From an uncultured Paracoccaceae bacterium (GTDB lineage Bacteria > Pseudomonadota > Alphaproteobacteria > Rhodobacterales > Rhodobacteraceae): a stretch of 64,000 nt of DNA. Positions 1 through 64,000 of the stretch are shown here, piece by piece. The first letter of the stretch is position 1, and each line of letters starts with the position of its first letter. The DNA lies in NCBI GenBank assembly GCA_947503965.1, contig CANNFU010000001.1:434001-498000 (forward strand), in the 5' to 3' direction. A program made the position numbers and the translations under genes. The notes under the pieces are model-generated. The model worked only from the letters and a program-made list of their open reading frames with translations, was not told where the DNA came from and did no database searches.

Positions 1-289
1 CGCCCTGCGCCGTCAGCGTCATGCATCGTTCGCCGCCTGTTGGCATACCGTCCAGACAGACACCATCATCAATGCCCCGCCATGAGATATTGCGTCGCAT
101 TATGCCCATCTTCATCTGCCCGGTCCCGTCGGGGTTCAGGGTCATCTGCATTGTTCGACCGTTTGGTACTGTGGCGTTCCACGGTTGGCCATCAGCCATC
201 AGCTCGGTAATGCCATCCGCCATTGCTGGTGCAATGATTGCACTGAAGATCGCTGCGCTCAGAAGAGAAACTCTTGAATATCGTTGCAT
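1..289 (-). CDS. Partial small secreted protein, unknown function
   Basis: The reading frame starts at ATG 289 and runs off the left edge, so only about 96 residues are visible. Residues 1-24 form a clear signal peptide (MQRYSRVS start, hydrophobic core, AMA-D cleavage site), so the product should be periplasmic or secreted. The mature part is short, polar and carries two cysteines (DDGVCLDG and GERCMT). I do not recognise the family. It lies downstream of a histidine kinase/response regulator pair and a tiny membrane ORF on the same strand, so it may be a target or an accessory of that system. The C-terminus is not in the window. Confidence 0.6.
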   Translation of the reverse strand, partial: MQRYSRVSLLSAAIFSAIIAPAMADGITELMADGQPWNATVPNGRTMQMTLNPDGTGQMKMGIMRRNISWRGIDDGVCLDGMPTGGERCMTLTAQG

Positions 290-359
290 GTTGGTTTCCA
301 GTTGTTGCGAGGATTTCACGTTTCATCATGCGCCGAATTGTTCGATCGGCGATCTGTCA

Positions 360-473
360 TCAGAAAAACATGACAGTTGAGTAAGCGCCGGCCATGCCAG
401 CGATACACAGAAGCACGGCAATGATCATCCACGGTGTCGAAGAACCCGTTTCTTGGCGCTCCTTGTTTTTCAT
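360..473 (-). CDS. 37-residue single-pass membrane peptide
   Basis: This small frame begins at ATG 473, and that ATG overlaps the TGA of the histidine kinase gene (ATGA), which suggests translational coupling. The peptide has a polar head (MKNKERQETGSSTPW) and one hydrophobic segment (MIIAVLLCIAGMAGAY), then ends with STVMFF. It therefore looks like a small inner-membrane protein made with the sensor kinase. Small membrane peptides that modulate a sensor kinase are known elsewhere, but a role here is only inferred from position. No family was recognised. Confidence 0.5.
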   Translation of the reverse strand: MKNKERQETGSSTPWMIIAVLLCIAGMAGAYSTVMFF

Positions 474-1840
474 GCCGGCGTCTCCCTGGGCAGCTGCAAG
501 CACACAATTAGACCGGTTGGCTCATTGTCTTGCAAAGCCAACGACCCGCCTTGGCGGGCCATCAGATCGTTAGCGATTGCAAGCCCCAAACCAAATCCTT
601 TCGCTGAACCCTCTCCACCAGCCTTGACGGCCTCTAACCTGCTGAAGGGCTCCAGAACCACGGTCTGCAGTTCTTGGGGAATGCCGCATCCCTGATCAGA
701 GACCTCAATAGAAGCAATAGGGCCGGGCCCGTCTGTTAAGGTGACATACGCGGCACCGGCATGGACAACTGCATTTCCAATCACATTTTCAAGAACACGC
801 TGCATCAGGGCCGTATCACAGGACACAACAAGATGATCGGGACCATAATAGCTGACGTCCTTTTCCTGATCAGTGAACGCATCACACACCGTCCGGCAAA
901 GGACCGCAAGATCAACCCGACCAAGTTCCATCTGGACGGTGTCAGACCTCATGAAACGCAAAGCGTCATCAATCATCTTTTCCAAAGTGTTCAGGTCATC
1001 GTTGATCGCCGTTTCCAGTTCGCCTGCATTTATATTTTCCAGCCGAAGACGCAGGCGCGTGAGCGGCGTTCGCATATCGTGCCCGATTGCGGCAAGTGTT
1101 TGTGATCGGTCTGTAATCAGCTTGCGCAGTTTTTGCTGCATACGATTAAAGGCCGCGGTCGCACGGCGCACTTCCTTTGCCCCATCCTCATTAAGATCGG
1201 GCGACTGGATATCCCGTGAAAATGCCTCCACGCCAGCCGATAGCCGCATGATGGGAGCGACCAGAGTGGACCCGGCCCAGATTGACAAAAGCATCAAAGG
1301 AAGGGCCAGGACGGTAATTACCAGCGTACCACCGACCAAAGGTATGGTCCTGGACAGAATGTCTGGTCTGGGTGTGAAGGTCAGCCAACTTCCGTCAGCC
1401 AACGCGACACCCAAACCAAAAGGCTCAATCGGAGGTCCGGGCCATTTCACACTTTCATCAAGAGGATAAACCCTAAGATAGGGAGCCCAGGCCGGATCGG
1501 TAGCGGCAAGCACAGCCTCAGTCGCAGTCTCTACCTCGATAGCGTCGGGGATCATCTGCGCGATTGCAAATCGGTCGTCCTGCATCACTAGGTTGGCAAT
1601 GTGCAGGGATGTTCCGCTGACCTGTCCGGGCGACATCACCGACAGAACGCTCAACATCGCCTCCGACATATCGACCGAACGCTCTAATCTGCGTTCTTCA
1701 AATCCAAATACGACAAACAGCAACATCGGCGTCAGCGAAAACGCGAGCACCTGCGTCGTCACAAGTAGAAGGACAATCTGCCCGCGGATACCCAGCCGCC
1801 CGATCATGGCGTGCCTGAACCGTGAGAAGCGGCGGATCAC
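470..1840 (-). CDS. Membrane sensor histidine kinase (EnvZ-like)
   Basis: A two-component sensor of 456 residues. The N-terminus has a transmembrane segment (near 22-48), an extracytoplasmic region to about residue 160, a second membrane segment (about 165-190), a HAMP-like linker, a dimerisation/phosphoacceptor box with GHDMRTPLTR (the His is the phosphorylation site), an N box (ENVIGNAVVHA), a G1 box (DQGCGIP) and a G2 box (GFGLGLAIAN). The start is GTG at 1840, overlapping the TGA of the response regulator gene (GTGA), so the two are co-translated. The signal is unknown. Confidence 0.88.
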   Translation of the reverse strand: MIRRFSRFRHAMIGRLGIRGQIVLLLVTTQVLAFSLTPMLLFVVFGFEERRLERSVDMSEAMLSVLSVMSPGQVSGTSLHIANLVMQDDRFAIAQMIPDAIEVETATEAVLAATDPAWAPYLRVYPLDESVKWPGPPIEPFGLGVALADGSWLTFTPRPDILSRTIPLVGGTLVITVLALPLMLLSIWAGSTLVAPIMRLSAGVEAFSRDIQSPDLNEDGAKEVRRATAAFNRMQQKLRKLITDRSQTLAAIGHDMRTPLTRLRLRLENINAGELETAINDDLNTLEKMIDDALRFMRSDTVQMELGRVDLAVLCRTVCDAFTDQEKDVSYYGPDHLVVSCDTALMQRVLENVIGNAVVHAGAAYVTLTDGPGPIASIEVSDQGCGIPQELQTVVLEPFSRLEAVKAGGEGSAKGFGLGLAIANDLMARQGGSLALQDNEPTGLIVCLQLPRETPA

Positions 1841-2565
1841 GGAAGGATTTCCTCTACTGGGGGCACAAACAGATAACCGCCATTCCTAACGGTTTTGATG
1901 AGCTGAGGCGCGCTGGGGTCTTGTTCTATCTTCTGGCGTATGCGGCTGACCAGGGTATCGACACTCCGGTCATAGGGTTCGACATGTCGACCTTGCGCCA
2001 GCCGCACAAGTTTGTCGCGGCTCAGCACTTGACCAGCATGTTCGCACAAGACCTTCAAAAGATCGAATTCCGCGCTTGTCAGGATGATCTGCACATCATC
2101 CTGATTGCGAAATTCGCGTGACCGTGTGTCAAGCGTCCAGCCAGAGAAAGAGAAAAAGGCGCCCAGTACGCGCCCGTTGGCCTGACCGGAGCGTCTGAGC
2201 AAAGCTTCGATCCGCGCCAGTAATTCTTGAGTGCTGAAGGGTTTGGCCAGATAATCATCCGCACCAGATTTCAATCCTTCAATCTTATCGTCAGTTTCCG
2301 AAAGTGCCGTTAACATAATCACGGGTGTGTCATGCCGCTGTCGAATACGTTCTAGGACTTGAAAGCCGTTATCACCAGGCAGCATCACATCAAGAACGAC
2401 CACGTCTGGATTGACGTCATGAAAGACTGTCATGGCAGCCGTCGCGTCACCCGCAAAAGAAGTTCGAAATCCTGCACGTTGCAACGCAGCGATGACGAGC
2501 CCCGCAATGGCACTGTCGTCTTCGACGACTAGAATATGAGACGGCCCTGATGCGTATCTTTGCAT
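1837..2565 (-). CDS. OmpR/PhoB-family response regulator
   Basis: DNA-binding partner of the adjacent sensor kinase, 242 residues from the ATG at 2565 (MQRYASGPSHILVVEDD). A longer frame to 2658 exists, but the extra 31 residues do not look like receiver-domain sequence. The receiver domain shows the acidic pair VVEDD, the phosphoacceptor Asp in VVLDVMLPGDNG and the conserved Lys in AKPFS. The C-terminal winged-helix domain follows (LTSAEFDLLKVLCEHAGQ, then SVDTLVSRIRQKIE). It is first in a unit with the kinase and the 37-residue ORF. Its regulon cannot be deduced. Confidence 0.88.
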   Translation of the reverse strand: MQRYASGPSHILVVEDDSAIAGLVIAALQRAGFRTSFAGDATAAMTVFHDVNPDVVVLDVMLPGDNGFQVLERIRQRHDTPVIMLTALSETDDKIEGLKSGADDYLAKPFSTQELLARIEALLRRSGQANGRVLGAFFSFSGWTLDTRSREFRNQDDVQIILTSAEFDLLKVLCEHAGQVLSRDKLVRLAQGRHVEPYDRSVDTLVSRIRQKIEQDPSAPQLIKTVRNGGYLFVPPVEEILP

Positions 2566-2776
2566 GCCAACTTTCCCGAGTTTCGTTTCAAACAGCGGCC
2601 GTTCAAAAAGCGGTGCGCCCAATCGACGACAAGACCGTTCGACCGGCCACCCGAACACGTTCAGAAAAACACGCTTACCGGATCGCCGTCATCTTTCGCC
2701 AATTTACACTCTGTTTGGGGCGTACAGCAAAAAGATGTTTGTCACGAAAGTTGTCGGCGCAAGGCACTCCACAACG

Positions 2777-3817
2777 CTATTCGCCCCAGTCCAACACAAC
2801 CTTGCCACTCGTGCCACTGAGCATCACGTCAAACCCGTCGCGATAGTGGTCGACAGGGAACCTGTGGGTAATGACGTTTCGCACGTCCAGCCCGTTTTCC
2901 AGCATTGCGATCATCTTGTACCAAGTCTCAAAGATTTCCCGCCCGTACACTCCTTTTATCGTGATCGCCTTGAAGACAATCCGCGACCAGTCCACCGGCG
3001 ATTTGCCCGGAGGAATGCCCAAAAGCGCAATCCGTCCCCCCATCACCAGGTTTTCAATCATCTGGTCCAACGCCCGCTGGTTGCCAGACATTTCCAGCCC
3101 GATGTCGAAGCCTTCTTTCATTTTCAGGCCTGTGCTGATCTCTTTCAGGTCCTGCTTTGCCACATTGACAGGCACAACATCAGCGACACGCGCCGCAAGA
3201 TCCAGACGATCCTGATTAATGTCTGTGATCACGACGTGGCGCGCGCCGACATGACGGGCGACAGCGGCAGCCATGATCCCAATCGGCCCGGCTCCCGTGA
3301 TCAATACATCCTCGCCCACTAGATCAAAGCTTAGCGCGGTGTGAACGGCATTGCCCAGCGGATCAAGGATCGCCCCGATCTCGTCATCAATGCCATCCGG
3401 CAGGGGCACAACGTTAAAGGCAGGCAGGGCAAGGTATTCGGCAAAGGCGCCTGGTTCGTCGACGCCGATCCCGCGGGTTTCGGGATCAAGGTGGAACTTG
3501 CCGGCCCGAACCTGCCGCGAGTGTTGCCCGATAAGATGCCCTTCGCCCGAACAGCGTTGACCGATATGCAAATCATCGACATCACGACCCAGCTCGACAA
3601 TCTCACCAGCAAACTCATGCCCGGTGATCAACGGTACGGGGACAGTTTTTGCGGCCCATTCGTCCCAGTTCCAAATGTGGATGTCGGTGCCGCAGATGCC
3701 CGTTTTATGGACCCTGATCAGAACATCATCAGGACCGATCTCTGGCACGGGCGCAGTCTGCATCCAAAGACCCGGTTCGGGTTTTGCCTTCACCAAGGCC
3801 TTCATCTCATTGCTCAT
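2777..3817 (-). CDS. tdh: L-threonine 3-dehydrogenase
   Basis: Oxidises L-threonine with NAD+ to 2-amino-3-oxobutyrate, the first step of threonine conversion to glycine and acetyl-CoA. The 346 residues are a zinc-type medium-chain dehydrogenase, with the catalytic zinc Cys in [10 protein letters not shown], then [10 protein letters not shown] and the Rossmann motif [10 protein letters not shown]. The stretch that in enterobacterial Tdh carries the four structural-zinc cysteines reads [15 protein letters not shown] here and has none, so the structural zinc site is absent. The gene overlaps kbl by ATGA, which makes a standard kbl-tdh operon and supports the name. Confidence 0.93.
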
Positions 3818-5007
3818 GCCAGCACCCCCGTGTCACGCCCTGCGCGGTCAAACGCGGCAAGCGCCCGGTCCAGATCGTCGCAAGTCAAGGCTGCGCTCAT
3901 CTGTGTGCGAATACGGGCCGCACCTTCTGGCACAACGGGAAAGAAGAAACCCGAGACATAGATACCCAGTTCGAACAGCCGCGCCGCCATATCCTGACTC
4001 AAGCGTGCATCGCCCAACATTACCGGCACAATGGGGTGTTCCCCGGGCAGCAGGTCAAACCCCAACGCCTCTAGCCCCGCACGCCAATAGGCGGCGTTAT
4101 CAAAAAGGCGGGTACGCAGGTCATCGCCGTTCTCGGCAAGGCTGATCGCCTCGATGGATGCCGCAGCAATTGCAGGTGGAATTGAGTTCGAAAACAGATA
4201 GGGCCTTGCCCTTTGTCTAAGCAGATCAATCACAACCTGCGGCCCGGCGATATAGCCACCAATCGCCCCGCCAAGTGCTTTGCCCAAAGTCCCGGTCAGG
4301 ATGTCTACCTTCTCCTGTACCCCGAAGTGGTGTGGCATTCCACGCCCCTGCGGTCCCATGAACCCTGTCGCATGGCAATCATCGACCATCACCAGCGCAC
4401 CGTAGCGCGCAGCGAGTGAGGTGATCTCAGGCAGTTTCGCGAGGTATCCATCCATCGAAAATACGCCGTCCGTTGCGATCATGATGTGCCTTGCACCATC
4501 GGCATGGGCTGCTTTGAGTTGGTCTTCCAGTGCATGCATGTCTGAATTTGCGTACCGATATCGCTTGGCCTTGCTCAAACGGATCCCGTCGATGATGGAT
4601 GCGTGGTTCAGAGCATCGGAAATCACCGCATCCTCGGGGCCTAGCAAAGGCTCGAACAACCCGCCGTTGGCGTCAAAACAGGCGGCAAACAGGATCGCGT
4701 CGTCTTTTTCTAAGAAGGCCGCCAGCCGTTTTTCCAAGGCCTCGTGAACGGAGTTTGTTCCGCAAATGAAACGTACCGACGCCATGCCGTACCCGTCTTG
4801 GTCCAGCGCAGCCTTTGCCGCGCTGATCAGATCGGGGTTATCGGCAAGCCCGAGGTAGTTGTTCGCGCAAAGATTTAGCATATCACGGCTCTGAACTTCG
4901 ATATGCGCACCTTGTGGTGAGGAGATGGGGCGTTCCGACTTCAGCAAACCGGCCCCTTTGATCTCTGCCAGCGTTTGGGCGAGGTGGTTTGAAAATTCCG
5001 GTGTCAT
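3814..5007 (-). CDS. kbl: 2-amino-3-ketobutyrate CoA ligase (glycine C-acetyltransferase)
   Basis: PLP enzyme that splits 2-amino-3-oxobutyrate with CoA to glycine and acetyl-CoA, so that the unstable Tdh product is consumed. The protein is about 397 residues and shows the alpha-oxoamine synthase pattern: [10 protein letters not shown] near the N-terminus, [10 protein letters not shown], and the PLP-lysine region [16 protein letters not shown] chose ATG 5007 (MTPEFSN) because GAGG lies six bases before it. The upstream in-frame ATG at 5019 includes that Shine-Dalgarno sequence and so is less likely. It is first in the operon with tdh. Confidence 0.92.
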
Positions 5008-5373
5008 GACGGACCTCATTTATCACGCGTCACCATGCTATAATGAAAAATCAGGGAGCGATGAACCAATCGCGACGCCAGACATTACATTCCAACCATC
5101 ACCAAACCCTGATGTCGGGTTTATCCAAGCGGAGAAGCGCCCGCATCGCAAAATCTACTCTATTTCGCCTGCGACGGTCATTTGCATCGACAAGAGTGTC
5201 GGTTTTCAGTGTCATGATTGCTGAAAGCTACTGCAGTGGAAGATCGGTCTGGGGGAGAGAGCTGCTTTGAATGACCGCTTCAAAGCAATTGTACTGAACC
5301 AGCAAACAGATGAAGCTGCGCATGCAAAATTTTCTGCGTGAGCAATGGCCACAGGTGCGCAAGTCCGCGTCGT
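5008..5373. other. Intergenic region upstream of kbl
   Basis: No convincing gene is seen. The part next to kbl should hold its promoter: read on the minus strand there is an AT-rich TTTTTCATTATAG stretch about 35 bases before the start, but no clean -35 box. Several short open frames are present, without good ribosome sites or protein-like composition. From about 5270 the sequence grades into the intergenic repeat described next. Confidence 0.4.
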
Positions 5374-5490
5374 CCGAAGACCGTGAGTTCGAGCGGTTTC
5401 AAATTTCGCGCTTGCAGCGAATGTCGGAAGTGGGAGCTGCGACCGCAGCATTGAGGTGGTATGGCCAACGGCAGCAAAGGGCCGCCAGCG
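5374..5490 (+). repeat. Intergenic repeat, copy A
   Basis: This stretch is clearly related to 8941-9060 in the same orientation. Both contain ACCGTGAGTTCGAGC, then a TTTCGC box, GCAGCGAATG, and a GCTGCGAC-GCAGCAT-GAGGTGG box, with scattered differences between them. Neither copy has a plausible gene. The two copies lie about 3.57 kb apart and bracket the accessory cargo of the island. The element class is unknown to me; similar non-coding sequence is, from memory, scattered in Rhodobacteraceae intergenic regions. Confidence 0.6.
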
Positions 5491-5507
5491 AAGACGGCCC
5501 GAAGTTG

Positions 5508-5665
5508 CTAGATTTCAATCGCCTCGGCGATCGCTAGCGCGTCCTCAAGTTCGACGCCCAGGTACCTGACCGTGCTATCCATCTTGGTGTGTCCAAGCAA
5601 AAGCTGAACAGCCCACAAGTTGCCCGTCTTCTTGTAGATCTGGGTCACCTTTGTTCGCCTCAAGG
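5508..5665 (-). pseudogene. C-terminal remnant of a tyrosine recombinase (integrase)
   Basis: Read on the minus strand, this 51-codon tail encodes LRRTKVTQIYKKTGNL, then LLLGHTKMDSTVRYLG, and ends at TAG 5508. It carries the LLGH box and the nucleophile tyrosine context (VRYLG) of phage-type tyrosine recombinases. The N-terminal and central parts, including the upstream HxxR histidine, are missing. At its upstream edge it abuts an istB tail directly, so the rest was lost in a rearrangement. It marks this locus as a former integration site. Confidence 0.72.
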
Positions 5666-5783
5666 TCATCGCAACGATTTTCCCTTCAACTGGAGAAGAA
5701 GAGCCCGACTTCGGATGCGATCCATGAATGCATCAGCTAGCAGTGGGTCACCAATAAACTCATACCACTCTTCAGGGGCACGT
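5666..5783 (-). pseudogene. C-terminal remnant of an IS21-family IstB-like ATPase
   Basis: The minus-strand frame reads EEWYEFIGDPLLADAFMDRI and then LLLQLKGKSLR before TGA at 5666. This matches the C-terminal pattern of IstB helper ATPases of IS21-type elements (a W-IGDP-ADA-LDR region and a final LKG-S-R). The frame is cut at its upstream side exactly where the IS3-family element begins (inverted repeat at 5784), so the IS3 element inserted into an istB gene. The usual IS21 terminal repeat is not seen after the stop, where the integrase tail follows directly. The call rests on short similarity by eye. Confidence 0.52.
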
Positions 5784-5821
5784 TGGACCTGTCGCGTTTT
5801 TGTGCCGCCCCAAGTGCTCGT

Positions 5822-6679
5822 TTAGGCCACTTTCCTTTCAAAAGCGACGGGGCTTTTCCAGCCCAATGCTGAGTGTCGCCGCCGCGGATTGTAGAAGCCA
5901 TTGTTGTATTAGAAGATCGCCATCTCAGCTTGCCGCCTTGTCTCCCAAGGATGCCGCCAGATCAGTTCAGCCTTGATGGTTTTGAAGAACGCCTCGACGG
6001 CGGCATTGTCGTAACAATTGCCTTTGCCGCTCATGGACACCTTGAAGCCATTCTGACGCAGGATTTTCTGGTAGTCGTGGGAACAATATTGCGACCCGCG
6101 ATCCGTGTGATGAATGCAGCCTTTGGGCGGTGACCTGAAGGCGATGGCCATGCTCAAAGCCCTGATCGCAAGGTCGCGTTTCATCCGGTTGCTGACAGCC
6201 CAGCCAATGACGCGCCGTGAATGCAGGTCCAGGATCACGGCCAAATACAGCCAGCCTTCGCGGGTCCACACATAGCTGATATCGCCTGCCCACTTCTGGT
6301 TTGGTTCTTCAGCTGTGAAGTCCCAATCTAAGAGATTGGGCGCGATGTTGAACTTGTGGTCGCTATCCGTTGTCACCTTATGTTTGCGGGTTCTGATGAC
6401 AGATATACCATTCTGACGCATCAAACGGCCCACACGGCGATGCCCGACGTCCAAGCCAATCTCTTTCAACTCTTCAGTCATCCGTGGCCTGCCGTAGCTG
6501 CCCAGGCTGAGACGAGACTGTTCTTTGATGTGCGCCAACGTGACCATATCGGATCGCTGTCTGCGGCTGGCAGGGCGGCTGCGGAAGGCCCGCAAACCAC
6601 GTGCGCTAACACCGACGACATCGCACAGGCGATTAGCGGGAAAGCTGGCTCTGTGTTCTTCTACAAACCTAAATCTCAT
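5822..6679 (-). pseudogene. IS3 transposase OrfB (rve/DDE), truncated by a nonsense codon
   Basis: The DDE integrase-fold catalytic subunit of the IS. The open frame 5909-6679 encodes 256 residues with the three acidic positions visible: Asp in AGDISYVWT, Asp in HHTDRGSQY and Glu in NAAVEAFFKT. At 5909-5911 a TAA interrupts it after EMAIF, yet the same frame continues with the normal family tail (NGFYNPRRRHSALGWKSP) to a TAA at 5822-5824. The lesion looks like a single CAA or GAA to TAA change that removes the last 28 residues. ATG 6679 overlaps the orfA stop. Confidence 0.88.
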
Positions 6680-6951
6680 TGCTTTAGGCCCGCAAAGAGC
6701 TGGGTGGCCTTATTTAGGATTTCCCTCTCCTCCTTGAGGAGCCGGATCTCACGTCGAAGTCGATCATTCTCTTTGGCGAGGCTCAGATCCTCTTTCGACA
6801 CCACATCGGTGTCTCGGTGTGCTGTGATCCATTTGTTCAGCGTCGACATGCCAACACCCAGATCGTCAGCCACCTGCTTACGCGTCAGTCCACTGGTCAA
6901 TGCAATGCGCACCGCATATTGGCGGAATTCGTCTGTCCGTTTCAGTCCCAT
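6676..6951 (-). CDS. IS3 transposase OrfA (HTH subunit)
   Basis: A 91-residue helix-turn-helix protein: TDEFRQYAVRIALTSGLT leads into an HTH (RKQVADDLGVGMSTLNKWI), followed by a leucine-zipper-like tail (SLAKENDRLRREIRLLKEER). It binds the element's inverted repeats and is normally fused to OrfB by frameshifting or expressed alone. Here its stop overlaps the OrfB ATG. The frame is intact even though its partner is broken. Confidence 0.9.
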   Translation of the reverse strand: MGLKRTDEFRQYAVRIALTSGLTRKQVADDLGVGMSTLNKWITAHRDTDVVSKEDLSLAKENDRLRREIRLLKEEREILNKATQLFAGLKQ

Positions 6952-7014
6952 AGTCCGTCTCCTTTGTTGCAGTAAATGCTATCAAAGGAGCGGCATCAAA
7001 CCGCGACAGGTCCA

Positions 7015-7322
7015 AAGTGACCATAAATTTGGTACTTTTTTGCTCTTCGATGCTCTTCTTTAAGCTTGAGGAACCCTTCCAACATGGGTAGCAGCGTATC
7101 GCGGATAACGGCGTCCGTAAGTCTCTTGGATGAGTAGTACTTTATTTGACTGTGAAATACCTGATCATCTTGAGTGAGCTTATCGTAGTCCTCCACGCCT
7201 TCAACTGTATACTTTTCTTCTGGATTGCCGCGTAGGATAGCGAGAATGCTAGCGTCAAATTGATATAAATATCCGCGTATGGATGCGGTGGCCTCTCTTT
7301 GGTTTGATTGATGGAGCAGCAA
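7015..7322 (-). pseudogene. N-terminal fragment of a gene cut by the IS3 element
   Basis: The frame begins at a TTG (7322, with AAGAAGG upstream) and reads about 103 residues (ASIRGYLYQFDASILAIL, then YTVEGVEDYDKLTQDD, and QIKYYSSKRLTD) until it enters the IS at 7014 and stops 5 residues later. The part beyond the insertion is not present on the other side of the IS, so it was deleted. The charged, all-cytoplasmic sequence resembles the heads of large proteins in multi-component conflict (anti-phage) systems such as DUF4297 or ABC-3C types. I hold that identification only weakly. Confidence 0.5.
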
Positions 7323-7538
7323 GAGAAACCTTCTTTGTGACTACGGAAAAAGTAACGAGAAAAGGCTACGTTCTCTGAGCCTTCGAAACAACCCATGCGG
7401 GTGAATGCTTGCAGTGTCAAGCCACGCCAAGGCATCACTGTGATTGGGCGAATGGCCGGTATGGCAGGCTGCAAAGCAGCATCCTGCGCGCACAGTCGAT
7501 GTCCGGTGTGGGTCGACGCCTGCCGTGATCGAACGACA

Positions 7539-7754
7539 TTATGATAGTTCGGGTTCGTCCGGTAGCACAACAGTGGCGCATGAGCTTCTCTTTTCACCGA
7601 TGTAGCATTTCTCAGTATCAGACACGGTGGCAGGTCGTTGTTCTAAACTATCTAATAGAGGTATATTTGGTTGGGGCTTTTCAGCACAGCCCATGACACC
7701 GAGTAAAAGAATTAATGTTATTCCGCGTAAGATCATGGCTGCCAAACCTTTCAA
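7539..7754 (-). CDS. Small putative lipoprotein, unknown
   Basis: A 71-residue product with a hydrophobic leader ending in a lipobox (LLLGVMGC), so it is probably a lipoprotein with a short mature part (CAEKPQPNIPLLDSLEQ onward). ATG 7754 overlaps the TGA of the preceding gene (ATGA), which favours this start over the internal ATG at 7736. It is the third gene of a three-gene minus-strand unit of exported proteins inside the island. No family was recognised. Confidence 0.55.
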   Translation of the reverse strand: MKGLAAMILRGITLILLLGVMGCAEKPQPNIPLLDSLEQRPATVSDTEKCYIGEKRSSCATVVLPDEPELS

Positions 7755-8458
7755 TTAATGACATGGATGAAGAAGGTGTAGGCTTCTTGTCCTTCGTACA
7801 CAGCTTTGCCCGCTCCACGGGATGCAACAAATTGTAACCCTGTCTGTTGTTCAAGCCGTTCCACCAAACGTTCAGCCAAACCTCTGTTTTCTTCAACATA
7901 GTAGAAAACAGTAGATTGTTCAGCAAACCAACCTAGCGCTTCTTGTGACAAGTAAGACCGATAGCCGGAAAAGTTCAGGCCCAAGTCCTCCATCAACGAT
8001 TTTGCGCCTTGGAAGCTTTCTTGGTCGACATTGTAGCCAAAAACGGAACCTCGGAATCCAGCTAGCGAGAAGCCTACGTCTGTTCGTGTTGCATCCCTAT
8101 TGGATGCCCCATTTATCTCGAGTCGAACACGAGTGACTTGATCGATCTTTTCAACAACTGACAGTCCGTCAGAATTATGGAGCAATGTGCAAGTCACGAA
8201 GGCTAGATATGCGTCAACAAAAGTACGGTCAGGATCATTGAACGATTGATACAGCTGCTCTCGCTGTAGCTGCATCGCTTCTACCAAGCCAATCCCGTTG
8301 ATATCGTTACTCAAGTCACGCCTAATAGTTTCGTTTGCTGTTTCAGATATTAGAAGGCCGCGTGGAGCCGCGCCGCAAAGTTCAGCCATTGACTGAGCTT
8401 GTACCGAGGTTGCTATACCAAGAGAGGCAAACAAAGCCCCAAAAGACAACCGTTTCAC
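7751..8458 (-). CDS. Secreted protein of unknown function (paralogue of upstream gene)
   Basis: 235 residues with a signal peptide (MKRLSFGALFASLGIATSVQA-Q). The first mature half contains ELCGAAPRGLLIS and later AYLAFVTCTLLHNSDGLS followed by EKIDQVTRVRLE. This layout is mirrored by the upstream gene, so the two appear to share a domain of about 100 residues. A second C-terminal half (about 120-235) is unique to this protein, contains GFRGSVFGYNVD and ends in FFIHVIN. It overlaps both neighbours by ATGA, so the three are one operon. The function is unknown. Confidence 0.6.
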   Translation of the reverse strand: MKRLSFGALFASLGIATSVQAQSMAELCGAAPRGLLISETANETIRRDLSNDINGIGLVEAMQLQREQLYQSFNDPDRTFVDAYLAFVTCTLLHNSDGLSVVEKIDQVTRVRLEINGASNRDATRTDVGFSLAGFRGSVFGYNVDQESFQGAKSLMEDLGLNFSGYRSYLSQEALGWFAEQSTVFYYVEENRGLAERLVERLEQQTGLQFVASRGAGKAVYEGQEAYTFFIHVIN

Positions 8459-8832
8459 GGGAGAGCTTGTCGCAGCTTGATCAGCAGATCGAACTTTTCG
8501 CTTGTTGAAATCGTGTCATCGGAAAATAATTCGGTGCATCCAATGTATAAGATGAACAGGTTCTCAGTTGTACTACCTGGGTCATCATACTCTTGGTTTA
8601 TTGTCTCCTTAAGACTGGTAATCTCACCATCAAACTGTGCTTCGGCGCTTCCAAGAAATCGCATGGCTGTTTCTAACTCGCCTGCGACTGTTCCTTTGAT
8701 TGTATCAAACTCATTTTCACTCAAAGAGGGCGGCTTTGATGGTGGTTCGCCGCAAGCTGCATAGTTTTCCTGCCCAAAAGCGGTTTGTCCGAACAAAAAG
8801 CTTGAAGTAACGGCATAAATGATTGCCTTCAT
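8455..8832 (-). CDS. Secreted protein of unknown function (short paralogue)
   Basis: I chose ATG 8832 because it begins a good signal peptide (MKAIIYAVTSSFLFGQTAFG-Q); an upstream ATG at 8889 would put 19 non-signal residues before it. The mature part of about 105 residues has YAACGEPPSKPPSLSENE, a central helix-rich part, then FILYIGCTELFSDDTISTSEKF. The two cysteines and the LS-EK-D ending line up with the first half of the next gene, suggesting tandem duplication. It is first in the three-gene unit. Codon use looks AT-richer than the housekeeping genes around the island. Confidence 0.58.
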   Translation of the reverse strand: MKAIIYAVTSSFLFGQTAFGQENYAACGEPPSKPPSLSENEFDTIKGTVAGELETAMRFLGSAEAQFDGEITSLKETINQEYDDPGSTTENLFILYIGCTELFSDDTISTSEKFDLLIKLRQALP

Positions 8833-8940
8833 GTAAATTCTCCAGTGTGTCAAAAATATGCAGGAAATTTGCCTGAGGATTTCATTCAAGGCAAGTGTTT
8901 CTGCTGTTTTTTAAAGTTGTCGATATCATTAAATTGGCGC

Positions 8941-9060
8941 CGCAGACCGTGAGTTCGAGCAACTTGCGATTTCGCTTATGCAGCGAATGGCGGCAATGCG
9001 GGCTGCGACTGCAGCATCGAGGTGGCAAGCCCGAAGGCAGGTACGGGCCGGCATGCCTCG
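8941..9060 (+). repeat. Intergenic repeat, copy B
   Basis: The counterpart of the 5374-5490 repeat in direct orientation: ACCGTGAGTTCGAGC, then TTTCGC, GCAGCGAATG, and GCTGCGACTGCAGCAT-GAGGTGG. Similarity fades after the GAGGTGG box. No gene fits on either strand. It stands just upstream of the three-gene exported-protein operon. Confidence 0.6.
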
Positions 9061-9453
9061 GAAGCTGGACAAACTTTGCAGTTTTGCACGGTCCGCTTTC
9101 TGCGCGTCGCTGCCCTTCGGGCACCATGCCGCATTAGCCCAGGCTGGCTCTCTAGCGACATATGAATGATTTGGTAAGTTGATCGTTGGCAGCCCCCAAT
9201 GCAGACCCTGACTTTGGACACCTCGGGCGGGGAGGTGAACTACGCTGCAGGTGCGACGGAATAGCGGATCACGGAGAACACTAAATTATTGTACTGTTGG
9301 TTCATCGGATGAGCGGCTGAGAGCGAGTCATGAAAGTCGGCTTTCTTAAGTTGTGCGAGAACATCTTGCGCGCGCAGCGACAGTCTGCGTTCCGCCGCCT
9401 TAGTCGGGTGGCCAGGTTTGCAACCCCAGCCACCCAGCTCCCTTTCAGGAGTG
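9061..9453. other. Intergenic region with a hairpin near its end
   Basis: No convincing gene is seen in this stretch. A compound hairpin lies at 9406-9435 (GGGTGGC pairing with GCCACCC, with an inner GGTT/AACC), 19 bases beyond the stop of the AlpA-like gene. It may end that transcript, although it lacks a clear T-run on the minus strand. The rest looks like degraded island sequence. Confidence 0.4.
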
Positions 9454-9642
9454 TCAGTTCAGCACTTCGCGTTGCGCCAGACGTTGTTCAAGCCACTCTA
9501 GCACTTCACTTTCAACCCAACCCACGCGGTTTGGGCCCAGCTGTACCCGCTTGGGGAATAGGCCTGCCTTCTCCAGACGTGCGGTGTATTGCGGTGAGTA
9601 CAAGACCAACTCCTTGACCTGGCGTTTTGAAAGTATCCTCAT
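9454..9642 (-). CDS. AlpA-family small DNA-binding regulator
   Basis: A 62-residue protein, MRILSKRQVKELVLYSPQYT then RLEKAGLFPKRVQLG and VGWVESEVLEWLEQRL. The helix-turn-helix followed by a short wing and the W-SEV-W-E-R ending are typical of AlpA/excisionase-like prophage regulators, which control integrase or excision genes. ATG 9642 has AGGAGA just upstream; longer in-frame starts lack support. It stands next to the tRNA-Arg and close to integrase remnants, which fits a leftover of the island's excision control. Confidence 0.8.
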   Translation of the reverse strand: MRILSKRQVKELVLYSPQYTARLEKAGLFPKRVQLGPNRVGWVESEVLEWLEQRLAQREVLN

Positions 9643-9841
9643 CACTATCTCTCCTAGATAGAAGAGCATCGCGATGCTCGGGTTTCGACAAGTTCCCCGA
9701 AGAGGTGATAGGCTAACAGCTTGCGGTTGTGGATCAAGCCGTTTTGGCCAACCAAGCAACTTCCACTACGCTCATTGCTGAACATACATGATCACCACTT
9801 CGCATCACATTTATGAGACTAAAAAGAGACTAAGAATAGAA

Positions 9842-9871
9842 AAAGGCTTAGCGACCTAACGCTAAGCCTTT
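9842..9871 (-). terminator. Rho-independent terminator after tRNA-Arg
   Basis: A perfect 12-bp stem (AAAGGCTTAGCG with CGCTAAGCCTTT) and a 6-base loop. On the minus strand it is followed by a T-rich run, and it lies 10 bases beyond the 3' end of the tRNA. It should end the tRNA transcript. Confidence 0.85.
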
Positions 9872-9881
9872 GAATTCTTTG

Positions 9882-9958
9882 GCGGACTGGGGAGGATTCG
9901 AACCCCCGACCCCTTGATTCGTAGTCAAGTACTCTATCCAGCTGAGCTACCAATCCGC
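9882..9958 (-). tRNA. tRNA-Arg (anticodon ACG)
   Basis: The minus strand folds as a complete cloverleaf. The acceptor stem is GCGGATT with AGTCCGC, the D-arm begins AGCTCAGCTGG, the anticodon stem-loop has loop CTACGAA (anticodon ACG, arginine), and the T-arm contains GTTCGAATC. The 3' CCA is not encoded. Its 3' side faces the accessory island, so it is a likely historical attachment site. I found no second copy of the tRNA 3' end on the far side of the island. Confidence 0.93.
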
Positions 9959-10018
9959 GTGTCGGCTGATTTAGACAACGAGACCCAATGATGCAAGAGG
10001 TTAATCAGGATTCTTTCG

Positions 10019-11419
10019 CTATTCGGCAGCAGGTGCCAGTGCCGCGTCTTCCTTGGGTAGAAGAATAACGAAGGTCGTTCCCGTTTCGTCGGTCCTTTGC
10101 AACTCCAGCCGGCCACCATGGCCGCGGATCAGGTCTGCGGCGATCACCAGGCCAAGACCGGACCCGCCTTTGCGCACACCGCCCTGAAACGGCTGGAACA
10201 GATGTTCTTGCGCCTTTTTGGGCAGGCCCGGGCCGGTATCGGTGATCTTCAACTGCCAGCTGTGGTCGTCCTCGGTCGCGATCAAACCGATCTCACCGGG
10301 TTCACCGGTTGCCATGATGGCCTGTCGTGCATTCCGGACAAGGTTGAAGATCACGCGGAACAACTGCTCTCCATCCGCGCGCAGGTTCATTGTCATCGGG
10401 ATGTCCTCGGCGAACGACAGCGGGTAATCGGCGGCGGCAAGCCGTTCACTGTCGATGACGTCAGCCACGATCTGCGACAGGTTCACGCGGTTCAGTATCG
10501 GGGCTGGTTCATCCACGCGCCCGAAGGCAAGCGTTGTTTCACACAGGTTCACTGCGCGTGTGATGGAGTTGACCAGTTTGGGCGCCATCCGTTTGACCAG
10601 CGGGTCATCAGACGATTCAATCCGGTCTGTGAAAAGCTGGGCGGATGTCAGGATGTTGCGCAGATCATGGCTGACCTTCGCGACAGCACCACCCAGCTGG
10701 GCCAACCGTTCCTTTTGCTTTAGCGCGCCGGTGAGTTGCGTTTGCATCGTCTGTAACGCCTCTTCCGCGTCGCGCAACTCCCTTACGCCCGCCGAGGGCT
10801 GGATGATCTGTCGCGCGTCTTCGGGGGCCTTGGCATAAGCCTGCATATGATCGACGACGCCCTTGATCGGGCGAACAAGCAGGATTTGCACCGACAGGAA
10901 CAAAAGGCTGGCCGTGATGATCGAGATGAAGGCGGAGAGGAAAAGGATGTTCCGCCCATAGGCCAAAAGCGCGTTGCGCAGCGGCATTTCGTCCATCGTG
11001 ATCTCGATCAGCAGACCACCGTCGCGGACGGGGTTGCCGATGACGCGGATGATACGGTCTTCGGTATCGACCAATGTGCGCAGCGCATCAGCGATCAGGG
11101 TCATGCTGCTGGGGTTGCGCATGTCATAGGTTGCGGTGATTGGCGAAGGGATGGGTGACGACAGCGCCAGTTGCCGGATCTCATCCCGGCGCAGGACCAC
11201 GTTGTAGACTTCGGCATTCTCCAGCAACTCGGCCTCCAGCGCGGGGCTGATCATGTCATCAGCCTCCAGCGCCAGGGATGCGATCTGTGCTCTCTCAAGC
11301 CGGGCCAGCAGGTAATCCTCGCGGAAGCGCGCGACCGATGGCACGAAGATGAAAATCTCGGCCAGCATCACGAAAATCACCGTGAGGATCAGAAAGCGGC
11401 CTGAGAGAGAGTTGGTCAT
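10019..11419 (-). CDS. Membrane sensor histidine kinase
   Basis: A kinase of 466 residues from ATG 11419 (GAGGTAAC just upstream). It has an N-terminal membrane segment (FLILTVIFVMLAEIFIFV), an extracytoplasmic sensor part with a short acidic region, a second membrane segment (ILFLSAFISIITASLLFLSV), HAMP-like sequence, a coiled region, the phosphoacceptor box KVSHDLRNILTSAQL and an ATPase domain (NLVRNARQAI, DTGPGLP, GGSGLGLVIAADLI). No response regulator is adjacent. It is last in a unit with a flavoprotein and a TVP38-type membrane protein, so it might sense redox or membrane state; that link is inference from position only. Confidence 0.85.
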   Translation of the reverse strand: MTNSLSGRFLILTVIFVMLAEIFIFVPSVARFREDYLLARLERAQIASLALEADDMISPALEAELLENAEVYNVVLRRDEIRQLALSSPIPSPITATYDMRNPSSMTLIADALRTLVDTEDRIIRVIGNPVRDGGLLIEITMDEMPLRNALLAYGRNILFLSAFISIITASLLFLSVQILLVRPIKGVVDHMQAYAKAPEDARQIIQPSAGVRELRDAEEALQTMQTQLTGALKQKERLAQLGGAVAKVSHDLRNILTSAQLFTDRIESSDDPLVKRMAPKLVNSITRAVNLCETTLAFGRVDEPAPILNRVNLSQIVADVIDSERLAAADYPLSFAEDIPMTMNLRADGEQLFRVIFNLVRNARQAIMATGEPGEIGLIATEDDHSWQLKITDTGPGLPKKAQEHLFQPFQGGVRKGGSGLGLVIAADLIRGHGGRLELQRTDETGTTFVILLPKEDAALAPAAE

Positions 11420-11435
11420 GTTACCTCGCTGCGGC

Positions 11436-12854
11436 TTATGGCAGCCACCGCTGCACGAAGCCCACAACACGCTTTACCGTAGGGTTTTCAAATAGTCTTG
11501 GGCTAAAATAGGCACCGGCGGCGCGTTTGTTAACCTCACTAACTGTCGGATATGGCAAGACCGTGTTGGCGATGGCGGACATCTTCATCTTGTTGGCAAT
11601 CGCCATGGCCCACATACCGATCAATTCACCCGCCATATGCCCTGCGATCGAGGCACCCACTGGCTTACCCTTGACCACCATGACCTTGATCAGGCCCTTG
11701 GTCTTGCGTTCGGCAATCAGGCGGTCGTTGTGGTGGAACTCGAACCGGACAACTTCCAAAGCATTGCCGTGCTTTTTCTTGGCTTGCGCCTCCGTCAGGC
11801 CGACTTGCGCCAATTCCGGGTCGGTGTAAGTGGCCCATGGAATATGATCGGTGCGCTGTTTGGATGGCAGACCGAATAGCATCGAACGGATCAGCACACC
11901 GGCATGATACCCAGCCACATGGGTGAATTGCAGCCCACCAGCGACGTCCCCTGCGGCATAGACCTTCTTGTTGGTCACAGACCGTAGATCAGGGCCGACC
12001 TTCAGACCGCTTCGGTCATGCGCGATACCGCCCGTATCCAGATCCAGCTTGTCAGTGTTGACCTTGCGACCGACCGCCATCAGCAGGTGAGATCCGGTGA
12101 AATCGCCCTTGGGCGTATGTACAGTCACAGCGCCATCCTTGCCGCTGATCCTTTCGGCCTGTGCCTCTTCCACGATGTTGACGCCTTCGGCGCGCAGGTT
12201 GTCCAGCACAATCTCGGCCATTTCGGGATCATCCTTGCCAAAGGCTTTTGCGCCTTCGATCACCGTGACGTCACAGCCAAGCCGCCGATGCGCCTGCGCC
12301 ATTTCCATGCCGATGGGGCCGCCGCCAATCACCAGCAGATGCTTGGGCTTTTCGCGCAGATCAAAAATGTTTTCGTTGGTGTAATAGGTGACGTCCTCGA
12401 TCCCCGGAATCGGGGGCACAAAAGGGCCGGACCCTGTGGCAACCACAAAGCGGCGCGCTTCGATGATGTTGTCGCCCGCCTGCACCTCGGTCTTCGAGAT
12501 GAAGGTGCCGAATTCCTCGATCACCTGCACACCCAAGCCCTCGAAGCGCTCGACGCTATCGACAGGCGCGATTGTTGCGATCACATCATGCACATGGTCC
12601 TTGGCGGCGGCATAGTCGACCTTTGGCGTCACCTCACCCACGCCCAGCTTTTCGCCGTGGGACATCGCATAGGCCTGCTTGGCCGAAGCAATCAGCGCCT
12701 TGGAGGGAACACAGCCATAGTTCAGGCAATCGCCTCCCATCTTGTGGCCTTCCAGCAGGACCACCTTGGCCCCCATCTGGACCGCTCCGGCCGCGATGGA
12801 CAAACCACCAGAGCCACCGCCGATGATGCAGATATCTGTCTTGATCCGGTTCAT
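11436..12854 (-). CDS. Class I pyridine nucleotide-disulfide oxidoreductase
   Basis: A 472-residue FAD enzyme of the dihydrolipoamide dehydrogenase/mercuric reductase group: FAD motif IIGGGSGGLSIAAGA, redox-active disulfide GGDCLNYGCVPSKAL, NAD(P) motif VIGGGPIGMEMAQAH, and a second FAD motif YAAGDVAGG. The C-terminal signature HxHPTxxE of classical lipoamide dehydrogenases reads LPYPTVSE here, so the usual catalytic-base histidine is missing. The natural substrate is probably not dihydrolipoamide. It sits 3 bases after the TVP38-family gene, a pairing known in other bacteria. The substrate is unknown. Confidence 0.85.
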   Translation of the reverse strand: MNRIKTDICIIGGGSGGLSIAAGAVQMGAKVVLLEGHKMGGDCLNYGCVPSKALIASAKQAYAMSHGEKLGVGEVTPKVDYAAAKDHVHDVIATIAPVDSVERFEGLGVQVIEEFGTFISKTEVQAGDNIIEARRFVVATGSGPFVPPIPGIEDVTYYTNENIFDLREKPKHLLVIGGGPIGMEMAQAHRRLGCDVTVIEGAKAFGKDDPEMAEIVLDNLRAEGVNIVEEAQAERISGKDGAVTVHTPKGDFTGSHLLMAVGRKVNTDKLDLDTGGIAHDRSGLKVGPDLRSVTNKKVYAAGDVAGGLQFTHVAGYHAGVLIRSMLFGLPSKQRTDHIPWATYTDPELAQVGLTEAQAKKKHGNALEVVRFEFHHNDRLIAERKTKGLIKVMVVKGKPVGASIAGHMAGELIGMWAMAIANKMKMSAIANTVLPYPTVSEVNKRAAGAYFSPRLFENPTVKRVVGFVQRWLP

Positions 12855-12857
12855 GAC

Positions 12858-13589
12858 TTACAGACCTTTCTTGCCGCGCACGGCCTTGATGATGATAGGA
12901 AGAGCGGCCAGGGCACACAGGCCCAGGATCGGCAGCAGGATGGCAGGTTCAAAGATGATACCAAGGTTTGGGGTCTCGCCACGGGCAAAGACCTCACCCA
13001 GACCCGCACCGACAGAGGTGTAGACCACCGCACCGGGGATGATGCCGAGGAATGTGGACACGGCAAAGCGGAACAGCGGCACACCGACCAGCGCTGGCAC
13101 GAGGTTGGCCACGAAGAAAGGGACGGCAGGCACTAGGCGGATCAGGAACAGCATCTCCCACTGGTTGTTGTCGATACCTTCCTTGATCTTCTTCACCGAC
13201 CCTTCCGAGTTTTCCATCTTGGCGGCCAGTTTCTCACCCAGCCCCCAGCGGGCGGCCAGGAAGATGCCGATCGCACCCAACGTGGCGCCGGTGATGTTGA
13301 ACAATGCGCCGGGGAAGGTTGCGAACAGGAAACCACCGGTCAGCGTGGCGATCGTGGCACCGGGCAGCGAGAAGGCGACGATCACGACATAAGCCAGGAT
13401 AAAGACCAGCACCGTCAGGAAATAATTGTCATCACGGAAACCGATCAGCGCCTCGCGGTTTTCCGCAAGTGCTTCAAAAGAAAGGTAATCACGAAGGTAA
13501 ATCGCCCCAAGCACGGCGACGACGATAATCGTCAGCAAGGGTAGATTACGTAAAAGCGGGTTGGTGGGCTTGTCTGTCATCTCGGTCAT
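12858..13589 (-). CDS. TVP38/TMEM64-family (DedA-like) membrane protein
   Basis: About 243 residues with five to six hydrophobic segments and the family core (FSLPGATIATLTGGFLF, then GATLGAIGIFLAARWGLG, and IRLVPAVPFFVANLVPALVGV). Such proteins act in the inner membrane, probably in lipid transport or remodelling. I chose ATG 13589 (MTEMTDKP); the longer frame to 13682 would add 31 polar residues with no support. It is first in the operon with the flavoprotein and the sensor kinase, transcribed divergently from rpmH. Confidence 0.85.
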   Translation of the reverse strand: MTEMTDKPTNPLLRNLPLLTIIVVAVLGAIYLRDYLSFEALAENREALIGFRDDNYFLTVLVFILAYVVIVAFSLPGATIATLTGGFLFATFPGALFNITGATLGAIGIFLAARWGLGEKLAAKMENSEGSVKKIKEGIDNNQWEMLFLIRLVPAVPFFVANLVPALVGVPLFRFAVSTFLGIIPGAVVYTSVGAGLGEVFARGETPNLGIIFEPAILLPILGLCALAALPIIIKAVRGKKGL

Positions 13590-13793
13590 CTTTCGGGTCC
13601 TATGGGCGAATGGATCGGTTGTTTGGTGTTGCAGGTTAGATGGACTGATGCCGTCTTTCGCGATACCCACCTCACGCCCCATTGATGCAAACCCGTGCGG
13701 ATGTTTCAGTTTTCGGGGGGCTGATCACGAAACCTGTAACATTTGGCAGGCGCGAATAGTCCCGATTGTTGCAGTTTGACCCCGCGATGCGCG

Positions 13794-13822
13794 TTGACAT
13801 GGGGCAGTGCCCCCTCTAAACG
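13794..13822 (+). promoter_or_regulatory. Putative sigma-70 promoter of rpmH-rnpA-yidD
   Basis: A consensus -35 TTGACA at 13794, a 17-base spacer and a -10-like TAAACG at 13817-13822, about 70 bases before the rpmH start. The -35 is perfect, the -10 is weak, and the position suits a ribosomal-protein operon. Confidence 0.45.
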
Positions 13823-13892
13823 GCAGGTCTGAAATGTAGATCGGCTTCGAATCCCTCGCTTGGATTTGGCCGCAGTAACCGGAGAGCACGCG

Positions 13893-14027
13893 ATGAAGCG
13901 CACGTTCCAACCATCCAACCGGGTTCGCAAGAACCGCCACGGGTTCCGCGCACGCATGGCCACAAAGGCCGGGCGCAAGATCCTGAACAATCGCCGTGCC
14001 AAGGGCCGTGCGAAGCTGAGCGCGTAA
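13893..14027 (+). CDS. rpmH: 50S ribosomal protein L34
   Basis: The 44-residue sequence ([20 protein letters not shown] through [11 protein letters not shown]) is the canonical L34, a basic protein of the large ribosomal subunit. GGAGAG precedes the ATG. It is followed after 14 bases by rnpA, the near-universal bacterial pairing. No frame shorter than usual thresholds needs to be invoked; the gene is complete. Confidence 0.97.
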
Positions 14028-14041
14028 GCGCCAGTCACGTT

Positions 14042-14434
14042 TTGACCGATTTGAAACCGCCGGTTGGGCCCGATGAAGGCACTCCGGCGGTTTCCGTTTG
14101 TCTGATGGTCCTAAAAAAGCGCGCCGATTTTGTCCGCGCCTCCCACGGACAGCGCTGCGGCACCCCCGGCATCCATCTGCAGGCGCGCCAGCGTTCCGAA
14201 GGGGAGGCGTCAGGAATCCGTGTCGGATTTACCTGTTCCAAAAAGGTCGGCAATGCCGTCGCCCGCAATCGGGCCAAACGACGGCTACGTGAGGCCGCGC
14301 GGCTGGTCCTGCCGGAACATGGCCGTGACGGATGGGACTATGTGCTGGTTGGGCGCAAGGATATGACGGCCAGCTTACCTTTTGATACACTGATCACCGA
14401 TCTGAAACGCGCCCTGAAAAGAGTGCACGCATGA
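14042..14434 (+). CDS. rnpA: Ribonuclease P protein component
   Basis: The protein subunit that assists the RNase P RNA in maturing tRNA 5' ends. Diagnostic RNR motif and surroundings: [20 protein letters not shown], preceded by [11 protein letters not shown]. The frame opens at TTG 14042 and gives 130 residues. An internal ATG at 14105 (MVLKKRADF) would give 109, closer to the compact family core, so the start is uncertain. It overlaps yidD by ATGA. Confidence 0.92.
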
Positions 14435-14652
14435 CCCCGCTCGCCTATCTCGTCTCACTCCCCGTCCGGGCCTACCGCCTGCTGCTGTCGCCATGGGTCG
14501 GGCATGGCTGCCGGTTTCAGCCGACATGCTCTGCCTATGCGCTGGAAGCCTTGGAAAAACACGGCGCAATCAAGGGCAGCTGGTTGACCATCCGCCGCAT
14601 CGGGCGCTGTCACCCCTGGGGTGGCTCTGGTATCGACAACGTGCCGGATTAA
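14431..14652 (+). CDS. yidD: Membrane protein insertion efficiency factor YidD
   Basis: A 73-residue protein with the family signature: [20 protein letters not shown], then [10 protein letters not shown] and [13 protein letters not shown]. The conserved cysteines (GCRFQPTCS and RCHPWG) are present. It helps membrane insertion near YidC. In related genomes yidC normally follows, but here a broken DUF1963 gene on the other strand overlaps the yidD stop by four bases. Confidence 0.94.
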
Positions 14653-15583
14653 CTGCAGTCCCAGTTGTAGGCGACCCTGTCAAAACGCTTGGCGGCCAGA
14701 TCGTCCTTCGCGATCAGAAAACACGCCTCGCCTGCGTCACCCCAGCAAATCTCGACCCCGTCTTCGCGATCCAGGATGAAGCCAAGCTGCAACAGCACCT
14801 CGGTCAGTTTCAGATCGTCATCCTCGCGGCGAAAATCCTCTTGCGTGAAATCCGGATGCCCGCCGTAATAGATTATGGCGGGTTTGGCCGCGGTCAGCGC
14901 CTCGTAAAAGCTGTCCCACAAATCGCCCGGACAATCGGGATACCAGCCTATGGTCAGGTCCCGGCCTTCCGCGCTGTTGGGCGAGATCGGACCGCTGACA
15001 CGCCCCCCCGCAATCGCCGCCCCTCAACAGTCAGTTCCTTGTTGAACGGGGTGAAATCCTACGTGTGATCCGGCAGGTCGCGCCGCTGCAACGCATCCGG
15101 GTCCTCGTGATAAAGAACCTGAAATCCCGTGCTTCCGACCGACGGGAAATCACACCCGTTCAGGTCATTATCTTCGACAAAGAAGGACAGAACCCCCTGT
15201 TCGGGGTACCCGTCCAGCACCGGCATATCCGCGAAATTGATCTGCGCGAGAAAGATCATCGGTTTGCCGTCACGCCCTGCAGGCCATGTGGCGTCAACGG
15301 GCAGGCTAGGCCTGCCCCCCATGGACGAATGCGCATCGTCCGTGATCGGGTTCTTCACCATTGTCAGCGCGATGGCCGGGCTGGCCATGGCCAAGCCCAC
15401 CTCGCGCGCCTTTTCAACAATGGCAGGCCAATCGCGCGTATCTGACCGTGCTTCGGGCCTGGCAGGCTTCTTCCCCGCGAAATATCCCTTTTCCGACGTT
15501 TCCCTGCGCCGCTCGCGCACCAGAAAGATGGCAACGACAGCGACCGTGGCGACCAATGCCAGCGTACCAACCAGATTTCCCAT
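14649..15583 (-). pseudogene. DUF1963 (YwqG-like) protein, broken by a nonsense codon and a frameshift
   Basis: The 5' part (15059-15583, 174 residues) has one membrane helix (TLALVATVAVVAIFLV) and the front of a DUF1963 domain (GGRPSLPVDATWP, FLAQINFADMP, GVLSFFVEDND). It ends at TAG 15059-15061 right after DLPDHT, but the same frame continues as DFTPFNKELTVEG. A run of seven G near 15001-15009 then needs a one-base shift to reach the rest (SGPISPNSAEGRDLTIGWYP, then YYGGHPDFTQEDF, ending at 14649). Two independent lesions indicate decay rather than a sequencing slip, though the poly-G shift alone could be an assembly error. Confidence 0.82.
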
Positions 15584-15625
15584 GTGACCGTCCCTTCAGA
15601 TCGTCGTGACGGTCATCGGATGCCG

Positions 15626-16162
15626 TCAGATCTTTTCGAACGATATCGTCACCACACCAATATCAAACCCGTAACGTTTGACATAGGCGAGGTTCAGCAG
15701 ACGGTCCTCGGACAAGAGCCACATCCAGTCATCGAAAGTGACGCGCAGAGTCTCGGTCTCGCCGGTGGCCGAGGGCACCGGCAGATCGATCTCGTATTTC
15801 CAGTTGAACCGGTTGTCCTGTTCCTGACCCGTGGCCTGCCCGATCACACCGGGGGCGGTGCCGACCCAACTGTCTGGCCCGGTCTTGGTCAGCGTCCAGA
15901 TCCGCTGTTCGGTCGACCCGTCCTCATAGACGAAATCTTCGACCAGGCGCAGGCGCTCGCCGTCCCAGTCGCCGTCGATTGTGACGACAAAGCTGCGGCG
16001 GACAGTGCCGAAGATGTCCTGAAACTGGCCATAGGCCACCAGTTCGCCATCAAAAAACTCCTCAAGGTTCAGCTTGCGATCGCTGAGGCTCGGGTCATCG
16101 AATGACGGCTTGCCCGTACAGGCGGCAAGCAGGACAAAAGCAGCGGCAAGGATCAGGCGCAT
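15626..16162 (-). CDS. DUF3833 lipoprotein
   Basis: 178 residues starting with a lipoprotein leader ([21 protein letters not shown]; Cys of the lipobox at residue 15). The domain pattern follows: LEEFFDGELVAYGQFQD, GTVRRSFVV, DWDGERLRLVEDFVYEDGS, WMWLLSEDRLLN and a KRYGFDIG ending. This is the DUF3833 family, whose role is unknown. It overlaps the upstream DUF1353 gene by one base, so the two are probably co-transcribed. Confidence 0.85.
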   Translation of the reverse strand: MRLILAAAFVLLAACTGKPSFDDPSLSDRKLNLEEFFDGELVAYGQFQDIFGTVRRSFVVTIDGDWDGERLRLVEDFVYEDGSTEQRIWTLTKTGPDSWVGTAPGVIGQATGQEQDNRFNWKYEIDLPVPSATGETETLRVTFDDWMWLLSEDRLLNLAYVKRYGFDIGVVTISFEKI

Positions 16163-16752
16163 CAGGTTACTCCTTCTTCTGCCCCCGACCTAGCGCGCTC
16201 TGGTGGGCTGACCAGTTGCTCTGTTACGGCCGGATCGCAGACATCAATGTAGCGGTCCCTGTCGCGCTGGACAAAACTGGACCCACCGAAAACCGTGACC
16301 GTCCAATAGATCAGCCGCGCGCGGATCGGGTTGACCTTGGCCGCCACCATCGCCGCCAGCATGATGTCATCGGCGAAGCGCCGGTCGGCCCGGGTCGGGT
16401 TGCGCCCCGGCACGTCCTGCCACGCGATATAAAGGTAATCGTGCACAATCGCCGCTTCAAGCCAAGGGCCGACCCGCCCCACGATCCAGCGCCAGAGGCG
16501 GGGAACGCTGGTCAGATCAGTAATCAGCCCCGCAGGCACCCGGATCGGGTGGCGGACACCGTCACCATCCTCCCAGGACACTGCAAAATCGCGGCCCACG
16601 ATGAAATCCGCATCCTCGCCCGTACGCAGGCGCACCGCATCCTTGAGACGCAGCAGAACTAGCCCGCTTTCATAGCGAAATCGCCTGACCTGCGCGCCCG
16701 CGGGCGGATAGGGATCGACACGGTCGGCGGGGTGATCATAGCGTTTCATCAT
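16162..16752 (-). CDS. DUF1353 family protein
   Basis: 196 residues with the family core: [20 protein letters not shown], then [15 protein letters not shown] and [16 protein letters not shown]1353 proteins are often phage-associated, but this copy is paired with a DUF3833 lipoprotein gene. The HDYLY motif could be a metal-binding site, as an inference. The function is unknown. Confidence 0.83.
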
Positions 16753-16798
16753 TCAAAACCTCTTGGCGGAAGGGCCCTGGCAGGGTAGGTCGTGCCTT

Positions 16799-17641
16799 AT
16801 GCTCGACGATACCGAAATTCACCCGCTTTTCCATGGCGCCCCGTCCAGCACGGAGTTCAAGAAACTGCGTAAACGCATTGTCCGCCAGACGCGCGAGGCG
16901 ATTGAGCAATACGGCATGATCGAACGCGACACGAAATGGCTCGTATGCCTATCGGGCGGCAAAGACAGCTACACCCTGCTGGCCGTACTTTACGAGCTGA
17001 AATGGCGGGGGCTGCTGCCGGTCGATCTGATAGCCTGCAATCTCGATCAGGGGCAGCCCGGCTTTCCGGCGACGGTTCTGCCGGAATTCCTGCAAAAAAT
17101 GGGCGTGCCGCACCGGATTGAATATCAGGACACCTATTCCATCGTGATGGACAAGGTCCCACAGGGGCGCACCTATTGTGCGCTCTGCTCGCGCCTGCGG
17201 CGCGGCAACCTCTACCGCATCGCGCGCGAGGAAGGGTGTAGTGCTGTGGTGCTGGGCCATCACCGGGACGATATACTGGAAACCTTCTTCATGAACCTTT
17301 TCCACGGCGGGCGGCTCGCCACCATGCCCCCCAAGCTGGTGAATGAAGAGGGCGACCTGTTCGTTTACCGCCCCCTTGCCCATGTGGCCGAAGCGGATTG
17401 CGAGAAATTCGCCAAAGCGATGAACTATCCCATCATCCCCTGCGATCTTTGCGGTAGCCAGGACGGGCTACAGCGCCAACAGGTCAAGCAGATCCTCGAC
17501 GGGTGGGAGAAAAACAGTCCCGGGCGGCGGCAGGTCATGTTCCGTGCGCTGATGAACGCCAGACCATCCCATTTACTCGACCCGGCACTGTTTGACTTTG
17601 CCGGTCTGACCCGTGGCGCTGCGACCGAAAGAGGTGAGTAG
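16799..17641 (+). CDS. ttcA: tRNA 2-thiocytidine(32) synthetase TtcA
   Basis: Installs 2-thiocytidine at position 32 of certain tRNAs, using ATP and an iron-sulfur cluster. 280 residues from ATG 16799 ([13 protein letters not shown]); a TTG 36 bases upstream is also open. The PP-loop ATP motif is [15 protein letters not shown]. Cysteine pairs for the cluster are [10 protein letters not shown] and [10 protein letters not shown], with [15 protein letters not shown] between them. Length and motif order match the family. Confidence 0.94.
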
Positions 17642-17811
17642 CAGAGCATGGGTGATATTCGCTGATCAGGCAGCCCTTGGGCTTTGCGCTGGTTCAACGA
17701 CGCCTGCTATCAGAAATCGACGGGCGTGATATCGCCTAACATGGGATCACATGCTGTTGTGAAACCTATCTGAGGGGTGCAAATGAGCATCGAAACCCAT
17801 AGGTAAGGCAC

Positions 17812-18420
17812 ATGAGCAAACGTATCTTATATATCGTCGTGTCGCTTGCGCTGGCATTTTATGCCGGTGCGGCGTCGGCCCAGCAACTGTCATTGGCGCA
17901 GATCTCGCAATATCTGAACCAGCTGCAAACCGCGCAAGGCGGCTTTACGCAGATCAATCAGGATGGAACCCTGTCCACAGGACAGATTTTCATCAAACGC
18001 CCGGGCCGCATCCGGTTCGAATATAATCCACCCAATGAGGCCCTTGTTTTGGCAGGCGGTGGGCAACTGGCGGTTTTTGATCCGCGATCCAATGTTGGTC
18101 CGGACCGGTTTCCGCTGAACCAGACACCGCTGGGGATTATCCTGCAGGATAATGTGGATCTGACCCGCGAACGTATGGTCACCAACACGACCTCGGATGG
18201 AACCAGCACAACGATCACGGCGCAAGACCCCGATAACCCGCAATATGGTAATATTCAGCTGGTTTTCACAGCAAACCCGGTCGAGTTGCGCCAATGGGTT
18301 GTGACGGATGAGTTTGGAACCCAGACGACAGTCATTCTGAATGATCTGGTCGCGGGTGGCGCGATCAGAGACACGCAGTTCAACATCATCGCTGAAATGC
18401 GCAATCGCGGATTTCGCTGA
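17812..18420 (+). CDS. lolA: LolA-like outer-membrane lipoprotein carrier
   Basis: A periplasmic carrier that takes lipoproteins from the LolCDE exporter to the outer membrane. 202 residues with signal peptide (LAFYAGAASA-Q), then the typical LolA sequence: YLNQLQTAQGGFTQ, GQIFIKRPGRIRFEY, LAVFDPRSN and QWVVTDEFGTQTTV. Convergent with a lytic transglycosylase gene. Alphaproteobacterial LolA proteins are diverged, but the pattern is clear. Confidence 0.88.
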   Translation: MSKRILYIVVSLALAFYAGAASAQQLSLAQISQYLNQLQTAQGGFTQINQDGTLSTGQIFIKRPGRIRFEYNPPNEALVLAGGGQLAVFDPRSNVGPDRFPLNQTPLGIILQDNVDLTRERMVTNTTSDGTSTTITAQDPDNPQYGNIQLVFTANPVELRQWVVTDEFGTQTTVILNDLVAGGAIRDTQFNIIAEMRNRGFR

Positions 18421-18480
18421 ACCTTTGCATTGCTGACCCGATTGGCTCAGCCCGCATGATGCGGCGGAGCCTTTCGCATT

Positions 18481-19071
18481 TCAGATTTTGCCGCACGACC
18501 GCAATTGTGTGTCATACATGACAGCACGCGCCTCGACCTCTCCCGCGATCCGGACCAGCCAGCTTTTCGACCGCCAGGTGCCGCGCTTAAAACCGGTCCG
18601 TCCGTCGTGATAGGCCAGATACTGGTTGCGCGTATCATTGATCGGAACACCGGTTTCTTTCACGGTCTGGGCCATGTACCAGCCCATGAAATCAGTCGCA
18701 TCACGGATATTGTCACGCCGCGCACGATTGCCGCCTTCCTGATCCTGATACTCTTTCCACGTGCCATCCAGCGCCTGACTGTAGCCCAACGCGGATGATT
18801 GGCGGCCCACGGGGATAACGCCCAACGCATAGCGATGCGGTGGGCGATTGTCGCCGATGAATTTGCTTTCCTGATAGATGATCGCCATCAGCGACGGGAT
18901 CGGAACCCCGTATCTGCGTTCGACCTGACGGAACGCGCGAAGGTATTCGGGGCGCTCGGACACAATGCTGCAAGCGTTATCAAGGTCACGCGGGGCGGAA
19001 AAATCGCCCGAGCTTGACCCGCAACTGCCCAATAACAGCACAAATGCCATGGCGCGAAAGATACTGCTCAT
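18481..19071 (-). CDS. Lytic transglycosylase (SLT-type) lipoprotein
   Basis: Cuts peptidoglycan glycan strands. 196 residues, with a lipobox leader (AFVLLLGSCGSSSG). The domain shows the catalytic Glu in AIIYQESKF, then SSALGYSQALDGTWKEY and the C-terminal motif YLAYHDGRTGF. It is a short, membrane-anchored family member. Confidence 0.88.
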   Translation of the reverse strand: MSSIFRAMAFVLLLGSCGSSSGDFSAPRDLDNACSIVSERPEYLRAFRQVERRYGVPIPSLMAIIYQESKFIGDNRPPHRYALGVIPVGRQSSALGYSQALDGTWKEYQDQEGGNRARRDNIRDATDFMGWYMAQTVKETGVPINDTRNQYLAYHDGRTGFKRGTWRSKSWLVRIAGEVEARAVMYDTQLRSCGKI

Positions 19072-19143
19072 CTGCCTCTCGCTTTTTGTTTTTCTTGATC
19101 ATAGCGGGTTGGTGGCGTTCTGGGAATCCCAAACAGGTGCTTA

Positions 19144-20025
19144 TCAGATCACAAATGCAAGGATCAGCGGCAAAGCGAGCACGGAAAGCAGGGTTGACGC
19201 CACAACCAGACCGGCAACGGGCTGTGCATCCGCACCGTATTTTTCGGCCAGAAGGTATGATGTGACCGCGACCGGTGTGGCGACCTGGACGATGAGAACT
19301 GCGGCGGCCACAGGTTCCAGCCCGAACCAGGTTGCCACAGACCACGCGGCCGCAACACAGATGATTACCTTTGCCACCGATAGCCACACTGCCTGTGTCA
19401 TCGCTTTGGTTTCCAGCCGGGCGACGGCGACACCAAGCGTGATCAACATCATGGGAATCGCCATTTGGCCGACCAATTCAATAGCATTTGTCAGAAATTC
19501 CGGCGTTTCCCACCCCTGCCACAGGAACAAAGCCCCAAGTAACGTTGCGGCAACCAGCGGCTCCTGCATCACACGTTTGAACGAGCCCTTTCCCGCCACC
19601 ATCCAGATCCCGATCGTAAACGACAAGATCGCCATGACCGCGAAAATCACCACGGCGTAGCCCAGCCCAGTCTCACCAAATGCGAACAGCGCAAGCGGCA
19701 ATCCAAGATTTCCGGTATTGCCGAAAATCAGAGGGGCAAGATAAGTTTGCGTGTCCAGCCGTGCGGCTTTGACCAAAGCAAAACATGCAACCATTACAAT
19801 CCCATAGGCCACGAATGATGCAAGCGACAGCGCGGCCAGCGCCTCGGGCTCCACGTCTGTTTTCATCAGGGCCGCAAAAATCAAGCACGGGACGGCAAGG
19901 GTCATCGCCATGCGCGTAACGAACTGCACTCGATACTCGAACCCAAGTTTGACCCAAACAAATCCGACGGCCGCCAAAAGGAATACAGGTGCTGTAATAT
20001 TCAGCACTGTCAGAGCAAGGTTCAC
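19144..20025 (-). CDS. AEC-family (auxin efflux carrier-like) transporter
   Basis: 293 residues with about ten hydrophobic segments, N-terminal LNITAPVFLLAAVGFVWVKL, a central APLIFGNTGNLGLPLALFAFG motif typical of AEC permeases, and a C-terminal half repeating the first five helices. Bacterial members export or import organic acids such as malate; the substrate cannot be told here. It is divergent from hspQ. Confidence 0.86.
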   Translation of the reverse strand: MNLALTVLNITAPVFLLAAVGFVWVKLGFEYRVQFVTRMAMTLAVPCLIFAALMKTDVEPEALAALSLASFVAYGIVMVACFALVKAARLDTQTYLAPLIFGNTGNLGLPLALFAFGETGLGYAVVIFAVMAILSFTIGIWMVAGKGSFKRVMQEPLVAATLLGALFLWQGWETPEFLTNAIELVGQMAIPMMLITLGVAVARLETKAMTQAVWLSVAKVIICVAAAWSVATWFGLEPVAAAVLIVQVATPVAVTSYLLAEKYGADAQPVAGLVVASTLLSVLALPLILAFVI

Positions 20026-20106
20026 AAACTGTTTCCTTTATTTATTGGGTCTGGACATAGACTTTGCACCTGCAGCAGACATATATAGGCAATGGGGTTT
20101 AGTGAA

Positions 20107-20433
20107 ATGTTTAAAACGCACGCCAAATATCACCTCGGCCAAGTGGTCCGTCACCGCAAGCATCCCTTTCGGGGTGTGGTTTTTGACGTAGATGCGATGT
20201 TTTCCAACACCGACGCGTGGTACAACGCGATCCCGGAAGATAGCCGTCCGAAAAAGGATCAGCCGTTCTATCACCTGCTGGCGGAAAATGATCAGAGCTT
20301 TTACGTGGCTTATGTGTCCGAACAGAACCTTGTTGCAGACTATTCCGGCGAGCCTGTCGACCATCCCGACCTGCCTGATCTGTTCGGCCCGTTCGAGGAT
20401 GGCCAATACCCGTTGCAGGTTCAGCTGAACTAG
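20107..20433 (+). CDS. hspQ: Heat shock protein HspQ (YccV-like)
   Basis: A small hemimethylated-DNA-binding/YccV domain protein, in E. coli a Lon-specificity enhancer. The sequence TRAKY-like KTHAKYHLGQVVRHRKHPFRG, VDAMFSNTDAWYNAIPED, QPFYHLLAEND and AYVSEQNLV matches the family. I start at ATG 20107 (MFKTHAKY), where family N-termini usually align; an ATG five codons upstream (20092) is also possible. Confidence 0.9.
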   Translation: MFKTHAKYHLGQVVRHRKHPFRGVVFDVDAMFSNTDAWYNAIPEDSRPKKDQPFYHLLAENDQSFYVAYVSEQNLVADYSGEPVDHPDLPDLFGPFEDGQYPLQVQLN

Positions 20434-20474
20434 GTCCCGAAGGCGACGACCTTCTGGCGGATCGCACCTAATCC

Positions 20475-21269
20475 TTAGATCTTGGCCTCCACCACATCGC
20501 CAGCCTTCAAAAAGCGCGGTGGCTTCATGCCAACGCCGACACCCGGCGGCGTCCCTGTGATAACGATATCGCCTGGATGCAGTGTTACAAATCGGCTGAC
20601 ATGCGCGACGATCTGCGGGACGGAAAAGATCATCGTGGCGGTCGATCCGGTTTGCATGGGTTCCCCGTTCACCTTGAGGGACATGGCCAGATTGTGCACA
20701 ACTGCAACCTCATCGCGCGTCGCAAGAAAGGGGCCGATGGGTGCAAATGTATCCGCTGATTTCCCTTTGACCCACTGCCCACCGAAGTCCATCTGGAAAC
20801 TCCGTTCTGACACATCATTCGCAACGCAATAGCCTGCAACATGTGCCAATGCGTGAGCCTCACTGATGTTTTTTGCCGTGCTGCCGATCACCACACCCAG
20901 CTCAACCTCCCAATCGGTCTTGGTTGATCCTTTGGGCATCACAATCGGATCATTGGCGCCGGTGACGGCGCAGGCCTTCATGAACAGGATCGGATGTTCG
21001 GGTACGGGCAAATCCATCTCGGCGGCATGATCATAATAATTCAGGCCAATGCAGAAAACCCGGCGGACATCGCTTAGAAATGGTGCCGGGGTACCTTCGA
21101 CAATCGGCAAGCCGGTCAAATCAACATTGCGCAGCGCTGTCAGCCCTTCAGGCGTAATCTGATCCGGTCCGATATCCGCGACATGCGCAGACAGGTCACG
21201 AAAACTGCCCGCGTCGTCCACAGCGGCAGGCACTATCTTCGCATCTGTTCTGATCCGGCACAGTTTCAT
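20475..21269 (-). CDS. Fumarylacetoacetate hydrolase-family protein
   Basis: 264 residues from ATG 21269 (MKLCRIRTDA; a GGGGGA ribosome site lies upstream), while the longer frame to 21317 is unsupported. The FAH core is present: VFCIGLNYYDHAAEM, PILFMKACAVTGAND, the metal ligands in DWEVELGVVIG, and GDIVITGTPPGVGVGM. Members cleave or decarboxylate beta-diketones or hydroxy-keto acids. The exact substrate is unknown. Confidence 0.87.
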   Translation of the reverse strand: MKLCRIRTDAKIVPAAVDDAGSFRDLSAHVADIGPDQITPEGLTALRNVDLTGLPIVEGTPAPFLSDVRRVFCIGLNYYDHAAEMDLPVPEHPILFMKACAVTGANDPIVMPKGSTKTDWEVELGVVIGSTAKNISEAHALAHVAGYCVANDVSERSFQMDFGGQWVKGKSADTFAPIGPFLATRDEVAVVHNLAMSLKVNGEPMQTGSTATMIFSVPQIVAHVSRFVTLHPGDIVITGTPPGVGVGMKPPRFLKAGDVVEAKI

Positions 21270-21385
21270 GCAGCGTCCCCCTGATTTCAGACACTTGATA
21301 AGGCGAACAATCGTCACATGCCAGAGGGGTGGTCAACGCCAACCACCATGTTACATCCCTTGCCAAGACAAAAAGGATCATTGCC

Positions 21386-22162
21386 ATGTTAGTTGTTGTT
21401 TCGCCCGCCAAATCGCTTGATATGGAGCCGGTGGATATCACGGCCACAGCGCCTGTCTTTCAGGAAGACGCCGTGCGGCTATCCAAAACAGCACGCAACC
21501 TGACGCTGACACAGTTGAAAGACTTGATGGGGATATCCGACGATCTGGCACGGTTGAACCGGGACAGGTTTCAGGCGTTCGCCGCAGAACCCGATGCGGA
21601 TGCGACCAAGGCGGCAGCACTTGCCTTTAACGGTGACACCTATCAGGGGTTAGAGGCCAAAACGCTATCCGAGGGTGATCTGGCGTGGGCGCAGGATCAT
21701 CTGCGCATTCTCTCCGGGCTTTATGGTCTGCTGCGTCCGCTTGACGCGATCCAGCCCTACCGGTTGGAGATGGGCAGCAAGCTGAAAACCAGGCGTGGCA
21801 AATCGCTTTATGATTATTGGGGCGATACCATCGCGAAGGCGCTGAATGAACAGGCCGCGGCGCAGGGGACTGACACGCTGATCAACTGCGCCAGTCAGGA
21901 GTATTTTGGCGCCGCCGATCGCAAGGCACTGAAACTGCGGGTGATCACCCCCACCTTCATGGAACTCAAGGACAACAAACCGCGCATCGTCAGCTTCTTT
22001 GCAAAGCGCGCGCGCGGCGCCATGGCGCGTTTCATTATCGAAAACCGACTGACCGTCGCCGACGATATCAGGACATTCAGCGCAGGCGGCTATGCCTTTG
22101 ATGCGGACCTGTCCGAAGGCGATAAATGGGTCTTTCTGCGCGATTATCCAGACGCGTCCTAA
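21386..22162 (+). CDS. yaaA: Peroxide stress protein YaaA
   Basis: 258 residues from ATG 21386 (MLVVVSPAKSLDMEP). Family motifs: LSPAKSLD-like N-terminus, FNGDTYQGLEA, LRILSGLYGLLRPLDAIQPYRLEMG and NCASQEYFGA. YaaA limits iron-driven oxidative damage and has a DNA-binding fold. Its TAA overlaps the stop of the convergent DUF2927 gene by four bases, so the two transcripts share their ends. Confidence 0.92.
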   Translation: MLVVVSPAKSLDMEPVDITATAPVFQEDAVRLSKTARNLTLTQLKDLMGISDDLARLNRDRFQAFAAEPDADATKAAALAFNGDTYQGLEAKTLSEGDLAWAQDHLRILSGLYGLLRPLDAIQPYRLEMGSKLKTRRGKSLYDYWGDTIAKALNEQAAAQGTDTLINCASQEYFGAADRKALKLRVITPTFMELKDNKPRIVSFFAKRARGAMARFIIENRLTVADDIRTFSAGGYAFDADLSEGDKWVFLRDYPDAS

Positions 22163-22995
22163 GGCCGGTCCGCCACCTCAACGATGGGAGGCGGTGCGAT
22201 GTTCAGAAACAAGTCAGCGACCTTACGCGCATCATCGCCGGGCGAGACATGGTCGCTATAAAGCGCCTCCAACAGCCTGAAATCAGGGTCACGGTTTTCC
22301 CGGATCGCGCCAGTATTATCGAAGGTGAAGATGGACGACCCTTGTGAATCGTTCAATAGACCCAAGGTCTGCATGAATTCTTCGTAGATGCATTCTGCAA
22401 TGGGTGTTGCATCATCGTTATTGATAAAGATAAACCCAGCACGCAGTTCATCATTCTTCGACATCAGATTGAAATAGCAGCGGGTCTGGTCGCCTTCGGC
22501 AAATTGGCGACTTAGGTGTTTTGTGCTTTGGGTCAACGCGCCAAGCGTGATCCCGTTTTCCAACCCCGTCAGAAAAATGAAGATGCTGCCGGTCAGCGAT
22601 ACATCTTCGGCATCGTCGCCACCGCGCAGCAGGGCCCGCACAATCGACCCATCGACGCCGTCGAAATCCTTGCGCGGCATCCGGAACTGCGTATTTCCGG
22701 CCAGACGTCTGTTGAATTGGGCTAAATCAAAGAATTCAACCTCACCCACGCCGGGGAAATTGGGGATGCGGGAATTGACCATGTCGACCAATCCATGAAT
22801 GTAATCGCGGTAGGCGTCGCCTTCATGGATGACGGTCACCTTGGGTGGATAAGCCCATCTGCGGACGGTGCCCCGTTCGGACGCGACAATCTCGACAACC
22901 TGATCATAAACCGGTTTCTCTTGTGCCACAGCGGCGGCTGGAACCGTCAGAAAACCAATTGCAGATAAGGCGAGTAGTCGAAAAATAGGCGTCAT
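22159..22995 (-). CDS. DUF2927 secreted protein
   Basis: 278 residues from ATG 22995, with signal peptide (LLALSAIGFLTVPAAAVA-Q). Domain sequence: VRRWAYPPKVTVI, FFDLAQFNRRLAG, TRCYFNLMSKN and AECIYEEFMQTLGLLNDSQGS, the last being the diagnostic EE-TQ-LGL-ND region of DUF2927, which resembles a zinc-protease-like segment. The role is unknown. Confidence 0.83.
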   Translation of the reverse strand: MTPIFRLLALSAIGFLTVPAAAVAQEKPVYDQVVEIVASERGTVRRWAYPPKVTVIHEGDAYRDYIHGLVDMVNSRIPNFPGVGEVEFFDLAQFNRRLAGNTQFRMPRKDFDGVDGSIVRALLRGGDDAEDVSLTGSIFIFLTGLENGITLGALTQSTKHLSRQFAEGDQTRCYFNLMSKNDELRAGFIFINNDDATPIAECIYEEFMQTLGLLNDSQGSSIFTFDNTGAIRENRDPDFRLLEALYSDHVSPGDDARKVADLFLNIAPPPIVEVADRP

Positions 22996-23186
22996 GGCGT
23001 CTCTCTTTGTCAGTCGCTGCATCCACCCCATGTGGATAGTATTCGTGGATAAACGTCACAAATCGAGCGGTTTGTTGCTCAAATTGGGGCAATTTGAGAT
23101 AAGCGCTTTGTGACGTGTCCTGAACGCAACAGATGGCCCGGCTGGTTGTCAAACGGGGGCGCACACGGCCTGAAAAGGATGCAGAA

Positions 23187-23960
23187 ATGAAAATCGCCAT
23201 CATCGGCCAAGGTGCCATCGCGCAATATGTTCGGGATCAATTGCGCATCCACGGCATTTGCGAAATCGCGCAGATCGTCCGACCGGGTAAGGAAACGGCA
23301 GGTACTGTTCCGCATATTGCCGATCTTGATGATTTGCCGGAGACCCCTGACCTGATTGTCGATTGCGGTGGGCACGCGGCGCTGGCGCAGCATGGACCCA
23401 TCGCGCTGGGGCTTGGTATGGATGTGCTGACCGTATCGCTTGGCGCCCTAGCAGATGCGGCACTTTACGACAGGCTCAAACACGCCGCCACAGACGGCAA
23501 CGCGCGCCTTCATCTGGCCAGCGGTGCGATTGGCGGGCTTGATGCATTGCGCGCCGCGCGGATCGGCGCGCTGGATGCGGTCACTTATACGGGGCGCAAA
23601 CCACCGATGGGCTGGGCCGGTTCACCTGCCGCTGATGTGCTTGATCTGACGCAGATCACCACCCCGACGACGCACTTTAACGGTACCGCACGTGTCGCCG
23701 CGCTACGCTATCCCAAAAACGCGAATGTTGCGGCAGCGGTGGCATTGGCTGGTCTCGGCTTTGACGATACCAAAGTCGCATTGATTGCGGACCCAACAAT
23801 ACACACCAACATTCACGAAATCACCGCAAAGGGTGATTTTGGCGATTTCCTTTTCACCATCTCAGGCAACAACCTGCCCGACAACCCGCGCAGTTCAGCG
23901 CTTGCCGCGATGAGTGTTGTCGCATCACTTGCCGAACAGACCGAACAGATTGGTTTCTAG
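23187..23960 (+). CDS. Aspartate dehydrogenase (NadX-type)
   Basis: 257 residues from ATG 23187. The Rossmann start is MKIAIIGQGAIAQYV, followed by DCGGHAALAQHG, SLGALAD, GRKPP and the catalytic-region motif ADPTIHTNIHEI. Such enzymes convert L-aspartate to iminoaspartate with NAD(P)+ and can feed NAD synthesis. No nad genes are adjacent, so the pathway here is uncertain. It is monocistronic by position. Confidence 0.86.
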   Translation: MKIAIIGQGAIAQYVRDQLRIHGICEIAQIVRPGKETAGTVPHIADLDDLPETPDLIVDCGGHAALAQHGPIALGLGMDVLTVSLGALADAALYDRLKHAATDGNARLHLASGAIGGLDALRAARIGALDAVTYTGRKPPMGWAGSPAADVLDLTQITTPTTHFNGTARVAALRYPKNANVAAAVALAGLGFDDTKVALIADPTIHTNIHEITAKGDFGDFLFTISGNNLPDNPRSSALAAMSVVASLAEQTEQIGF

Positions 23961-24002
23961 AGCAACGTCCATTTGATCTGCAATATTTGTTTAACAGCGC
24001 GA

Positions 24003-24034
24003 GGGCAGTCCCCAACCGCGGGTAGGGGCTGCCC
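24003..24034 (+). terminator. GC-rich hairpin after aspartate dehydrogenase
   Basis: GGGCAGTCCCC pairs with GGGGCTGCCC (one bulged T) across an 11-base loop, 42 bases beyond the dehydrogenase stop and 66 bases before the convergent thiolase stop. There is no T-run, so it may be a bidirectional stop or a transcript stabiliser. Confidence 0.4.
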
Positions 24035-24100
24035 GACTTGGCAATCGGGCGGGACCTTGGCCAAGGTATGGTTCAGATTTTTAGGACGACGCTCTGGAAC

Positions 24101-25276
24101 CTAGATCCGCTCAATCGCCAAGGCGATCCCCTGCCCTCCGCCGATGCACATCGTGATCAGGCCGCGTTTGCCTGCGATACGGTCCAGCTCATACATCGTC
24201 TTGACAGTAATGATGGCACCGGTGGCACCCACGGGGTGGCCCAGCGCAATTGCGCCACCATTGGGGTTTACACGCGCCGGATCAAACCCAAGCTCTTTCG
24301 ACACGGCAAGGGCCTGTGCCGCAAAGGCCTCGTTTGATTCAATCACATCAAAATCATCGACCGTCATTTTCAGCTTGACCAGCAGGTTCGCCACGGCAGG
24401 GACCGGGCCGATTCCCATCACTTCGGGGCGCACCCCGGCATGGGCATAACCCAGCACGCGGAATTTCGGAGACAGGCCCGCCTTTTCGGCGGCACCCGCA
24501 GTTGCCAGCACCACAGCCGCCGCACCGTCATTCAGGCCAGAGGCGTTGCCCGCCGTGACTGACCCGTCTTTCTGAAAGACCGGGCGCAGACCGGCCAATG
24601 CCTCTGCCGTTGTCGCCTTGGGGTGCTCATCTGTAACGAAATCCACCATTTCGCGGCGTTGCTTGACCTGTATCGGCACGATTTGATCCGTGAAATAGCC
24701 CGCAGCTATCGCCGCTGCAGCACGCTCCTGACTTTGCAGGGCAAACGCGTCCTGCTCTTCGCGCGTCACGTCATGCTCACGCGCCACGTTTTCGGCTGTG
24801 ACACCCATATGCCCGGTGCCAAAAGGACAGTTCAGCGCACCCAACATCATATCCTGCGTGCGCACGTCACCCATCTTGGCACCCCAACGCTGGTCAGAGA
24901 TGATATAAGGTGATCGGCTCATGTTCTCTGCGCCACCGGCAAGACCGAATTCTGCATCGCCCAGCATCAGTGACTGCACGACAGATACGATCGCCTGCAC
25001 GCCCGACCCGCACAGGCGGTTCACGTTCATGGCCGGTGTCGTATCCGGCACGCCTGCATTCATCGCGGCAACGCGGCTGACATACATATCCTTTGGTTCT
25101 GTATTGATCACATGGCCAAGCGCGACATGACCGATCTGTGCACCCTCGACGCCGCTGCGATCCAACGCGGCCTTTGCGGCAACAGTGCCAAGCTCAATCG
25201 GCGTGGTGCCAGCCAATGCGCCGCCAAACGTGCCGATCGCAGTCCGTGCGCCGCCCAAAATGACGATATCTGTCAT
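24101..25276 (-). CDS. Acetyl-CoA acetyltransferase (beta-ketothiolase)
   Basis: 391 residues, a full-length biosynthetic-type thiolase. Active-site Cys in NRLCGSGVQAI, His in LGHPVGATGA, and the second Cys in TMCIGGGQGIA. It condenses or cleaves acetyl-CoA/acetoacetyl-CoA or slightly longer 3-ketoacyl-CoAs. No polyhydroxybutyrate genes are beside it, so phaA versus atoB or bktB cannot be decided. Confidence 0.92.
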   Translation of the reverse strand: MTDIVILGGARTAIGTFGGALAGTTPIELGTVAAKAALDRSGVEGAQIGHVALGHVINTEPKDMYVSRVAAMNAGVPDTTPAMNVNRLCGSGVQAIVSVVQSLMLGDAEFGLAGGAENMSRSPYIISDQRWGAKMGDVRTQDMMLGALNCPFGTGHMGVTAENVAREHDVTREEQDAFALQSQERAAAAIAAGYFTDQIVPIQVKQRREMVDFVTDEHPKATTAEALAGLRPVFQKDGSVTAGNASGLNDGAAAVVLATAGAAEKAGLSPKFRVLGYAHAGVRPEVMGIGPVPAVANLLVKLKMTVDDFDVIESNEAFAAQALAVSKELGFDPARVNPNGGAIALGHPVGATGAIITVKTMYELDRIAGKRGLITMCIGGGQGIALAIERI

Positions 25277-25380
25277 GAAAGCCTCCCTTGTGATTTTGAC
25301 CGTACCTTATCCCGGTCAGGCACAAGGAACAGAAAAACGTCACGGCATCGATCCTCTTGAAACCGTTTTTGAGATACCCA

Positions 25381-25404
25381 TATTGTATACTATAGTATGC
25401 AATA
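25381..25404. promoter_or_regulatory. Palindromic operator-like site
   Basis: TATTGTATACTATAGTATGCAATA-type near-perfect palindrome (one mismatched pair), 14 bases upstream of the small membrane ORF and about 105 bases upstream of the divergent thiolase start. The ATAC-TATA-GTAT core resembles GntR-family operators and overlaps a possible -10 (TATACT). The cognate regulator is not in the window. Confidence 0.5.
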
Positions 25405-25417
25405 TTATGGGAAACCC

Positions 25418-25567
25418 ATGCTTCAGGACCTTGTCGCGCAGAATTTCATCGTTGTTGCCGGTGTATTTGTCGTGGTGGTTTGGCTGCTTAGTCGCTTTGG
25501 CGGTGGTGGCAAAGGCGGCCCTGATCAGGATAATGGCAAAGGAGGTTCGGATGATTACGGCACTTGA
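25418..25567 (+). CDS. 49-residue single-pass membrane protein
   Basis: MLQDLVAQNFIVVAGVFVVV begins one membrane helix ending near LLSRF, then a Gly/Lys-rich tail (GGGGKGGPDQDNGKGGSDD) and stop TGA 25565-25567. It overlaps the next gene by 17 bases and carries that gene's AAAGGAGG ribosome site, so the two are coupled. The next-but-one gene has the same kind of N-terminal helix fused to a glyoxalase fold, which suggests that this peptide is the detached anchor of the pair. Confidence 0.6.
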   Translation: MLQDLVAQNFIVVAGVFVVVVWLLSRFGGGGKGGPDQDNGKGGSDDYGT

Positions 25568-25910
25568 TCACATTCAATTGGCGCTGCCAGCCGACGCAGA
25601 AGAGGACATGCGTGACTTCTATTGCAACGCGCTGGGCATGACCGCGCTACCCAAACCCGCACCATTGCAAGGGCGCGGCGGGTTCTGGGCGCAGGCAGGC
25701 CCGGTGCAAGTGCATTTTGGCATTGATGCGGATTTCCACCCGGCCACCAAGGCGCATCCTGCCTTTGTTGTCGATGATCTGGACGCGTTGGCGGATCGTC
25801 TTTCCGGTGCGGGTCACAGAATCACTTGGGACACCGCGCTACCTGCAGTAAGACGGTGCTTTATACACGACCCCGTCGGAAACCGTATTGAACTGATCTC
25901 ACAGACGTAA
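25551..25910 (+). CDS. Glyoxalase/bleomycin-resistance (VOC) fold protein
   Basis: 119 residues starting MITALDHIQLALPADAEEDM, with FYCNALGMTALPKP, GGFWAQAGPVQVHFGID and FIHDPVGNRIELI. This is the VOC dioxygenase/glyoxalase fold, with candidate metal ligands His (DHIQLAL), His (VHFGI) and Glu (RIELI). The start is fixed by a perfect AAAGGAGG nine bases upstream. The substrate is unknown. It is followed three bases later by a membrane-anchored relative. Confidence 0.87.
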   Translation: MITALDHIQLALPADAEEDMRDFYCNALGMTALPKPAPLQGRGGFWAQAGPVQVHFGIDADFHPATKAHPAFVVDDLDALADRLSGAGHRITWDTALPAVRRCFIHDPVGNRIELISQT

Positions 25911-25913
25911 GAC

Positions 25914-26492
25914 ATGAACTACAGCGAAATTATTCCCTGGATGGTGCTGGGGTTGCTGATCCTTGGCGGTTACGCCCTGAGCAAACGGCAACAGCGTGAC
26001 AAATTTTCCATATTTGATGCACTCTTTGGCTGGATAGTCGAGATGTTCACGGACCGCCGCGACCTGCCGGACAACCGACCACGCGGACGGCGCGGCCCCG
26101 ATATGGCCTTAAGCGCGGGTCGTGATCCGGCGCATCAAAATACGCGCTTGCGCCAGATTTTCATCCCCATGGAGCCACACGAAGAAGAAGCGCTGCGCGC
26201 GTTCTATCTGACCGAACTGGGCCTTGACGAAATGCGCGCGCCGCAGTCGCATCTGCAACAGGACGGGTTCTGGGCGATTGCGGGCACACGCCAGCTTTAC
26301 ATGGGTACAATGCCCGATTTCAAAGTCGAACGCGGAGAGTTGCCCGCCTTTCCTATCCGCAATATCCGCGATGTTTCGGATCGTCTGACGGTGCTTGGCT
26401 ATGATACCCAATGGGATCGTAGAGCTGGTTATGTGGAGAAGCTGCTGGTCACTGATCCAGCGGGCAATCGGATTGCGCTGATCGCCGCGTAA
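25914..26492 (+). CDS. Membrane-anchored VOC-fold protein
   Basis: 192 residues. Residues 7-24 (IPWMVLGLLILGGYALSK) form one membrane helix, a basic, proline-rich linker follows to about residue 70, and a VOC domain comes after (RQIFIPMEPHEEEALRAFYL, GFWAIAGTRQLYMG, DPAGNRIALIA). Compared with its neighbour, the metal positions differ: the first His position is Ile/Pro and the last Glu is Ala (RIALIA). It may therefore bind rather than catalyse. Three-gene unit with the small anchor and the soluble VOC protein. Confidence 0.78.
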   Translation: MNYSEIIPWMVLGLLILGGYALSKRQQRDKFSIFDALFGWIVEMFTDRRDLPDNRPRGRRGPDMALSAGRDPAHQNTRLRQIFIPMEPHEEEALRAFYLTELGLDEMRAPQSHLQQDGFWAIAGTRQLYMGTMPDFKVERGELPAFPIRNIRDVSDRLTVLGYDTQWDRRAGYVEKLLVTDPAGNRIALIAA

Positions 26493-26574
26493 GCGGCGCA
26501 ACCGCGCATTATCGCCGCACTACCCGTTTCCTTATCGTATCGGCGTGTTAGGTCATGCTCAAATGCGAGGACTA

Positions 26575-27231
26575 ATGCTGCTGCACGCCGAAAACATCCA
26601 CAAAACCTACACCACAGCCGACGGCCCGTTTGAGGTCTTGCGCGGCGTTGATCTGACGCTTGGTGGGGGCGAAACCCTTGCGCTGACCGGTGAGTCGGGA
26701 AGCGGCAAAAGCACGCTGTTGCACCTGATCGGCGGGCTGGATACTCCGGACACCGGTGTGATCCGCCTGAATGGCACAGATATGGCGGGGTTGGATGATA
26801 GCGGGCGTGCGGCGCTGCGTCGTGGCACCGTTGGGGTCGTATTTCAACAATTCAACCTGATCCCCAGCTTGAAAGTTGCCGACAATATCGCCTTTCAAGC
26901 GCGGTTGGCCGATCAGCATGATGCGGCATGGGCCGAAACACTGGCCGAACGCATGGGGCTGACCCCGCATCTGAACAAATATCCCGAACAGCTTTCGGGC
27001 GGCCAACAGCAACGCGTGGCCATCGCACGCACGCTTGCCCCCAAACCCCGCCTTGTGCTGGCGGATGAGCCGACCGGCAATCTTGATGAAAGCACCGCCG
27101 CGACGGTCATGGACCTGATGCTGGAGCTTGTCTCGGCATCAGGGGCGGGCCTGTTGATGGTCACACATTCCGAGGCGCTGGCGGCGCGCCTGTCGCGCCG
27201 CTTGCATCTGAAGGCGGGACAAATCGCATGA
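26575..27231 (+). CDS. ABC transporter ATP-binding protein (LolD/MacB type)
   Basis: 218 residues from ATG 26575 (GCGAGG just upstream). Walker A GESGSGKSTL, Q-loop FQQFNLIPS, signature LSGGQQQRV, Walker B LVLADEPTGNLD and switch His VTHSEAL. The NLIPSLKVADNI-type insertion and ADEPTGNLDE are typical of the MacB/LolD group, which works with FtsX-like permeases. It overlaps the permease gene by ATGA. Confidence 0.92.
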   Translation: MLLHAENIHKTYTTADGPFEVLRGVDLTLGGGETLALTGESGSGKSTLLHLIGGLDTPDTGVIRLNGTDMAGLDDSGRAALRRGTVGVVFQQFNLIPSLKVADNIAFQARLADQHDAAWAETLAERMGLTPHLNKYPEQLSGGQQQRVAIARTLAPKPRLVLADEPTGNLDESTAATVMDLMLELVSASGAGLLMVTHSEALAARLSRRLHLKAGQIA

Positions 27232-29612
27232 CACGCGTAACGCTGCGGGCGCTTTTGTCCCATTGGTGGCGCAATCCGATGCAGCTGTTCACGCTGCTTG
27301 CAGGCTTGGCGCTGGCTACGGCGCTTTGGTCCGGTGTACAGGCCGTGAATGCCGAAGCGCGCGCAAGCTATGATGCCGCCGCCGCGACGCTGGGAGAGGG
27401 GCAATATGACAGGCTGATCCGCCGGGATGGCCAGCCGATGGATCAGGCGACGTACATCGCACTTCGCCGTGCAGGCTGGCTGGTCAGCCCGGTGGTGCAA
27501 GGGCGTTACAACGGTGTACGGATCGTGGGTGTCGACCCCCTGACCGCGCCGGGCGGTATCGGACCCATTGAATTGCAGGACGGCACCGATATCGGCAGCT
27601 TTTTCACAGGTCAGGGTCAGCTTTTCGCTAACGCGGATACAGCCGCCGACCTGCCTGATCTGACGGTTGTCGTCTCGCCCAATACGGCACCCGGCACGGC
27701 TGTCACGGATATCGGTGTCGCGCAAAGACTTCTGGGCAAGGACAATCAGATTGACAGTCTGCTTGTGCTGCCGCGCCAACCGAAAACGCAGGCCGCACTA
27801 GATGCCGTTGTCCCACAACTGACCCGTCAGCAGGCGCAAGCAGGTTCAGATATCGGGCGGTTGACGGACAGCTTTCACCTGAACCTGACGGCCTTTGGTT
27901 TGTTATCCTTCGCGGTCGGCATTTTCATTGTGCACGGTGCCATCGGTCTGGCGTTCGAACAACGGCGACCCGTGGTGCGCACCCTGCGTGCCCTTGGTCT
28001 GCCGCTGCGGCGGCTGGTTCTGCTGATGGGTGCGGAATTGATGCTTTTCGCGCTTGTTGCCGGGATTGTGGGCGTGGCGCTGGGCTATGTGATCGCGGCC
28101 TTGCTGCTGCCTGATGTTGCCGCCACTTTGCGCGGGCTTTATGGGGCTGACGTTTCGGGCACGTTGCAACTGCGGCCAGTTTGGTGGCTGTCAGGTCTCG
28201 CGATCGCGCTGGGCGGCACGGCGCTGGCCGCCAGTGGCGCGCTTTACAAACTGTCCAAAATGCCGCTGCTTGCCGCAGCTCAACCGCGCGCTTTGGCGAT
28301 GGCTGCGGGCCAAAGCGCGCGGCTGCAAGGGATCGGTGCGGCACTCCTGCTGACCTTGTCAGTCACTCTGATGTTCACCGCGAACGGGCTGATCGGCGGG
28401 TTTGGCCTGCTGGCCAGCTTGCTGATCGGGGCAGCACTTGCCCTGCCGCTGATCCTTGACCGCATTCTTGCCGCGGCAAGTGCGATGGCCCGTTCGGTCA
28501 AGGCACAATGGTTCTGGGCAGACACGCGACAGCAGTTGCCGGGTCTATCGCTTGCCCTGATGGCGCTGCTGCTGGCAATGGCCGCCAATGTTGGCGTTTC
28601 CACGATGGTGTCGAGCTTTCGACTGACATTCGTGGATTTTCTCGATCAGCGGCTGGCGTCAGAGCTTTACGTCCGCACCGAAGACGCGACGCAAGGTGCA
28701 GCCCTGATAGATTTCGCGACCCCACGCGTTGACGCAATTCTGCCCATCCAAAACGCTGACGTGCAGATCGCCGGGCAACCGACCGAGGTTTACGGGACCC
28801 GTGATCACAGCACATATCGGGACAACTGGGTTTTCCTGCAAAGCACGCCAACCCCCTGGGATACGACATTTGCCGGGCAGACGATCCTGATCAATGAACA
28901 ACTGTCGCGGCGGGCCGGGCTGAATGTGGGGGATGTGATCCCGCTGCAAGGTCAGGATTTCACAATCGCGGGTGTCTATGGCGATTACGGCAACCCCATC
29001 GGACAGGCGGTCATCGGCGAAGATATCTTTGCCACGCTTTACCCGGGTATTGCGCCCGAAAACTTTGGCATCCGCATTAATCCCGATGATGTGCCGACAT
29101 TCCTTTCAGAGCTTGAAGCGGCCACCGGCATTGCTGCCACCCAATCGATCAATCAGGCGGGGATCAAGGCGATATCGCTGTCGATCTTTGAACGCACCTT
29201 CACTGTGACAACTGCACTCAACATCCTGACGCTTGCCGTCGCTGGCTTTGCGATCCTGATGAGCCTTCTGACACTGGCCAGCATGCGCATCCCGCAACTG
29301 GCCCCTGCATGGGCCATGGGTATGACGCGCAGCCAGATCGGCAAGCTGGAGCTTTTGCGCGCTGTGCTGCTGGCGGTTCTTACGGCCATGATCGCGCTGC
29401 CGCTTGGTCTGGCGTTGGCATGGGCGCTGCTGGCGGTGGTCAATGTGGCGGCCTTTGGGTGGCAATTGCCAATGTATCTGTTCCCGGCCGATTACGCGCG
29501 GCTTGGCCTATTTGCCCTGCTCGCCGCCGCCCTTGCCGCGCTTTGGCCTGCCAGACGGCTGGCACGGACGCCACCTGCTGATCTGCTCAAGGTATTCTCG
29601 AATGAACGCTAA
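27228..29612 (+). CDS. FtsX-like ABC permease
   Basis: 794 residues with an N-terminal helix (QLFTLLAGLALATALWSG), a large periplasmic part, then three helices (near 215-360), a central helical stretch, a second periplasmic part (starting near LTFVDFLDQRLASE) and a final set of three helices ending at PARRLARTPPADLLK. This is the two-half FtsX/MacB-like layout. Together with the ATPase and the following AttH-like protein it makes an AttEFGH-type cassette; the cargo is unknown. Confidence 0.88.
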   Translation: MTRVTLRALLSHWWRNPMQLFTLLAGLALATALWSGVQAVNAEARASYDAAAATLGEGQYDRLIRRDGQPMDQATYIALRRAGWLVSPVVQGRYNGVRIVGVDPLTAPGGIGPIELQDGTDIGSFFTGQGQLFANADTAADLPDLTVVVSPNTAPGTAVTDIGVAQRLLGKDNQIDSLLVLPRQPKTQAALDAVVPQLTRQQAQAGSDIGRLTDSFHLNLTAFGLLSFAVGIFIVHGAIGLAFEQRRPVVRTLRALGLPLRRLVLLMGAELMLFALVAGIVGVALGYVIAALLLPDVAATLRGLYGADVSGTLQLRPVWWLSGLAIALGGTALAASGALYKLSKMPLLAAAQPRALAMAAGQSARLQGIGAALLLTLSVTLMFTANGLIGGFGLLASLLIGAALALPLILDRILAAASAMARSVKAQWFWADTRQQLPGLSLALMALLLAMAANVGVSTMVSSFRLTFVDFLDQRLASELYVRTEDATQGAALIDFATPRVDAILPIQNADVQIAGQPTEVYGTRDHSTYRDNWVFLQSTPTPWDTTFAGQTILINEQLSRRAGLNVGDVIPLQGQDFTIAGVYGDYGNPIGQAVIGEDIFATLYPGIAPENFGIRINPDDVPTFLSELEAATGIAATQSINQAGIKAISLSIFERTFTVTTALNILTLAVAGFAILMSLLTLASMRIPQLAPAWAMGMTRSQIGKLELLRAVLLAVLTAMIALPLGLALAWALLAVVNVAAFGWQLPMYLFPADYARLGLFALLAAALAALWPARRLARTPPADLLKVFSNER

Positions 29613-30636
29613 AGCACTGATCCTTTGTCTGCTGCCGTTGACAGCCACCGCCCAAGGCTTTGCCGGTCTGGGAACAGAGTTGGAGGGTTTCGCGGTCCCG
29701 CAACCCGACCCGGTTTTCGACTTCCCGACCGACCACGGTCCGCACAACGACTACCGGATCGAATGGTGGTATCTGACCGCAAATCTGCAAGGTCCAGATG
29801 GCACCCCATATGGCTTGCAATGGACACTGTTCCGCTCGGCCATGGCTCCGGAAGAGCGTGAAGACTGGAAATCACCGCAACTCTGGATGGGGCATGCGGC
29901 TGTCACGACACCTGACCATCACTATGTCAGCGAACGGCTCGCCCGTGGCGGTGTCGGACAGGCCGGCGTGATCGCGGATCCGTTTGCGGCATGGATCGAT
30001 GACTGGACGCTGCAGGGCGACTGGGAAACGTTGCAAATGACTGCCAGCGCCCCGGATTTCGCCTATGAGATGACGCTGACCGCCGAAGGACCTTTGGTTT
30101 TTCACGGTGATGATGGATACTCGGTCAAGTCCGCCGCTGGGCAGGCGTCTTACTACTATTCGCAACCCTTCTTCCGGATCGCAGGCACGCTGCAACTGCC
30201 CCAAGGCGATATCCCTGTCACCGGTAACGCGTGGCTCGACCGGGAATGGTCATCGCAGCCTTTGGCGGATAATCAAACCGGTTGGGACTGGTTCTCGCTC
30301 TCGTTCGATGACGGAAACAAGTTGATGGGGTTCCGGCTGCAGCAGACCGACGGGAACAACTATACCTCAGCCACATGGATCACGGCTGACGGACAAACCA
30401 CGGCCTACCCAGACGGGGCACTCAGCGCCACACCGCTGGACACGCACAATACCGCCGGTCGGGATGTACCGGTCCGCTGGCAGGTGCAACTGCCCGCAAA
30501 AGATGTCAATGTGACTGTCGAAGCCATCAATCCCGATGCATGGATGGCCACATCAATCCCATACTGGGAGGGGCCAGTGACGGTCACAGGCAGTCATGCG
30601 GGCGAAGGGTATTTGGAAATGACAGGTTATGAGTAA
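29602..30636 (+). CDS. AttH/CrtC-like lipocalin-domain secreted protein
   Basis: 344 residues from ATG 29602, overlapping the permease stop by 11 bases. It has a short signal peptide (ALILCLLPLTATAQG). Family motifs: DYRIEWWYLTANLQG, HAAVTTPDHHYVSERLARG, TGNAWLDREWSSQPL and WDWFSLSFDDG. AttH-like proteins are periplasmic two-domain lipocalin-like partners of an ABC exporter; CrtC is the related carotenoid hydratase. The context (ABC pair immediately upstream) favours AttH. Confidence 0.87.
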   Translation: MNAKALILCLLPLTATAQGFAGLGTELEGFAVPQPDPVFDFPTDHGPHNDYRIEWWYLTANLQGPDGTPYGLQWTLFRSAMAPEEREDWKSPQLWMGHAAVTTPDHHYVSERLARGGVGQAGVIADPFAAWIDDWTLQGDWETLQMTASAPDFAYEMTLTAEGPLVFHGDDGYSVKSAAGQASYYYSQPFFRIAGTLQLPQGDIPVTGNAWLDREWSSQPLADNQTGWDWFSLSFDDGNKLMGFRLQQTDGNNYTSATWITADGQTTAYPDGALSATPLDTHNTAGRDVPVRWQVQLPAKDVNVTVEAINPDAWMATSIPYWEGPVTVTGSHAGEGYLEMTGYE

Positions 30637-31186
30637 TTGGTTCGAAACGCTTGAGGGTATCCATACGCAGGTTTGGGACATCATGGTGCAAGGTGTCGTG
30701 GACGCCAACAATCCTGCACGCAGGCCAACATTCGCAACCGTATCGCCAGACAACTGGCCCGAGGCGCGTACGGTTGTCCTGCGCGGATCAGACACAGAGG
30801 CCGCAATGGTCTGGGTACATACCGATCTGCATTCCGACAAAATCCGCAGCCTGCACAGCACGCCGCGTGCTGCGCTGCATATCTGGGATGCCGATCAGGC
30901 GCTGCAGATCCGAATGCAGGCCGAGATCCAGATCACATCCGGGTCAACCGTGCAACCAATTTGGGACAACATCCCCGACCATTCCAAACAAAGCTATGGC
31001 GTGACCCCACCGCCCGGCACAGCCATCGACACAAGCCTCGATTACGTCAAGAACCCTGACCCTGATACGTTCGCCGTGCTGCATTGCAAGATCATGCAGA
31101 TCGATGCGGTTCACCTGGGCGAACACCACCGACGTTGCAGTTTCTCACGAGCGCGTGGATGGCAAGGTCAGTGGCTTTCCCCGTAA
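30629..31186 (+). CDS. Pyridoxamine 5'-phosphate oxidase-family protein
   Basis: 185 residues, overlapping the AttH-like gene by 8 bases. Split-barrel flavin fold with FATVSPDNWPEARTVVLRG, WVHTDLHSDKIRSL, RAALHIWDADQALQIRM and the ending HLGEHHRR-F-R-GWQGQWLSP. The family includes true PdxH enzymes and many FMN or heme binders; the length and ending fit a general PNPOx-like protein rather than PdxH. Confidence 0.85.
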   Translation: MSNWFETLEGIHTQVWDIMVQGVVDANNPARRPTFATVSPDNWPEARTVVLRGSDTEAAMVWVHTDLHSDKIRSLHSTPRAALHIWDADQALQIRMQAEIQITSGSTVQPIWDNIPDHSKQSYGVTPPPGTAIDTSLDYVKNPDPDTFAVLHCKIMQIDAVHLGEHHRRCSFSRARGWQGQWLSP

Positions 31187-31210
31187 AGCGCCGCCCGTTA
31201 CAACGCTGAT

Positions 31211-33310
31211 ATGAACACACTTCCCCTCACCCGCGACCTTGTCCTGATTGGCGGCGGTCATACCCACGCGCTGGTGCTGCGCAAATGGGGGATGAACCCG
31301 TTACCGGGGGTGCGCGTGACGGTGATCAACCCGGGGCCAACGGCACCCTATTCAGGCATGCTACCGGGTTTTGTGGCGGGGCACTATACGCGGGACGAGC
31401 TGGATATCGACCTTGTGAAACTCGCGCGATTTGCCGGGGCTCGTCTGATAAACGGATACGCAACCGGCCTTGATCCGGTGGCCAAGACCATCACCGTCGC
31501 GGATCGTCCCGCTATTGCCTACGATGTTGCTGCGGTTGATGTCGGGATCACTTCAACCATGCCCGATCTGCCGGGATTTACGGCGCATGCGATCCCGGCC
31601 AAGCCGCTTGGCACATTTGCAACCCGCTGGGATACATTTCGCGCCAATGCCGAAAACCCGCAGATCGTGATCATCGGTGGCGGCGTCGCAGGCGCTGAAC
31701 TCGCCATGGCGATGGCACACGCGTTGCGGGATAAAAACCCCGAGGTCAGACTGGTTGATCGCAGTCGCGTACTTTCCGCACTTGGCTATACCGCCCGACA
31801 AAAGATGCTGGCGGCGCTGGCCTCTGCCAGCGTGGAAATCATCGAAGACGCGGAAGTGTCCGAGATTTTTCCCGAAGGTGTCGTGCTGAACGATGGGCGC
31901 ACAATCCGCAGTGATTTCACCACCGGTGCCGCGGGGGCGAAGCCGCATGATTGGATCGCGGATACGGGTCTGGACTTGCATGACGGCTTCATCACGGTTG
32001 ATGCCAATTTGCGTTCAAGCGACCCTGACGTCTTTGCCGTTGGTGATTGCGCCCATCTCAGCCATGATCCGCGTCCGAAGGCCGGTGTCTATGCCGTGCG
32101 CGAAGCGCCTGTGCTTTATGACAATCTGAGGGCGGTGTTGTCGGGCGGGGATCTACGGCCCTACAAACCACAAAAGGATTATCTAAAGCTGGTGTCGCTG
32201 GGCGGCAAATCCGCCTTGGCCGAGAAATTCGGCACCGCCCGCGAAGGGCCGCTTTTGTGGAAGCTCAAGGATTACATCGACCGCAAGTTCATGGACCAGT
32301 TCGACCGTCTGCCAGAAATGGAGCTGCCAAAACTGCCCCGCACAGTGGCGCTGGGCGTTAAAGAGGCGCAGGGTGACAAGCCCATGTGCGGTGGATGCGG
32401 TGCAAAGGTCGGGCGGGCAGCCCTGCAATCGGTGTTGAATGATACGTTCGGCGATGATGCCGCACAGGTGCAGCCGGGGCAGGTGATCACCACCGATCAT
32501 CTGCGCAGTCTGACTGAAGACACCGTGATGATGACCCGCATCGCCGCCGTGCATGCGCTTGGCGACATCTGGGCGATGGGCGGCCAACCGCAGGTGGCAA
32601 CGACAAGCATCATACTGCCGCGTATGTCCGGCGCGCTGCAGACGCGGACCCTGCACGAGATCATGCAGACCGCATCAGCCGTGATGGATGACGCGGGCGC
32701 ACGGATTGTCGGTGGCCACACGTCACTGGGTGACGAGCTTACGCTTGGCTTCACGATCACCGGGCTGACAAAGACGCTGATCACATTGGCCGGGGCAAAT
32801 CCCGGCGATGCGCTGATCCTGACCAAACCGATTGGTAGTGGGACAATCATGGCGGCGGACATGGCGGGCAAGGCACCTGGCGCAGATGTCATGGCCTGTC
32901 TGGCACATATGGTGCAGCCGCAAGGTGAGGCGTCAAGAATACTGAGTAAAGCAAATGCAATGACGGATATCACCGGTTTTGGCCTTGCCGGGCACCTGCG
33001 CGGGATGTGCGATGCCTCGGGGGTTGGTGCGCGGATCGAACTTGGCACCATTCCGTTGATGCAAGGTGCGTTGAAGCTATGCGAACAGGGGATCAGGTCG
33101 ACATTGTTCGACGATAACCGCGCCGGGGCCGGCGCGATCAACGGACCGGAATTTGACCTTCTGTTTGATCCGCAGACGGCAGGTGGCCTATTGGCGGCCA
33201 TACCGCGCAAAAGGGCGGATCAGATCCTGAAAAAACTGCGCGATGCCGGGTATCCAGCGGCGATAATCGGTGACGTAACAGATACTGGCGTACTGGAAAC
33301 CAAGGTCTGA
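31211..33310 (+). CDS. selD: Selenide, water dikinase fused to an NADH dehydrogenase-like flavoprotein
   Basis: 699 residues in two parts. Residues 1-370: an FAD/NAD(P) oxidoreductase (VLIGGGHTHALVLRKWG, IIGGGVAGAELAMAM, FAVGDCAHLS). Residues about 390-699: SelD (KPMCGGCGAKVGRAALQ, LGDIWAMGGQPQVA, GGHTSLGDELTLGFTITG, DITGFGLAGHLRGM), which makes selenophosphate for selenocysteine or selenouridine. The SelD active-site residue is Cys, not Sec (TGT/TGC codons in the MCGGCG box). Such fusions are known in proteobacteria. It is convergent with algL across 17 bases. Confidence 0.93.
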   Translation: MNTLPLTRDLVLIGGGHTHALVLRKWGMNPLPGVRVTVINPGPTAPYSGMLPGFVAGHYTRDELDIDLVKLARFAGARLINGYATGLDPVAKTITVADRPAIAYDVAAVDVGITSTMPDLPGFTAHAIPAKPLGTFATRWDTFRANAENPQIVIIGGGVAGAELAMAMAHALRDKNPEVRLVDRSRVLSALGYTARQKMLAALASASVEIIEDAEVSEIFPEGVVLNDGRTIRSDFTTGAAGAKPHDWIADTGLDLHDGFITVDANLRSSDPDVFAVGDCAHLSHDPRPKAGVYAVREAPVLYDNLRAVLSGGDLRPYKPQKDYLKLVSLGGKSALAEKFGTAREGPLLWKLKDYIDRKFMDQFDRLPEMELPKLPRTVALGVKEAQGDKPMCGGCGAKVGRAALQSVLNDTFGDDAAQVQPGQVITTDHLRSLTEDTVMMTRIAAVHALGDIWAMGGQPQVATTSIILPRMSGALQTRTLHEIMQTASAVMDDAGARIVGGHTSLGDELTLGFTITGLTKTLITLAGANPGDALILTKPIGSGTIMAADMAGKAPGADVMACLAHMVQPQGEASRILSKANAMTDITGFGLAGHLRGMCDASGVGARIELGTIPLMQGALKLCEQGIRSTLFDDNRAGAGAINGPEFDLLFDPQTAGGLLAAIPRKRADQILKKLRDAGYPAAIIGDVTDTGVLETKV

Positions 33311-33327
33311 CGCCTCGTCCCGGGATG

Positions 33328-34371
33328 CTATTCAGACAATTGCGCCGACGCCCAGATCAGTGCCTGATTGCCACCCAGCTTGCTGTGCGACAATGGACGA
33401 TGTTCTTCGGCAAAAGCATCCAATTCCGGGTCCCAGGACAAGGCAAGATACGCTTCAAGCCAAGCGAGTTGAAAACTGCGCAGTTCCTCGGTGCCGTCAA
33501 AGTAACTTTGCACCTCACCAGAATAGGCTTGGCTGCGTTCGCCGGTTTCCAGGTCATCCAGCGCAAACCGCACGATGCGATCCAGCGCGTTGTCGCACAC
33601 ACCCCTGATCGACAGGCCTTGTTGCTCCAGCAGCAATGTGGTGACAACCATCGGCGCAATGGCGTGCAACTGGTAGTGCAATGCGTATTTGCCGCGGCGT
33701 GTTTCCTGGGGCAGGCTGCCATCGGCGCGCGCCTCGCATTGCATCAATGTGGCCGACCAGGCTGACCAACGCAAAGCGACAGGATCATCATTGATTTCAG
33801 CGCTCAGATTGATGGCAAGCGTGGCCCAGCCACGCAAATTACCCAGCCGCGCACCCGATGTGGCGTCCTGTTCCCAGAATGCCATCTGCTCCTCTGTTCG
33901 CACGGCAAGCCAGTCTTTGATCTCGGTGCGCTTGGCCGGGTTCGATGAATAAGGCGCGACCTGATTATAGATGAATGCGAAACCGGCAAGACGTGAACCG
34001 ATGGACAATTGCGCGGTATAGCTGCGCAATTCGGAAAACGCATCGGCTTCGGCCCAAGTGGCAAGCTGCCCGATCACACAATCAGCCTGCGCCATCCGAT
34101 CACCTTCACCGGCGGTGACGTCATTGGCAATTTTGACAAGATCGCGCAGGAAAGTCTCGATCGGTTCAAGCGCGGCATTGACGGCGGCATTACTGTCTTC
34201 GTCGATGTCCGAGCGGCTTTCGCTTTCATCGGTGTACCGGCTGCCATAGTTCAGCGATATGACGGGTTCAGGCGTGGGCGGGCACACAAATGCCGTATCG
34301 TCGGCATGCGCGATATGACCGGTTGCACATGTCACTGCGATACAGGCGATGAAAAGCGGTATCTGTTTCAT
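33328..34371 (-). CDS. algL: AlgL-like protein (PL5 fold), catalytic residues replaced
   Basis: 347 residues, signal peptide (FIACIAVTCATGHIAHA-D), then the alginate lyase start CPPTPEPVISLNYGSRY. The family regions NNHxYW and RALxYHNY of active lyases read GNLRGW and YALHYQLH here, so the catalytic His, Arg and Tyr appear to be Leu, Tyr and His. I infer a structurally kept but lyase-inactive protein, or one with another specificity. It is last in the alg cluster and overlaps the upstream gene by ATGA. In Pseudomonas, AlgL clears stray polymer from the periplasm. Confidence 0.7.
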   Translation of the reverse strand: MKQIPLFIACIAVTCATGHIAHADDTAFVCPPTPEPVISLNYGSRYTDESESRSDIDEDSNAAVNAALEPIETFLRDLVKIANDVTAGEGDRMAQADCVIGQLATWAEADAFSELRSYTAQLSIGSRLAGFAFIYNQVAPYSSNPAKRTEIKDWLAVRTEEQMAFWEQDATSGARLGNLRGWATLAINLSAEINDDPVALRWSAWSATLMQCEARADGSLPQETRRGKYALHYQLHAIAPMVVTTLLLEQQGLSIRGVCDNALDRIVRFALDDLETGERSQAYSGEVQSYFDGTEELRSFQLAWLEAYLALSWDPELDAFAEEHRPLSHSKLGGNQALIWASAQLSE

Positions 34372-37133
34372 GTTCCATCCCGAAGGTTAAGCAGTGACGT
34401 GATTGCGATGGCTTTTTCGGATCCGTTGGCGGCGGCTTTTTCAAGCCAAACCAGGGCCGCCTGCGGATCCGGTTCCACCCCCAGCCCAAAGGCAAGAGCA
34501 TGACCCAGTTCGGCCATTGCCGTTGTATCCCCACCCTCTGCGGCCTGGCTGAGCCACGCTGTTGAGGTCGCGAGGTCCTGTGCTGACGCCGCGTTTTCGC
34601 GAAGATGTAGCGCGTATGTTCGCATCGCGAAAACATCCCCGTTCTCTGCGGCCGTCAGATAGATCGCGGGCATGTCGATATGTGTATCGACGGCAGCCTG
34701 CGCTGTCGGGTCTGCCCGCCGATAGCGGCCAAGATAGCCCTCCAGCACTGATCGGTCTGGATTATCGACGGCACTGGCCAACATTTCGGCCGCGCGTGCC
34801 GGGTCATAAGTGACGGCATCTTGCGCCAGCAGCAGTTCGAACAAACCACGCGCGGCTGACGGATCGCCCCGTTCATAAGCCTGTTCGTAGAATACCTGCG
34901 CGGTGCGGGCAGCGTCCATGCCGCCAATGGCCAGATGGGACCGGGCCAGATCCGTCATCGCCCATGCATTTCCATCAACCAGATGTTGTGCGATATCCAT
35001 CCAGCGCAGCGCCTCATCGGGGTCATCAAGCGCCAAGGACAAGTCAGCCAAGGTCATGACATTCTTGTAATCGCACAACATCACCCCAACCGCCCGCGCG
35101 ATATAGCTTTCGCGTTGATCGGGCTCCAGAAATGGAATCGCAAAAATCAGGGCGTCAAAATCACCATTGGCCTCGATCACATCTGCGAATTTTTCGTAGG
35201 TCAACCGGCCAGTCGGGTCGTTGGCATCTGTTGATGCCAGAAGGCGCATGGCGGCGCCCTCGCCTGCCGATGCAGGTTCGGTCAAAAGCCGGGCAACCTC
35301 TGCACTGCTGTCCACAGCGGCGCTATTGTAGTTCAAAAGCGCTTCGGCCAATGCCAAAGCGGCTGACGCACCGGCGTTGCGATACTCCGTCCGCAGCAAA
35401 TCAATCGCGGCCAACCGTTCGACGGGATTTTGCGCAAGTTCAAGTTCCAGCTGCGCCAGCGCCTTGAGCACTTGCGTATATTGGCCAGAATACTCTTCCC
35501 AGAAGGCCCGGATCTCGGGGGTGGCGCGGTCGTAATACTCCAGAAACTTCAAATAGCTCGCCAGTGATTTGGGGCGCCCATACAGCGCCTGCGACTGGAT
35601 CGTGGCAATTGTCAGCGGATCATCTTCGGCTGTCAGGGTGATCAGATCATTGGCGGAAATCTCGATATTTGCTGAATCGGTTGCCGCTTCGACAGCACGC
35701 CAATGTGCAGCTTCTTCTAATCGCGGGCTGTCTGGGGCCTGACACATGAATGCGGCATGCAGGTGTTTGGCGGGTGTCACACCGCCATAGACGGACACGG
35801 TGTGGCTAAGCAGGTCAACGGCCCGTTCGAACTCTTCTGCGCTGCCGCGTCGGCTGATCAGGATCTGGGCAAGGCGGCTCATCCCGTCCATGTCGCCAAG
35901 TTCTGCAGCTCGTTCCAGAAGCGTAATCGCCTTATCCTCGCCAGCCCAGCGACCTTCGCGGATCAACACGTCTTGAGCGAGGCGGGTGAAAATCCAACCC
36001 GGCGCATCATCAAGCTCTGCCAGCTGCTGAAGGGCGGCATAGCGTTCATCGTCTAGTTCCGGATAGTCATCACGATGCGTTTCCAAAAAAAGCGACAATC
36101 GGGTTAGGCCAGGGCGTTTTCCGGTCGAAGCCGCATCGCGATAAAGTTCCAGCGTACGGTCAAGATCTTGTTCAACAAGCGCACCGGTTTCATAAAGTCG
36201 CCCCAGTTCGATCTGGGCAAAAGGCAGACCCGCGTCCGATGCCTGATAAAGATATTGCAGCAGGACATCATTGTCCTTTTCAAAACCTTCGGCCTCCATA
36301 TGGTATTCGACAACCTTCCATGCGGCGTTGGCATCGCCCAGATCAGCGGTGAACCTGAACCAATCATGGGCCAGTTGAACGTTCCGCTGCACCACATCAC
36401 CATTGTGGAATTCCCGCGCGATCCGCGCCGTCCGGTCGCAGATCGTCGGGTTGAGTTCGCCAACCAAGGCACCAAAGGCCATTGTCACAGCCAGATCCGT
36501 TGGCACATCCCAGCCCGCGGGTGCTTCGCCGGCCAAAGCCATCCTGCTTAGCGTCAGCAGCGCGTCGGCATTTCCTGCATGACCTGCCGCGACTAGCAAT
36601 TGATCGGCCTTTTCGATGTCGCGATCCACCCCGATACCTTCACGAAAAAACCGCGAGAGCGCGTTCTTCAGGCGCGGTGAAAGGTTGTCCGCGTCGGTCG
36701 CCAGTTGAACAACCAGTTGCTGCGTGCGGATGCCATCGAAATCACCCGCAGCCTCCATCGCGCCGATCCGCGCCAAAAGAGCGTTATTCCCGGCGAACCC
36801 CGGATCAACTTCGGCAATTCGCGTGATCAGCGTATCCACCGTTTCAAACCAACGACGTCCGTTGATGCCCTGCAGACGGTTCATGTCGCGCTTGATCAGC
36901 GGAATGCTCATCTCAGGCAATCGGCCGCCGTCCCAGTTGCTCCAGAATGCGATTGTGTCTTCGTCACTGGCGCGGGGGGTACAAATCGGGTCAGGCGCTA
37001 CGGCAGGCGGTTCGAATTCCAGCGCGATTGGACCTGTCTGCCCAAAGGCATAAGCGGGCAGCAACATGGCACCGACGGCCAACGACTGCGCCGTTGTCCG
37101 AATGACATCTTTTGCTTTCAAAGAAATATGCAT
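34368..37133 (-). CDS. Large Sel1/TPR-repeat periplasmic protein, AlgK-like by position
   Basis: 921 residues from ATG 37133 (MHISLKAKDV). A signal peptide ends near LLPAYAFG-Q; there is no lipobox. The rest is an array of helical-pair Sel1-like repeats, for example GDANAAWKVVEYHMEAEGF, GLPFAQIELGRLYETGAL, GDMDGMSRLAQILIS and GDTTAMAELGHALAFGLG. Pseudomonas AlgK is a lipoprotein of about 475 residues made of the same kind of repeats. This protein is about twice as long and not lipidated, so it may also do scaffold work of missing parts such as AlgE. Located between algF and algL. Confidence 0.72.
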   Translation of the reverse strand: MHISLKAKDVIRTTAQSLAVGAMLLPAYAFGQTGPIALEFEPPAVAPDPICTPRASDEDTIAFWSNWDGGRLPEMSIPLIKRDMNRLQGINGRRWFETVDTLITRIAEVDPGFAGNNALLARIGAMEAAGDFDGIRTQQLVVQLATDADNLSPRLKNALSRFFREGIGVDRDIEKADQLLVAAGHAGNADALLTLSRMALAGEAPAGWDVPTDLAVTMAFGALVGELNPTICDRTARIAREFHNGDVVQRNVQLAHDWFRFTADLGDANAAWKVVEYHMEAEGFEKDNDVLLQYLYQASDAGLPFAQIELGRLYETGALVEQDLDRTLELYRDAASTGKRPGLTRLSLFLETHRDDYPELDDERYAALQQLAELDDAPGWIFTRLAQDVLIREGRWAGEDKAITLLERAAELGDMDGMSRLAQILISRRGSAEEFERAVDLLSHTVSVYGGVTPAKHLHAAFMCQAPDSPRLEEAAHWRAVEAATDSANIEISANDLITLTAEDDPLTIATIQSQALYGRPKSLASYLKFLEYYDRATPEIRAFWEEYSGQYTQVLKALAQLELELAQNPVERLAAIDLLRTEYRNAGASAALALAEALLNYNSAAVDSSAEVARLLTEPASAGEGAAMRLLASTDANDPTGRLTYEKFADVIEANGDFDALIFAIPFLEPDQRESYIARAVGVMLCDYKNVMTLADLSLALDDPDEALRWMDIAQHLVDGNAWAMTDLARSHLAIGGMDAARTAQVFYEQAYERGDPSAARGLFELLLAQDAVTYDPARAAEMLASAVDNPDRSVLEGYLGRYRRADPTAQAAVDTHIDMPAIYLTAAENGDVFAMRTYALHLRENAASAQDLATSTAWLSQAAEGGDTTAMAELGHALAFGLGVEPDPQAALVWLEKAAANGSEKAIAITSLLNLRDGT

Positions 37134-37149
37134 GCTGCTGCCCCGTCTT

Positions 37150-37773
37150 TTACTTGAGATACACGTTCGACATGGCTGTGGCCGCGTAGGTGCCGCCAAC
37201 CTCTGTCAGGATGATCGACACGCCAGCGCGTCGTTCCAGTGCGACCTGCTCGACCGATGCCAGGGTTTCCCCGTTCGCACGCATCTGAAAATCCAGCGTC
37301 AAGGGCGCCCGCAAGGCGACTGATGATCCGGTCATCGCATCAATGTCACTGATCGCGGATTGATCCGCCGCCGGGACAAAAAGCTCGACATCATCTGTGC
37401 CTGACAGGTTGTAAACGGTGACGTCGGACTTTGCCGGATCCAGAGTGATGTTATCGGTCAGGATCTCCGGCTCCTGCCCCTCTAACAGCACAACAGTATA
37501 GTGGGAACTGGGTGCAACTTCCATCGACACGCTGGTGCTGGACAACGTGATGTCAATCTCGCCGGGCATGACATTGACGTAGTCTGACACACCGTCTTCG
37601 ATATCGCGCACGGTCTTGCCGTTCACAGATGCGAAACTTTGACCCGGCGCAAGAATGCGCACAAAGCTCGAATTGGGGTCAAAGACATCTTCGTACAAAC
37701 CATCATCATTCGCAAAAGTAGGATAAGCTTGAACCAAAAACGCGGCCAAGACAGAGAGCTTTACAAGTTTCAT
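37150..37773 (-). CDS. algF: Alginate O-acetyltransferase component AlgF-like
   Basis: 207 residues from ATG 37773, which overlaps the algX TGA (ATGA) and has GGAAGA upstream; a longer frame lacks support. Signal peptide (LSVLAAFLVQAYPTFA-N), then LYEDVFDPNSSFVRILA, SSTSVSMEVAPSSHYTVVL and YNLSGTDDVELFVPA, matching the beta-rich periplasmic AlgF. AlgF is required for polymer O-acetylation with AlgI and AlgJ. Confidence 0.8.
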   Translation of the reverse strand: MKLVKLSVLAAFLVQAYPTFANDDGLYEDVFDPNSSFVRILAPGQSFASVNGKTVRDIEDGVSDYVNVMPGEIDITLSSTSVSMEVAPSSHYTVVLLEGQEPEILTDNITLDPAKSDVTVYNLSGTDDVELFVPAADQSAISDIDAMTGSSVALRAPLTLDFQMRANGETLASVEQVALERRAGVSIILTEVGGTYAATAMSNVYLK

Positions 37774-39101
37774 GAGTCTTCCTTTCTTATTGAAGTGCAA
37801 GCATAGACATTCGGGGCGGATGAAAAGGGACGCTCCATCGACACCGCGACCGACGCGGCGCCCTCTGGCCACAGCCCTGAAAGCGGCATGTAAAAGCGAC
37901 CTGTGCGCGTCAGACGCTCACCCCGGACAATGGTTTTGGTGCGGGTCAAACCATCTGCGGACTGGAAGGTGAAATCGGTCGTCAATCCAAGGGATCGGTT
38001 AGTATCCACCAGCAATGTGTCCTCGGGTCCCAGATCGTGACCCGATAAATCCACCGTCAGACGATCCAACCCATCCGTGACCTCTGCGGGCAAAGCAACC
38101 GTACAGCTGCGCCCGGCCGCTGCGATCAGTTCACGCATGGGCTGGTCGCCAAACTGGGCCAAATTGTTGTAGATCGGGTTTTCCCAGATCAGAAACTTGG
38201 GCCGTGTTTCCTGAAAATCCGCTGATGTGAGAAAGGACACCATCGCCCCATACTGGTTGCCGCCAGTAATGGCATAGTTCACCACCTCAAGTTCAGCATA
38301 TTCAGCGATGAAACCGGGGAAGTTATTGATCGGGCTGTCCGAAAAGGATGTGCCCGCCAGGGCCACAGGCACGGCATCCGCCCCATCACCGAACAGGTCC
38401 AGCCCACCGCCCAGATCGACCGCACTGGTCTGCACGGTTTCATAGGTCATCGTCTCGGCCTCTGGCAGGGTGTCCAGACAATGGGACTGCAGCAATCGCC
38501 GCATACCCGAAAATGCGATTTGCACATCCCGTGGCTCGCTTTCAAAGGCGACTTTGGGCAGATCCGCGTAATCCGGCTGCGCGCTGATCACATCCGCGAT
38601 GGCTTTGGCTGTCTCGCGCGCGCCGCTGGCTGACCAGTGAAAATCCGCCTGAAAGAAGGCCAGATCATCTTCGGGGGCCTGCAACATCGCACTGCGGGCA
38701 TCGACCGTGACAACCCCGGCGGCCGTCAACCGTTCCAGAATATCGTCATGTACCCTCGTTGCGATCTCAAGATCGAACCCATAAAGCGCGGCGGCATCCG
38801 GCAGATGGCCCGGCATCGTCACGCTTTTTGTCGGGATCGGGACATAAATCAGCGTGGTGCCATTTTCGGCCAATGCCTGCGATAGTTCAGCAAGATATGC
38901 GACCGTCTGATCCGAAAATGGGTGGTTCATCCGCAGATCGGCATTGATCCGGAAGAATACGCCATCACGCCCTTCAATGCTGGGTAATTCGTGGTTCCGC
39001 TCCAGTCCGGTGCAGCCATAGTTGCTTTCGGCCATCGCCGGCGCGGCCCACCCCAGCAAAGTCGCGATCACGCAGGCGCCGATCGGTTTTGTCCGTTTCA
39101 T
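37770..39101 (-). CDS. algX: Alginate O-acetyltransferase AlgX-like (SGNH)
   Basis: 443 residues with signal peptide (VIATLLGWAAPAMA-E) and the AlgX start SNYGCTGLERNHELPSIEG. The SGNH catalytic Asp/His lie in FFQADFHWSASGA and the Ser in LAGTSFSDSPIN, all kept, so the enzyme should be active. The C-terminal 100 residues (from about SCTVALPAEVTDGL) correspond to the carbohydrate-binding module. It acts in the periplasm, transferring acetyl groups to the polymer. Overlaps its neighbours by ATGA on both sides. Confidence 0.85.
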   Translation of the reverse strand: MKRTKPIGACVIATLLGWAAPAMAESNYGCTGLERNHELPSIEGRDGVFFRINADLRMNHPFSDQTVAYLAELSQALAENGTTLIYVPIPTKSVTMPGHLPDAAALYGFDLEIATRVHDDILERLTAAGVVTVDARSAMLQAPEDDLAFFQADFHWSASGARETAKAIADVISAQPDYADLPKVAFESEPRDVQIAFSGMRRLLQSHCLDTLPEAETMTYETVQTSAVDLGGGLDLFGDGADAVPVALAGTSFSDSPINNFPGFIAEYAELEVVNYAITGGNQYGAMVSFLTSADFQETRPKFLIWENPIYNNLAQFGDQPMRELIAAAGRSCTVALPAEVTDGLDRLTVDLSGHDLGPEDTLLVDTNRSLGLTTDFTFQSADGLTRTKTIVRGERLTRTGRFYMPLSGLWPEGAASVAVSMERPFSSAPNVYACTSIRKEDS

Positions 39102-39859
39102 TGCGGGTCCTCACTGTTTAGGGGCGCGTATTCGGTCAATGCTGCCTCCAGCACCGGTTCAAGGTTCTGTGCGACAAGCCGGGTTTCCAGCGACGTGGCT
39201 TGGCTGGCGGCGGCCAGATAGGTTTGCACATTCAGCAAATCCTGCTTGGTCCGCTGGCGATCTTGCAGAATGGCCACCGCATGGCGAAGTGACAGTTCGG
39301 CACCCAATTCCCCATCAAGCCGGGCAAGAACGGCCTCGACCTCGTCGTATAGGGGGCCAAAGGGAACCTGCCGCCAATGGTAGCGGATCAGTGCCTCTGC
39401 CGCCGCGCTGTTGCCCGCATTGGCATACGCAACGACGATGCCGCGCAGAAGCCCAAGACGGCGCGGGCCGACATCCGCAGGATCGATCTGATCCAGATGC
39501 CGGATCATGTTCACGATCGCCCCACCCCGCCCGGTCGCAGCGGCCATACCGTAGTAATGCGCAATATCGGCCGGGTTATTCGCGCCGCTTTCCTCAAGCC
39601 GCTGGGCAAAACGCAACGCAGCGAACCCATCCCCCAGATCAGCCAAGCGGCGCAGCTGCGTTGTCGAGACAAAGCGTCCTTGCGCCAGATCGCGCCGGGT
39701 CTGAACCAGGTCTTCCGACGGAAGCTGCAGCCAGGACGTGATACCGGGCGTCATGACAACCGTGATGCGATGCGGGGCGATGTCTTCTGTTTCCGCCATG
39801 GCGTTGACCGCAAAGCCGCCAAGACAGACATATGCCAGTGAAAATACTAACCTACGCAT
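39098..39859 (-). CDS. TPR-like periplasmic protein of the alg cluster, unknown
   Basis: 253 residues from ATG 39859 (AAGGATGG upstream). Signal peptide (LAYVCLGGFAVNAMA-E), then helical-pair repeats (DGFAALRFAQRLEESG, IAHYYGMAAATGRGGAIVNM, AGNSAAAEALIRYHW). It has no counterpart in the classical Pseudomonas alg operon but is embedded between algJ and algX with overlapping ends, so it belongs to the machine. It could partner the acetyltransferases or the large Sel1 protein. Confidence 0.7.
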   Translation of the reverse strand: MRRLVFSLAYVCLGGFAVNAMAETEDIAPHRITVVMTPGITSWLQLPSEDLVQTRRDLAQGRFVSTTQLRRLADLGDGFAALRFAQRLEESGANNPADIAHYYGMAAATGRGGAIVNMIRHLDQIDPADVGPRRLGLLRGIVVAYANAGNSAAAEALIRYHWRQVPFGPLYDEVEAVLARLDGELGAELSLRHAVAILQDRQRTKQDLLNVQTYLAAASQATSLETRLVAQNLEPVLEAALTEYAPLNSEDPQ

Positions 39860-40916
39860 TGCCGCCATCCTTCGATACGGCTTGCATAAGATCTGGGTCA
39901 CTCAGGTAGCGAACCGGGAATTCCCAGATCACAACGGCAGGCGGGCTGGCCGTATCGAGCCGTTGCAGAAAAGCATGCATCGGGGCGACAGGCCCCTGTC
40001 CTTCCTCGGCATAGTTAATGACATCCTGCCGCAGAGCCAGTTTCAGGGCTGCGTCAAAGCTCCACTTTGGATTGGCCGAATAGCTGGTGCCGACCAAAGC
40101 AATAGCAGCCGACGTATCATTGCCGAACAAATCAAGCGCACCGGACTGCACGTTCTGCGCCACCTCAGCGCGGTAAGACGCGATGCTTTCCTGGGGCAAG
40201 CCAACTTTCGGTGCCAGAACATCAGAGGTGACAAAAGTCACCAGATCGCCTGTGAACGGTGCGGCTGGGGCATCGACGCGCGTGACGATGCTATCGCCGA
40301 TCAACGCCGGATCGGTTGCAGCCACGGCGCCAGCCACCGCCGCGGCACCTTGGGCAGTCCAATGCGTGTCCGTTGCGAAAAATGGCTGATCAATTGACAA
40401 AAGTGCGGGCCGTGTGTCCACATAGCTGACATTCAGGCCATCAAGCGCCGACAAAAATGCGTCATAGCTTTGTGCAATCTGGTGGACCGGCGCGGCTGTC
40501 GTAAATCTTGTCTGATCAATCTCCAGCTTTGCAGGCAGCGGTACGATGATCAGGTCAGTGCCAACAGCGGCAAGTTGCGTTTGAACATGCGCGATCCAGT
40601 CCAGCGGTATCGACATATCATCAACTTCGCGAAACTCTTCTGCGCTGAAAAGCCAACCGTTTTCGCCGACCACGACGCCAGACCGACCCTCGTTCAGCAG
40701 CGCATAACGCGCCGCACCAACCCAGCTGACCGCCACGTCGCGATGCGGCAGGTTCGCGCGGTAAATCCCGTCTACCTCTTGCGCGAATTCACCTTTCATA
40801 AAGCCTTGCAACGGCGGCGTTTCCACATCACCCGCCAGCAGCGTGTAATTCGCAAAAAGCGCATAGCCAAAGAAGGCGGCGGGTATCATCATCTTTGTGG
40901 TGAGTTGGAGTGACAT
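39852..40916 (-). CDS. algJ: Alginate O-acetyltransferase AlgJ-like (SGNH)
   Basis: 354 residues. An N-terminal hydrophobic helix (MIPAAFFGYALFANYTLLAG) acts as anchor or uncleaved signal. SGNH residues: DxH in FFATDTHWTAQGAA and the nucleophile Ser in LVGTSYSANPKWSF. YDAFLSALDGLNVSYVDT matches the AlgX/AlgJ fold. It passes acetyl from AlgI onto the polymer route. Directly downstream of algI. Confidence 0.83.
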   Translation of the reverse strand: MSLQLTTKMMIPAAFFGYALFANYTLLAGDVETPPLQGFMKGEFAQEVDGIYRANLPHRDVAVSWVGAARYALLNEGRSGVVVGENGWLFSAEEFREVDDMSIPLDWIAHVQTQLAAVGTDLIIVPLPAKLEIDQTRFTTAAPVHQIAQSYDAFLSALDGLNVSYVDTRPALLSIDQPFFATDTHWTAQGAAAVAGAVAATDPALIGDSIVTRVDAPAAPFTGDLVTFVTSDVLAPKVGLPQESIASYRAEVAQNVQSGALDLFGNDTSAAIALVGTSYSANPKWSFDAALKLALRQDVINYAEEGQGPVAPMHAFLQRLDTASPPAVVIWEFPVRYLSDPDLMQAVSKDGGNA

Positions 40917-40929
40917 GCCAAACCTCCGG

Positions 40930-42375
40930 TCAGAATTGGAAATAGAGGAAGGGTGAGAAACTTTGCTCGGCCAGCTTCAGGACGGTCAGCGCCCCAATTG
41001 ACAGAACCATGAAGGTCAGCGCGATTTGCATGCCCGGCAAGGCGGTAATCGTGCCATCGGCCCTGATGGACCCGCCTGCCTTGTTCTGCCCAGTGAACGC
41101 GGCGTGCAGATGCGGTTCGGCACAGGCGACACAGGCGGCAAGCAAGGTGAACATCAGGCTTTCGCGGGTGACGTCGAACCACACGCTTTGATCCCCGATC
41201 AGCCCGTTCATCCCGATCATGCCTGCGTAAATCTCAAACGCTTCGCCCACATGGGTTGCACGGAACATCACCCAGCCGATCAGCACAAAAAGCAGCGTCA
41301 AAGGCAGCGCGAACCACCGGCTCGCCGCCTTGCGATCCCACCCCAGATAGCGTTCGGATGCCAGCAACCCGCCATGCCAGAACCCCCACAGCACAAAGGT
41401 CCAGTTCGCCCCGTGCCATAGCCCGCCCAGCACCATTACGGTCATCAAATTGACGTAAGTCCGCGTTGGCCCTTTGCGGTTGCCCCCAAGCGAGATGTAA
41501 AGGTAATCGCGCAGCCAGTTCGACAGTGAGATATGCCAGCGCCGCCAGAATTCGGTGATCGACTTGCTGATATAGGGAAAGCGGAAGTTTTCGAGGAAAT
41601 TGAACCCCATCATCTTGCCCAGCCCGATGGCCATATCGCTATAGCCCGAGAAGTCGAAATAAAGCTGCAGCATATACGCAATGGCACCCGCCCAGGCGAG
41701 CGCCATGCCGGGGTTTTCGGTCGCAAAGGCCAGATCGGCAAGCGGGGCGACAGCATCGGCCAGGATGACCTTTTTCGCCAGCCCGATCAGAAACCGGGTC
41801 AGACCATCGCAGAATAACTCGACCGAGTGTTCCCGTTGGCGGAACTGATCCTCCAGATCCTTGTACCTCAGGATCGGCCCTGCGATCAGTTGCGGGAAAA
41901 GTGCGATGAAGGCGGCAAAATCAATGAACTTCGCGTCGGCCCGCGCATCGCCGCGATGCACATCGATCAGGTAGCTGAGTGCCTGAAAGATATAGAACGA
42001 AATCCCGATTGGAAGGATCAACCGCCAATGCACACCTAGTCCGGCGGCATCGGTACCGAACAGCATCGCGAAACTATCGATAAAGAAGTTCAGGTATTTG
42101 AAGACACCCAGCACACCCAGACAGCCGATCACCCCGATGGCCAGATAGACGCGCCCGCGCTGCGTGCCCCTGTGCAGGCTGATCTTTTGCCCGACGAGAT
42201 AGGCAAAGACCGTCGTCAGGAATAAGAGCCCCAAAAAATCGACCCGCCACCACGCGTAAAAGACATATGACCCGGCCAAGATCGGATAAGACCGAAACCG
42301 CACGGGCGTCAGGTAATAGACCGCCAGAAACAGCGGCAGGAACAGAAAGAGGAATGATTCCGACGAAAACACCAT
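40930..42375 (-). CDS. algI: Membrane-bound O-acyltransferase AlgI
   Basis: 481 residues, about eleven to twelve membrane helices. Diagnostic MBOAT sequence: VFSSESFLFLFLPLFLAVYY, FYIFQALSYLIDVHRGD, ISLSNWLRDYLYISLGGNRKG, and the catalytic His in LGGLWHGANWTFVLWGFWHG. It moves acetyl groups across the inner membrane to AlgJ/AlgX. It ends before algJ by 13 bases and starts two bases after algG. Confidence 0.93.
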   Translation of the reverse strand: MVFSSESFLFLFLPLFLAVYYLTPVRFRSYPILAGSYVFYAWWRVDFLGLLFLTTVFAYLVGQKISLHRGTQRGRVYLAIGVIGCLGVLGVFKYLNFFIDSFAMLFGTDAAGLGVHWRLILPIGISFYIFQALSYLIDVHRGDARADAKFIDFAAFIALFPQLIAGPILRYKDLEDQFRQREHSVELFCDGLTRFLIGLAKKVILADAVAPLADLAFATENPGMALAWAGAIAYMLQLYFDFSGYSDMAIGLGKMMGFNFLENFRFPYISKSITEFWRRWHISLSNWLRDYLYISLGGNRKGPTRTYVNLMTVMVLGGLWHGANWTFVLWGFWHGGLLASERYLGWDRKAASRWFALPLTLLFVLIGWVMFRATHVGEAFEIYAGMIGMNGLIGDQSVWFDVTRESLMFTLLAACVACAEPHLHAAFTGQNKAGGSIRADGTITALPGMQIALTFMVLSIGALTVLKLAEQSFSPFLYFQF

Positions 42376-42377
42376 GA

Positions 42378-43883
42378 TCAGCCGTCCTGCTCAAAATTGC
42401 ATGTGCCAGAGAAACCGCCGAAAACTTCGATGCCCCCGGCGACAAGCTGAATTTCATCGGTGCCTGTCAGATTGCCCATGATCTGGTGCGCTTCGCCCAG
42501 CAGGTCTCCTTCAACGAGCCGGGGGAACTGGTTGCTGAAGTCGTTTTCGCGCAGCGTCAGAATATGGGCCGAGGCTGACGCCAGCCCAACGCGATTGCCG
42601 GCAAAGATGTTTTGCGAAACGAGCGTTTCGTTGCCGTTCGGCTGATCGGCTACCAAAAGCCCGGAACTGTGATTGCCGAAGATCTGGTTGGATGTGACAG
42701 CTGCATGCCAGCTGGATTGCAGCTCAATCCCTTTTTTGCTGTTCTCCATCGCGACATTGCGCGTCACTTGCGTGCAGTCAGACCGGCGGATCGACAGGCC
42801 CACGCCACCGTTGCGCCACAGGATATTGTCCCGCACGGCCGTATTACGGCTGCCGCGCGTGATCTGGATGCCGGTATTGGCATTGTCAAATATCAGGTTG
42901 CCCGCAATCAGGCTGCCCGCCGCGCTATCGGTGATGCGCAGCGCACTGCCGCTTTGTGTTTCGGTGATCAGATTGCCGCTGACCGTGGCACCGTCAGTAC
43001 CGTTCAACACGATGCCTGCGTTGGTTGCACCTGTCAGAATATTGCCGTGAATGTCGGGTTCTGCCGCACCCAAAAAGGTGACCGCGCCAACATCGCGAAG
43101 GACGCTATGGGTCAGAAATGACTGGCCGATGGGCTGATACAGCCCTTTGTTCACCACAGCCAATCCAGAAAACGCTGCGGTCTTGCTGAAACCAAGACCG
43201 GAGATTTGGGCTCCGGTGATCTGTGCGATGCCTGATCCGGCTGTGACGACGAAAGGGGCATATTCAGGCACGTTCTGATTTTCAGGCCCCGCGACGCCAA
43301 TGGCCGCCAGGTCAATGATCAAAGTACCAAGGTTAAGAAGGAATGTGCCGTCAGGACGGCTGAGTTCTAACACATCATTTTCAGACAAGATCAGTTGTGC
43401 GCCCTCAAGCACAACAAGCGGCATCCGCAAGCCGACATCTGACATCAAATTGGTCGGGTCTGGTTGCGCTGCAATCCAATCCTTGACCTCGGCCAGGCTG
43501 ACGGTGCCGTTTCGGATAGCAATGACCTGCGGTTCCAGCGCTGATTGTGCGCGGATGACGGATAGCTGGTCATTGGTGCCCGCGTAGATTGACAGCTGCA
43601 CAAGTGCGATCCGCAGATCGATGAGTTGCAGTTCAGCAGGTTCCAGTTGTGCGGGCGTGAATGGGACTGCCGCGACAGCGGGTGCCTGCATCAGCGCGTC
43701 CAAAGCAGGTGCAGACAGGAGCGCGGTATCATTGGCCGCCTCAAGCTGAGGGCCAAGCGCGGCCAAAGCCACGGTTAAATCTTGCAGATCACGATAATCG
43801 TCAAGCGGATCAGCTTGCGCCGCCTGAAGCGACGCGAGGACGCCAATCATGATCAGACAAAGGCGACTAGGCATTAGACACAT
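42378..43883 (-). CDS. algG: AlgG-like right-handed beta-helix protein lacking the epimerase motif
   Basis: 501 residues with signal peptide (LCLIMIGVLASLQAAQA-D). An N-terminal helical part is followed from about residue 160 by beta-helix rungs (DVLELSRPDGTFLLNLG, LGFSKTAAFSGLAVVNKGLY, NLIFDNANTGIQITRGS, NQIFGNHSSGLLVAD). In epimerases the central rung carries YGIDPHDRS; the aligned segment here is AGIVLNGTDG, and DPHD does not occur anywhere in the protein. I infer no C5-epimerase activity, with a structural role kept. The start could also be ATG 43874. Confidence 0.75.
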   Translation of the reverse strand: MCLMPSRLCLIMIGVLASLQAAQADPLDDYRDLQDLTVALAALGPQLEAANDTALLSAPALDALMQAPAVAAVPFTPAQLEPAELQLIDLRIALVQLSIYAGTNDQLSVIRAQSALEPQVIAIRNGTVSLAEVKDWIAAQPDPTNLMSDVGLRMPLVVLEGAQLILSENDVLELSRPDGTFLLNLGTLIIDLAAIGVAGPENQNVPEYAPFVVTAGSGIAQITGAQISGLGFSKTAAFSGLAVVNKGLYQPIGQSFLTHSVLRDVGAVTFLGAAEPDIHGNILTGATNAGIVLNGTDGATVSGNLITETQSGSALRITDSAAGSLIAGNLIFDNANTGIQITRGSRNTAVRDNILWRNGGVGLSIRRSDCTQVTRNVAMENSKKGIELQSSWHAAVTSNQIFGNHSSGLLVADQPNGNETLVSQNIFAGNRVGLASASAHILTLRENDFSNQFPRLVEGDLLGEAHQIMGNLTGTDEIQLVAGGIEVFGGFSGTCNFEQDG

Positions 43884-45267
43884 CGCTTAACCGCAGCTCG
43901 GGGGATATGCTGCCGTTCATCGTCACCAACAACACCTCAGCACAGTCATTGGACCGATTGGTCAAGCCGAACTTTTCGCTGACCTCGACCAAGACGCGCT
44001 CACCACTGGACAGCTTGCGGCGGCTAAAGCCGTCAAACAGCTCCAGATCGCCGCGACCGGCAATGATCTGACGCCCCGGGAGGGGATCGATATTGATTGA
44101 TGCGCTTGGGTTGATCTTCAGCACGGTCATTTCATAGTCGGGAGAGGTTAGAACCGATTGGCTTTGCCCCCAGATATGATCACGCTGCAGGTGGTGATGA
44201 CTTTCGCGGCGTGCCTCGGCCCGCAGGGTTTCCGTCACTTTCTTGACGTCCTGGCATTTGCCGCGCGATGTCACCAGAACCGCGTCAGGTGTGTCGACAA
44301 CAATCACATCTGACATACCGACAACAGCCACCAGGCGCCCCTCGGACCGGACCAGCGAATTGGTGGTGCCCACGGAAATTACGTCGCCCTGACAAACATT
44401 TCCGGCCTCATCCGGCGTGCCGATGGCATGCATGGATGTCCAGCAACCCACATCGCTCCATTCGACGTCTAGCGGGGCAAGTGCCACAGATTTGCTGTGC
44501 TCGAAAATCACCCGTTCTGTGGGTTCATTTGTAGTACGGCGGAAACTGTCGGAATGCAAAAGCAGACCAAAATACCCCGCCTCACCCCGATCAATGGCAT
44601 GGCGTACAGCTGTAAATGTCGCCTTATCCAGCCGGGAAAACTCGGCAATGATCGTATTGGCGCCGTACAGGGAAATGCCGGACGCCCAATACGCGCAGCC
44701 GCTTTGCATCAATGCACGGGCACGCGACAGGGGCGGCTTTTCGACAAATTGCGCGACCCGATGCAGCCCGTCATAGGTGCTGAACTGGCCACCATCCGCG
44801 ATATACCCATAGCCGGTTTCAGGATAGGTCGGCTTGATACCGAACGTCACAATGCGACCGTCAAGAGCGGCCTTGCGCATTGCCATGATCGGAGAGTTCA
44901 GGTTGCCTTGTATGATATGATCCGACGGCAGCACCAGCATCAGCGCACCGGGTGTTTCATCTTCGATCACCATTGCGGCTGCCAGCACGGCAGGTCCGGT
45001 GTTGCGCGCCATCGGCTCGCAGATCACGGTCGCGTCACATTGGATTTCCTGCAACTGACGCGCCACGAGCTTCGCGTGCTGGAAAGCAGTCACAACGACG
45101 GGGCGTCCGAAGCCCTTGATGCGATGGCGTTGTACGGTTGACTGGAAAAAGGTCAGCGACCCCTTGCCTGCGACCGGCTGAAATTGCTTGGGGCTTTGGG
45201 TGCGGGACATCGGCCACAGGCGCGATCCCGTCCCACCGCAAAGAATAACTGGTCTTATCTCTTCCAT
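43867..45267 (-). CDS. algA: Mannose-1-phosphate guanylyltransferase, with degenerate isomerase domain
   Basis: 466 residues from ATG 45267. The guanylyltransferase part is intact: RPVILCGGTGSRLWPMSR, SPKQFQPV, LPSDHIIQG and FVEKPPLSRA, so it can make GDP-mannose. The C-terminal cupin that in AlgA carries the phosphomannose-isomerase histidines (QMHHHRAEHW) reads NIDPLPGRQIIAGRG here and lacks them, although HHHLQRDHIWG before it is recognisable. Mannose-6-phosphate must then come from another isomerase. Sits between alg44 and algG, overlapping algG. Confidence 0.87.
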   Translation of the reverse strand: MEEIRPVILCGGTGSRLWPMSRTQSPKQFQPVAGKGSLTFFQSTVQRHRIKGFGRPVVVTAFQHAKLVARQLQEIQCDATVICEPMARNTGPAVLAAAMVIEDETPGALMLVLPSDHIIQGNLNSPIMAMRKAALDGRIVTFGIKPTYPETGYGYIADGGQFSTYDGLHRVAQFVEKPPLSRARALMQSGCAYWASGISLYGANTIIAEFSRLDKATFTAVRHAIDRGEAGYFGLLLHSDSFRRTTNEPTERVIFEHSKSVALAPLDVEWSDVGCWTSMHAIGTPDEAGNVCQGDVISVGTTNSLVRSEGRLVAVVGMSDVIVVDTPDAVLVTSRGKCQDVKKVTETLRAEARRESHHHLQRDHIWGQSQSVLTSPDYEMTVLKINPSASINIDPLPGRQIIAGRGDLELFDGFSRRKLSSGERVLVEVSEKFGLTNRSNDCAEVLLVTMNGSISPELRLSDVSNA

Positions 45268-45339
45268 CACACTTCCATCCTTGTTCAGACACTCGGGTCA
45301 GCGGCGCTGACCACCCTCATTTCTTTTTTGGTTGCAGTG

Positions 45340-46419
45340 TTAGTTGATGGCACTCTCCTCCAGCGGAGCGGGCCAGAAGTTACGGCGAAAGCGCAGGCGT
45401 GCGGTTTCACCCAAGGCGATCCGGTCAGCCTCGGTATCGCTGATACGGATATCTGCGCTGACCACGTCAGCATTGGCCGGGGCTTCGGATGCGTCCGCCA
45501 GTTCCAGCATGACCGGCACGATGCGCCCATCCAAAAAGACCAGTTCAGGCTGATCCCCGGCCAATAGGCGGGCCACACCCTGATAGCTGATTTGCGTGCT
45601 GGCCTGTAACGCGGCATCCTGCGCGATCAACTTGACCAGGGGTGTGCCAGCCAGAACCGTCGCCCCTTCATAGAATTCTGGCGCGGGTTCTATTTCACAA
45701 TCGCAGGGCATCTGCACGCTGAGCAAGCTGCCGGTGTTGGCCCCTATCGAATAAACAACATCGCCAACATTGGCGTTGCTGTCCGCATAGGTGATCTGCC
45801 CGGCAGCGGTGGCCCGCAGGGTGTCGCCTTGCTGATCAATCAGAACCGGACGCGCCTCATAACTGAAGGCCAGTCGCTGATGCACCACATTGGCCGCCAC
45901 TGCCACCAGACCGATGCTGAGCGCGACAAGCAGACCACCGCGCACACCGTCACGCAGCCGGTTCAAGAACGTCCGCTCTGTCTTGGCTGCCTTGGCCTTG
46001 ACCTGCGTTGGGCCCGCATATTCCATAAAGCGGCCCATCGTGACCAGATCCCCGGCCAGGTGGCTGTTCAGGATGTATCGCAGCGGCGCAAGATGGCTGG
46101 CGGTCGGTTCGTTGAAGACCAATTCAAAATCAGCGCTTTCGTCATCGCCGACCTTGTAAATATCAGCCTCCAGAAACAGGCTGACCACAAAACCTTCGAA
46201 CGCAAAGGCCAGGATCACCGGCTGCCGCTTCCAATTCGCAGCGGGGGCCAACAGACCGGACACACAGGCTTTGGTTACCGAAAGCGATTTTCCTTCCATC
46301 CGGCGTTCACCGATATGGACGGAAAAGGGCACTTGCAGTTGCGGATGCTCGTTTTCGTAGACGAACGCGCCAGGCACTTCCTGATCAAGACGCAGCACGG
46401 GTTCACTTTCAGTTTTCAT
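45340..46419 (-). CDS. alg44: Alginate co-polymerase Alg44-like, PilZ motifs lost
   Basis: 359 residues from ATG 46419 (AGGAAG upstream). Order: an N-terminal PilZ-like domain (about 1-120), a membrane helix (GLLVALSIGLVAVAANVV, about 170) and a periplasmic HlyD-like domain with a CDC motif (SVQMPCDCEIEPAPE). In Pseudomonas Alg44 the PilZ domain binds cyclic di-GMP through RxxxR and (D/N)xSxxG. Here the aligned segments are ENEHPQLQVPF and SVTKACVSG, with no RxxxR and a degraded second box. Control by cyclic di-GMP is therefore unlikely. It pairs with Alg8. Confidence 0.83.
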   Translation of the reverse strand: MKTESEPVLRLDQEVPGAFVYENEHPQLQVPFSVHIGERRMEGKSLSVTKACVSGLLAPAANWKRQPVILAFAFEGFVVSLFLEADIYKVGDDESADFELVFNEPTASHLAPLRYILNSHLAGDLVTMGRFMEYAGPTQVKAKAAKTERTFLNRLRDGVRGGLLVALSIGLVAVAANVVHQRLAFSYEARPVLIDQQGDTLRATAAGQITYADSNANVGDVVYSIGANTGSLLSVQMPCDCEIEPAPEFYEGATVLAGTPLVKLIAQDAALQASTQISYQGVARLLAGDQPELVFLDGRIVPVMLELADASEAPANADVVSADIRISDTEADRIALGETARLRFRRNFWPAPLEESAIN

Positions 46420-46448
46420 CACTCGGTCTTCCTAGGCTTCGGTCGGCG

Positions 46449-47915
46449 CTACATCACGCCAGTGAGGTACAGGACGCCGATCATCAGCCATCCCATCGTA
46501 AGCAAGTGCATGTAAGAAGAGCTGGCAGCGACCAGTCGCGCCCCCAGCGGTTGCGGCTGGCGGTTGGACACACCGCTGGCCTGTCGGGTCCATTTTTGCC
46601 GGTCGAGGCGGAACAGGACATAGCTTTTGACTGCCGCCCCAAACAACTGGCTGAAGTAAAGCAGACCTGTGTAGGTAATCGGGAAAGAGCGGCCCCGAAA
46701 CAGGCAGATCGCCGTGCAGAACACATAGCGGGTCAGCATGACCCAGGCGATGTATGCAGGGATCACCGCCGGATCGAAGGTGACAGCAACGGCCAACACG
46801 CATAGTGGCCCGGCCAATGTGGTCCAGATCGACAAGCGTTGATCCAGGATGGACCACCAGGTGAAAAAACCAATCTGTGATGGCGACAGATCCAGCGCGC
46901 GACCATTGGTCCGCAGCATGTTGCCAAACCAGCGCACCATCAGGGCAGCAGCACTGCCGACAAAGGTGGGCTTTGGCTGCACCTCCATCGAGGAACTGGC
47001 GACATCCGGCAGATAGGCCATTTCATAGCCATGCTTCATCAACCAGAACCATGTGGATTTGTCATCGCCCGTCAGAAAATTCACGCGGCCCAGCCGCCAA
47101 TGGTCGATAAAGTCATGCTGCACGGCGTTGATGAAATCAGGCTTTGTCGCCAGATCGGCCCGAAACACCGACATCCGCCCGGTCAGTGTCAGAACCCGAT
47201 TGCTCAGGCCCATGGAACACATCATCACCTGCCGCTGGTCAAAGCGCAGCTCAAACCAGTCGCGAAACAGGCCGGGGGTCGGGATATCGACCTTTTCATC
47301 CGTCGTCAGCGCACCCACCTTGCGGTTGGTAAAGACAGGTGCCGATTGGGCGACGATGTCTTCCGGCACGCAGCTGTCACCATCAACAAAGATGATAATG
47401 TCATGCGGCGTCGGGCATTCGCGGGCGATCAGGTTCAGGGATTTGGCCAGCGCATCGCGTTTACCCGTGCCGGGGATGCGATCGATGATCAGTTTCACCG
47501 ATGCCATCTTGACCGGCATGGTGTCGTAAATCTGCTGGATCAACCGCGCGTCCGCGCCATCCACGACAGATGATACAATCGTCGCCCCGTTTTCAGACTT
47601 GGACGCGGCCAAGAAGATGCTGCGGTAAACCGGGATCGTGACCTCTGTATCGATCTTGTAAGAAGTGGTCAGAAAAAACGCATGCGCCCGGTGCGGCTGT
47701 GCGGCATAGGCCGCATGCGCACGTGCCTTGCGCCGTGGATAGGCAAAGCGCCGGAAAATCACTGCGCGGGTAAAGTTGATCGCCGCCCAGCTATAGCGCC
47801 ACATGCCCAGGACACCGACGACCAGCACCGCCTGCTGCACCTCTCCCAGAAACCCGGGAGGGACGAGAGAGGTCAGCAGAACGATCACCGACAGATATGC
47901 GAGATGGGATAACAT
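46449..47915 (-). CDS. alg8: Mannuronan synthase Alg8 (GT2)
   Basis: 488 residues, close to the 494 of Pseudomonas Alg8. N-terminal membrane helices, then the GT2 domain: VDGADARLI, IDRIPGTGKRDALAKSLN, the metal motif IIFVDGDSCVPED, the acceptor-region motif NFLTGDDKSTWFWLMK, and RWFGNMLRTNGRAL, followed by C-terminal helices. It polymerises GDP-mannuronate at the inner membrane. Catalytic Asp residues are all kept. Eight bases after algD. Confidence 0.9.
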   Translation of the reverse strand: MLSHLAYLSVIVLLTSLVPPGFLGEVQQAVLVVGVLGMWRYSWAAINFTRAVIFRRFAYPRRKARAHAAYAAQPHRAHAFFLTTSYKIDTEVTIPVYRSIFLAASKSENGATIVSSVVDGADARLIQQIYDTMPVKMASVKLIIDRIPGTGKRDALAKSLNLIARECPTPHDIIIFVDGDSCVPEDIVAQSAPVFTNRKVGALTTDEKVDIPTPGLFRDWFELRFDQRQVMMCSMGLSNRVLTLTGRMSVFRADLATKPDFINAVQHDFIDHWRLGRVNFLTGDDKSTWFWLMKHGYEMAYLPDVASSSMEVQPKPTFVGSAAALMVRWFGNMLRTNGRALDLSPSQIGFFTWWSILDQRLSIWTTLAGPLCVLAVAVTFDPAVIPAYIAWVMLTRYVFCTAICLFRGRSFPITYTGLLYFSQLFGAAVKSYVLFRLDRQKWTRQASGVSNRQPQPLGARLVAASSSYMHLLTMGWLMIGVLYLTGVM

Positions 47916-47923
47916 CGGGGGGC

Positions 47924-49243
47924 TTACCAGCAGATCCCGTCATACCCGCCGCCGGTGACCAGATCGCGATTGATCCGGGTCAGATCGACCATCGGTTTGG
48001 ACTTGGATGCGGCACCCAGTGCCTCGGCCGCGTCCTTGTACATGTTCCCGACAACAATCGCGTCAGAACCATCAATCAATGCCTGCAGTTCCGGCACAAG
48101 CCGCTGTTTCAGGTCGGGCACCACATCATTGCCACGTCCAGCGGTGGAGTTTTCGTTGGCATAGGCTTCGTGCACAAATGGATCGTAGATTTCGACGCCG
48201 ATGCCCGATTTGATCAGGCGTGATGCCAACTCAGCCAATGGACTTTCACGCATATCATCGGTGCCGGGCTTAAAGCTGATGCCGACAAAGCCGACCTTTT
48301 TGGCCTTGGAGCTGGCGACCATGGCTTCTGCCTTGGCGATCTGTTTCTCGTTCGCTTCAAGCACGGCCTGCAAAAGCGGGGCGGGCGTGCCCTTCACCTC
48401 GGCCAGATGCCGCAGCGCGCGCACGTCCTTGGGCAAACACGACCCGCCAAAGGCAAAGCCCGGGCGCATGAAATAGCGCGAGATGTTCACCTTGTCGTCG
48501 GAACACAGGATGTCCATGACAACCTGACCATCCAGACCGCACGCCTTGGCGATATTGCCGATCTCATTGGCAAAGGTCACTTTGACTGCGCGCCAGGTGT
48601 TGGATGTGTATTTCACCATTTCGGCCGTGCGCACGTCGACCACATGGATTTCCGCGCCCAGATCCTTGTTCAGATTGGTCAGCAGGTCCGCTGTCTGATG
48701 TTCCAGGGCACCAAAAACGATCAGACCGGGATCATAATAGTCTTCGATCGCAGTGCTTTCGCGCAGGAACTCAGGATAATAGCCCACGCCAAAGTCCAGC
48801 CCGGCGGTCTTGCCGGATGCGGCCTCCAATGTGGGGATACATGTCTGTTCCGTACTGCCCGGCACAATGGTCGAGCGGACGATGACCGAATGAAAAGCGT
48901 CCTTCTTTGCCAAGGCCGCACCGATGCTTTCGCAAACCGATGTGACATAGGTCAGACCCACGGCCCCGTTCGGCGCGCTTGGTGTGCCCACGCAAATGAA
49001 TGACGCCTCACTATTATCAACGGCGAATTGCACATCGTCCGTCGCGGTCAGTCGGCCTGCCGCCACCACCTCTGAAACCAAGGTATCAAGCCCGTTTTCC
49101 ACGATGGGCGACAGGCCCTTGTTGATCGCGTCGATCTTGCCTGCATCCACGTCAACAGCGATGACAGTATGCCCGTCTTTCGCCAGACACGCCGCCGCAA
49201 CGACGCCAACATATCCAATTCCAAAAATGCTAATCTTTGCCAC
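47924..49243 (-). CDS. algD: GDP-mannose 6-dehydrogenase
   Basis: 439 residues from GTG 49243 (MAKISIFGIGYVG), matching the 436 of Pseudomonas AlgD; the frame to 49315 adds 24 residues of no family character. NAD motif FGIGYVGVVAAACLA, catalytic Cys in FGGSCLPKDVRAL, conserved TSNTWRAVKVTFANEIGN. It oxidises GDP-mannose to GDP-mannuronate, the committed step of alginate-type synthesis, and is the first gene of the cluster. Confidence 0.93.
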   Translation of the reverse strand: MAKISIFGIGYVGVVAAACLAKDGHTVIAVDVDAGKIDAINKGLSPIVENGLDTLVSEVVAAGRLTATDDVQFAVDNSEASFICVGTPSAPNGAVGLTYVTSVCESIGAALAKKDAFHSVIVRSTIVPGSTEQTCIPTLEAASGKTAGLDFGVGYYPEFLRESTAIEDYYDPGLIVFGALEHQTADLLTNLNKDLGAEIHVVDVRTAEMVKYTSNTWRAVKVTFANEIGNIAKACGLDGQVVMDILCSDDKVNISRYFMRPGFAFGGSCLPKDVRALRHLAEVKGTPAPLLQAVLEANEKQIAKAEAMVASSKAKKVGFVGISFKPGTDDMRESPLAELASRLIKSGIGVEIYDPFVHEAYANENSTAGRGNDVVPDLKQRLVPELQALIDGSDAIVVGNMYKDAAEALGAASKSKPMVDLTRINRDLVTGGGYDGICW

Positions 49244-49337
49244 GTTTTCAGCCCCAATCCGTTTCCGCGCAGCGATGAATGCTGCCGATGCGAAAACGAT
49301 GCGGCGGTGCGGCAATTCTTGTTAGTCAGGAAAATCC

Positions 49338-49463
49338 TTACAGCGTAGGGGTTTCTCCCAAATTGCGGAAACTCTCATACAACTCATTGATTTCATTATA
49401 CTTTTTTTCGCCTATGGCAATTGCATCCAGCGTTTTTGCTTCGGCAGATCGTTGCCAAATCAC
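49338..49463 (-). CDS. Possible 41-residue ORF upstream of algD
   Basis: From GTG 49463 (AGGAG upstream) to TAA 49338 the minus strand reads MIWQRSAEAKTLDAIAIGEK, then KYNEINELYESFRNLGETPTL. The composition is strongly protein-like, a charged amphipathic helix, and the frame stays open a little further upstream without an ATG. It may be a genuine small protein of the alg locus or the tail of a lost gene. It lies 95 bases before the algD start, so the algD promoter or leader would lie within or beside it. Confidence 0.42.
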   Translation of the reverse strand: MIWQRSAEAKTLDAIAIGEKKYNEINELYESFRNLGETPTL

Positions 49464-49500
49464 ATATCCCGCACTCCTGTATAGACGCAGGTTTTCAGAT

Positions 49501-49522
49501 GGCTGCGCTGATCAGCGCAGCC
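49501..49522. other. Perfect 22-bp palindrome between regulator and algD
   Basis: GGCTGCGCTGATCAGCGCAGCC is a perfect inverted repeat. It lies 76 bases beyond the NarL-type regulator stop and upstream of algD on the minus strand. It can form a hairpin with a tight loop, but has no T-run, so it may be a terminator-like structure or an operator for the alg operon. Confidence 0.5.
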
Positions 49523-49597
49523 AACAAGATAATGATGGGTTCTGCGGTCGAACGGCAGAAACACATCTGGCGAATCGACCGGAATTGGACGTCCAGC

Positions 49598-50296
49598 CTA
49601 GTTCAGCCAGCCTTGCGCCATGACGTAATGCACCAGCTTGGCGCGATCACCTAAGTTCAACTTTTGAGTGGCACGCGCCTTGTAGGTATCCACGGTCTTA
49701 CTGCTGATTTGTAGCTCATGCGCGATCTGCTTGGCGCTTTGACCGCGGGCAAAGCCGATCAACACTTCTTTCTCTCGCTCACTCAGCGGATCATCAGTCG
49801 TGCTCTCGGCCAGCATTGGCTGAAGTTGACTACCGAACTCCTTGTCAAAGCACATGCCCCCTGCAAGCACTACCGCCAGGGCGGCCTCAACTTCTTGCAG
49901 TCGCGCATTTTTTGAGATGCAGCCATGAAAACCTGCCTGGATCGTGGCGCGGATCATGGCCAATGACACCTTAAAGCTGTACCCTAAAAGCTTTGTTTGC
50001 GGGTGCGCAATACGAACTTTTTTGACAAAATCGCTGATGTCATTTTCCGGCCTGAGCTTGAGATGCATCGGGTCCAGCAGGAATACGTCAGGTGCAAGCC
50101 TTGCAATCTCAGAGCACAGGTTATCGTCAGTGCTGACAAAGTCGCAGTCAAGGTCGCTCTCGGCGCTGAGATGATTTGCAAGAACCTCGCCCAGCACCGG
50201 GTTCCTGTCAGCAATAACAATCAATTGTTTCTTCTTCGATCCAGCGGCGCCAATGCCTGGGCTGGTCAGATCTATATTCGTTGAATTTGAAGGCAT
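49598..50296 (-). CDS. NarL/FixJ-family response regulator
   Basis: 232 residues. The receiver domain has IVIADRNPVLGEVL, the phosphoacceptor Asp in DVFLLDPMHL and the Lys in GCISKNARL. The LuxR-type HTH is DPLSEREKEVLIGFARGQSAKQIAHELQ split by family rules, then SSKTVDTYKARATQKL. The second acidic residue of the receiver is Arg-flanked (ADRN), somewhat atypical. It stands directly upstream of the alg operon on the same strand and is the best local candidate for its control. No sensor kinase is beside it. Confidence 0.88.
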   Translation of the reverse strand: MPSNSTNIDLTSPGIGAAGSKKKQLIVIADRNPVLGEVLANHLSAESDLDCDFVSTDDNLCSEIARLAPDVFLLDPMHLKLRPENDISDFVKKVRIAHPQTKLLGYSFKVSLAMIRATIQAGFHGCISKNARLQEVEAALAVVLAGGMCFDKEFGSQLQPMLAESTTDDPLSEREKEVLIGFARGQSAKQIAHELQISSKTVDTYKARATQKLNLGDRAKLVHYVMAQGWLN

Positions 50297-50832
50297 CTTA
50301 AACGTTAACTCCCACCACGGTTTCGAAGCCTCCTCCCTAAAAGATCATGTTACCCCTTCTTCGCTTCGTTCTTTTCACCCATTCCGCATCCCATTGATAA
50401 GACGATATGAATTGCAAATACGGTTTCTGAAATACCCTATTTTAAAACAGGCAATTCGCCGCCGCTCTGATCCGACATTGTAGCGTTATCAGGGTGTTGG
50501 TGCGTTTTACTTTGGTGACAATTTTAAAACAATTGCGTGTTCTGTCGGTGATTGTATCGACCAATTCCTGCACCCTCGCCACAATTCACCCAAACTTGCG
50601 GCATTTCATGGCATCCGCGCGGATTGTCGCCGATTTTGCATGAATTGATGAAAGATTTTGCGGTTCTTGCTTTCGCATCACGCGATGCGCATCTGCCTAA
50701 AAACTTCGCAAAGTCAAAACCGTAGGAACCTGCCGGCAACGCGGCACCCGATTCTAACGAATGTGAAAACCGGCCGTGCCGTTCGTCGTACTTACACCGC
50801 TGAAGAAAGGACCCGACGCGCCAACTGCCACA
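50297..50832. other. Intergenic region between regulator and cyclase genes
   Basis: 536 bases without a convincing gene. A 71-codon minus-strand frame (50524-50739) has five cysteines but no ribosome site or family likeness, and I do not call it. The segment near 50297-50400 should hold the promoter of the NarL-type regulator. It is AT-richer than the flanks, with a polyT/polyA-containing stretch near 50515-50530. Confidence 0.4.
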
Positions 50833-53800
50833 CTACTTTGCCGAGATGAACCCCAGCATCAGATCTTTCGCTGCGGCCATTTCCAGCCTGCAATCTCCTT
50901 CGCCGATTTTGTCAAAAACCGGTCGAATGGCACCGATGACCTGATCATTGCGACCTGTCTCTTGATAAAACCGGGCCAGATCAATACTGGCACGCAATTC
51001 CCAAAGCACGCCACCGGAATCTTGCGACAGGGCAATCGCCTTCTTGAGGTTCTTTTCGACCGCTTCGTCGTCGCCCAGCTCGCGCGCGAATGTCGCCCGT
51101 AAGCGGTAGATATCGGGCAACCAGCTTTTCTCGCCTGTTTCGTTCATCAAGGCGCCCGCCGATTGCATGAATGTGCGCGCTTCATCGAACCGGCCGAGCG
51201 CAAGTGCACGACGCGCAGCAACGACCCGGTTGCCTGGTACCAAAAGCCGGATATTCGCCTCAATCATCCGGGCATCCGCGTCCTGATAAGCGGCCAGTCC
51301 GTCGGGATCACCATCCGCCATTTGCAGCAACGCGATGCTCGCATTGTTCCACATCCGCGAAGCCGACACATCATGCTCTTCGACCAGTTGCTTCAAGATA
51401 GTCAGATGGCGTCTTTCAGCTGTCATATCGTCGGCCAGATGCGCACACGCCACCAAAAGACCATGCATCGTACAATCGGTATTTGGGTGGTTAAGCTGTT
51501 TTGCACGGCGCTCGGCCTTTTCGCGATACTCTTCAAAAACGCGCGTCCTGCCCTGAAATATCGCGCTAAATGCCTGATAGATCTGCACACCGATCACCGG
51601 ATCATGTCCAAATCGGGCTGCAAGGTTCTCTTTCGCTGCAGTCTCACACAGAGCTTCGGCCTCATCCAGATAGGATTGGGCCTCTTCGAAACGCCCCATC
51701 TTGAGCCGGACGATCCCTGCCAACCGTTTAGCGACCAAAGCCTGGGCCACATCCCCGGACGATTGCGCCAAAGCAATCAACTCATCCGCGCGCGCCATAC
51801 TTGTTTGCAGACTGCCACGGAAATACGTGCTCAAAAGCAACCCATAGATGATGTCGCCCTGCAACGGATTGTCATCAACGCGCTTTGCCAGCGTCAACGC
51901 TTCTTCCAAAGTTGCAAGCGCCTCGTCCGCCCACAGCCCCTTACCCGGCGCAAGGGCCACAAACAGCTGCACCTTCAAGGCAATCGCACGCATTACTGCA
52001 TCTTGGTCATTCGCGGCAACCAAAGGCGCATTCAGCGCGATTGCACGTCGTAAGTGCGCCTCTCCCTCCTTATATGCAGGACGCGAGATTGCTGCATTTC
52101 CGGCAGCTTCCCATAATGTGATCGCCTGCTCCGTTAGTTGGGCTGCCTCGGCGTGCGCCGCCAGAAGCTCCGGAGCGGTTGCCGGATCAGTTTCAAGCGC
52201 ATCCAAAATCTTGCGATGGTACTTGCGCCGCACCTCTTTCAAAAGGCTTTCATAGGCGGCGTCGCGGACAAGAGCATGCTTAAACAGAAACGTAGCCTCA
52301 TGCGATGTTCCGTGTCGCTGTACCAACTCGGCCGCGATCAACTGTTCCAAAGCATGATCAAGTGCCTCTTGCGGCCAATCGCACACCATTTCCAGCAATC
52401 GATAACTGAACTCTCGCCCGATGCAGGACGCGATCTGCGCGATCTCCTTTGTCCCGCTTAACCGATCCAGACGCTCTGTCAGGCTGTCATGCAAGGTGGC
52501 TGGAATAGCAATATCGCCCAGCGCACCGTTCAAAACATACCGCTCCTCATCTTCCGAAAGCACGTCGGACTCCAGAATTGTTTTAGTCAATTCTTCAACA
52601 AACAACGGCACACCGTCGGTGCGTTGCGCAATGATCTGTAAGATTTCGTCGGGGAAAGACTTTCCAAACGTCAGCTTGTCCACCATCGCGTAAATCTCTT
52701 CTCGCCCAAGACGGCCTAACTTCAGATGCGTGATCGTCTTTTCTTTTGGGAAATCAAGAATGAACGATGGCCGGCACGTTGCCAATATCATGACGCGCGC
52801 ATCGCCCGAGGCCGCAAGTATCAGTTCCAACACCTCAAGCGATGTCGGGTCAATCCAGTGCAGATCTTCAAAAATCAGCAATAGCGGCTTTTCCTTGGCT
52901 TGGTTTTGAACGACCTTTACCAAAGTTTTCATCATCAATGCGCGATGCTCGGTCGGGGATAACTCGGACACCGCGTAGCGCCCCAAGCCGTCCAAACCTA
53001 ACAGTAATGCGATCGGGGCGGCCAACACAGTATCGCCATTTGTCATTGCCTCGATCTTGTCCAGACGCATCTCGGCCGTGTCCTCGGCGACGATACCGGC
53101 AACATGCGATATCTGTTGAATAAACGGATAAAACGCACTGTCGGCGTGATATGGTGAACACTGATAAAACGCGCGCGTATGATTATTGAGCGCAGCCACA
53201 TCAACAATAGATTTGACGATCCGGGACTTCCCGATACCCGCTTCACCGCTGACCAAAACCATCTGTCCCCGCCCAGCCAAGGCATCGGCCCAACGGTCAA
53301 TTACAATATCAATTTCGCGATTTCGCCCCACGATCGGCATGATCTTTCCCGACCGTCTGGCAGAAAACCGGCTTTCGACAAATGTCTCACCCTCGACGAC
53401 GAATGCCTCGATCAGCCGCGCGACACCTTTGAGCTTTTGCGGACCCAGTTCTGTAAGTGCAAAATTACTGCCTAGCAACGGCAATACTTCGGCCGGAACA
53501 ACCAGCTGATTCGGCTTAGCCAGGCCTTGCAACCGCGCTGCAAGGTTTGGCGTTTCACCAATCACGGCAGCTTCCTGGCGCGCGGTCCCGCCGGTCAGAT
53601 CGCCGACCACCACGATACCTGATGCCACACCAACGCGTGACGCCAGCGCAGTTCCATCAGGGGTGGTGATCTGCTGGGTGGCGGCAATAATGGCAAGCCC
53701 CGCACGCACCGCACGGTCGGTGTCGTCTTCATTTGCGTGCGGCCATCCGAAATAGCATAGCATCCCGTCGCCCAGAAGTGTCGCAACAAACCCGTTGAAA

Positions 53801-54168
53801 TCATCGACAACTTTCGCAACGGCCTTTTGATACGCGGTAATGATGCCGCGCATATCCTCGGCATCCATGCGCATTACCATTTCGGTCGAACCGACAAGAT
53901 CGACAAACATAACCGTCAGATGTCGGCGTTCTGCTTGTGCCGGGGCAAGTGCGATGGAGTTCGCAGAACCGGAATACTGGGGCGAGACATTCGGCATCCG
54001 CGACAGTGCTGACCATATCTTGCGCCGTGGGCCCAATGGAAGGCCCATCTCTTTCAGATCATCTTCGCGTAATTCAGGCAGTGTCTGAAAATCAACTTCG
54101 GCCTCGTCAAAGGCGGCCTGATACTTGCTCAGACCAAGACCATCCAGCCAAGAGCCGATGTCTGACAT
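50833..54168 (-). CDS. SAM-domain class III nucleotide cyclase with AAA/STAND and TPR regions
   Basis: 1111 residues from ATG 54168 (a TTG nine bases earlier is also open). Domains in order: SAM (about 3-60; WLDGLGLSKYQAAFDEAEVD), class III adenylate/guanylate cyclase (about 85-260) with metal Asp in FVDLVGSTEM and in LGDGMLCYFG and the transition-state segment GETPNLAARLQ, an ATPase with Walker A VSGEAGIGKSRI and Walker B LLLIFEDLHWID, and C-terminal TPR-like helices (from about 650). The metal residues are kept, so it should make cAMP or cGMP. It sits just upstream of the alg regulator on the same strand, inviting a link to polymer control. Confidence 0.88.
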   Translation of the reverse strand: MSDIGSWLDGLGLSKYQAAFDEAEVDFQTLPELREDDLKEMGLPLGPRRKIWSALSRMPNVSPQYSGSANSIALAPAQAERRHLTVMFVDLVGSTEMVMRMDAEDMRGIITAYQKAVAKVVDDFNGFVATLLGDGMLCYFGWPHANEDDTDRAVRAGLAIIAATQQITTPDGTALASRVGVASGIVVVGDLTGGTARQEAAVIGETPNLAARLQGLAKPNQLVVPAEVLPLLGSNFALTELGPQKLKGVARLIEAFVVEGETFVESRFSARRSGKIMPIVGRNREIDIVIDRWADALAGRGQMVLVSGEAGIGKSRIVKSIVDVAALNNHTRAFYQCSPYHADSAFYPFIQQISHVAGIVAEDTAEMRLDKIEAMTNGDTVLAAPIALLLGLDGLGRYAVSELSPTEHRALMMKTLVKVVQNQAKEKPLLLIFEDLHWIDPTSLEVLELILAASGDARVMILATCRPSFILDFPKEKTITHLKLGRLGREEIYAMVDKLTFGKSFPDEILQIIAQRTDGVPLFVEELTKTILESDVLSEDEERYVLNGALGDIAIPATLHDSLTERLDRLSGTKEIAQIASCIGREFSYRLLEMVCDWPQEALDHALEQLIAAELVQRHGTSHEATFLFKHALVRDAAYESLLKEVRRKYHRKILDALETDPATAPELLAAHAEAAQLTEQAITLWEAAGNAAISRPAYKEGEAHLRRAIALNAPLVAANDQDAVMRAIALKVQLFVALAPGKGLWADEALATLEEALTLAKRVDDNPLQGDIIYGLLLSTYFRGSLQTSMARADELIALAQSSGDVAQALVAKRLAGIVRLKMGRFEEAQSYLDEAEALCETAAKENLAARFGHDPVIGVQIYQAFSAIFQGRTRVFEEYREKAERRAKQLNHPNTDCTMHGLLVACAHLADDMTAERRHLTILKQLVEEHDVSASRMWNNASIALLQMADGDPDGLAAYQDADARMIEANIRLLVPGNRVVAARRALALGRFDEARTFMQSAGALMNETGEKSWLPDIYRLRATFARELGDDEAVEKNLKKAIALSQDSGGVLWELRASIDLARFYQETGRNDQVIGAIRPVFDKIGEGDCRLEMAAAKDLMLGFISAK

Positions 54169-54340
54169 GCCGCCCAATCCCCAATATCAATGCAACAAAA
54201 AACAGCAGAACCACCCTAGCCGGGCAGCCCCTTGTTACCACGGTTTTGGCAATGGTAGCCAGATTCTTTCGGAATCGAAATCCGGTTGCTCAGTATCGTC
54301 GCGAAATTGATACAGGATCACGCTCATCGCTTTACGATGC

Positions 54341-54378
54341 ACAAAAAATGATGGGCCAGCATAGCTTGGCCCATCATT
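54341..54378 (-). terminator. Strong terminator of the Cys-repeat gene
   Basis: A 12-bp stem (AATGATGGGCCA with TGGCCCATCATT, 8-base loop) followed on the minus strand by TTTTTT. It begins 26 bases beyond the stop of the 54405-54926 gene and separates it from the cyclase gene. Confidence 0.88.
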
Positions 54379-54404
54379 GACTGTTTCGCCGAGAGGCGCG
54401 TCAT

Positions 54405-54926
54405 TTATCCTGACTTGCTGCCATCATCATCTTTACCAGTGGTTGGCATCTGGCAGGCGCCGGGCATCTGGCATGCACTTGGCATTTGACAAGCCGCAGC
54501 GATCTGGCAGGCAGACACTGCAACCTGGCAAGCGGCCACCGGCAGCTGGCAGGCTGCTATCGTGTACTGGCAAGCCGCAGAAACCTGACATGCAGCAGGT
54601 GGTAGCTGGCAGGCACTCGGTGACTGACATGCAGGTGCCGCCTGGCAGGCTGTCGGGATCTGACAAGCAGGTGGCGCCTGGCATGCCGGGGCAGCCTGAC
54701 AAGCCAGCGGCATCTGACAAGCGGGAGCAATCTGGCAAGCGCCCGGGATCTGGCACGCCGCCGTTGTCGGCAACTGACAGGCAGGCGGCATTTGGCATGC
54801 ACCAAGCGCCGTTGCGACCCTGGTATAGGTCGCCATGTCCTCATCACTAATGTTAAGCGCCTTCTGCTTGTCTTCCAAATCAGCGACACGCATTTCAAGG
54901 CTTTTTTGCTTCTTACTGTCCGTCAT
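54405..54926 (-). CDS. Ala-Cys-Gln hexapeptide-repeat protein, unknown
   Basis: 173 residues from ATG 54926 (MTDSKKQKSLEMRVADLEDK). Residues 1-42 form a charged, helix-prone head ending NISDEDMATYTRVATALG. From residue 43 to about 160 there are some 19 copies of ACQ followed by three to five residues, mostly ACQxPx or ACQxAx with a six-residue period (ACQMPP, ACQIPG, ACQIAP, ACQAPP). The tail is TTGKDDDGSKSG. There is no signal peptide. Regular Cys spacing suggests a stacked coil, dense disulfides, metal binding, or a leader-plus-core peptide precursor; none can be chosen from sequence. It has its own terminator. Confidence 0.8.
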   Translation of the reverse strand: MTDSKKQKSLEMRVADLEDKQKALNISDEDMATYTRVATALGACQMPPACQLPTTAACQIPGACQIAPACQMPLACQAAPACQAPPACQIPTACQAAPACQSPSACQLPPAACQVSAACQYTIAACQLPVAACQVAVSACQIAAACQMPSACQMPGACQMPTTGKDDDGSKSG

Positions 54927-55104
54927 AACACTTCCTAAAATAATGAATGCACTCACAACCGTGACACGAACCTGCTGTTGGGTCAAACATGCATTTTTGC
55001 AATGATATGAATGTTGTACGACATCCACATATCTTCAACTGCTGGGTAGCTGACCTGCCAAAGGAAAATCAAACCAAAATCGTCAGATGCGCACGCAACT
55101 AGCT

Positions 55105-55290
55105 TCAATGCGCGCGAAAGACGGGCGATATGCTGTCGGAAATCGGTTTGGTCAGATACTGCACAAACGTACGTTCCGCCGACTGGATAATGACTTCGGC
55201 CGGCACGCTGTGAGTGGGCGTCCAGCCGGGCATATGCCCTTATTTCATCCAGATGCGGATCGCTGACCGAAATGACAAAATAGCGCGGTT
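55105..55290 (-). pseudogene. C-terminal relic of a type I secretion HlyD-family fusion protein
   Basis: The minus-strand frame 55105-55233 reads SVPAEVIIQSAERTFVQYLT then KPISDSISPVFRAH and stop, the typical end of HlyD-type membrane fusion proteins (PAEV-I-T-ERT--YL-KP). Upstream, a different frame carries RYFVISVSDPHLDEIRAYAR, which would precede it in an intact gene, so there is at least one frameshift plus loss of the first 350 or so residues. No ABC exporter is nearby. Confidence 0.65.
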
Positions 55291-55332
55291 GAGGTGACGG
55301 CGGCCGAAGGGATCAACTGCGCAATCTGGGGA

Positions 55333-55520
55333 TCATGAAAGGCTACGGCCTGGATTTGCGATGCGTGTTACAGAAAGAATACCTGAGGCTAAATCTCCAC
55401 CAAGCGCCTCGATGCGCACTGCGAAACCTGCGGATGTCGAAATCCGCCAGTTTCCTTCGTTCTCATAAGACACTCCAATATCCGCCGGCGCCAAGAACGA
55501 CGGAAATACCTCTCGGGCCC
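55333..55520 (-). pseudogene. Possible gene relic, unknown
   Basis: A minus-strand frame without an ATG reads ADIGVSYENEGNWRISTSAG, then FAVRIEALGGDLASGILSV and TRIANPGRSLS to a TGA at 55333. The composition is protein-like, but nothing was recognised and the 5' end is closed by TAA near 55521. It probably belongs to the same decayed locus as the HlyD relic. It also spans the likely promoter area of the divergent YHYH gene. Confidence 0.35.
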
Positions 55521-55553
55521 GTTAAACATTTATCCAAGCACCCGGAGGCTATC

Positions 55554-56315
55554 ATGAAGACACTCGGCACAACACTCGCTCTCACGCTTTTAACCGCCGC
55601 TGCGGTTCAGGCGCATGTGACGATAACCGTAGATGGGGATCAGCGCTGTATCACATCCGATGGTGTACCCGATCACGAAACTGGACCATGGCGCGAAGGG
55701 GCCACCGTGCAAGAACAGGACCATCGCTTTTGCATGGATGCGACGCCAGAACTGACGGGCACAATCATCCGGCGTGTTCGCATTTCGGGCATTACCGTGA
55801 CCGGAATTCCCCTACGTCCCGGCACCGCCGAATACTATGATCCCTCTACTGATCGCGGCTATTCGCGTGATCCCTCTTCGGGATGGAATGTGGAAGGCAT
55901 CGGCGGGCTCATCATGGACGCACAGAATGCGCATGTGGATGGTGACGGGATGTATCACTATCATGGCATCCCCTCCGTGGTAACAGGCGCGCTTGAAGGC
56001 ACGCTGTTTGGCTATGCTGCGGACGGGTTCGAAATCCACTACATGGGTGATCAAGCGCGATCGTCATGGCAGTTGAAAAGTGGGCAGCGCACATCCGGTC
56101 CAGGTGGCGCGCATGATGGTACCTATGTGCAGGACTATGAATTTGTTGCAGGCTCCGGTGACTTGGATGAATGCAACGGGGGCGTCCTTGATGGGCAGTA
56201 TGTCTATTTCGCAACCGATGCCTACCCGTTCTTCCCACGCTGTTTCAAAGGAACGGTCTCGGACGATTTCGTCGGTGGGCGCGGCGATCGCCCCCCGCCG
56301 GGTGGCAACAACTGA
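55554..56315 (+). CDS. YHYH-domain secreted protein
   Basis: 253 residues from ATG 55554 (CGGAGG upstream). Signal peptide (LALTLLTAAAVQA-H), then the YHYH core: GIGGLIMDAQNAHVDGDGMYHYHGIPSV region with the eponymous motif MYHYHGIP, LFGYAADGFEIHYM, LDECNGGVLDGQYVYFAT and YPFFPRCFKG. The family is defined by this motif, probably metal-binding, with unknown role. Four to five cysteines are likely paired in the periplasm. Confidence 0.87.
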   Translation: MKTLGTTLALTLLTAAAVQAHVTITVDGDQRCITSDGVPDHETGPWREGATVQEQDHRFCMDATPELTGTIIRRVRISGITVTGIPLRPGTAEYYDPSTDRGYSRDPSSGWNVEGIGGLIMDAQNAHVDGDGMYHYHGIPSVVTGALEGTLFGYAADGFEIHYMGDQARSSWQLKSGQRTSGPGGAHDGTYVQDYEFVAGSGDLDECNGGVLDGQYVYFATDAYPFFPRCFKGTVSDDFVGGRGDRPPPGGNN

Positions 56316-56427
56316 AAGAAGGGGTCATTTGAAACCTCATCGTGAATACATGGTTGGTTTCACTTTTCCGGACACAGTCATTGGCTCCCAATCATTTCAA
56401 TGATCGTTGACCACAAGAGAGACGGTG

Positions 56428-57951
56428 TCAAACCGTCTCTCCGGCATCCAACCGGTTGAGAAATGCGGTGGCCTCCGTCAAGACGACGTCCCGCCGGTTC
56501 TCATCCATCCTGTCCCAGACCCGGTACATATTGCCCATCCGCGGATTGTTCGAAAACCGGTCCCGGTGCCGGTCAAGGAAATGCCAGTAAAGCAGGTTGA
56601 ACGGACAGGCCCCCTCGCCCGTCTTCTCCTTGACCTTGTAATGACAGGCCCCGCAATAATCCGACATCTTGTGGATGTAGTTGCCCGACGAGATATAGGG
56701 TTTTGACGCGATGATCCCGTCATCGGCGAATTGCGACATCCCGATCACGTTGGGCGCCTCGACCCATTCATAGGCGTCGGCATAAACGGCCAGATACCAT
56801 TCATGGACCTCGCGCGGATCAATCCCCGCCAGCAGGGCAAAATTGCCTGTCACCATCAGGCGCTGGATGTGGTGGGCATAGGCCTCGTCCCGCGTCTGGG
56901 CCACGGATTTGGCAACGCAGTTCATCTTTGTCTCGCCACCCCAATACATCGCTGGCAGCTTGCGATCATGGCCCAGCGCATTACGGGTCACGTAATCCGG
57001 CCCTTCGCGGAAATAGATGCCGCGCACATATTCGCGCCAGCCGATGATCTGGCGGATGAACCCTTCGACGGCGTTCAGGGGCGCATCGCCATCGCGATAG
57101 GCCTGTTCGGCCTTCTGGCAAACCTCCAGCGGGTCCAACAACCCGGCATTGATGTAAAGCCCGATGATTGCGTGATAGAGGAAGCGGTTGTCATTCAGCA
57201 TCGCATCCTGAAAATCACCGAATTTGGGCAGGCCGCCCTTGATCCAATGCGCCAGATGCTGCCGCGCCTGCCTAGTATCGGTGGCAAACCAGAACGGGCG
57301 CAGGGTGCCGAAATTGTCGGCAAAGCGGTCTTCGACCAGATCCAGCACTTCTTTCACAACATCATCCGGCGTGAACTGCATCGGGCCGCCATAATCCACC
57401 TGATCCGGGGCGGGTTTGCGGTTGTCGTGGTCATAGTTCCACTTGCCCCCTTCCGGGTCGTCGCCATTCATCAAAAGACCCGTCTTACGGCGCATATCAC
57501 GATAGAAATATTCCATCCGCAGCGCCTTGCGCCCGTCGGCCCAGTCATCGAAGTCCTGATGCGACGCGATGAACCGGTCATCGGGCAATTGATGCGTCTT
57601 CAGCGGCATGTCACCCAGCGCCTCGATCAGCCGCCATTCGCCCGGTTCTGTATAGACGACACCGGCGGCATCGTATTCCGACGCACGGCGGATCAACTCG
57701 CCAGTGATCGATCCGCAATTGTCGGGATCATCCAGCTTGGTATAAGCGACCTGCCAGCCATCATCGCGCAGCTTGGCGGCGAATTTGCGCATGGCGGCAA
57801 ACAGAAACGCGATCTTCTTGGGGTGATGGGGCACATATTCCGCCTCATCCGCGACCTCTGCCATGACGACCACATCACTGTTCTTGTCGCATTTGCACAA
57901 GGCACTGAGGTTTGGCGACAGTTGATCACCCAGAACAAGAACCAGCCTCAC
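56428..57951 (-). CDS. FeS-containing cryptochrome/photolyase (PhrB/CryB type)
   Basis: 507 residues. N-terminal MRLVLVLGDQLSPNLSALCK and HHPKKIAFLFAAMRKFA are typical of the FeS-BCP group; the FAD-binding part shows EGFIRQIIGWREYVRGIYFR, HHIQRLMVTGNFALLAGIDP and SNYIHKMSDYCGACHYKVKE split over family motifs. Cys residues for the 4Fe-4S cluster are in MNCVAK, DYCGACHY and GACPFN. These enzymes repair (6-4) photoproducts or act as blue-light receptors. It overlaps the SDR gene by ATGA. Confidence 0.92.
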   Translation of the reverse strand: MRLVLVLGDQLSPNLSALCKCDKNSDVVVMAEVADEAEYVPHHPKKIAFLFAAMRKFAAKLRDDGWQVAYTKLDDPDNCGSITGELIRRASEYDAAGVVYTEPGEWRLIEALGDMPLKTHQLPDDRFIASHQDFDDWADGRKALRMEYFYRDMRRKTGLLMNGDDPEGGKWNYDHDNRKPAPDQVDYGGPMQFTPDDVVKEVLDLVEDRFADNFGTLRPFWFATDTRQARQHLAHWIKGGLPKFGDFQDAMLNDNRFLYHAIIGLYINAGLLDPLEVCQKAEQAYRDGDAPLNAVEGFIRQIIGWREYVRGIYFREGPDYVTRNALGHDRKLPAMYWGGETKMNCVAKSVAQTRDEAYAHHIQRLMVTGNFALLAGIDPREVHEWYLAVYADAYEWVEAPNVIGMSQFADDGIIASKPYISSGNYIHKMSDYCGACHYKVKEKTGEGACPFNLLYWHFLDRHRDRFSNNPRMGNMYRVWDRMDENRRDVVLTEATAFLNRLDAGETV

Positions 57952-58610
57952 CAGACAATCTCCTTGCCCGCGTAGTCGTAAAACCCGCCGCTCTGCTCCG
58001 GCGTCAGCCCCTCAATCACACCCAGCAGATTGCGCGCCGCCTCTGTGGCAGGCACTGTCTTGTGGCGCCCTGCGTAATCAGACGTGAACGACGTCGCCAC
58101 TGTTCCAGGATGCAACGCCACGCAGATCGACTGCTTGTGCGACCGGCCCAGCTCAATCGCCGCCCCGTGCACAATCTGGTTCAGCGCCGCCTTGGACGCG
58201 CGATAGGAATACCAGCCGCCGATCTGATTATCGCCAATCGACCCCACACGGGCAGACAATGTCGCCACCACCCCGCGCCTGTCCTTGGGCAACAGCCGGG
58301 CCGCATGGCGCAGGATCAACGCCGGACCAATCGTATTCACCGCAAAGACGCGGGCCATCGTCTCGGCATCCACCGCGCCCAAGGCCTTTTCAGGCGCACC
58401 GCCAACCGGGGCCAGAATACCCACCGCCACAAAGATCAGATCGAACGGTCCCGCGATCGCATCCAGACAGCGATCGACCGTCTCGGCGCGGCCTACATCA
58501 AACCCGTCAACAGACCGCGACAGGCCCGTCACGTCCCAGCCATCCGACTGCAGCTGTTCGCAAACAGCCGACCCAATTCCACCACTGGCCCCGATCACCA
58601 ATGCCCGCAT
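57948..58610 (-). CDS. Short-chain dehydrogenase/reductase
   Basis: 220 residues from ATG 58610 (GAGAGGTG upstream). NAD(P) motif VIGASGGIGSAVCEQL, VAVGILAPVG in place of NNAG, catalytic Ser in TLSARVGSIGDN and the Tyr/Lys pair in GGWYSYRASKAALNQ. Resembles the CsgA-like SDRs often placed beside photolyases in this family of bacteria. It is first in the two-gene unit with the photolyase. The substrate is unknown. Confidence 0.88.
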   Translation of the reverse strand: MRALVIGASGGIGSAVCEQLQSDGWDVTGLSRSVDGFDVGRAETVDRCLDAIAGPFDLIFVAVGILAPVGGAPEKALGAVDAETMARVFAVNTIGPALILRHAARLLPKDRRGVVATLSARVGSIGDNQIGGWYSYRASKAALNQIVHGAAIELGRSHKQSICVALHPGTVATSFTSDYAGRHKTVPATEAARNLLGVIEGLTPEQSGGFYDYAGKEIVW

Positions 58611-58675
58611 AAACACCTCTCCCCTTTGACTTGGCACGACTTAGCGCCACCTCTTTGATGAACAAGGAGAGCCTG

Positions 58676-59437
58676 ATGCGTACCGTCCTGACCTGTCTTT
58701 GCCTGACCGCCACACCACTGGCGGCGCTCGACCTCACCTACCAGACCAGCTATGATCTGAACCGCCCCGCCAGCATTGATTACGACCCGACCTTCTGCGG
58801 GCTCTGGATCGCGAATGAAGGGCCAGAGGTGATATTGGTCACGCTTCAAGGCGACGAACTCCGCCGCATCTCCAGCGATCTGACCCGGATCAAGGCCATC
58901 ACCATCGAGGGCGATCACCTGCTTGTCGGCGACGGGTTCGGTGCCATGCAACGGATCACCAAAGACGGCGCACCGCTCGCCCCGCCCTTCCAACTGGGCA
59001 TGAACTGGGCCGATACCGAAGGACTGACCGTCACCAGCGACGGCACCATCATCATGGTCGAGGATGACCCCGAACGGATGACCTGGCTGAACCCCGATGG
59101 CACAGTACAGCGCCAGATCAATACGCTGAACCTTGATCCTCCCCTGACCGAGGCACAGGGGATCGCCTATGACCCACGCACCGGATACCTGCTGATCGTA
59201 GATGACTGGGAAGGGACCAATAGCCTGTATGAATTCGACAGCGACGGCACCTTGCTCGGCACAACGTCGCTCCTCCCCTATGGCCAAGATCCTGAAGGGA
59301 TTGCGCTGCGCCCCGGCTCGAACGAGCTTTTCATCGCCTTTGACGGCGGCGCCAGCATCGCATCATTCACTTACAACCCGACACTGCCGGCAGGTGCAGA
59401 GCCTCTCCCGCCGGGACCGGATTGCCTGATGTTCTAG
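58676..59437 (+). CDS. Secreted beta-propeller (SdiA-regulated/esterase-like) protein
   Basis: 253 residues from ATG 58676 (AAGGAG upstream). Signal peptide (VLTCLCLTATPLAA-L), followed by repeated blade sequences: YDPTFCGLWIANEGPEVI, DTEGLTVTSDGTIIMVEDDPE, EAQGIAYDPRTGYLLIVDDWE and DPEGIALRPGSNELFIAFDGG. The DxEG and GI-YDP repeats fit a six-bladed propeller of the phytase/esterase-like or SdiA-regulated kind. Cys near both ends may pair. The role is unknown. Confidence 0.75.
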   Translation: MRTVLTCLCLTATPLAALDLTYQTSYDLNRPASIDYDPTFCGLWIANEGPEVILVTLQGDELRRISSDLTRIKAITIEGDHLLVGDGFGAMQRITKDGAPLAPPFQLGMNWADTEGLTVTSDGTIIMVEDDPERMTWLNPDGTVQRQINTLNLDPPLTEAQGIAYDPRTGYLLIVDDWEGTNSLYEFDSDGTLLGTTSLLPYGQDPEGIALRPGSNELFIAFDGGASIASFTYNPTLPAGAEPLPPGPDCLMF

Positions 59438-59545
59438 CCCGACAGAGGGTCGGGCGCGGTCGGTGCCGAGGTCACGAGCTGGAAAACAGCAGCCAACAAA
59501 TCATTCACTCTTCCACTCCCAAAAAACCATTGTATAGTCACGCCC

Positions 59546-59626
59546 ATGACGAACCGCGCACATATCCCAAGCACAGGCTCCAGCAGCCTGCTCCTGCGCG
59601 ACATCCTACTTCTTAGCAGCCTCTGA
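59546..59626 (+). CDS. leuL: leu leader peptide
   Basis: A 26-residue frame, MTNRAHIPSTGSSS then LLLRDILLLSSL, ends 72 bases before leuA. Seven of the last twelve codons are leucine (CTG CTC CTG, CTA CTT CTT and a final CTC), which is the hallmark of an attenuator leader that senses charged tRNA-Leu. Its stop lies inside the first strand of the hairpin described next. Confidence 0.8.
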   Translation: MTNRAHIPSTGSSSLLLRDILLLSSL

Positions 59627-59682
59627 GCGTGCCATTCGGCGCGACCGCTCAGAGGGGACCAGCGCCGGACTTTTGCTAAGAA
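59610..59682 (+). promoter_or_regulatory. leuA attenuator-type RNA structure
   Basis: Two nested stems: outer TTCTTAGCA (59610-59618) with TGCTAAGAA (59674-59682), and inner CCTCTGAGCG (59620-59629) with CGCTCAGAGG (59646-59655). Ribosome position on the leader's Leu codons would decide which stems form. A short T-run (TTTT at 59671) follows a GC-rich GCGCCGGAC. It is the expected layout for leucine-controlled transcription of leuA. Confidence 0.7.
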
Positions 59683-59698
59683 ACCAAGGAATAATCTA

Positions 59699-61255
59699 AT
59701 GACCAAGGATAAAGTCCTGATCTTCGACACCACCCTGCGCGACGGCGAACAGTCGCCGGGTGCGACTATGACCCATGACGAAAAGCTGGAGATCGCCGAG
59801 CTGCTGGACGAAATGGGCGTCGATATCATTGAGGCCGGTTTTCCCATCGCCTCCGAAGGCGATTTCAAGGCGGTCAGCGAAATTGCCGAACGCGCGAAAA
59901 ACGCCGTCATCTGCGGCCTCTCCCGCGCCAACTTCAAGGATATCGATCGCTGCTGGGAGGCCGTCAAACACGCCCGACAGCCACGCATCCACACCTTTAT
60001 CGGCACCTCACCCCTGCACCGGGCGATCCCGAACCTGACGCAGGATGAAATGGCAGACCGCATCCATGATTGCGTGACCCATGCCCGCAACCTCTGCGAC
60101 AACGTGCAGTGGTCGTCGATGGATGCCACCCGCACGGAAGAGGATTTCCTTTGCCGCACCGTCGAAATCGCGATCAAGGCGGGGGCGACGACCATCAACA
60201 TCCCCGATACCGTTGGCTATACCGCTCCGGTGGAAAGTGCCGACCTGATCCGCATGTTGATCGAAAAAGTGCCCGGCGCGGATGAAGTGGTGTTCGCCAC
60301 CCATTGCCATAACGATCTGGGCATGGCGACGGCGAACAGCCTTGCCGCTGTCGAAGGTGGCGCGCGTCAGATCGAATGCACGATCAACGGGCTGGGCGAA
60401 CGGGCCGGTAATACCGCTCTGGAAGAGGTCGTGATGGCGCTGAAGGTCCGCAGCGATATCATGCCCTATGACACGGGCATCGACACCCGCAAGATCATGA
60501 ATATCTCGCGCCGGGTCGCAACCGTGTCCGGTTTCCCTGTCCAGTTCAACAAGGCCATCGTGGGCAAGAACGCCTTTGCCCATGAAAGCGGCATTCATCA
60601 AGATGGGATGCTGAAGAACCGCGAAACCTTCGAGGTGATGAAGCCAGAAGATGTGGGCTTGTCGGGTACGTCCCTGCCTTTGGGCAAACATTCGGGGCGC
60701 GCCGCACTGCGGGCCAAACTGTCAGAACTGGGCTTCGATCTGGCCGACAATCAGCTCAACGATGTGTTCGTCCGTTTCAAGGATCTGGCCGACCGCAAAA
60801 AGGAGGTTTTTGACGACGACCTGATGGCGCTCGTCTACCAGAACGATAGCGGCAGCGACCGGCTGAAGTTGAAATCCCTTCGCGTTGTCTGCGGCACCGA
60901 TGGTCCGCAAAAGGCCGACATGGTGATGGAGGTTGATGGTGCGGACGTCGAAACATCAGCCACCGGCGACGGCCCGGTTGATGCGACATTCAATGCGGTC
61001 AAGGCGCTGTTCCCGCACGGCGCACGCCTGCAGCTTTATCAGGTCAGCGCCGTAACCGAAGGCACAGACGCACAGGCCACCGTCAGCGTGCGGATGGAAG
61101 AAGACGGGCGCATCGCCACCGGCCAATCCGCCGACACCGATACCGTTGTCGCCAGTGCGAAGGCTTACATCAACGCGCTCAACCGTCTGCTTGTCCGGCG
61201 CGAAAAATCCGCACCCGGATATGACGTCAAAGAGGTCAGCTACAAGGACGCCTGA
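59699..61255 (+). CDS. leuA: 2-isopropylmalate synthase
   Basis: 518 residues, start ATG 59699 with AAGGA nine bases upstream. First step of leucine synthesis: acetyl-CoA plus 2-ketoisovalerate. Catalytic-barrel motifs LIFDTTLRDGEQSPGATMT, HCHNDLGMATANSLAAVEGG and CTINGLGERAGNTALEEVVM; HESGIHQDGMLKN in the subdomain; a C-terminal regulatory region (DAQATVSVRMEEDGR) that gives leucine feedback. Full length, with its own terminator. Confidence 0.96.
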   Translation: MTKDKVLIFDTTLRDGEQSPGATMTHDEKLEIAELLDEMGVDIIEAGFPIASEGDFKAVSEIAERAKNAVICGLSRANFKDIDRCWEAVKHARQPRIHTFIGTSPLHRAIPNLTQDEMADRIHDCVTHARNLCDNVQWSSMDATRTEEDFLCRTVEIAIKAGATTINIPDTVGYTAPVESADLIRMLIEKVPGADEVVFATHCHNDLGMATANSLAAVEGGARQIECTINGLGERAGNTALEEVVMALKVRSDIMPYDTGIDTRKIMNISRRVATVSGFPVQFNKAIVGKNAFAHESGIHQDGMLKNRETFEVMKPEDVGLSGTSLPLGKHSGRAALRAKLSELGFDLADNQLNDVFVRFKDLADRKKEVFDDDLMALVYQNDSGSDRLKLKSLRVVCGTDGPQKADMVMEVDGADVETSATGDGPVDATFNAVKALFPHGARLQLYQVSAVTEGTDAQATVSVRMEEDGRIATGQSADTDTVVASAKAYINALNRLLVRREKSAPGYDVKEVSYKDA

Positions 61256-61283
61256 CGCACGCAGCGGCGACTCAAGACAGACA

Positions 61284-61313
61284 GGCGATCCGAACATTCG
61301 GATCGCCTTTTTT
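61284..61313 (+). terminator. Rho-independent terminator of leuA
   Basis: GGCGATCCGA pairs with TCGGATCGCC over a 4-base loop and is followed by TTTTTT, 28 bases beyond the leuA stop. Confidence 0.95.
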
Positions 61314-61423
61314 GGTGCACATCCAGATCACGACAGCGGATGATGGCTGAACTGCCACAGCAGATATGGTAAAATCATAACTTCAAACGGCATATTTCAC
61401 TAATCTGCCGTAATCTATGTTGA

Positions 61424-62599
<1,176 letters not shown>

Positions 62600-62617
62600 C
62601 CCGACCCGAGGAGCGAC

Positions 62618-63541
62618 TTGGCCAAGGATAGACACAGCGAAGATTACATTGGCCCGATCCGCCGCCTGCTGGTCGGGGTGCTTGTTCTTGCGCTGATCGG
62701 CCTTTTCCTGATCTGGCGGATCGACAGCCCACGCGTCGAACGGCTGCGTGCGCAAGCCATTGATACATTCGTGCCATCCTTCGAATGGGCGATGGCCCCG
62801 ATCAACGGGGTCATCAACCTGATCAGCGACTTCGAAAGCTATCAGCAGTTGCGCGCCCAGAACCAGGATCTGCGGCGCGAACTGCAACAGATGAAAGCCT
62901 GGAAAGAGGCCGCACTGCAGCTTGAACAGGAAAACGCCAAGCTGCTTGATCTGAACAATGTCAGCCTTGATCCGCAACTGACCTATGTGACCGGTGTGGT
63001 GATCACCGATAGCGGCTCACCCTTCCGGCAGTCGGTGCTGGTGAATGTGGGCGCACGCGACGGGATCATTGATGGCTGGCCCACGATGGACGGGATCGGG
63101 CTGGTGGGCCGGATCGCCGGTGTTGGCCAGAATACCAGCCGGGTCATGTTGCTGACGGATACGTCCAGCCGGATCCCGATCACCATCCAGCCATCCGGGC
63201 AGAAGGCGATCCTTGCCGGTGACAACACGCTGAACCCGCCGATTGAATTTCTTGAAGACAGCGCAATGGTACGGCCCGGCGACCGTGTCGTATCGTCCGG
63301 TGATGGGGGTGTTTTCCCGGCGGACCTGCTGGTGGGTCAGGTCGCCCTTGGCACTGATGGCCGTTTGCGCGTGCGGCTTGCCGCCGATTACCAGCGGCTT
63401 GAATTCCTGCGCGTCCTGCGATCCCAACCGCACGAGGATATTCCTGATCCCACCGATCTGCTGGCACCCGAGGCCGAATTCTTCGGCCCCGCGGCCCTGA
63501 CCCCATCGGCCCTGACCACAAGCGAGGTGGGCGATGGCTGA
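62618..63541 (+). CDS. mreC: Rod shape-determining protein MreC
   Basis: 307 residues from TTG 62618 (GAGGAGCG upstream). One membrane helix (LLVGVLVLALIGLFLIW), a coiled coil (about 75-115; SYQQLRAQNQDLRRELQQ), then the beta-barrel region with VTGVVITDSGSPFRQSVLVN, GLVGRIAGVGQNTSRVMLLTD and SGDGGVFPADLLVGQV. It scaffolds the wall elongation complex in the periplasm. Overlaps mreD by 8 bases. Confidence 0.94.
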   Translation: MAKDRHSEDYIGPIRRLLVGVLVLALIGLFLIWRIDSPRVERLRAQAIDTFVPSFEWAMAPINGVINLISDFESYQQLRAQNQDLRRELQQMKAWKEAALQLEQENAKLLDLNNVSLDPQLTYVTGVVITDSGSPFRQSVLVNVGARDGIIDGWPTMDGIGLVGRIAGVGQNTSRVMLLTDTSSRIPITIQPSGQKAILAGDNTLNPPIEFLEDSAMVRPGDRVVSSGDGGVFPADLLVGQVALGTDGRLRVRLAADYQRLEFLRVLRSQPHEDIPDPTDLLAPEAEFFGPAALTPSALTTSEVGDG

Positions 63542-64000
63542 ACGCGCAGATGCCCGCACCTGGATGAACCGCGGCATATTCATGCTGCTGGCCTTCATGA
63601 TCATCGTCGCACAACTTGTGCCGCTGGATATGCGGCCGATCGGCTGGGCACCGCCTGATCTGCTGCTTGTGATCACCCTTGTCTGGGTCGCACGCAAACC
63701 GCACTATCTGCCAGTTTTTGTCATCGGCTTTCTGTTTCTTGCTGCGGATTTCCTGTTCCAGCGGCCGCCGGGCCTGTGGGCGGCGCTTGTCGTGATCCTG
63801 ACCGAAACCATCCGCCGCCAGAACCGTGAATTCCGGCAAATGCCGATCATGGTGGAATGGGGCACGATCACCTTCGGCGTCATCGCGATCACCCTTGTTA
63901 ACCGGCTTGCCCTGTTCGTCACCATGGTCCCGCAAGCCCCACTGGGTATGACCCTTATTCAAATGATCGGCACGATACTCATTTACCCACTTGTCGTGGT
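63534..64000 (+). CDS. mreD: Rod shape-determining protein MreD (partial)
   Basis: The frame starts at ATG 63534 inside the mreC end and is open to the window edge, so about 155 residues are visible. Hydrophobic helices (FMLLAFMIIVAQLVPL, DLLLVITLVWVARK, VFVIGFLFLAADFLF) and GWAPPDLLLVITL with PVFVIGFLFLAAD fit MreD. The C-terminus is missing. Confidence 0.9.
   Translation, partial: MAERADARTWMNRGIFMLLAFMIIVAQLVPLDMRPIGWAPPDLLLVITLVWVARKPHYLPVFVIGFLFLAADFLFQRPPGLWAALVVILTETIRRQNREFRQMPIMVEWGTITFGVIAITLVNRLALFVTMVPQAPLGMTLIQMIGTILIYPLVV

Follow-up and report, generated by a model that had tools for sequence, protein, structure and literature searches.

A barrel-less alginate-type operon of Rhodobacterales and Rhizobiales probably makes plain mannuronan, handled by a route not yet described

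The window, a stretch of 64,000 nucleotides from an uncultured Paracoccaceae bacterium, carries an alginate-type operon of twelve minus-strand genes (33328-49243) that overlap or are narrowly spaced. Their order is algD-8-44-A-G-I-J-tpr-X-F-sel-L. The open reading frames and Pfam bear out the twelve packed genes and the order given in a preliminary description of this DNA: Pfam backs algL, sel, algF, algX, algJ, algI, algG (as a beta-helix), algA, alg8 and algD, and alg44 is placed by alignment. Comparison with family models also backs the alginate-type identities proposed there, those of AlgD and Alg8 included. The host had been described as an alphaproteobacterium, and it is Yoonia/Loktanella-like, its closest relatives by Alg8 and sel among the best-matching loci being Yoonia, Cognatiyoonia and Loktanella.

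algD (47924-49243) encodes a GDP-mannose 6-dehydrogenase, with a best PDB match of 437 bits to the GDP-mannose dehydrogenase 1mfz versus 245 bits to the top UDP-glucose enzyme. alg8 (46449-47915) encodes a GT2 mannuronan synthase (Pfam GT2) that is 42% identical to Pseudomonas-type Alg8 and has the FLTGDDKS motif in common with canonical Alg8. Its residues D122, D178/D180, GDDKST and R328-W329 are unchanged across 12 family members. The pairing of a GDP-mannose dehydrogenase with an Alg8-type GT2 synthase, as in a canonical alginate system, is thus present. The alg44-like copolymerase gene (45340-46419) has no Pfam match and was recognised by alignment to Pseudomonas-type Alg44 (25% over 181 residues, E 2e-6 in a database of only four sequences). 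algA (43867-45267) encodes a mannose-1-phosphate guanylyltransferase with a degenerate isomerase half, and it matches GMP_PMI (TIGR01479) partially, over 5-393 only, at 355.9 bits, below the cut-off of 372.95.

The remaining genes encode an AlgG-like beta-helix protein (42378-43883; NosD/beta-helix, PDB 4ozy and 4nk6), the MBOAT acetyl-transfer membrane protein AlgI (40930-42375; 49% to canonical AlgI), the SGNH acetyltransferase AlgJ (39852-40916; ALGX family match), a small helical-repeat protein, tpr, with a signal-like N-terminus and a predicted fold (39098-39868), the acetyltransferase/scaffold AlgX (37770-39101), AlgF (37150-37773; Pfam AlgF 3.1e-11), the Sel1 solenoid protein sel (34368-37133) and an AlgL-like PL5 protein (33328-34371; Pfam Alginate_lyase, PDB 4ozv and 7fhu). 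AlgX aligns to the structure 4knc (1e-33) with the DxH and Ser residues in register, so the window operon has an intact AlgX triad together with AlgI, AlgJ and AlgF, again as in a canonical alginate system.

The Pseudomonas/Azotobacter operon (algD-8-44-K-E-G-X-L-I-J-F-A) and the window operon have in common AlgD, Alg8, the body of Alg44, the nucleotidyl half of AlgA, AlgI, AlgJ, AlgX, AlgF and the folds of AlgG and AlgL. The window operon differs in gene order, in having neither AlgE nor the AlgK lipoprotein, in the loss of the c-di-GMP, epimerase, phosphomannose isomerase (PMI) and AlgL His motifs, and in the addition of the 921-residue Sel1 protein and the small helical protein.

The operon family is widespread yet patchy. 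Of 248 genomes drawn from the same family, 18 hold a close Alg8, either the window's own or one with 59-70% identity. Among 385 genomes drawn from the class, 23 have an Alg8 match at E<=1e-30; the window's own Alg8 scores 914 bits and no other exceeds 556 bits. A scan of 84,980 species for Alg8 led to at least 574 confirmed loci, a number that gives no prevalence since the pattern FLTGDDKS is also present in a canonical Alg8. The best 80 loci were examined and come from Rhodobacterales, Rhizobium, Agrobacterium, Martelella, Devosia and Roseibium. With one Devosia locus (L147) set aside, gene order is the same in 79 of 79 of these, including operons shortened by contig ends. The synteny that the preliminary description proposed to compare is therefore found across Rhodobacterales and Rhizobiales, and conservation of the layout in 79/79 loci is more than chance.

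Several catalytic and regulatory motifs are missing throughout the family. The PilZ pattern RxxxR...[DN]xSxxG is found in all four canonical Alg44 sequences and in 0/94 family rows, of which the L075 row is without its N-terminus. Without alignment, 10 family rows have RxxxR by itself within their first 70 residues, and a degenerate PilZ domain may recognise some other ligand. The AlgG motif DPHD, whose His probably abstracts the proton (PMC4444821, from the accessible text), is present in four of four canonical sequences and 0/90 family rows, scored by substring count, the aligned AlgG columns being unreliable. The metal motif of the AlgA isomerase (PMI) is absent from the C-terminal half of the window protein and from all 81 distinct relatives, and present in 3/3 canonical proteins. 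In AlgL, the NNH of the four canonical sequences is NLR in 34/34 family rows, a His to Leu replacement, with the active-site Arg and Tyr retained. NLR is also found in 12/12 further open reading frames, some of them from genomes already counted; these were picked in 12 of 13 fetched 3' flanks, L153 giving none. The AlgL variant H202A of P. aeruginosa has no measurable activity in vitro yet is wild-type-like in vivo (available portion of PMC8829089), so that the His to Leu replacement need not abolish function. Family rows leave out L147 and proteins below the length limits, and distinct sequences among them number 85 of 94 for Alg44, 84 of 90 for AlgG, 82 of 88 for AlgX and 34 of 34 for AlgL. 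The canonical controls are four operons, two of which (L187 and L197) are close relatives. The larger pattern is one of protein bodies kept and key catalytic or switch residues gone.

The family falls into two subtypes. Among 73 untruncated loci (six truncated ones are left out of the subtype counts), 47 including the window have algI and are designated type a; algJ is found in 46 of them, algF in 45 and tpr in 46. The other 26, type n, are without algI, algJ and algF. algX, sel and algL are nevertheless present in 26/26 of these, and tpr was found in 24. The AlgJ DTH and Ser motifs are present in all 53 type a rows. The Asp-His-Ser triad of AlgX, with columns set from the window's own motif, is intact in 51/51 distinct type a sequences (window included) and lost in 31/31 distinct type n sequences. 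In these 31 the His is never present and is replaced by Arg in 26; Ser is found in two, with Glu or Asp in 23. Martelella has lost the triad differently, with Leu and Arg in two sequences and Tyr and Gln in one. In a quick Alg8 tree, type n is nested in type a as two sets, 27 Rhodobacterales rows and three Martelella rows, and two changes are needed. The tree fits two independent losses, a direction that depends on its root and on this nesting. According to the accessible part of PMC9734138, secretion remains intact upon deletion of AlgI, AlgJ or AlgF, but not of AlgX, which fits the n subtype. The n subtype is a natural experiment on AlgX, whose guiding and enzymatic roles it pulls apart, since algIJF are gone and AlgX is retained without its triad, apparently twice independently. 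A divergent homologue of the PF14099 lyase lies by 12 of 23 type n loci and 0 of 43 type a loci. Six of these homologues were used as queries, one of them run against Pfam, and five of the six unnamed copies have lipobox-like N-termini by eye.

The sel gene product has 921 residues from an ATG at 37133 and no lipobox pattern, as previously described. Its gene, which had been assigned to the AlgK position, is actually second to last in the operon. AlphaFold predicts an all-helical solenoid (pLDDT 90) with no strands able to form a barrel. The C-terminal half aligns to the AlgK profile (hhalign 95%), and generic Sel1/TPR repeats fit equally in fold searches. The AlgK family model NF038194 gives sel 17.7 bits, far below its cut-off of 700, and orthology of sel to AlgK is suggestive only. 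A lipobox pattern is present in 3/86 sel rows, 0/84 tpr rows and 4/4 canonical AlgK. The extra gene at 39098-39868 exists and its product is predicted to be all-helical (pLDDT 87). Its earlier TPR label is carried by that predicted fold, with zero Pfam or NCBIfam matches and PDB matches at chance level only.

AlgE was reported absent from the operon, and no barrel-like open reading frame or PF13372 match is found there. A barrel inside the operon is rejected: sel and tpr are predicted to be all-helical, and the remaining products match enzymes, AlgF or Alg44. An AlgE elsewhere in the genome, set beforehand as the observation that would overturn the description, was looked for with PF13372 and gave zero matches even at E<=10. 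The same search was positive in 8/8 Pseudomonas-type genomes (8 of the 11 passing the AlgG cut-off were run). Alg8 is matched at E<=1e-30 in 34 genomes of the same family, of which two have AlgE. The Alg8 of these two is only distant (34 and 37% identity to that of the window), so AlgE is found in 0/18 close-group genomes, three of which (G021, G022 and G159) are less than 90% complete. In 16 named-record genomes, from Devosia psychrophila and 15 family members, no AlgE match exceeds the cut-off. Two of these 15 repeat earlier ones, which gives 31 distinct family genomes without AlgE. One genome (G262) has a single sub-threshold AlgE match that is interrupted by stops.

Other outer-membrane exporters were sought in 30 genomes, which amount to 28 distinct ones, as G006/G254 and G097/G255 look identical. 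The BcsC (PF05420) and PgaA (PF21197) barrels are found in 0/30, with E. coli positive as a control for both, and BBP2_2 exceeds its cut-off in 7/30, the window genome not among them. OPX is the only one of the five families searched that is seen in all 30 genomes. It is unlinked throughout (in the window genome it and the operon are on different contigs), and it is not discriminating, since these bacteria may generally have it. No barrel family is matched among eight plus four window open reading frames outside the operon (Pfam). The preliminary description concluded that export must use another porin or a different route; that it must be another porin goes too far, since the BcsC and PgaA barrels are absent, OPX is present but unlinked, and retention in the periplasm is possible.

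Taken from the gene content and order, the motif losses, the absence of the tested barrels and the predicted helical scaffold, the best explanation proposes an identity for the polymer, independence from c-di-GMP, a role for the scaffold and an exit route. The operon would encode a synthase-dependent mannuronan (poly-ManA) machine that works independently of c-di-GMP on the 921-residue helical scaffold, with exit via an unlinked channel, and we give it somewhat better than an even chance. The earlier idea of a variant mannuronan machine thus survives as an AlgE-less alginate-type synthase operon with two helical scaffold genes, and not in its claim of export by another porin. The motif losses (partial for the lyase), the acetylation-free subtype with its triad-less AlgX and the broad spread of the layout had gone unnoticed there. 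In outline, an alginate-kind machine would have lost AlgE, AlgK and the bulk of its regulatory and editing functions, while its protein bodies stayed on to form a conduit in the periplasm. GDP-mannuronate would come from AlgD together with the guanylyltransferase half of AlgA, and Alg8-Alg44 would polymerise the chain and drive it out with no canonical c-di-GMP control. The chain may then pass AlgG, AlgX and the Sel1 scaffold, with acetylation by AlgI, AlgJ, AlgF and AlgX in type a but none in type n. AlgG presumably no longer epimerises, which would yield mannuronan without G residues, and AlgL would have weak lyase activity at best. In place of AlgK, the scaffold that receives the chain leaving AlgX may be formed by the Sel1 solenoid and the small helical protein. 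The chain would cross the outer membrane by an unlinked channel, most plausibly a resident OPX protein, a route placed first solely because OPX is the one searched family present in all genomes.

A dedicated, unlinked and highly divergent beta-barrel that the AlgE, BcsC, PgaA and BBP2_2 models miss may instead export the polymer, and this has a substantial, though clearly smaller, chance of being correct. Pfam might fail to recognise a barrel that has diverged far enough. AlgK/AlgE, PelB and PgaA each couple a helical scaffold to a barrel (PMC9734138, in the text available), and a long periplasmic helical repeat domain, as in sel, is found in BcsC, PgaA and PelB; unlike these exporters, sel and tpr have no barrel domain. 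A more distant relative (G357, locus L169) has AlgE on a different contig, so an unlinked AlgE exists in the wider group, which also counts against the unlinked-channel reading preferred here. Likewise counted against that reading are small OMP_b-brl genes near Devosia operons. Devosia Root413D1 has one about 0.8 kb from algL and a second upstream of algD, and Devosia 66-14 has a homologue of this second gene; tblastn at E<=1e-3 over the other collected loci gave no match beyond Devosia. Evidence against a dedicated barrel comes from the absence of AlgE in the 31 distinct family genomes and of BcsC and PgaA in the 30 searched. Among the clustered flanks of 13 loci and 17 further stretches, no barrel gene is shared outside Devosia, by crude picking of open reading frames, few of which were run against Pfam.

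It is unlikely, but conceivable, that the polymer is a mannuronan that is not exported and stays in the periplasm, kept there by the Sel1 solenoid together with the non-catalytic bodies of AlgG, AlgX and AlgL. The absence of all three of the AlgE, BcsC and PgaA barrels, the lack of a lipobox pattern in 83/86 sel and 84/84 tpr rows (all four canonical AlgK have one), and the loss of the lyase His and the isomerase motif would agree with this. Build-up of alginate in the periplasm, however, harms P. aeruginosa (PMC8829089, as far as its text is accessible), and the PF14099 lyase homologues with lipobox-like N-termini by 12/23 n loci would fit a polymer at the surface.

A little less probable again is a different uronan as product, with AlgD, Alg8 and the lyase changed in specificity and the likeness to alginate historical only. 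The invariant His to Leu replacement in AlgL, the loss of DPHD and the PF14099 lyase homologue adjoining n operons point that way, but AlgD scores clearly as a GDP-mannose dehydrogenase and the window Alg8 has FLTGDDKS as does canonical Alg8. Decay of the operon is very improbable: many catalytic motifs are lost, sel is split in L036 and has split matches in a few other loci (e.g. L075, L104 and L138), but gene order is the same in 79/79 loci of two orders with genes mostly matched whole, the NLR replacement is invariant, and sel is predicted to be well folded.

Atypical alginate operons lacking algKE, some of them in deep-sea bacteria, have been described (Bundalovic-Torma et al. 2020, PMC7112194). 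They have lost the outer-membrane transport genes, as here, which means that a lack of AlgE is not in itself novel. The accessible portion of that article names no Rhodobacterales or Rhizobiales and mentions no Sel1 replacement and no motif losses. Among the papers listed by a literature search, with most subscription journals and preprints outside its reach, none deals with alg operons of these two orders. More distant operons in Devosia psychrophila (L147/L149) and the genome G735 (L190) have an Alg8 about 46% identical, paired Sel1 proteins and genomes without a PF13372 match; their DPHD is intact, and AlgG is fused to a long N-terminal extension. L147/L149 keeps PilZ, the AlgX triad and the AlgL NNH, but not the Tyr-Trp following NNH; the contig of L147 also carries an AlgA that has the PMI motif. 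As Devosia psychrophila has no AlgE yet keeps these motifs, AlgE and the motifs seem to have been lost in separate steps.

The family represents an alginate-type synthase without the c-di-GMP motif; in P. aeruginosa, loss of binding by this motif stops alginate production (PMC8461298, in the part available). What makes the family most interesting is the export question, along with the coupled disappearance of the acetylation genes and AlgX catalysis. A barrel-less synthase operon poses the question of outer-membrane crossing across many genomes at once. More tentatively, a widespread alphaproteobacterial lineage may make its mannuronan with c-di-GMP-free, barrel-less alginate machines, in which former enzymes serve as non-catalytic guides alongside the 921-residue helical scaffold and the polymer exits via a shared OPX channel or stays in the periplasm. 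If so, exit via OPX would be a hybrid of synthase-dependent and OPX export, and retention would give a new kind of periplasmic polysaccharide.

Some genomes carry both subtypes. Two type a operons, L083 and L088, are without algD and algA, and their genomes also carry a full n-type copy (L086, and L042 of G183), as expected if both copies use one GDP-sugar, a point in favour of the preferred reading. The a copy of G183, L038, has the same AlgX as L088. L142, a type n locus, is also without algD and algA, which counts against the preferred mannuronan reading. Upstream of the window operon, also on the minus strand, lies a gene for a LuxR-type response regulator (49598-50296; Pfam), which is a possible regulator of the operon. 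Type a loci have a luxR homologue no more than 2.5 kb from algD in 35 of 43 cases, type n loci in 0 of 23.

Divergent homologues of a PF14099 polysaccharide lyase lie upstream of algD in loci L037, L042 and L045-L048 and in 12 named loci of type n, the operons without algI, algJ and algF. Among the named loci, they accompany 12 of the 23 n-type operons and none (0/43) of the a-type, the algI-containing type found in the window. The PF14099 assignment was tested on the L042 copy, and a PDB search with the lyase homologue gave no match. Most of their N-termini appear lipobox-like when judged by eye. The a and n subtypes occur together in genome G183 (L038 and L042) and in strain CCMM004 (L083 and L086); neither algD nor algA is present in the a-type operon of either genome.

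Loci L051-L067 form a second, distant Alg8 group (33-37%) within the same family, and only in genomes G139 and G187 do these distant Alg8 genes have the alginate outer-membrane barrel AlgE as a neighbour, some 10 kb away at most. AlgG carries a fused N-terminal extension of several hundred residues in L147 and L149 (Devosia psychrophila), L190 and L169; a Pfam search with the L147 extension gave no match. The genome of L169 encodes AlgE on a separate contig. Small OMP_b-brl outer-membrane barrel genes lie close to the operon in two Devosia genomes, Root413D1 (L156 8368-9183 and L165 7585-8217) and 66-14 (L130 473-1099).

In L036 (14553-19567), the Sel1 solenoid gene sel contains an interruption of ~2.4 kb, and the algX match falls into two pieces.

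In the window, the product of a plus-strand gene (31211-33310) convergent with algL combines, according to Pfam, a pyridine-nucleotide oxidoreductase and an AIRS/SelD-like domain in one fusion protein. Upstream of the luxR gene is a minus-strand gene (50833-54177) for a signalling protein with Pfam SAM, adenylate cyclase, AAA_16 and TPR domains.
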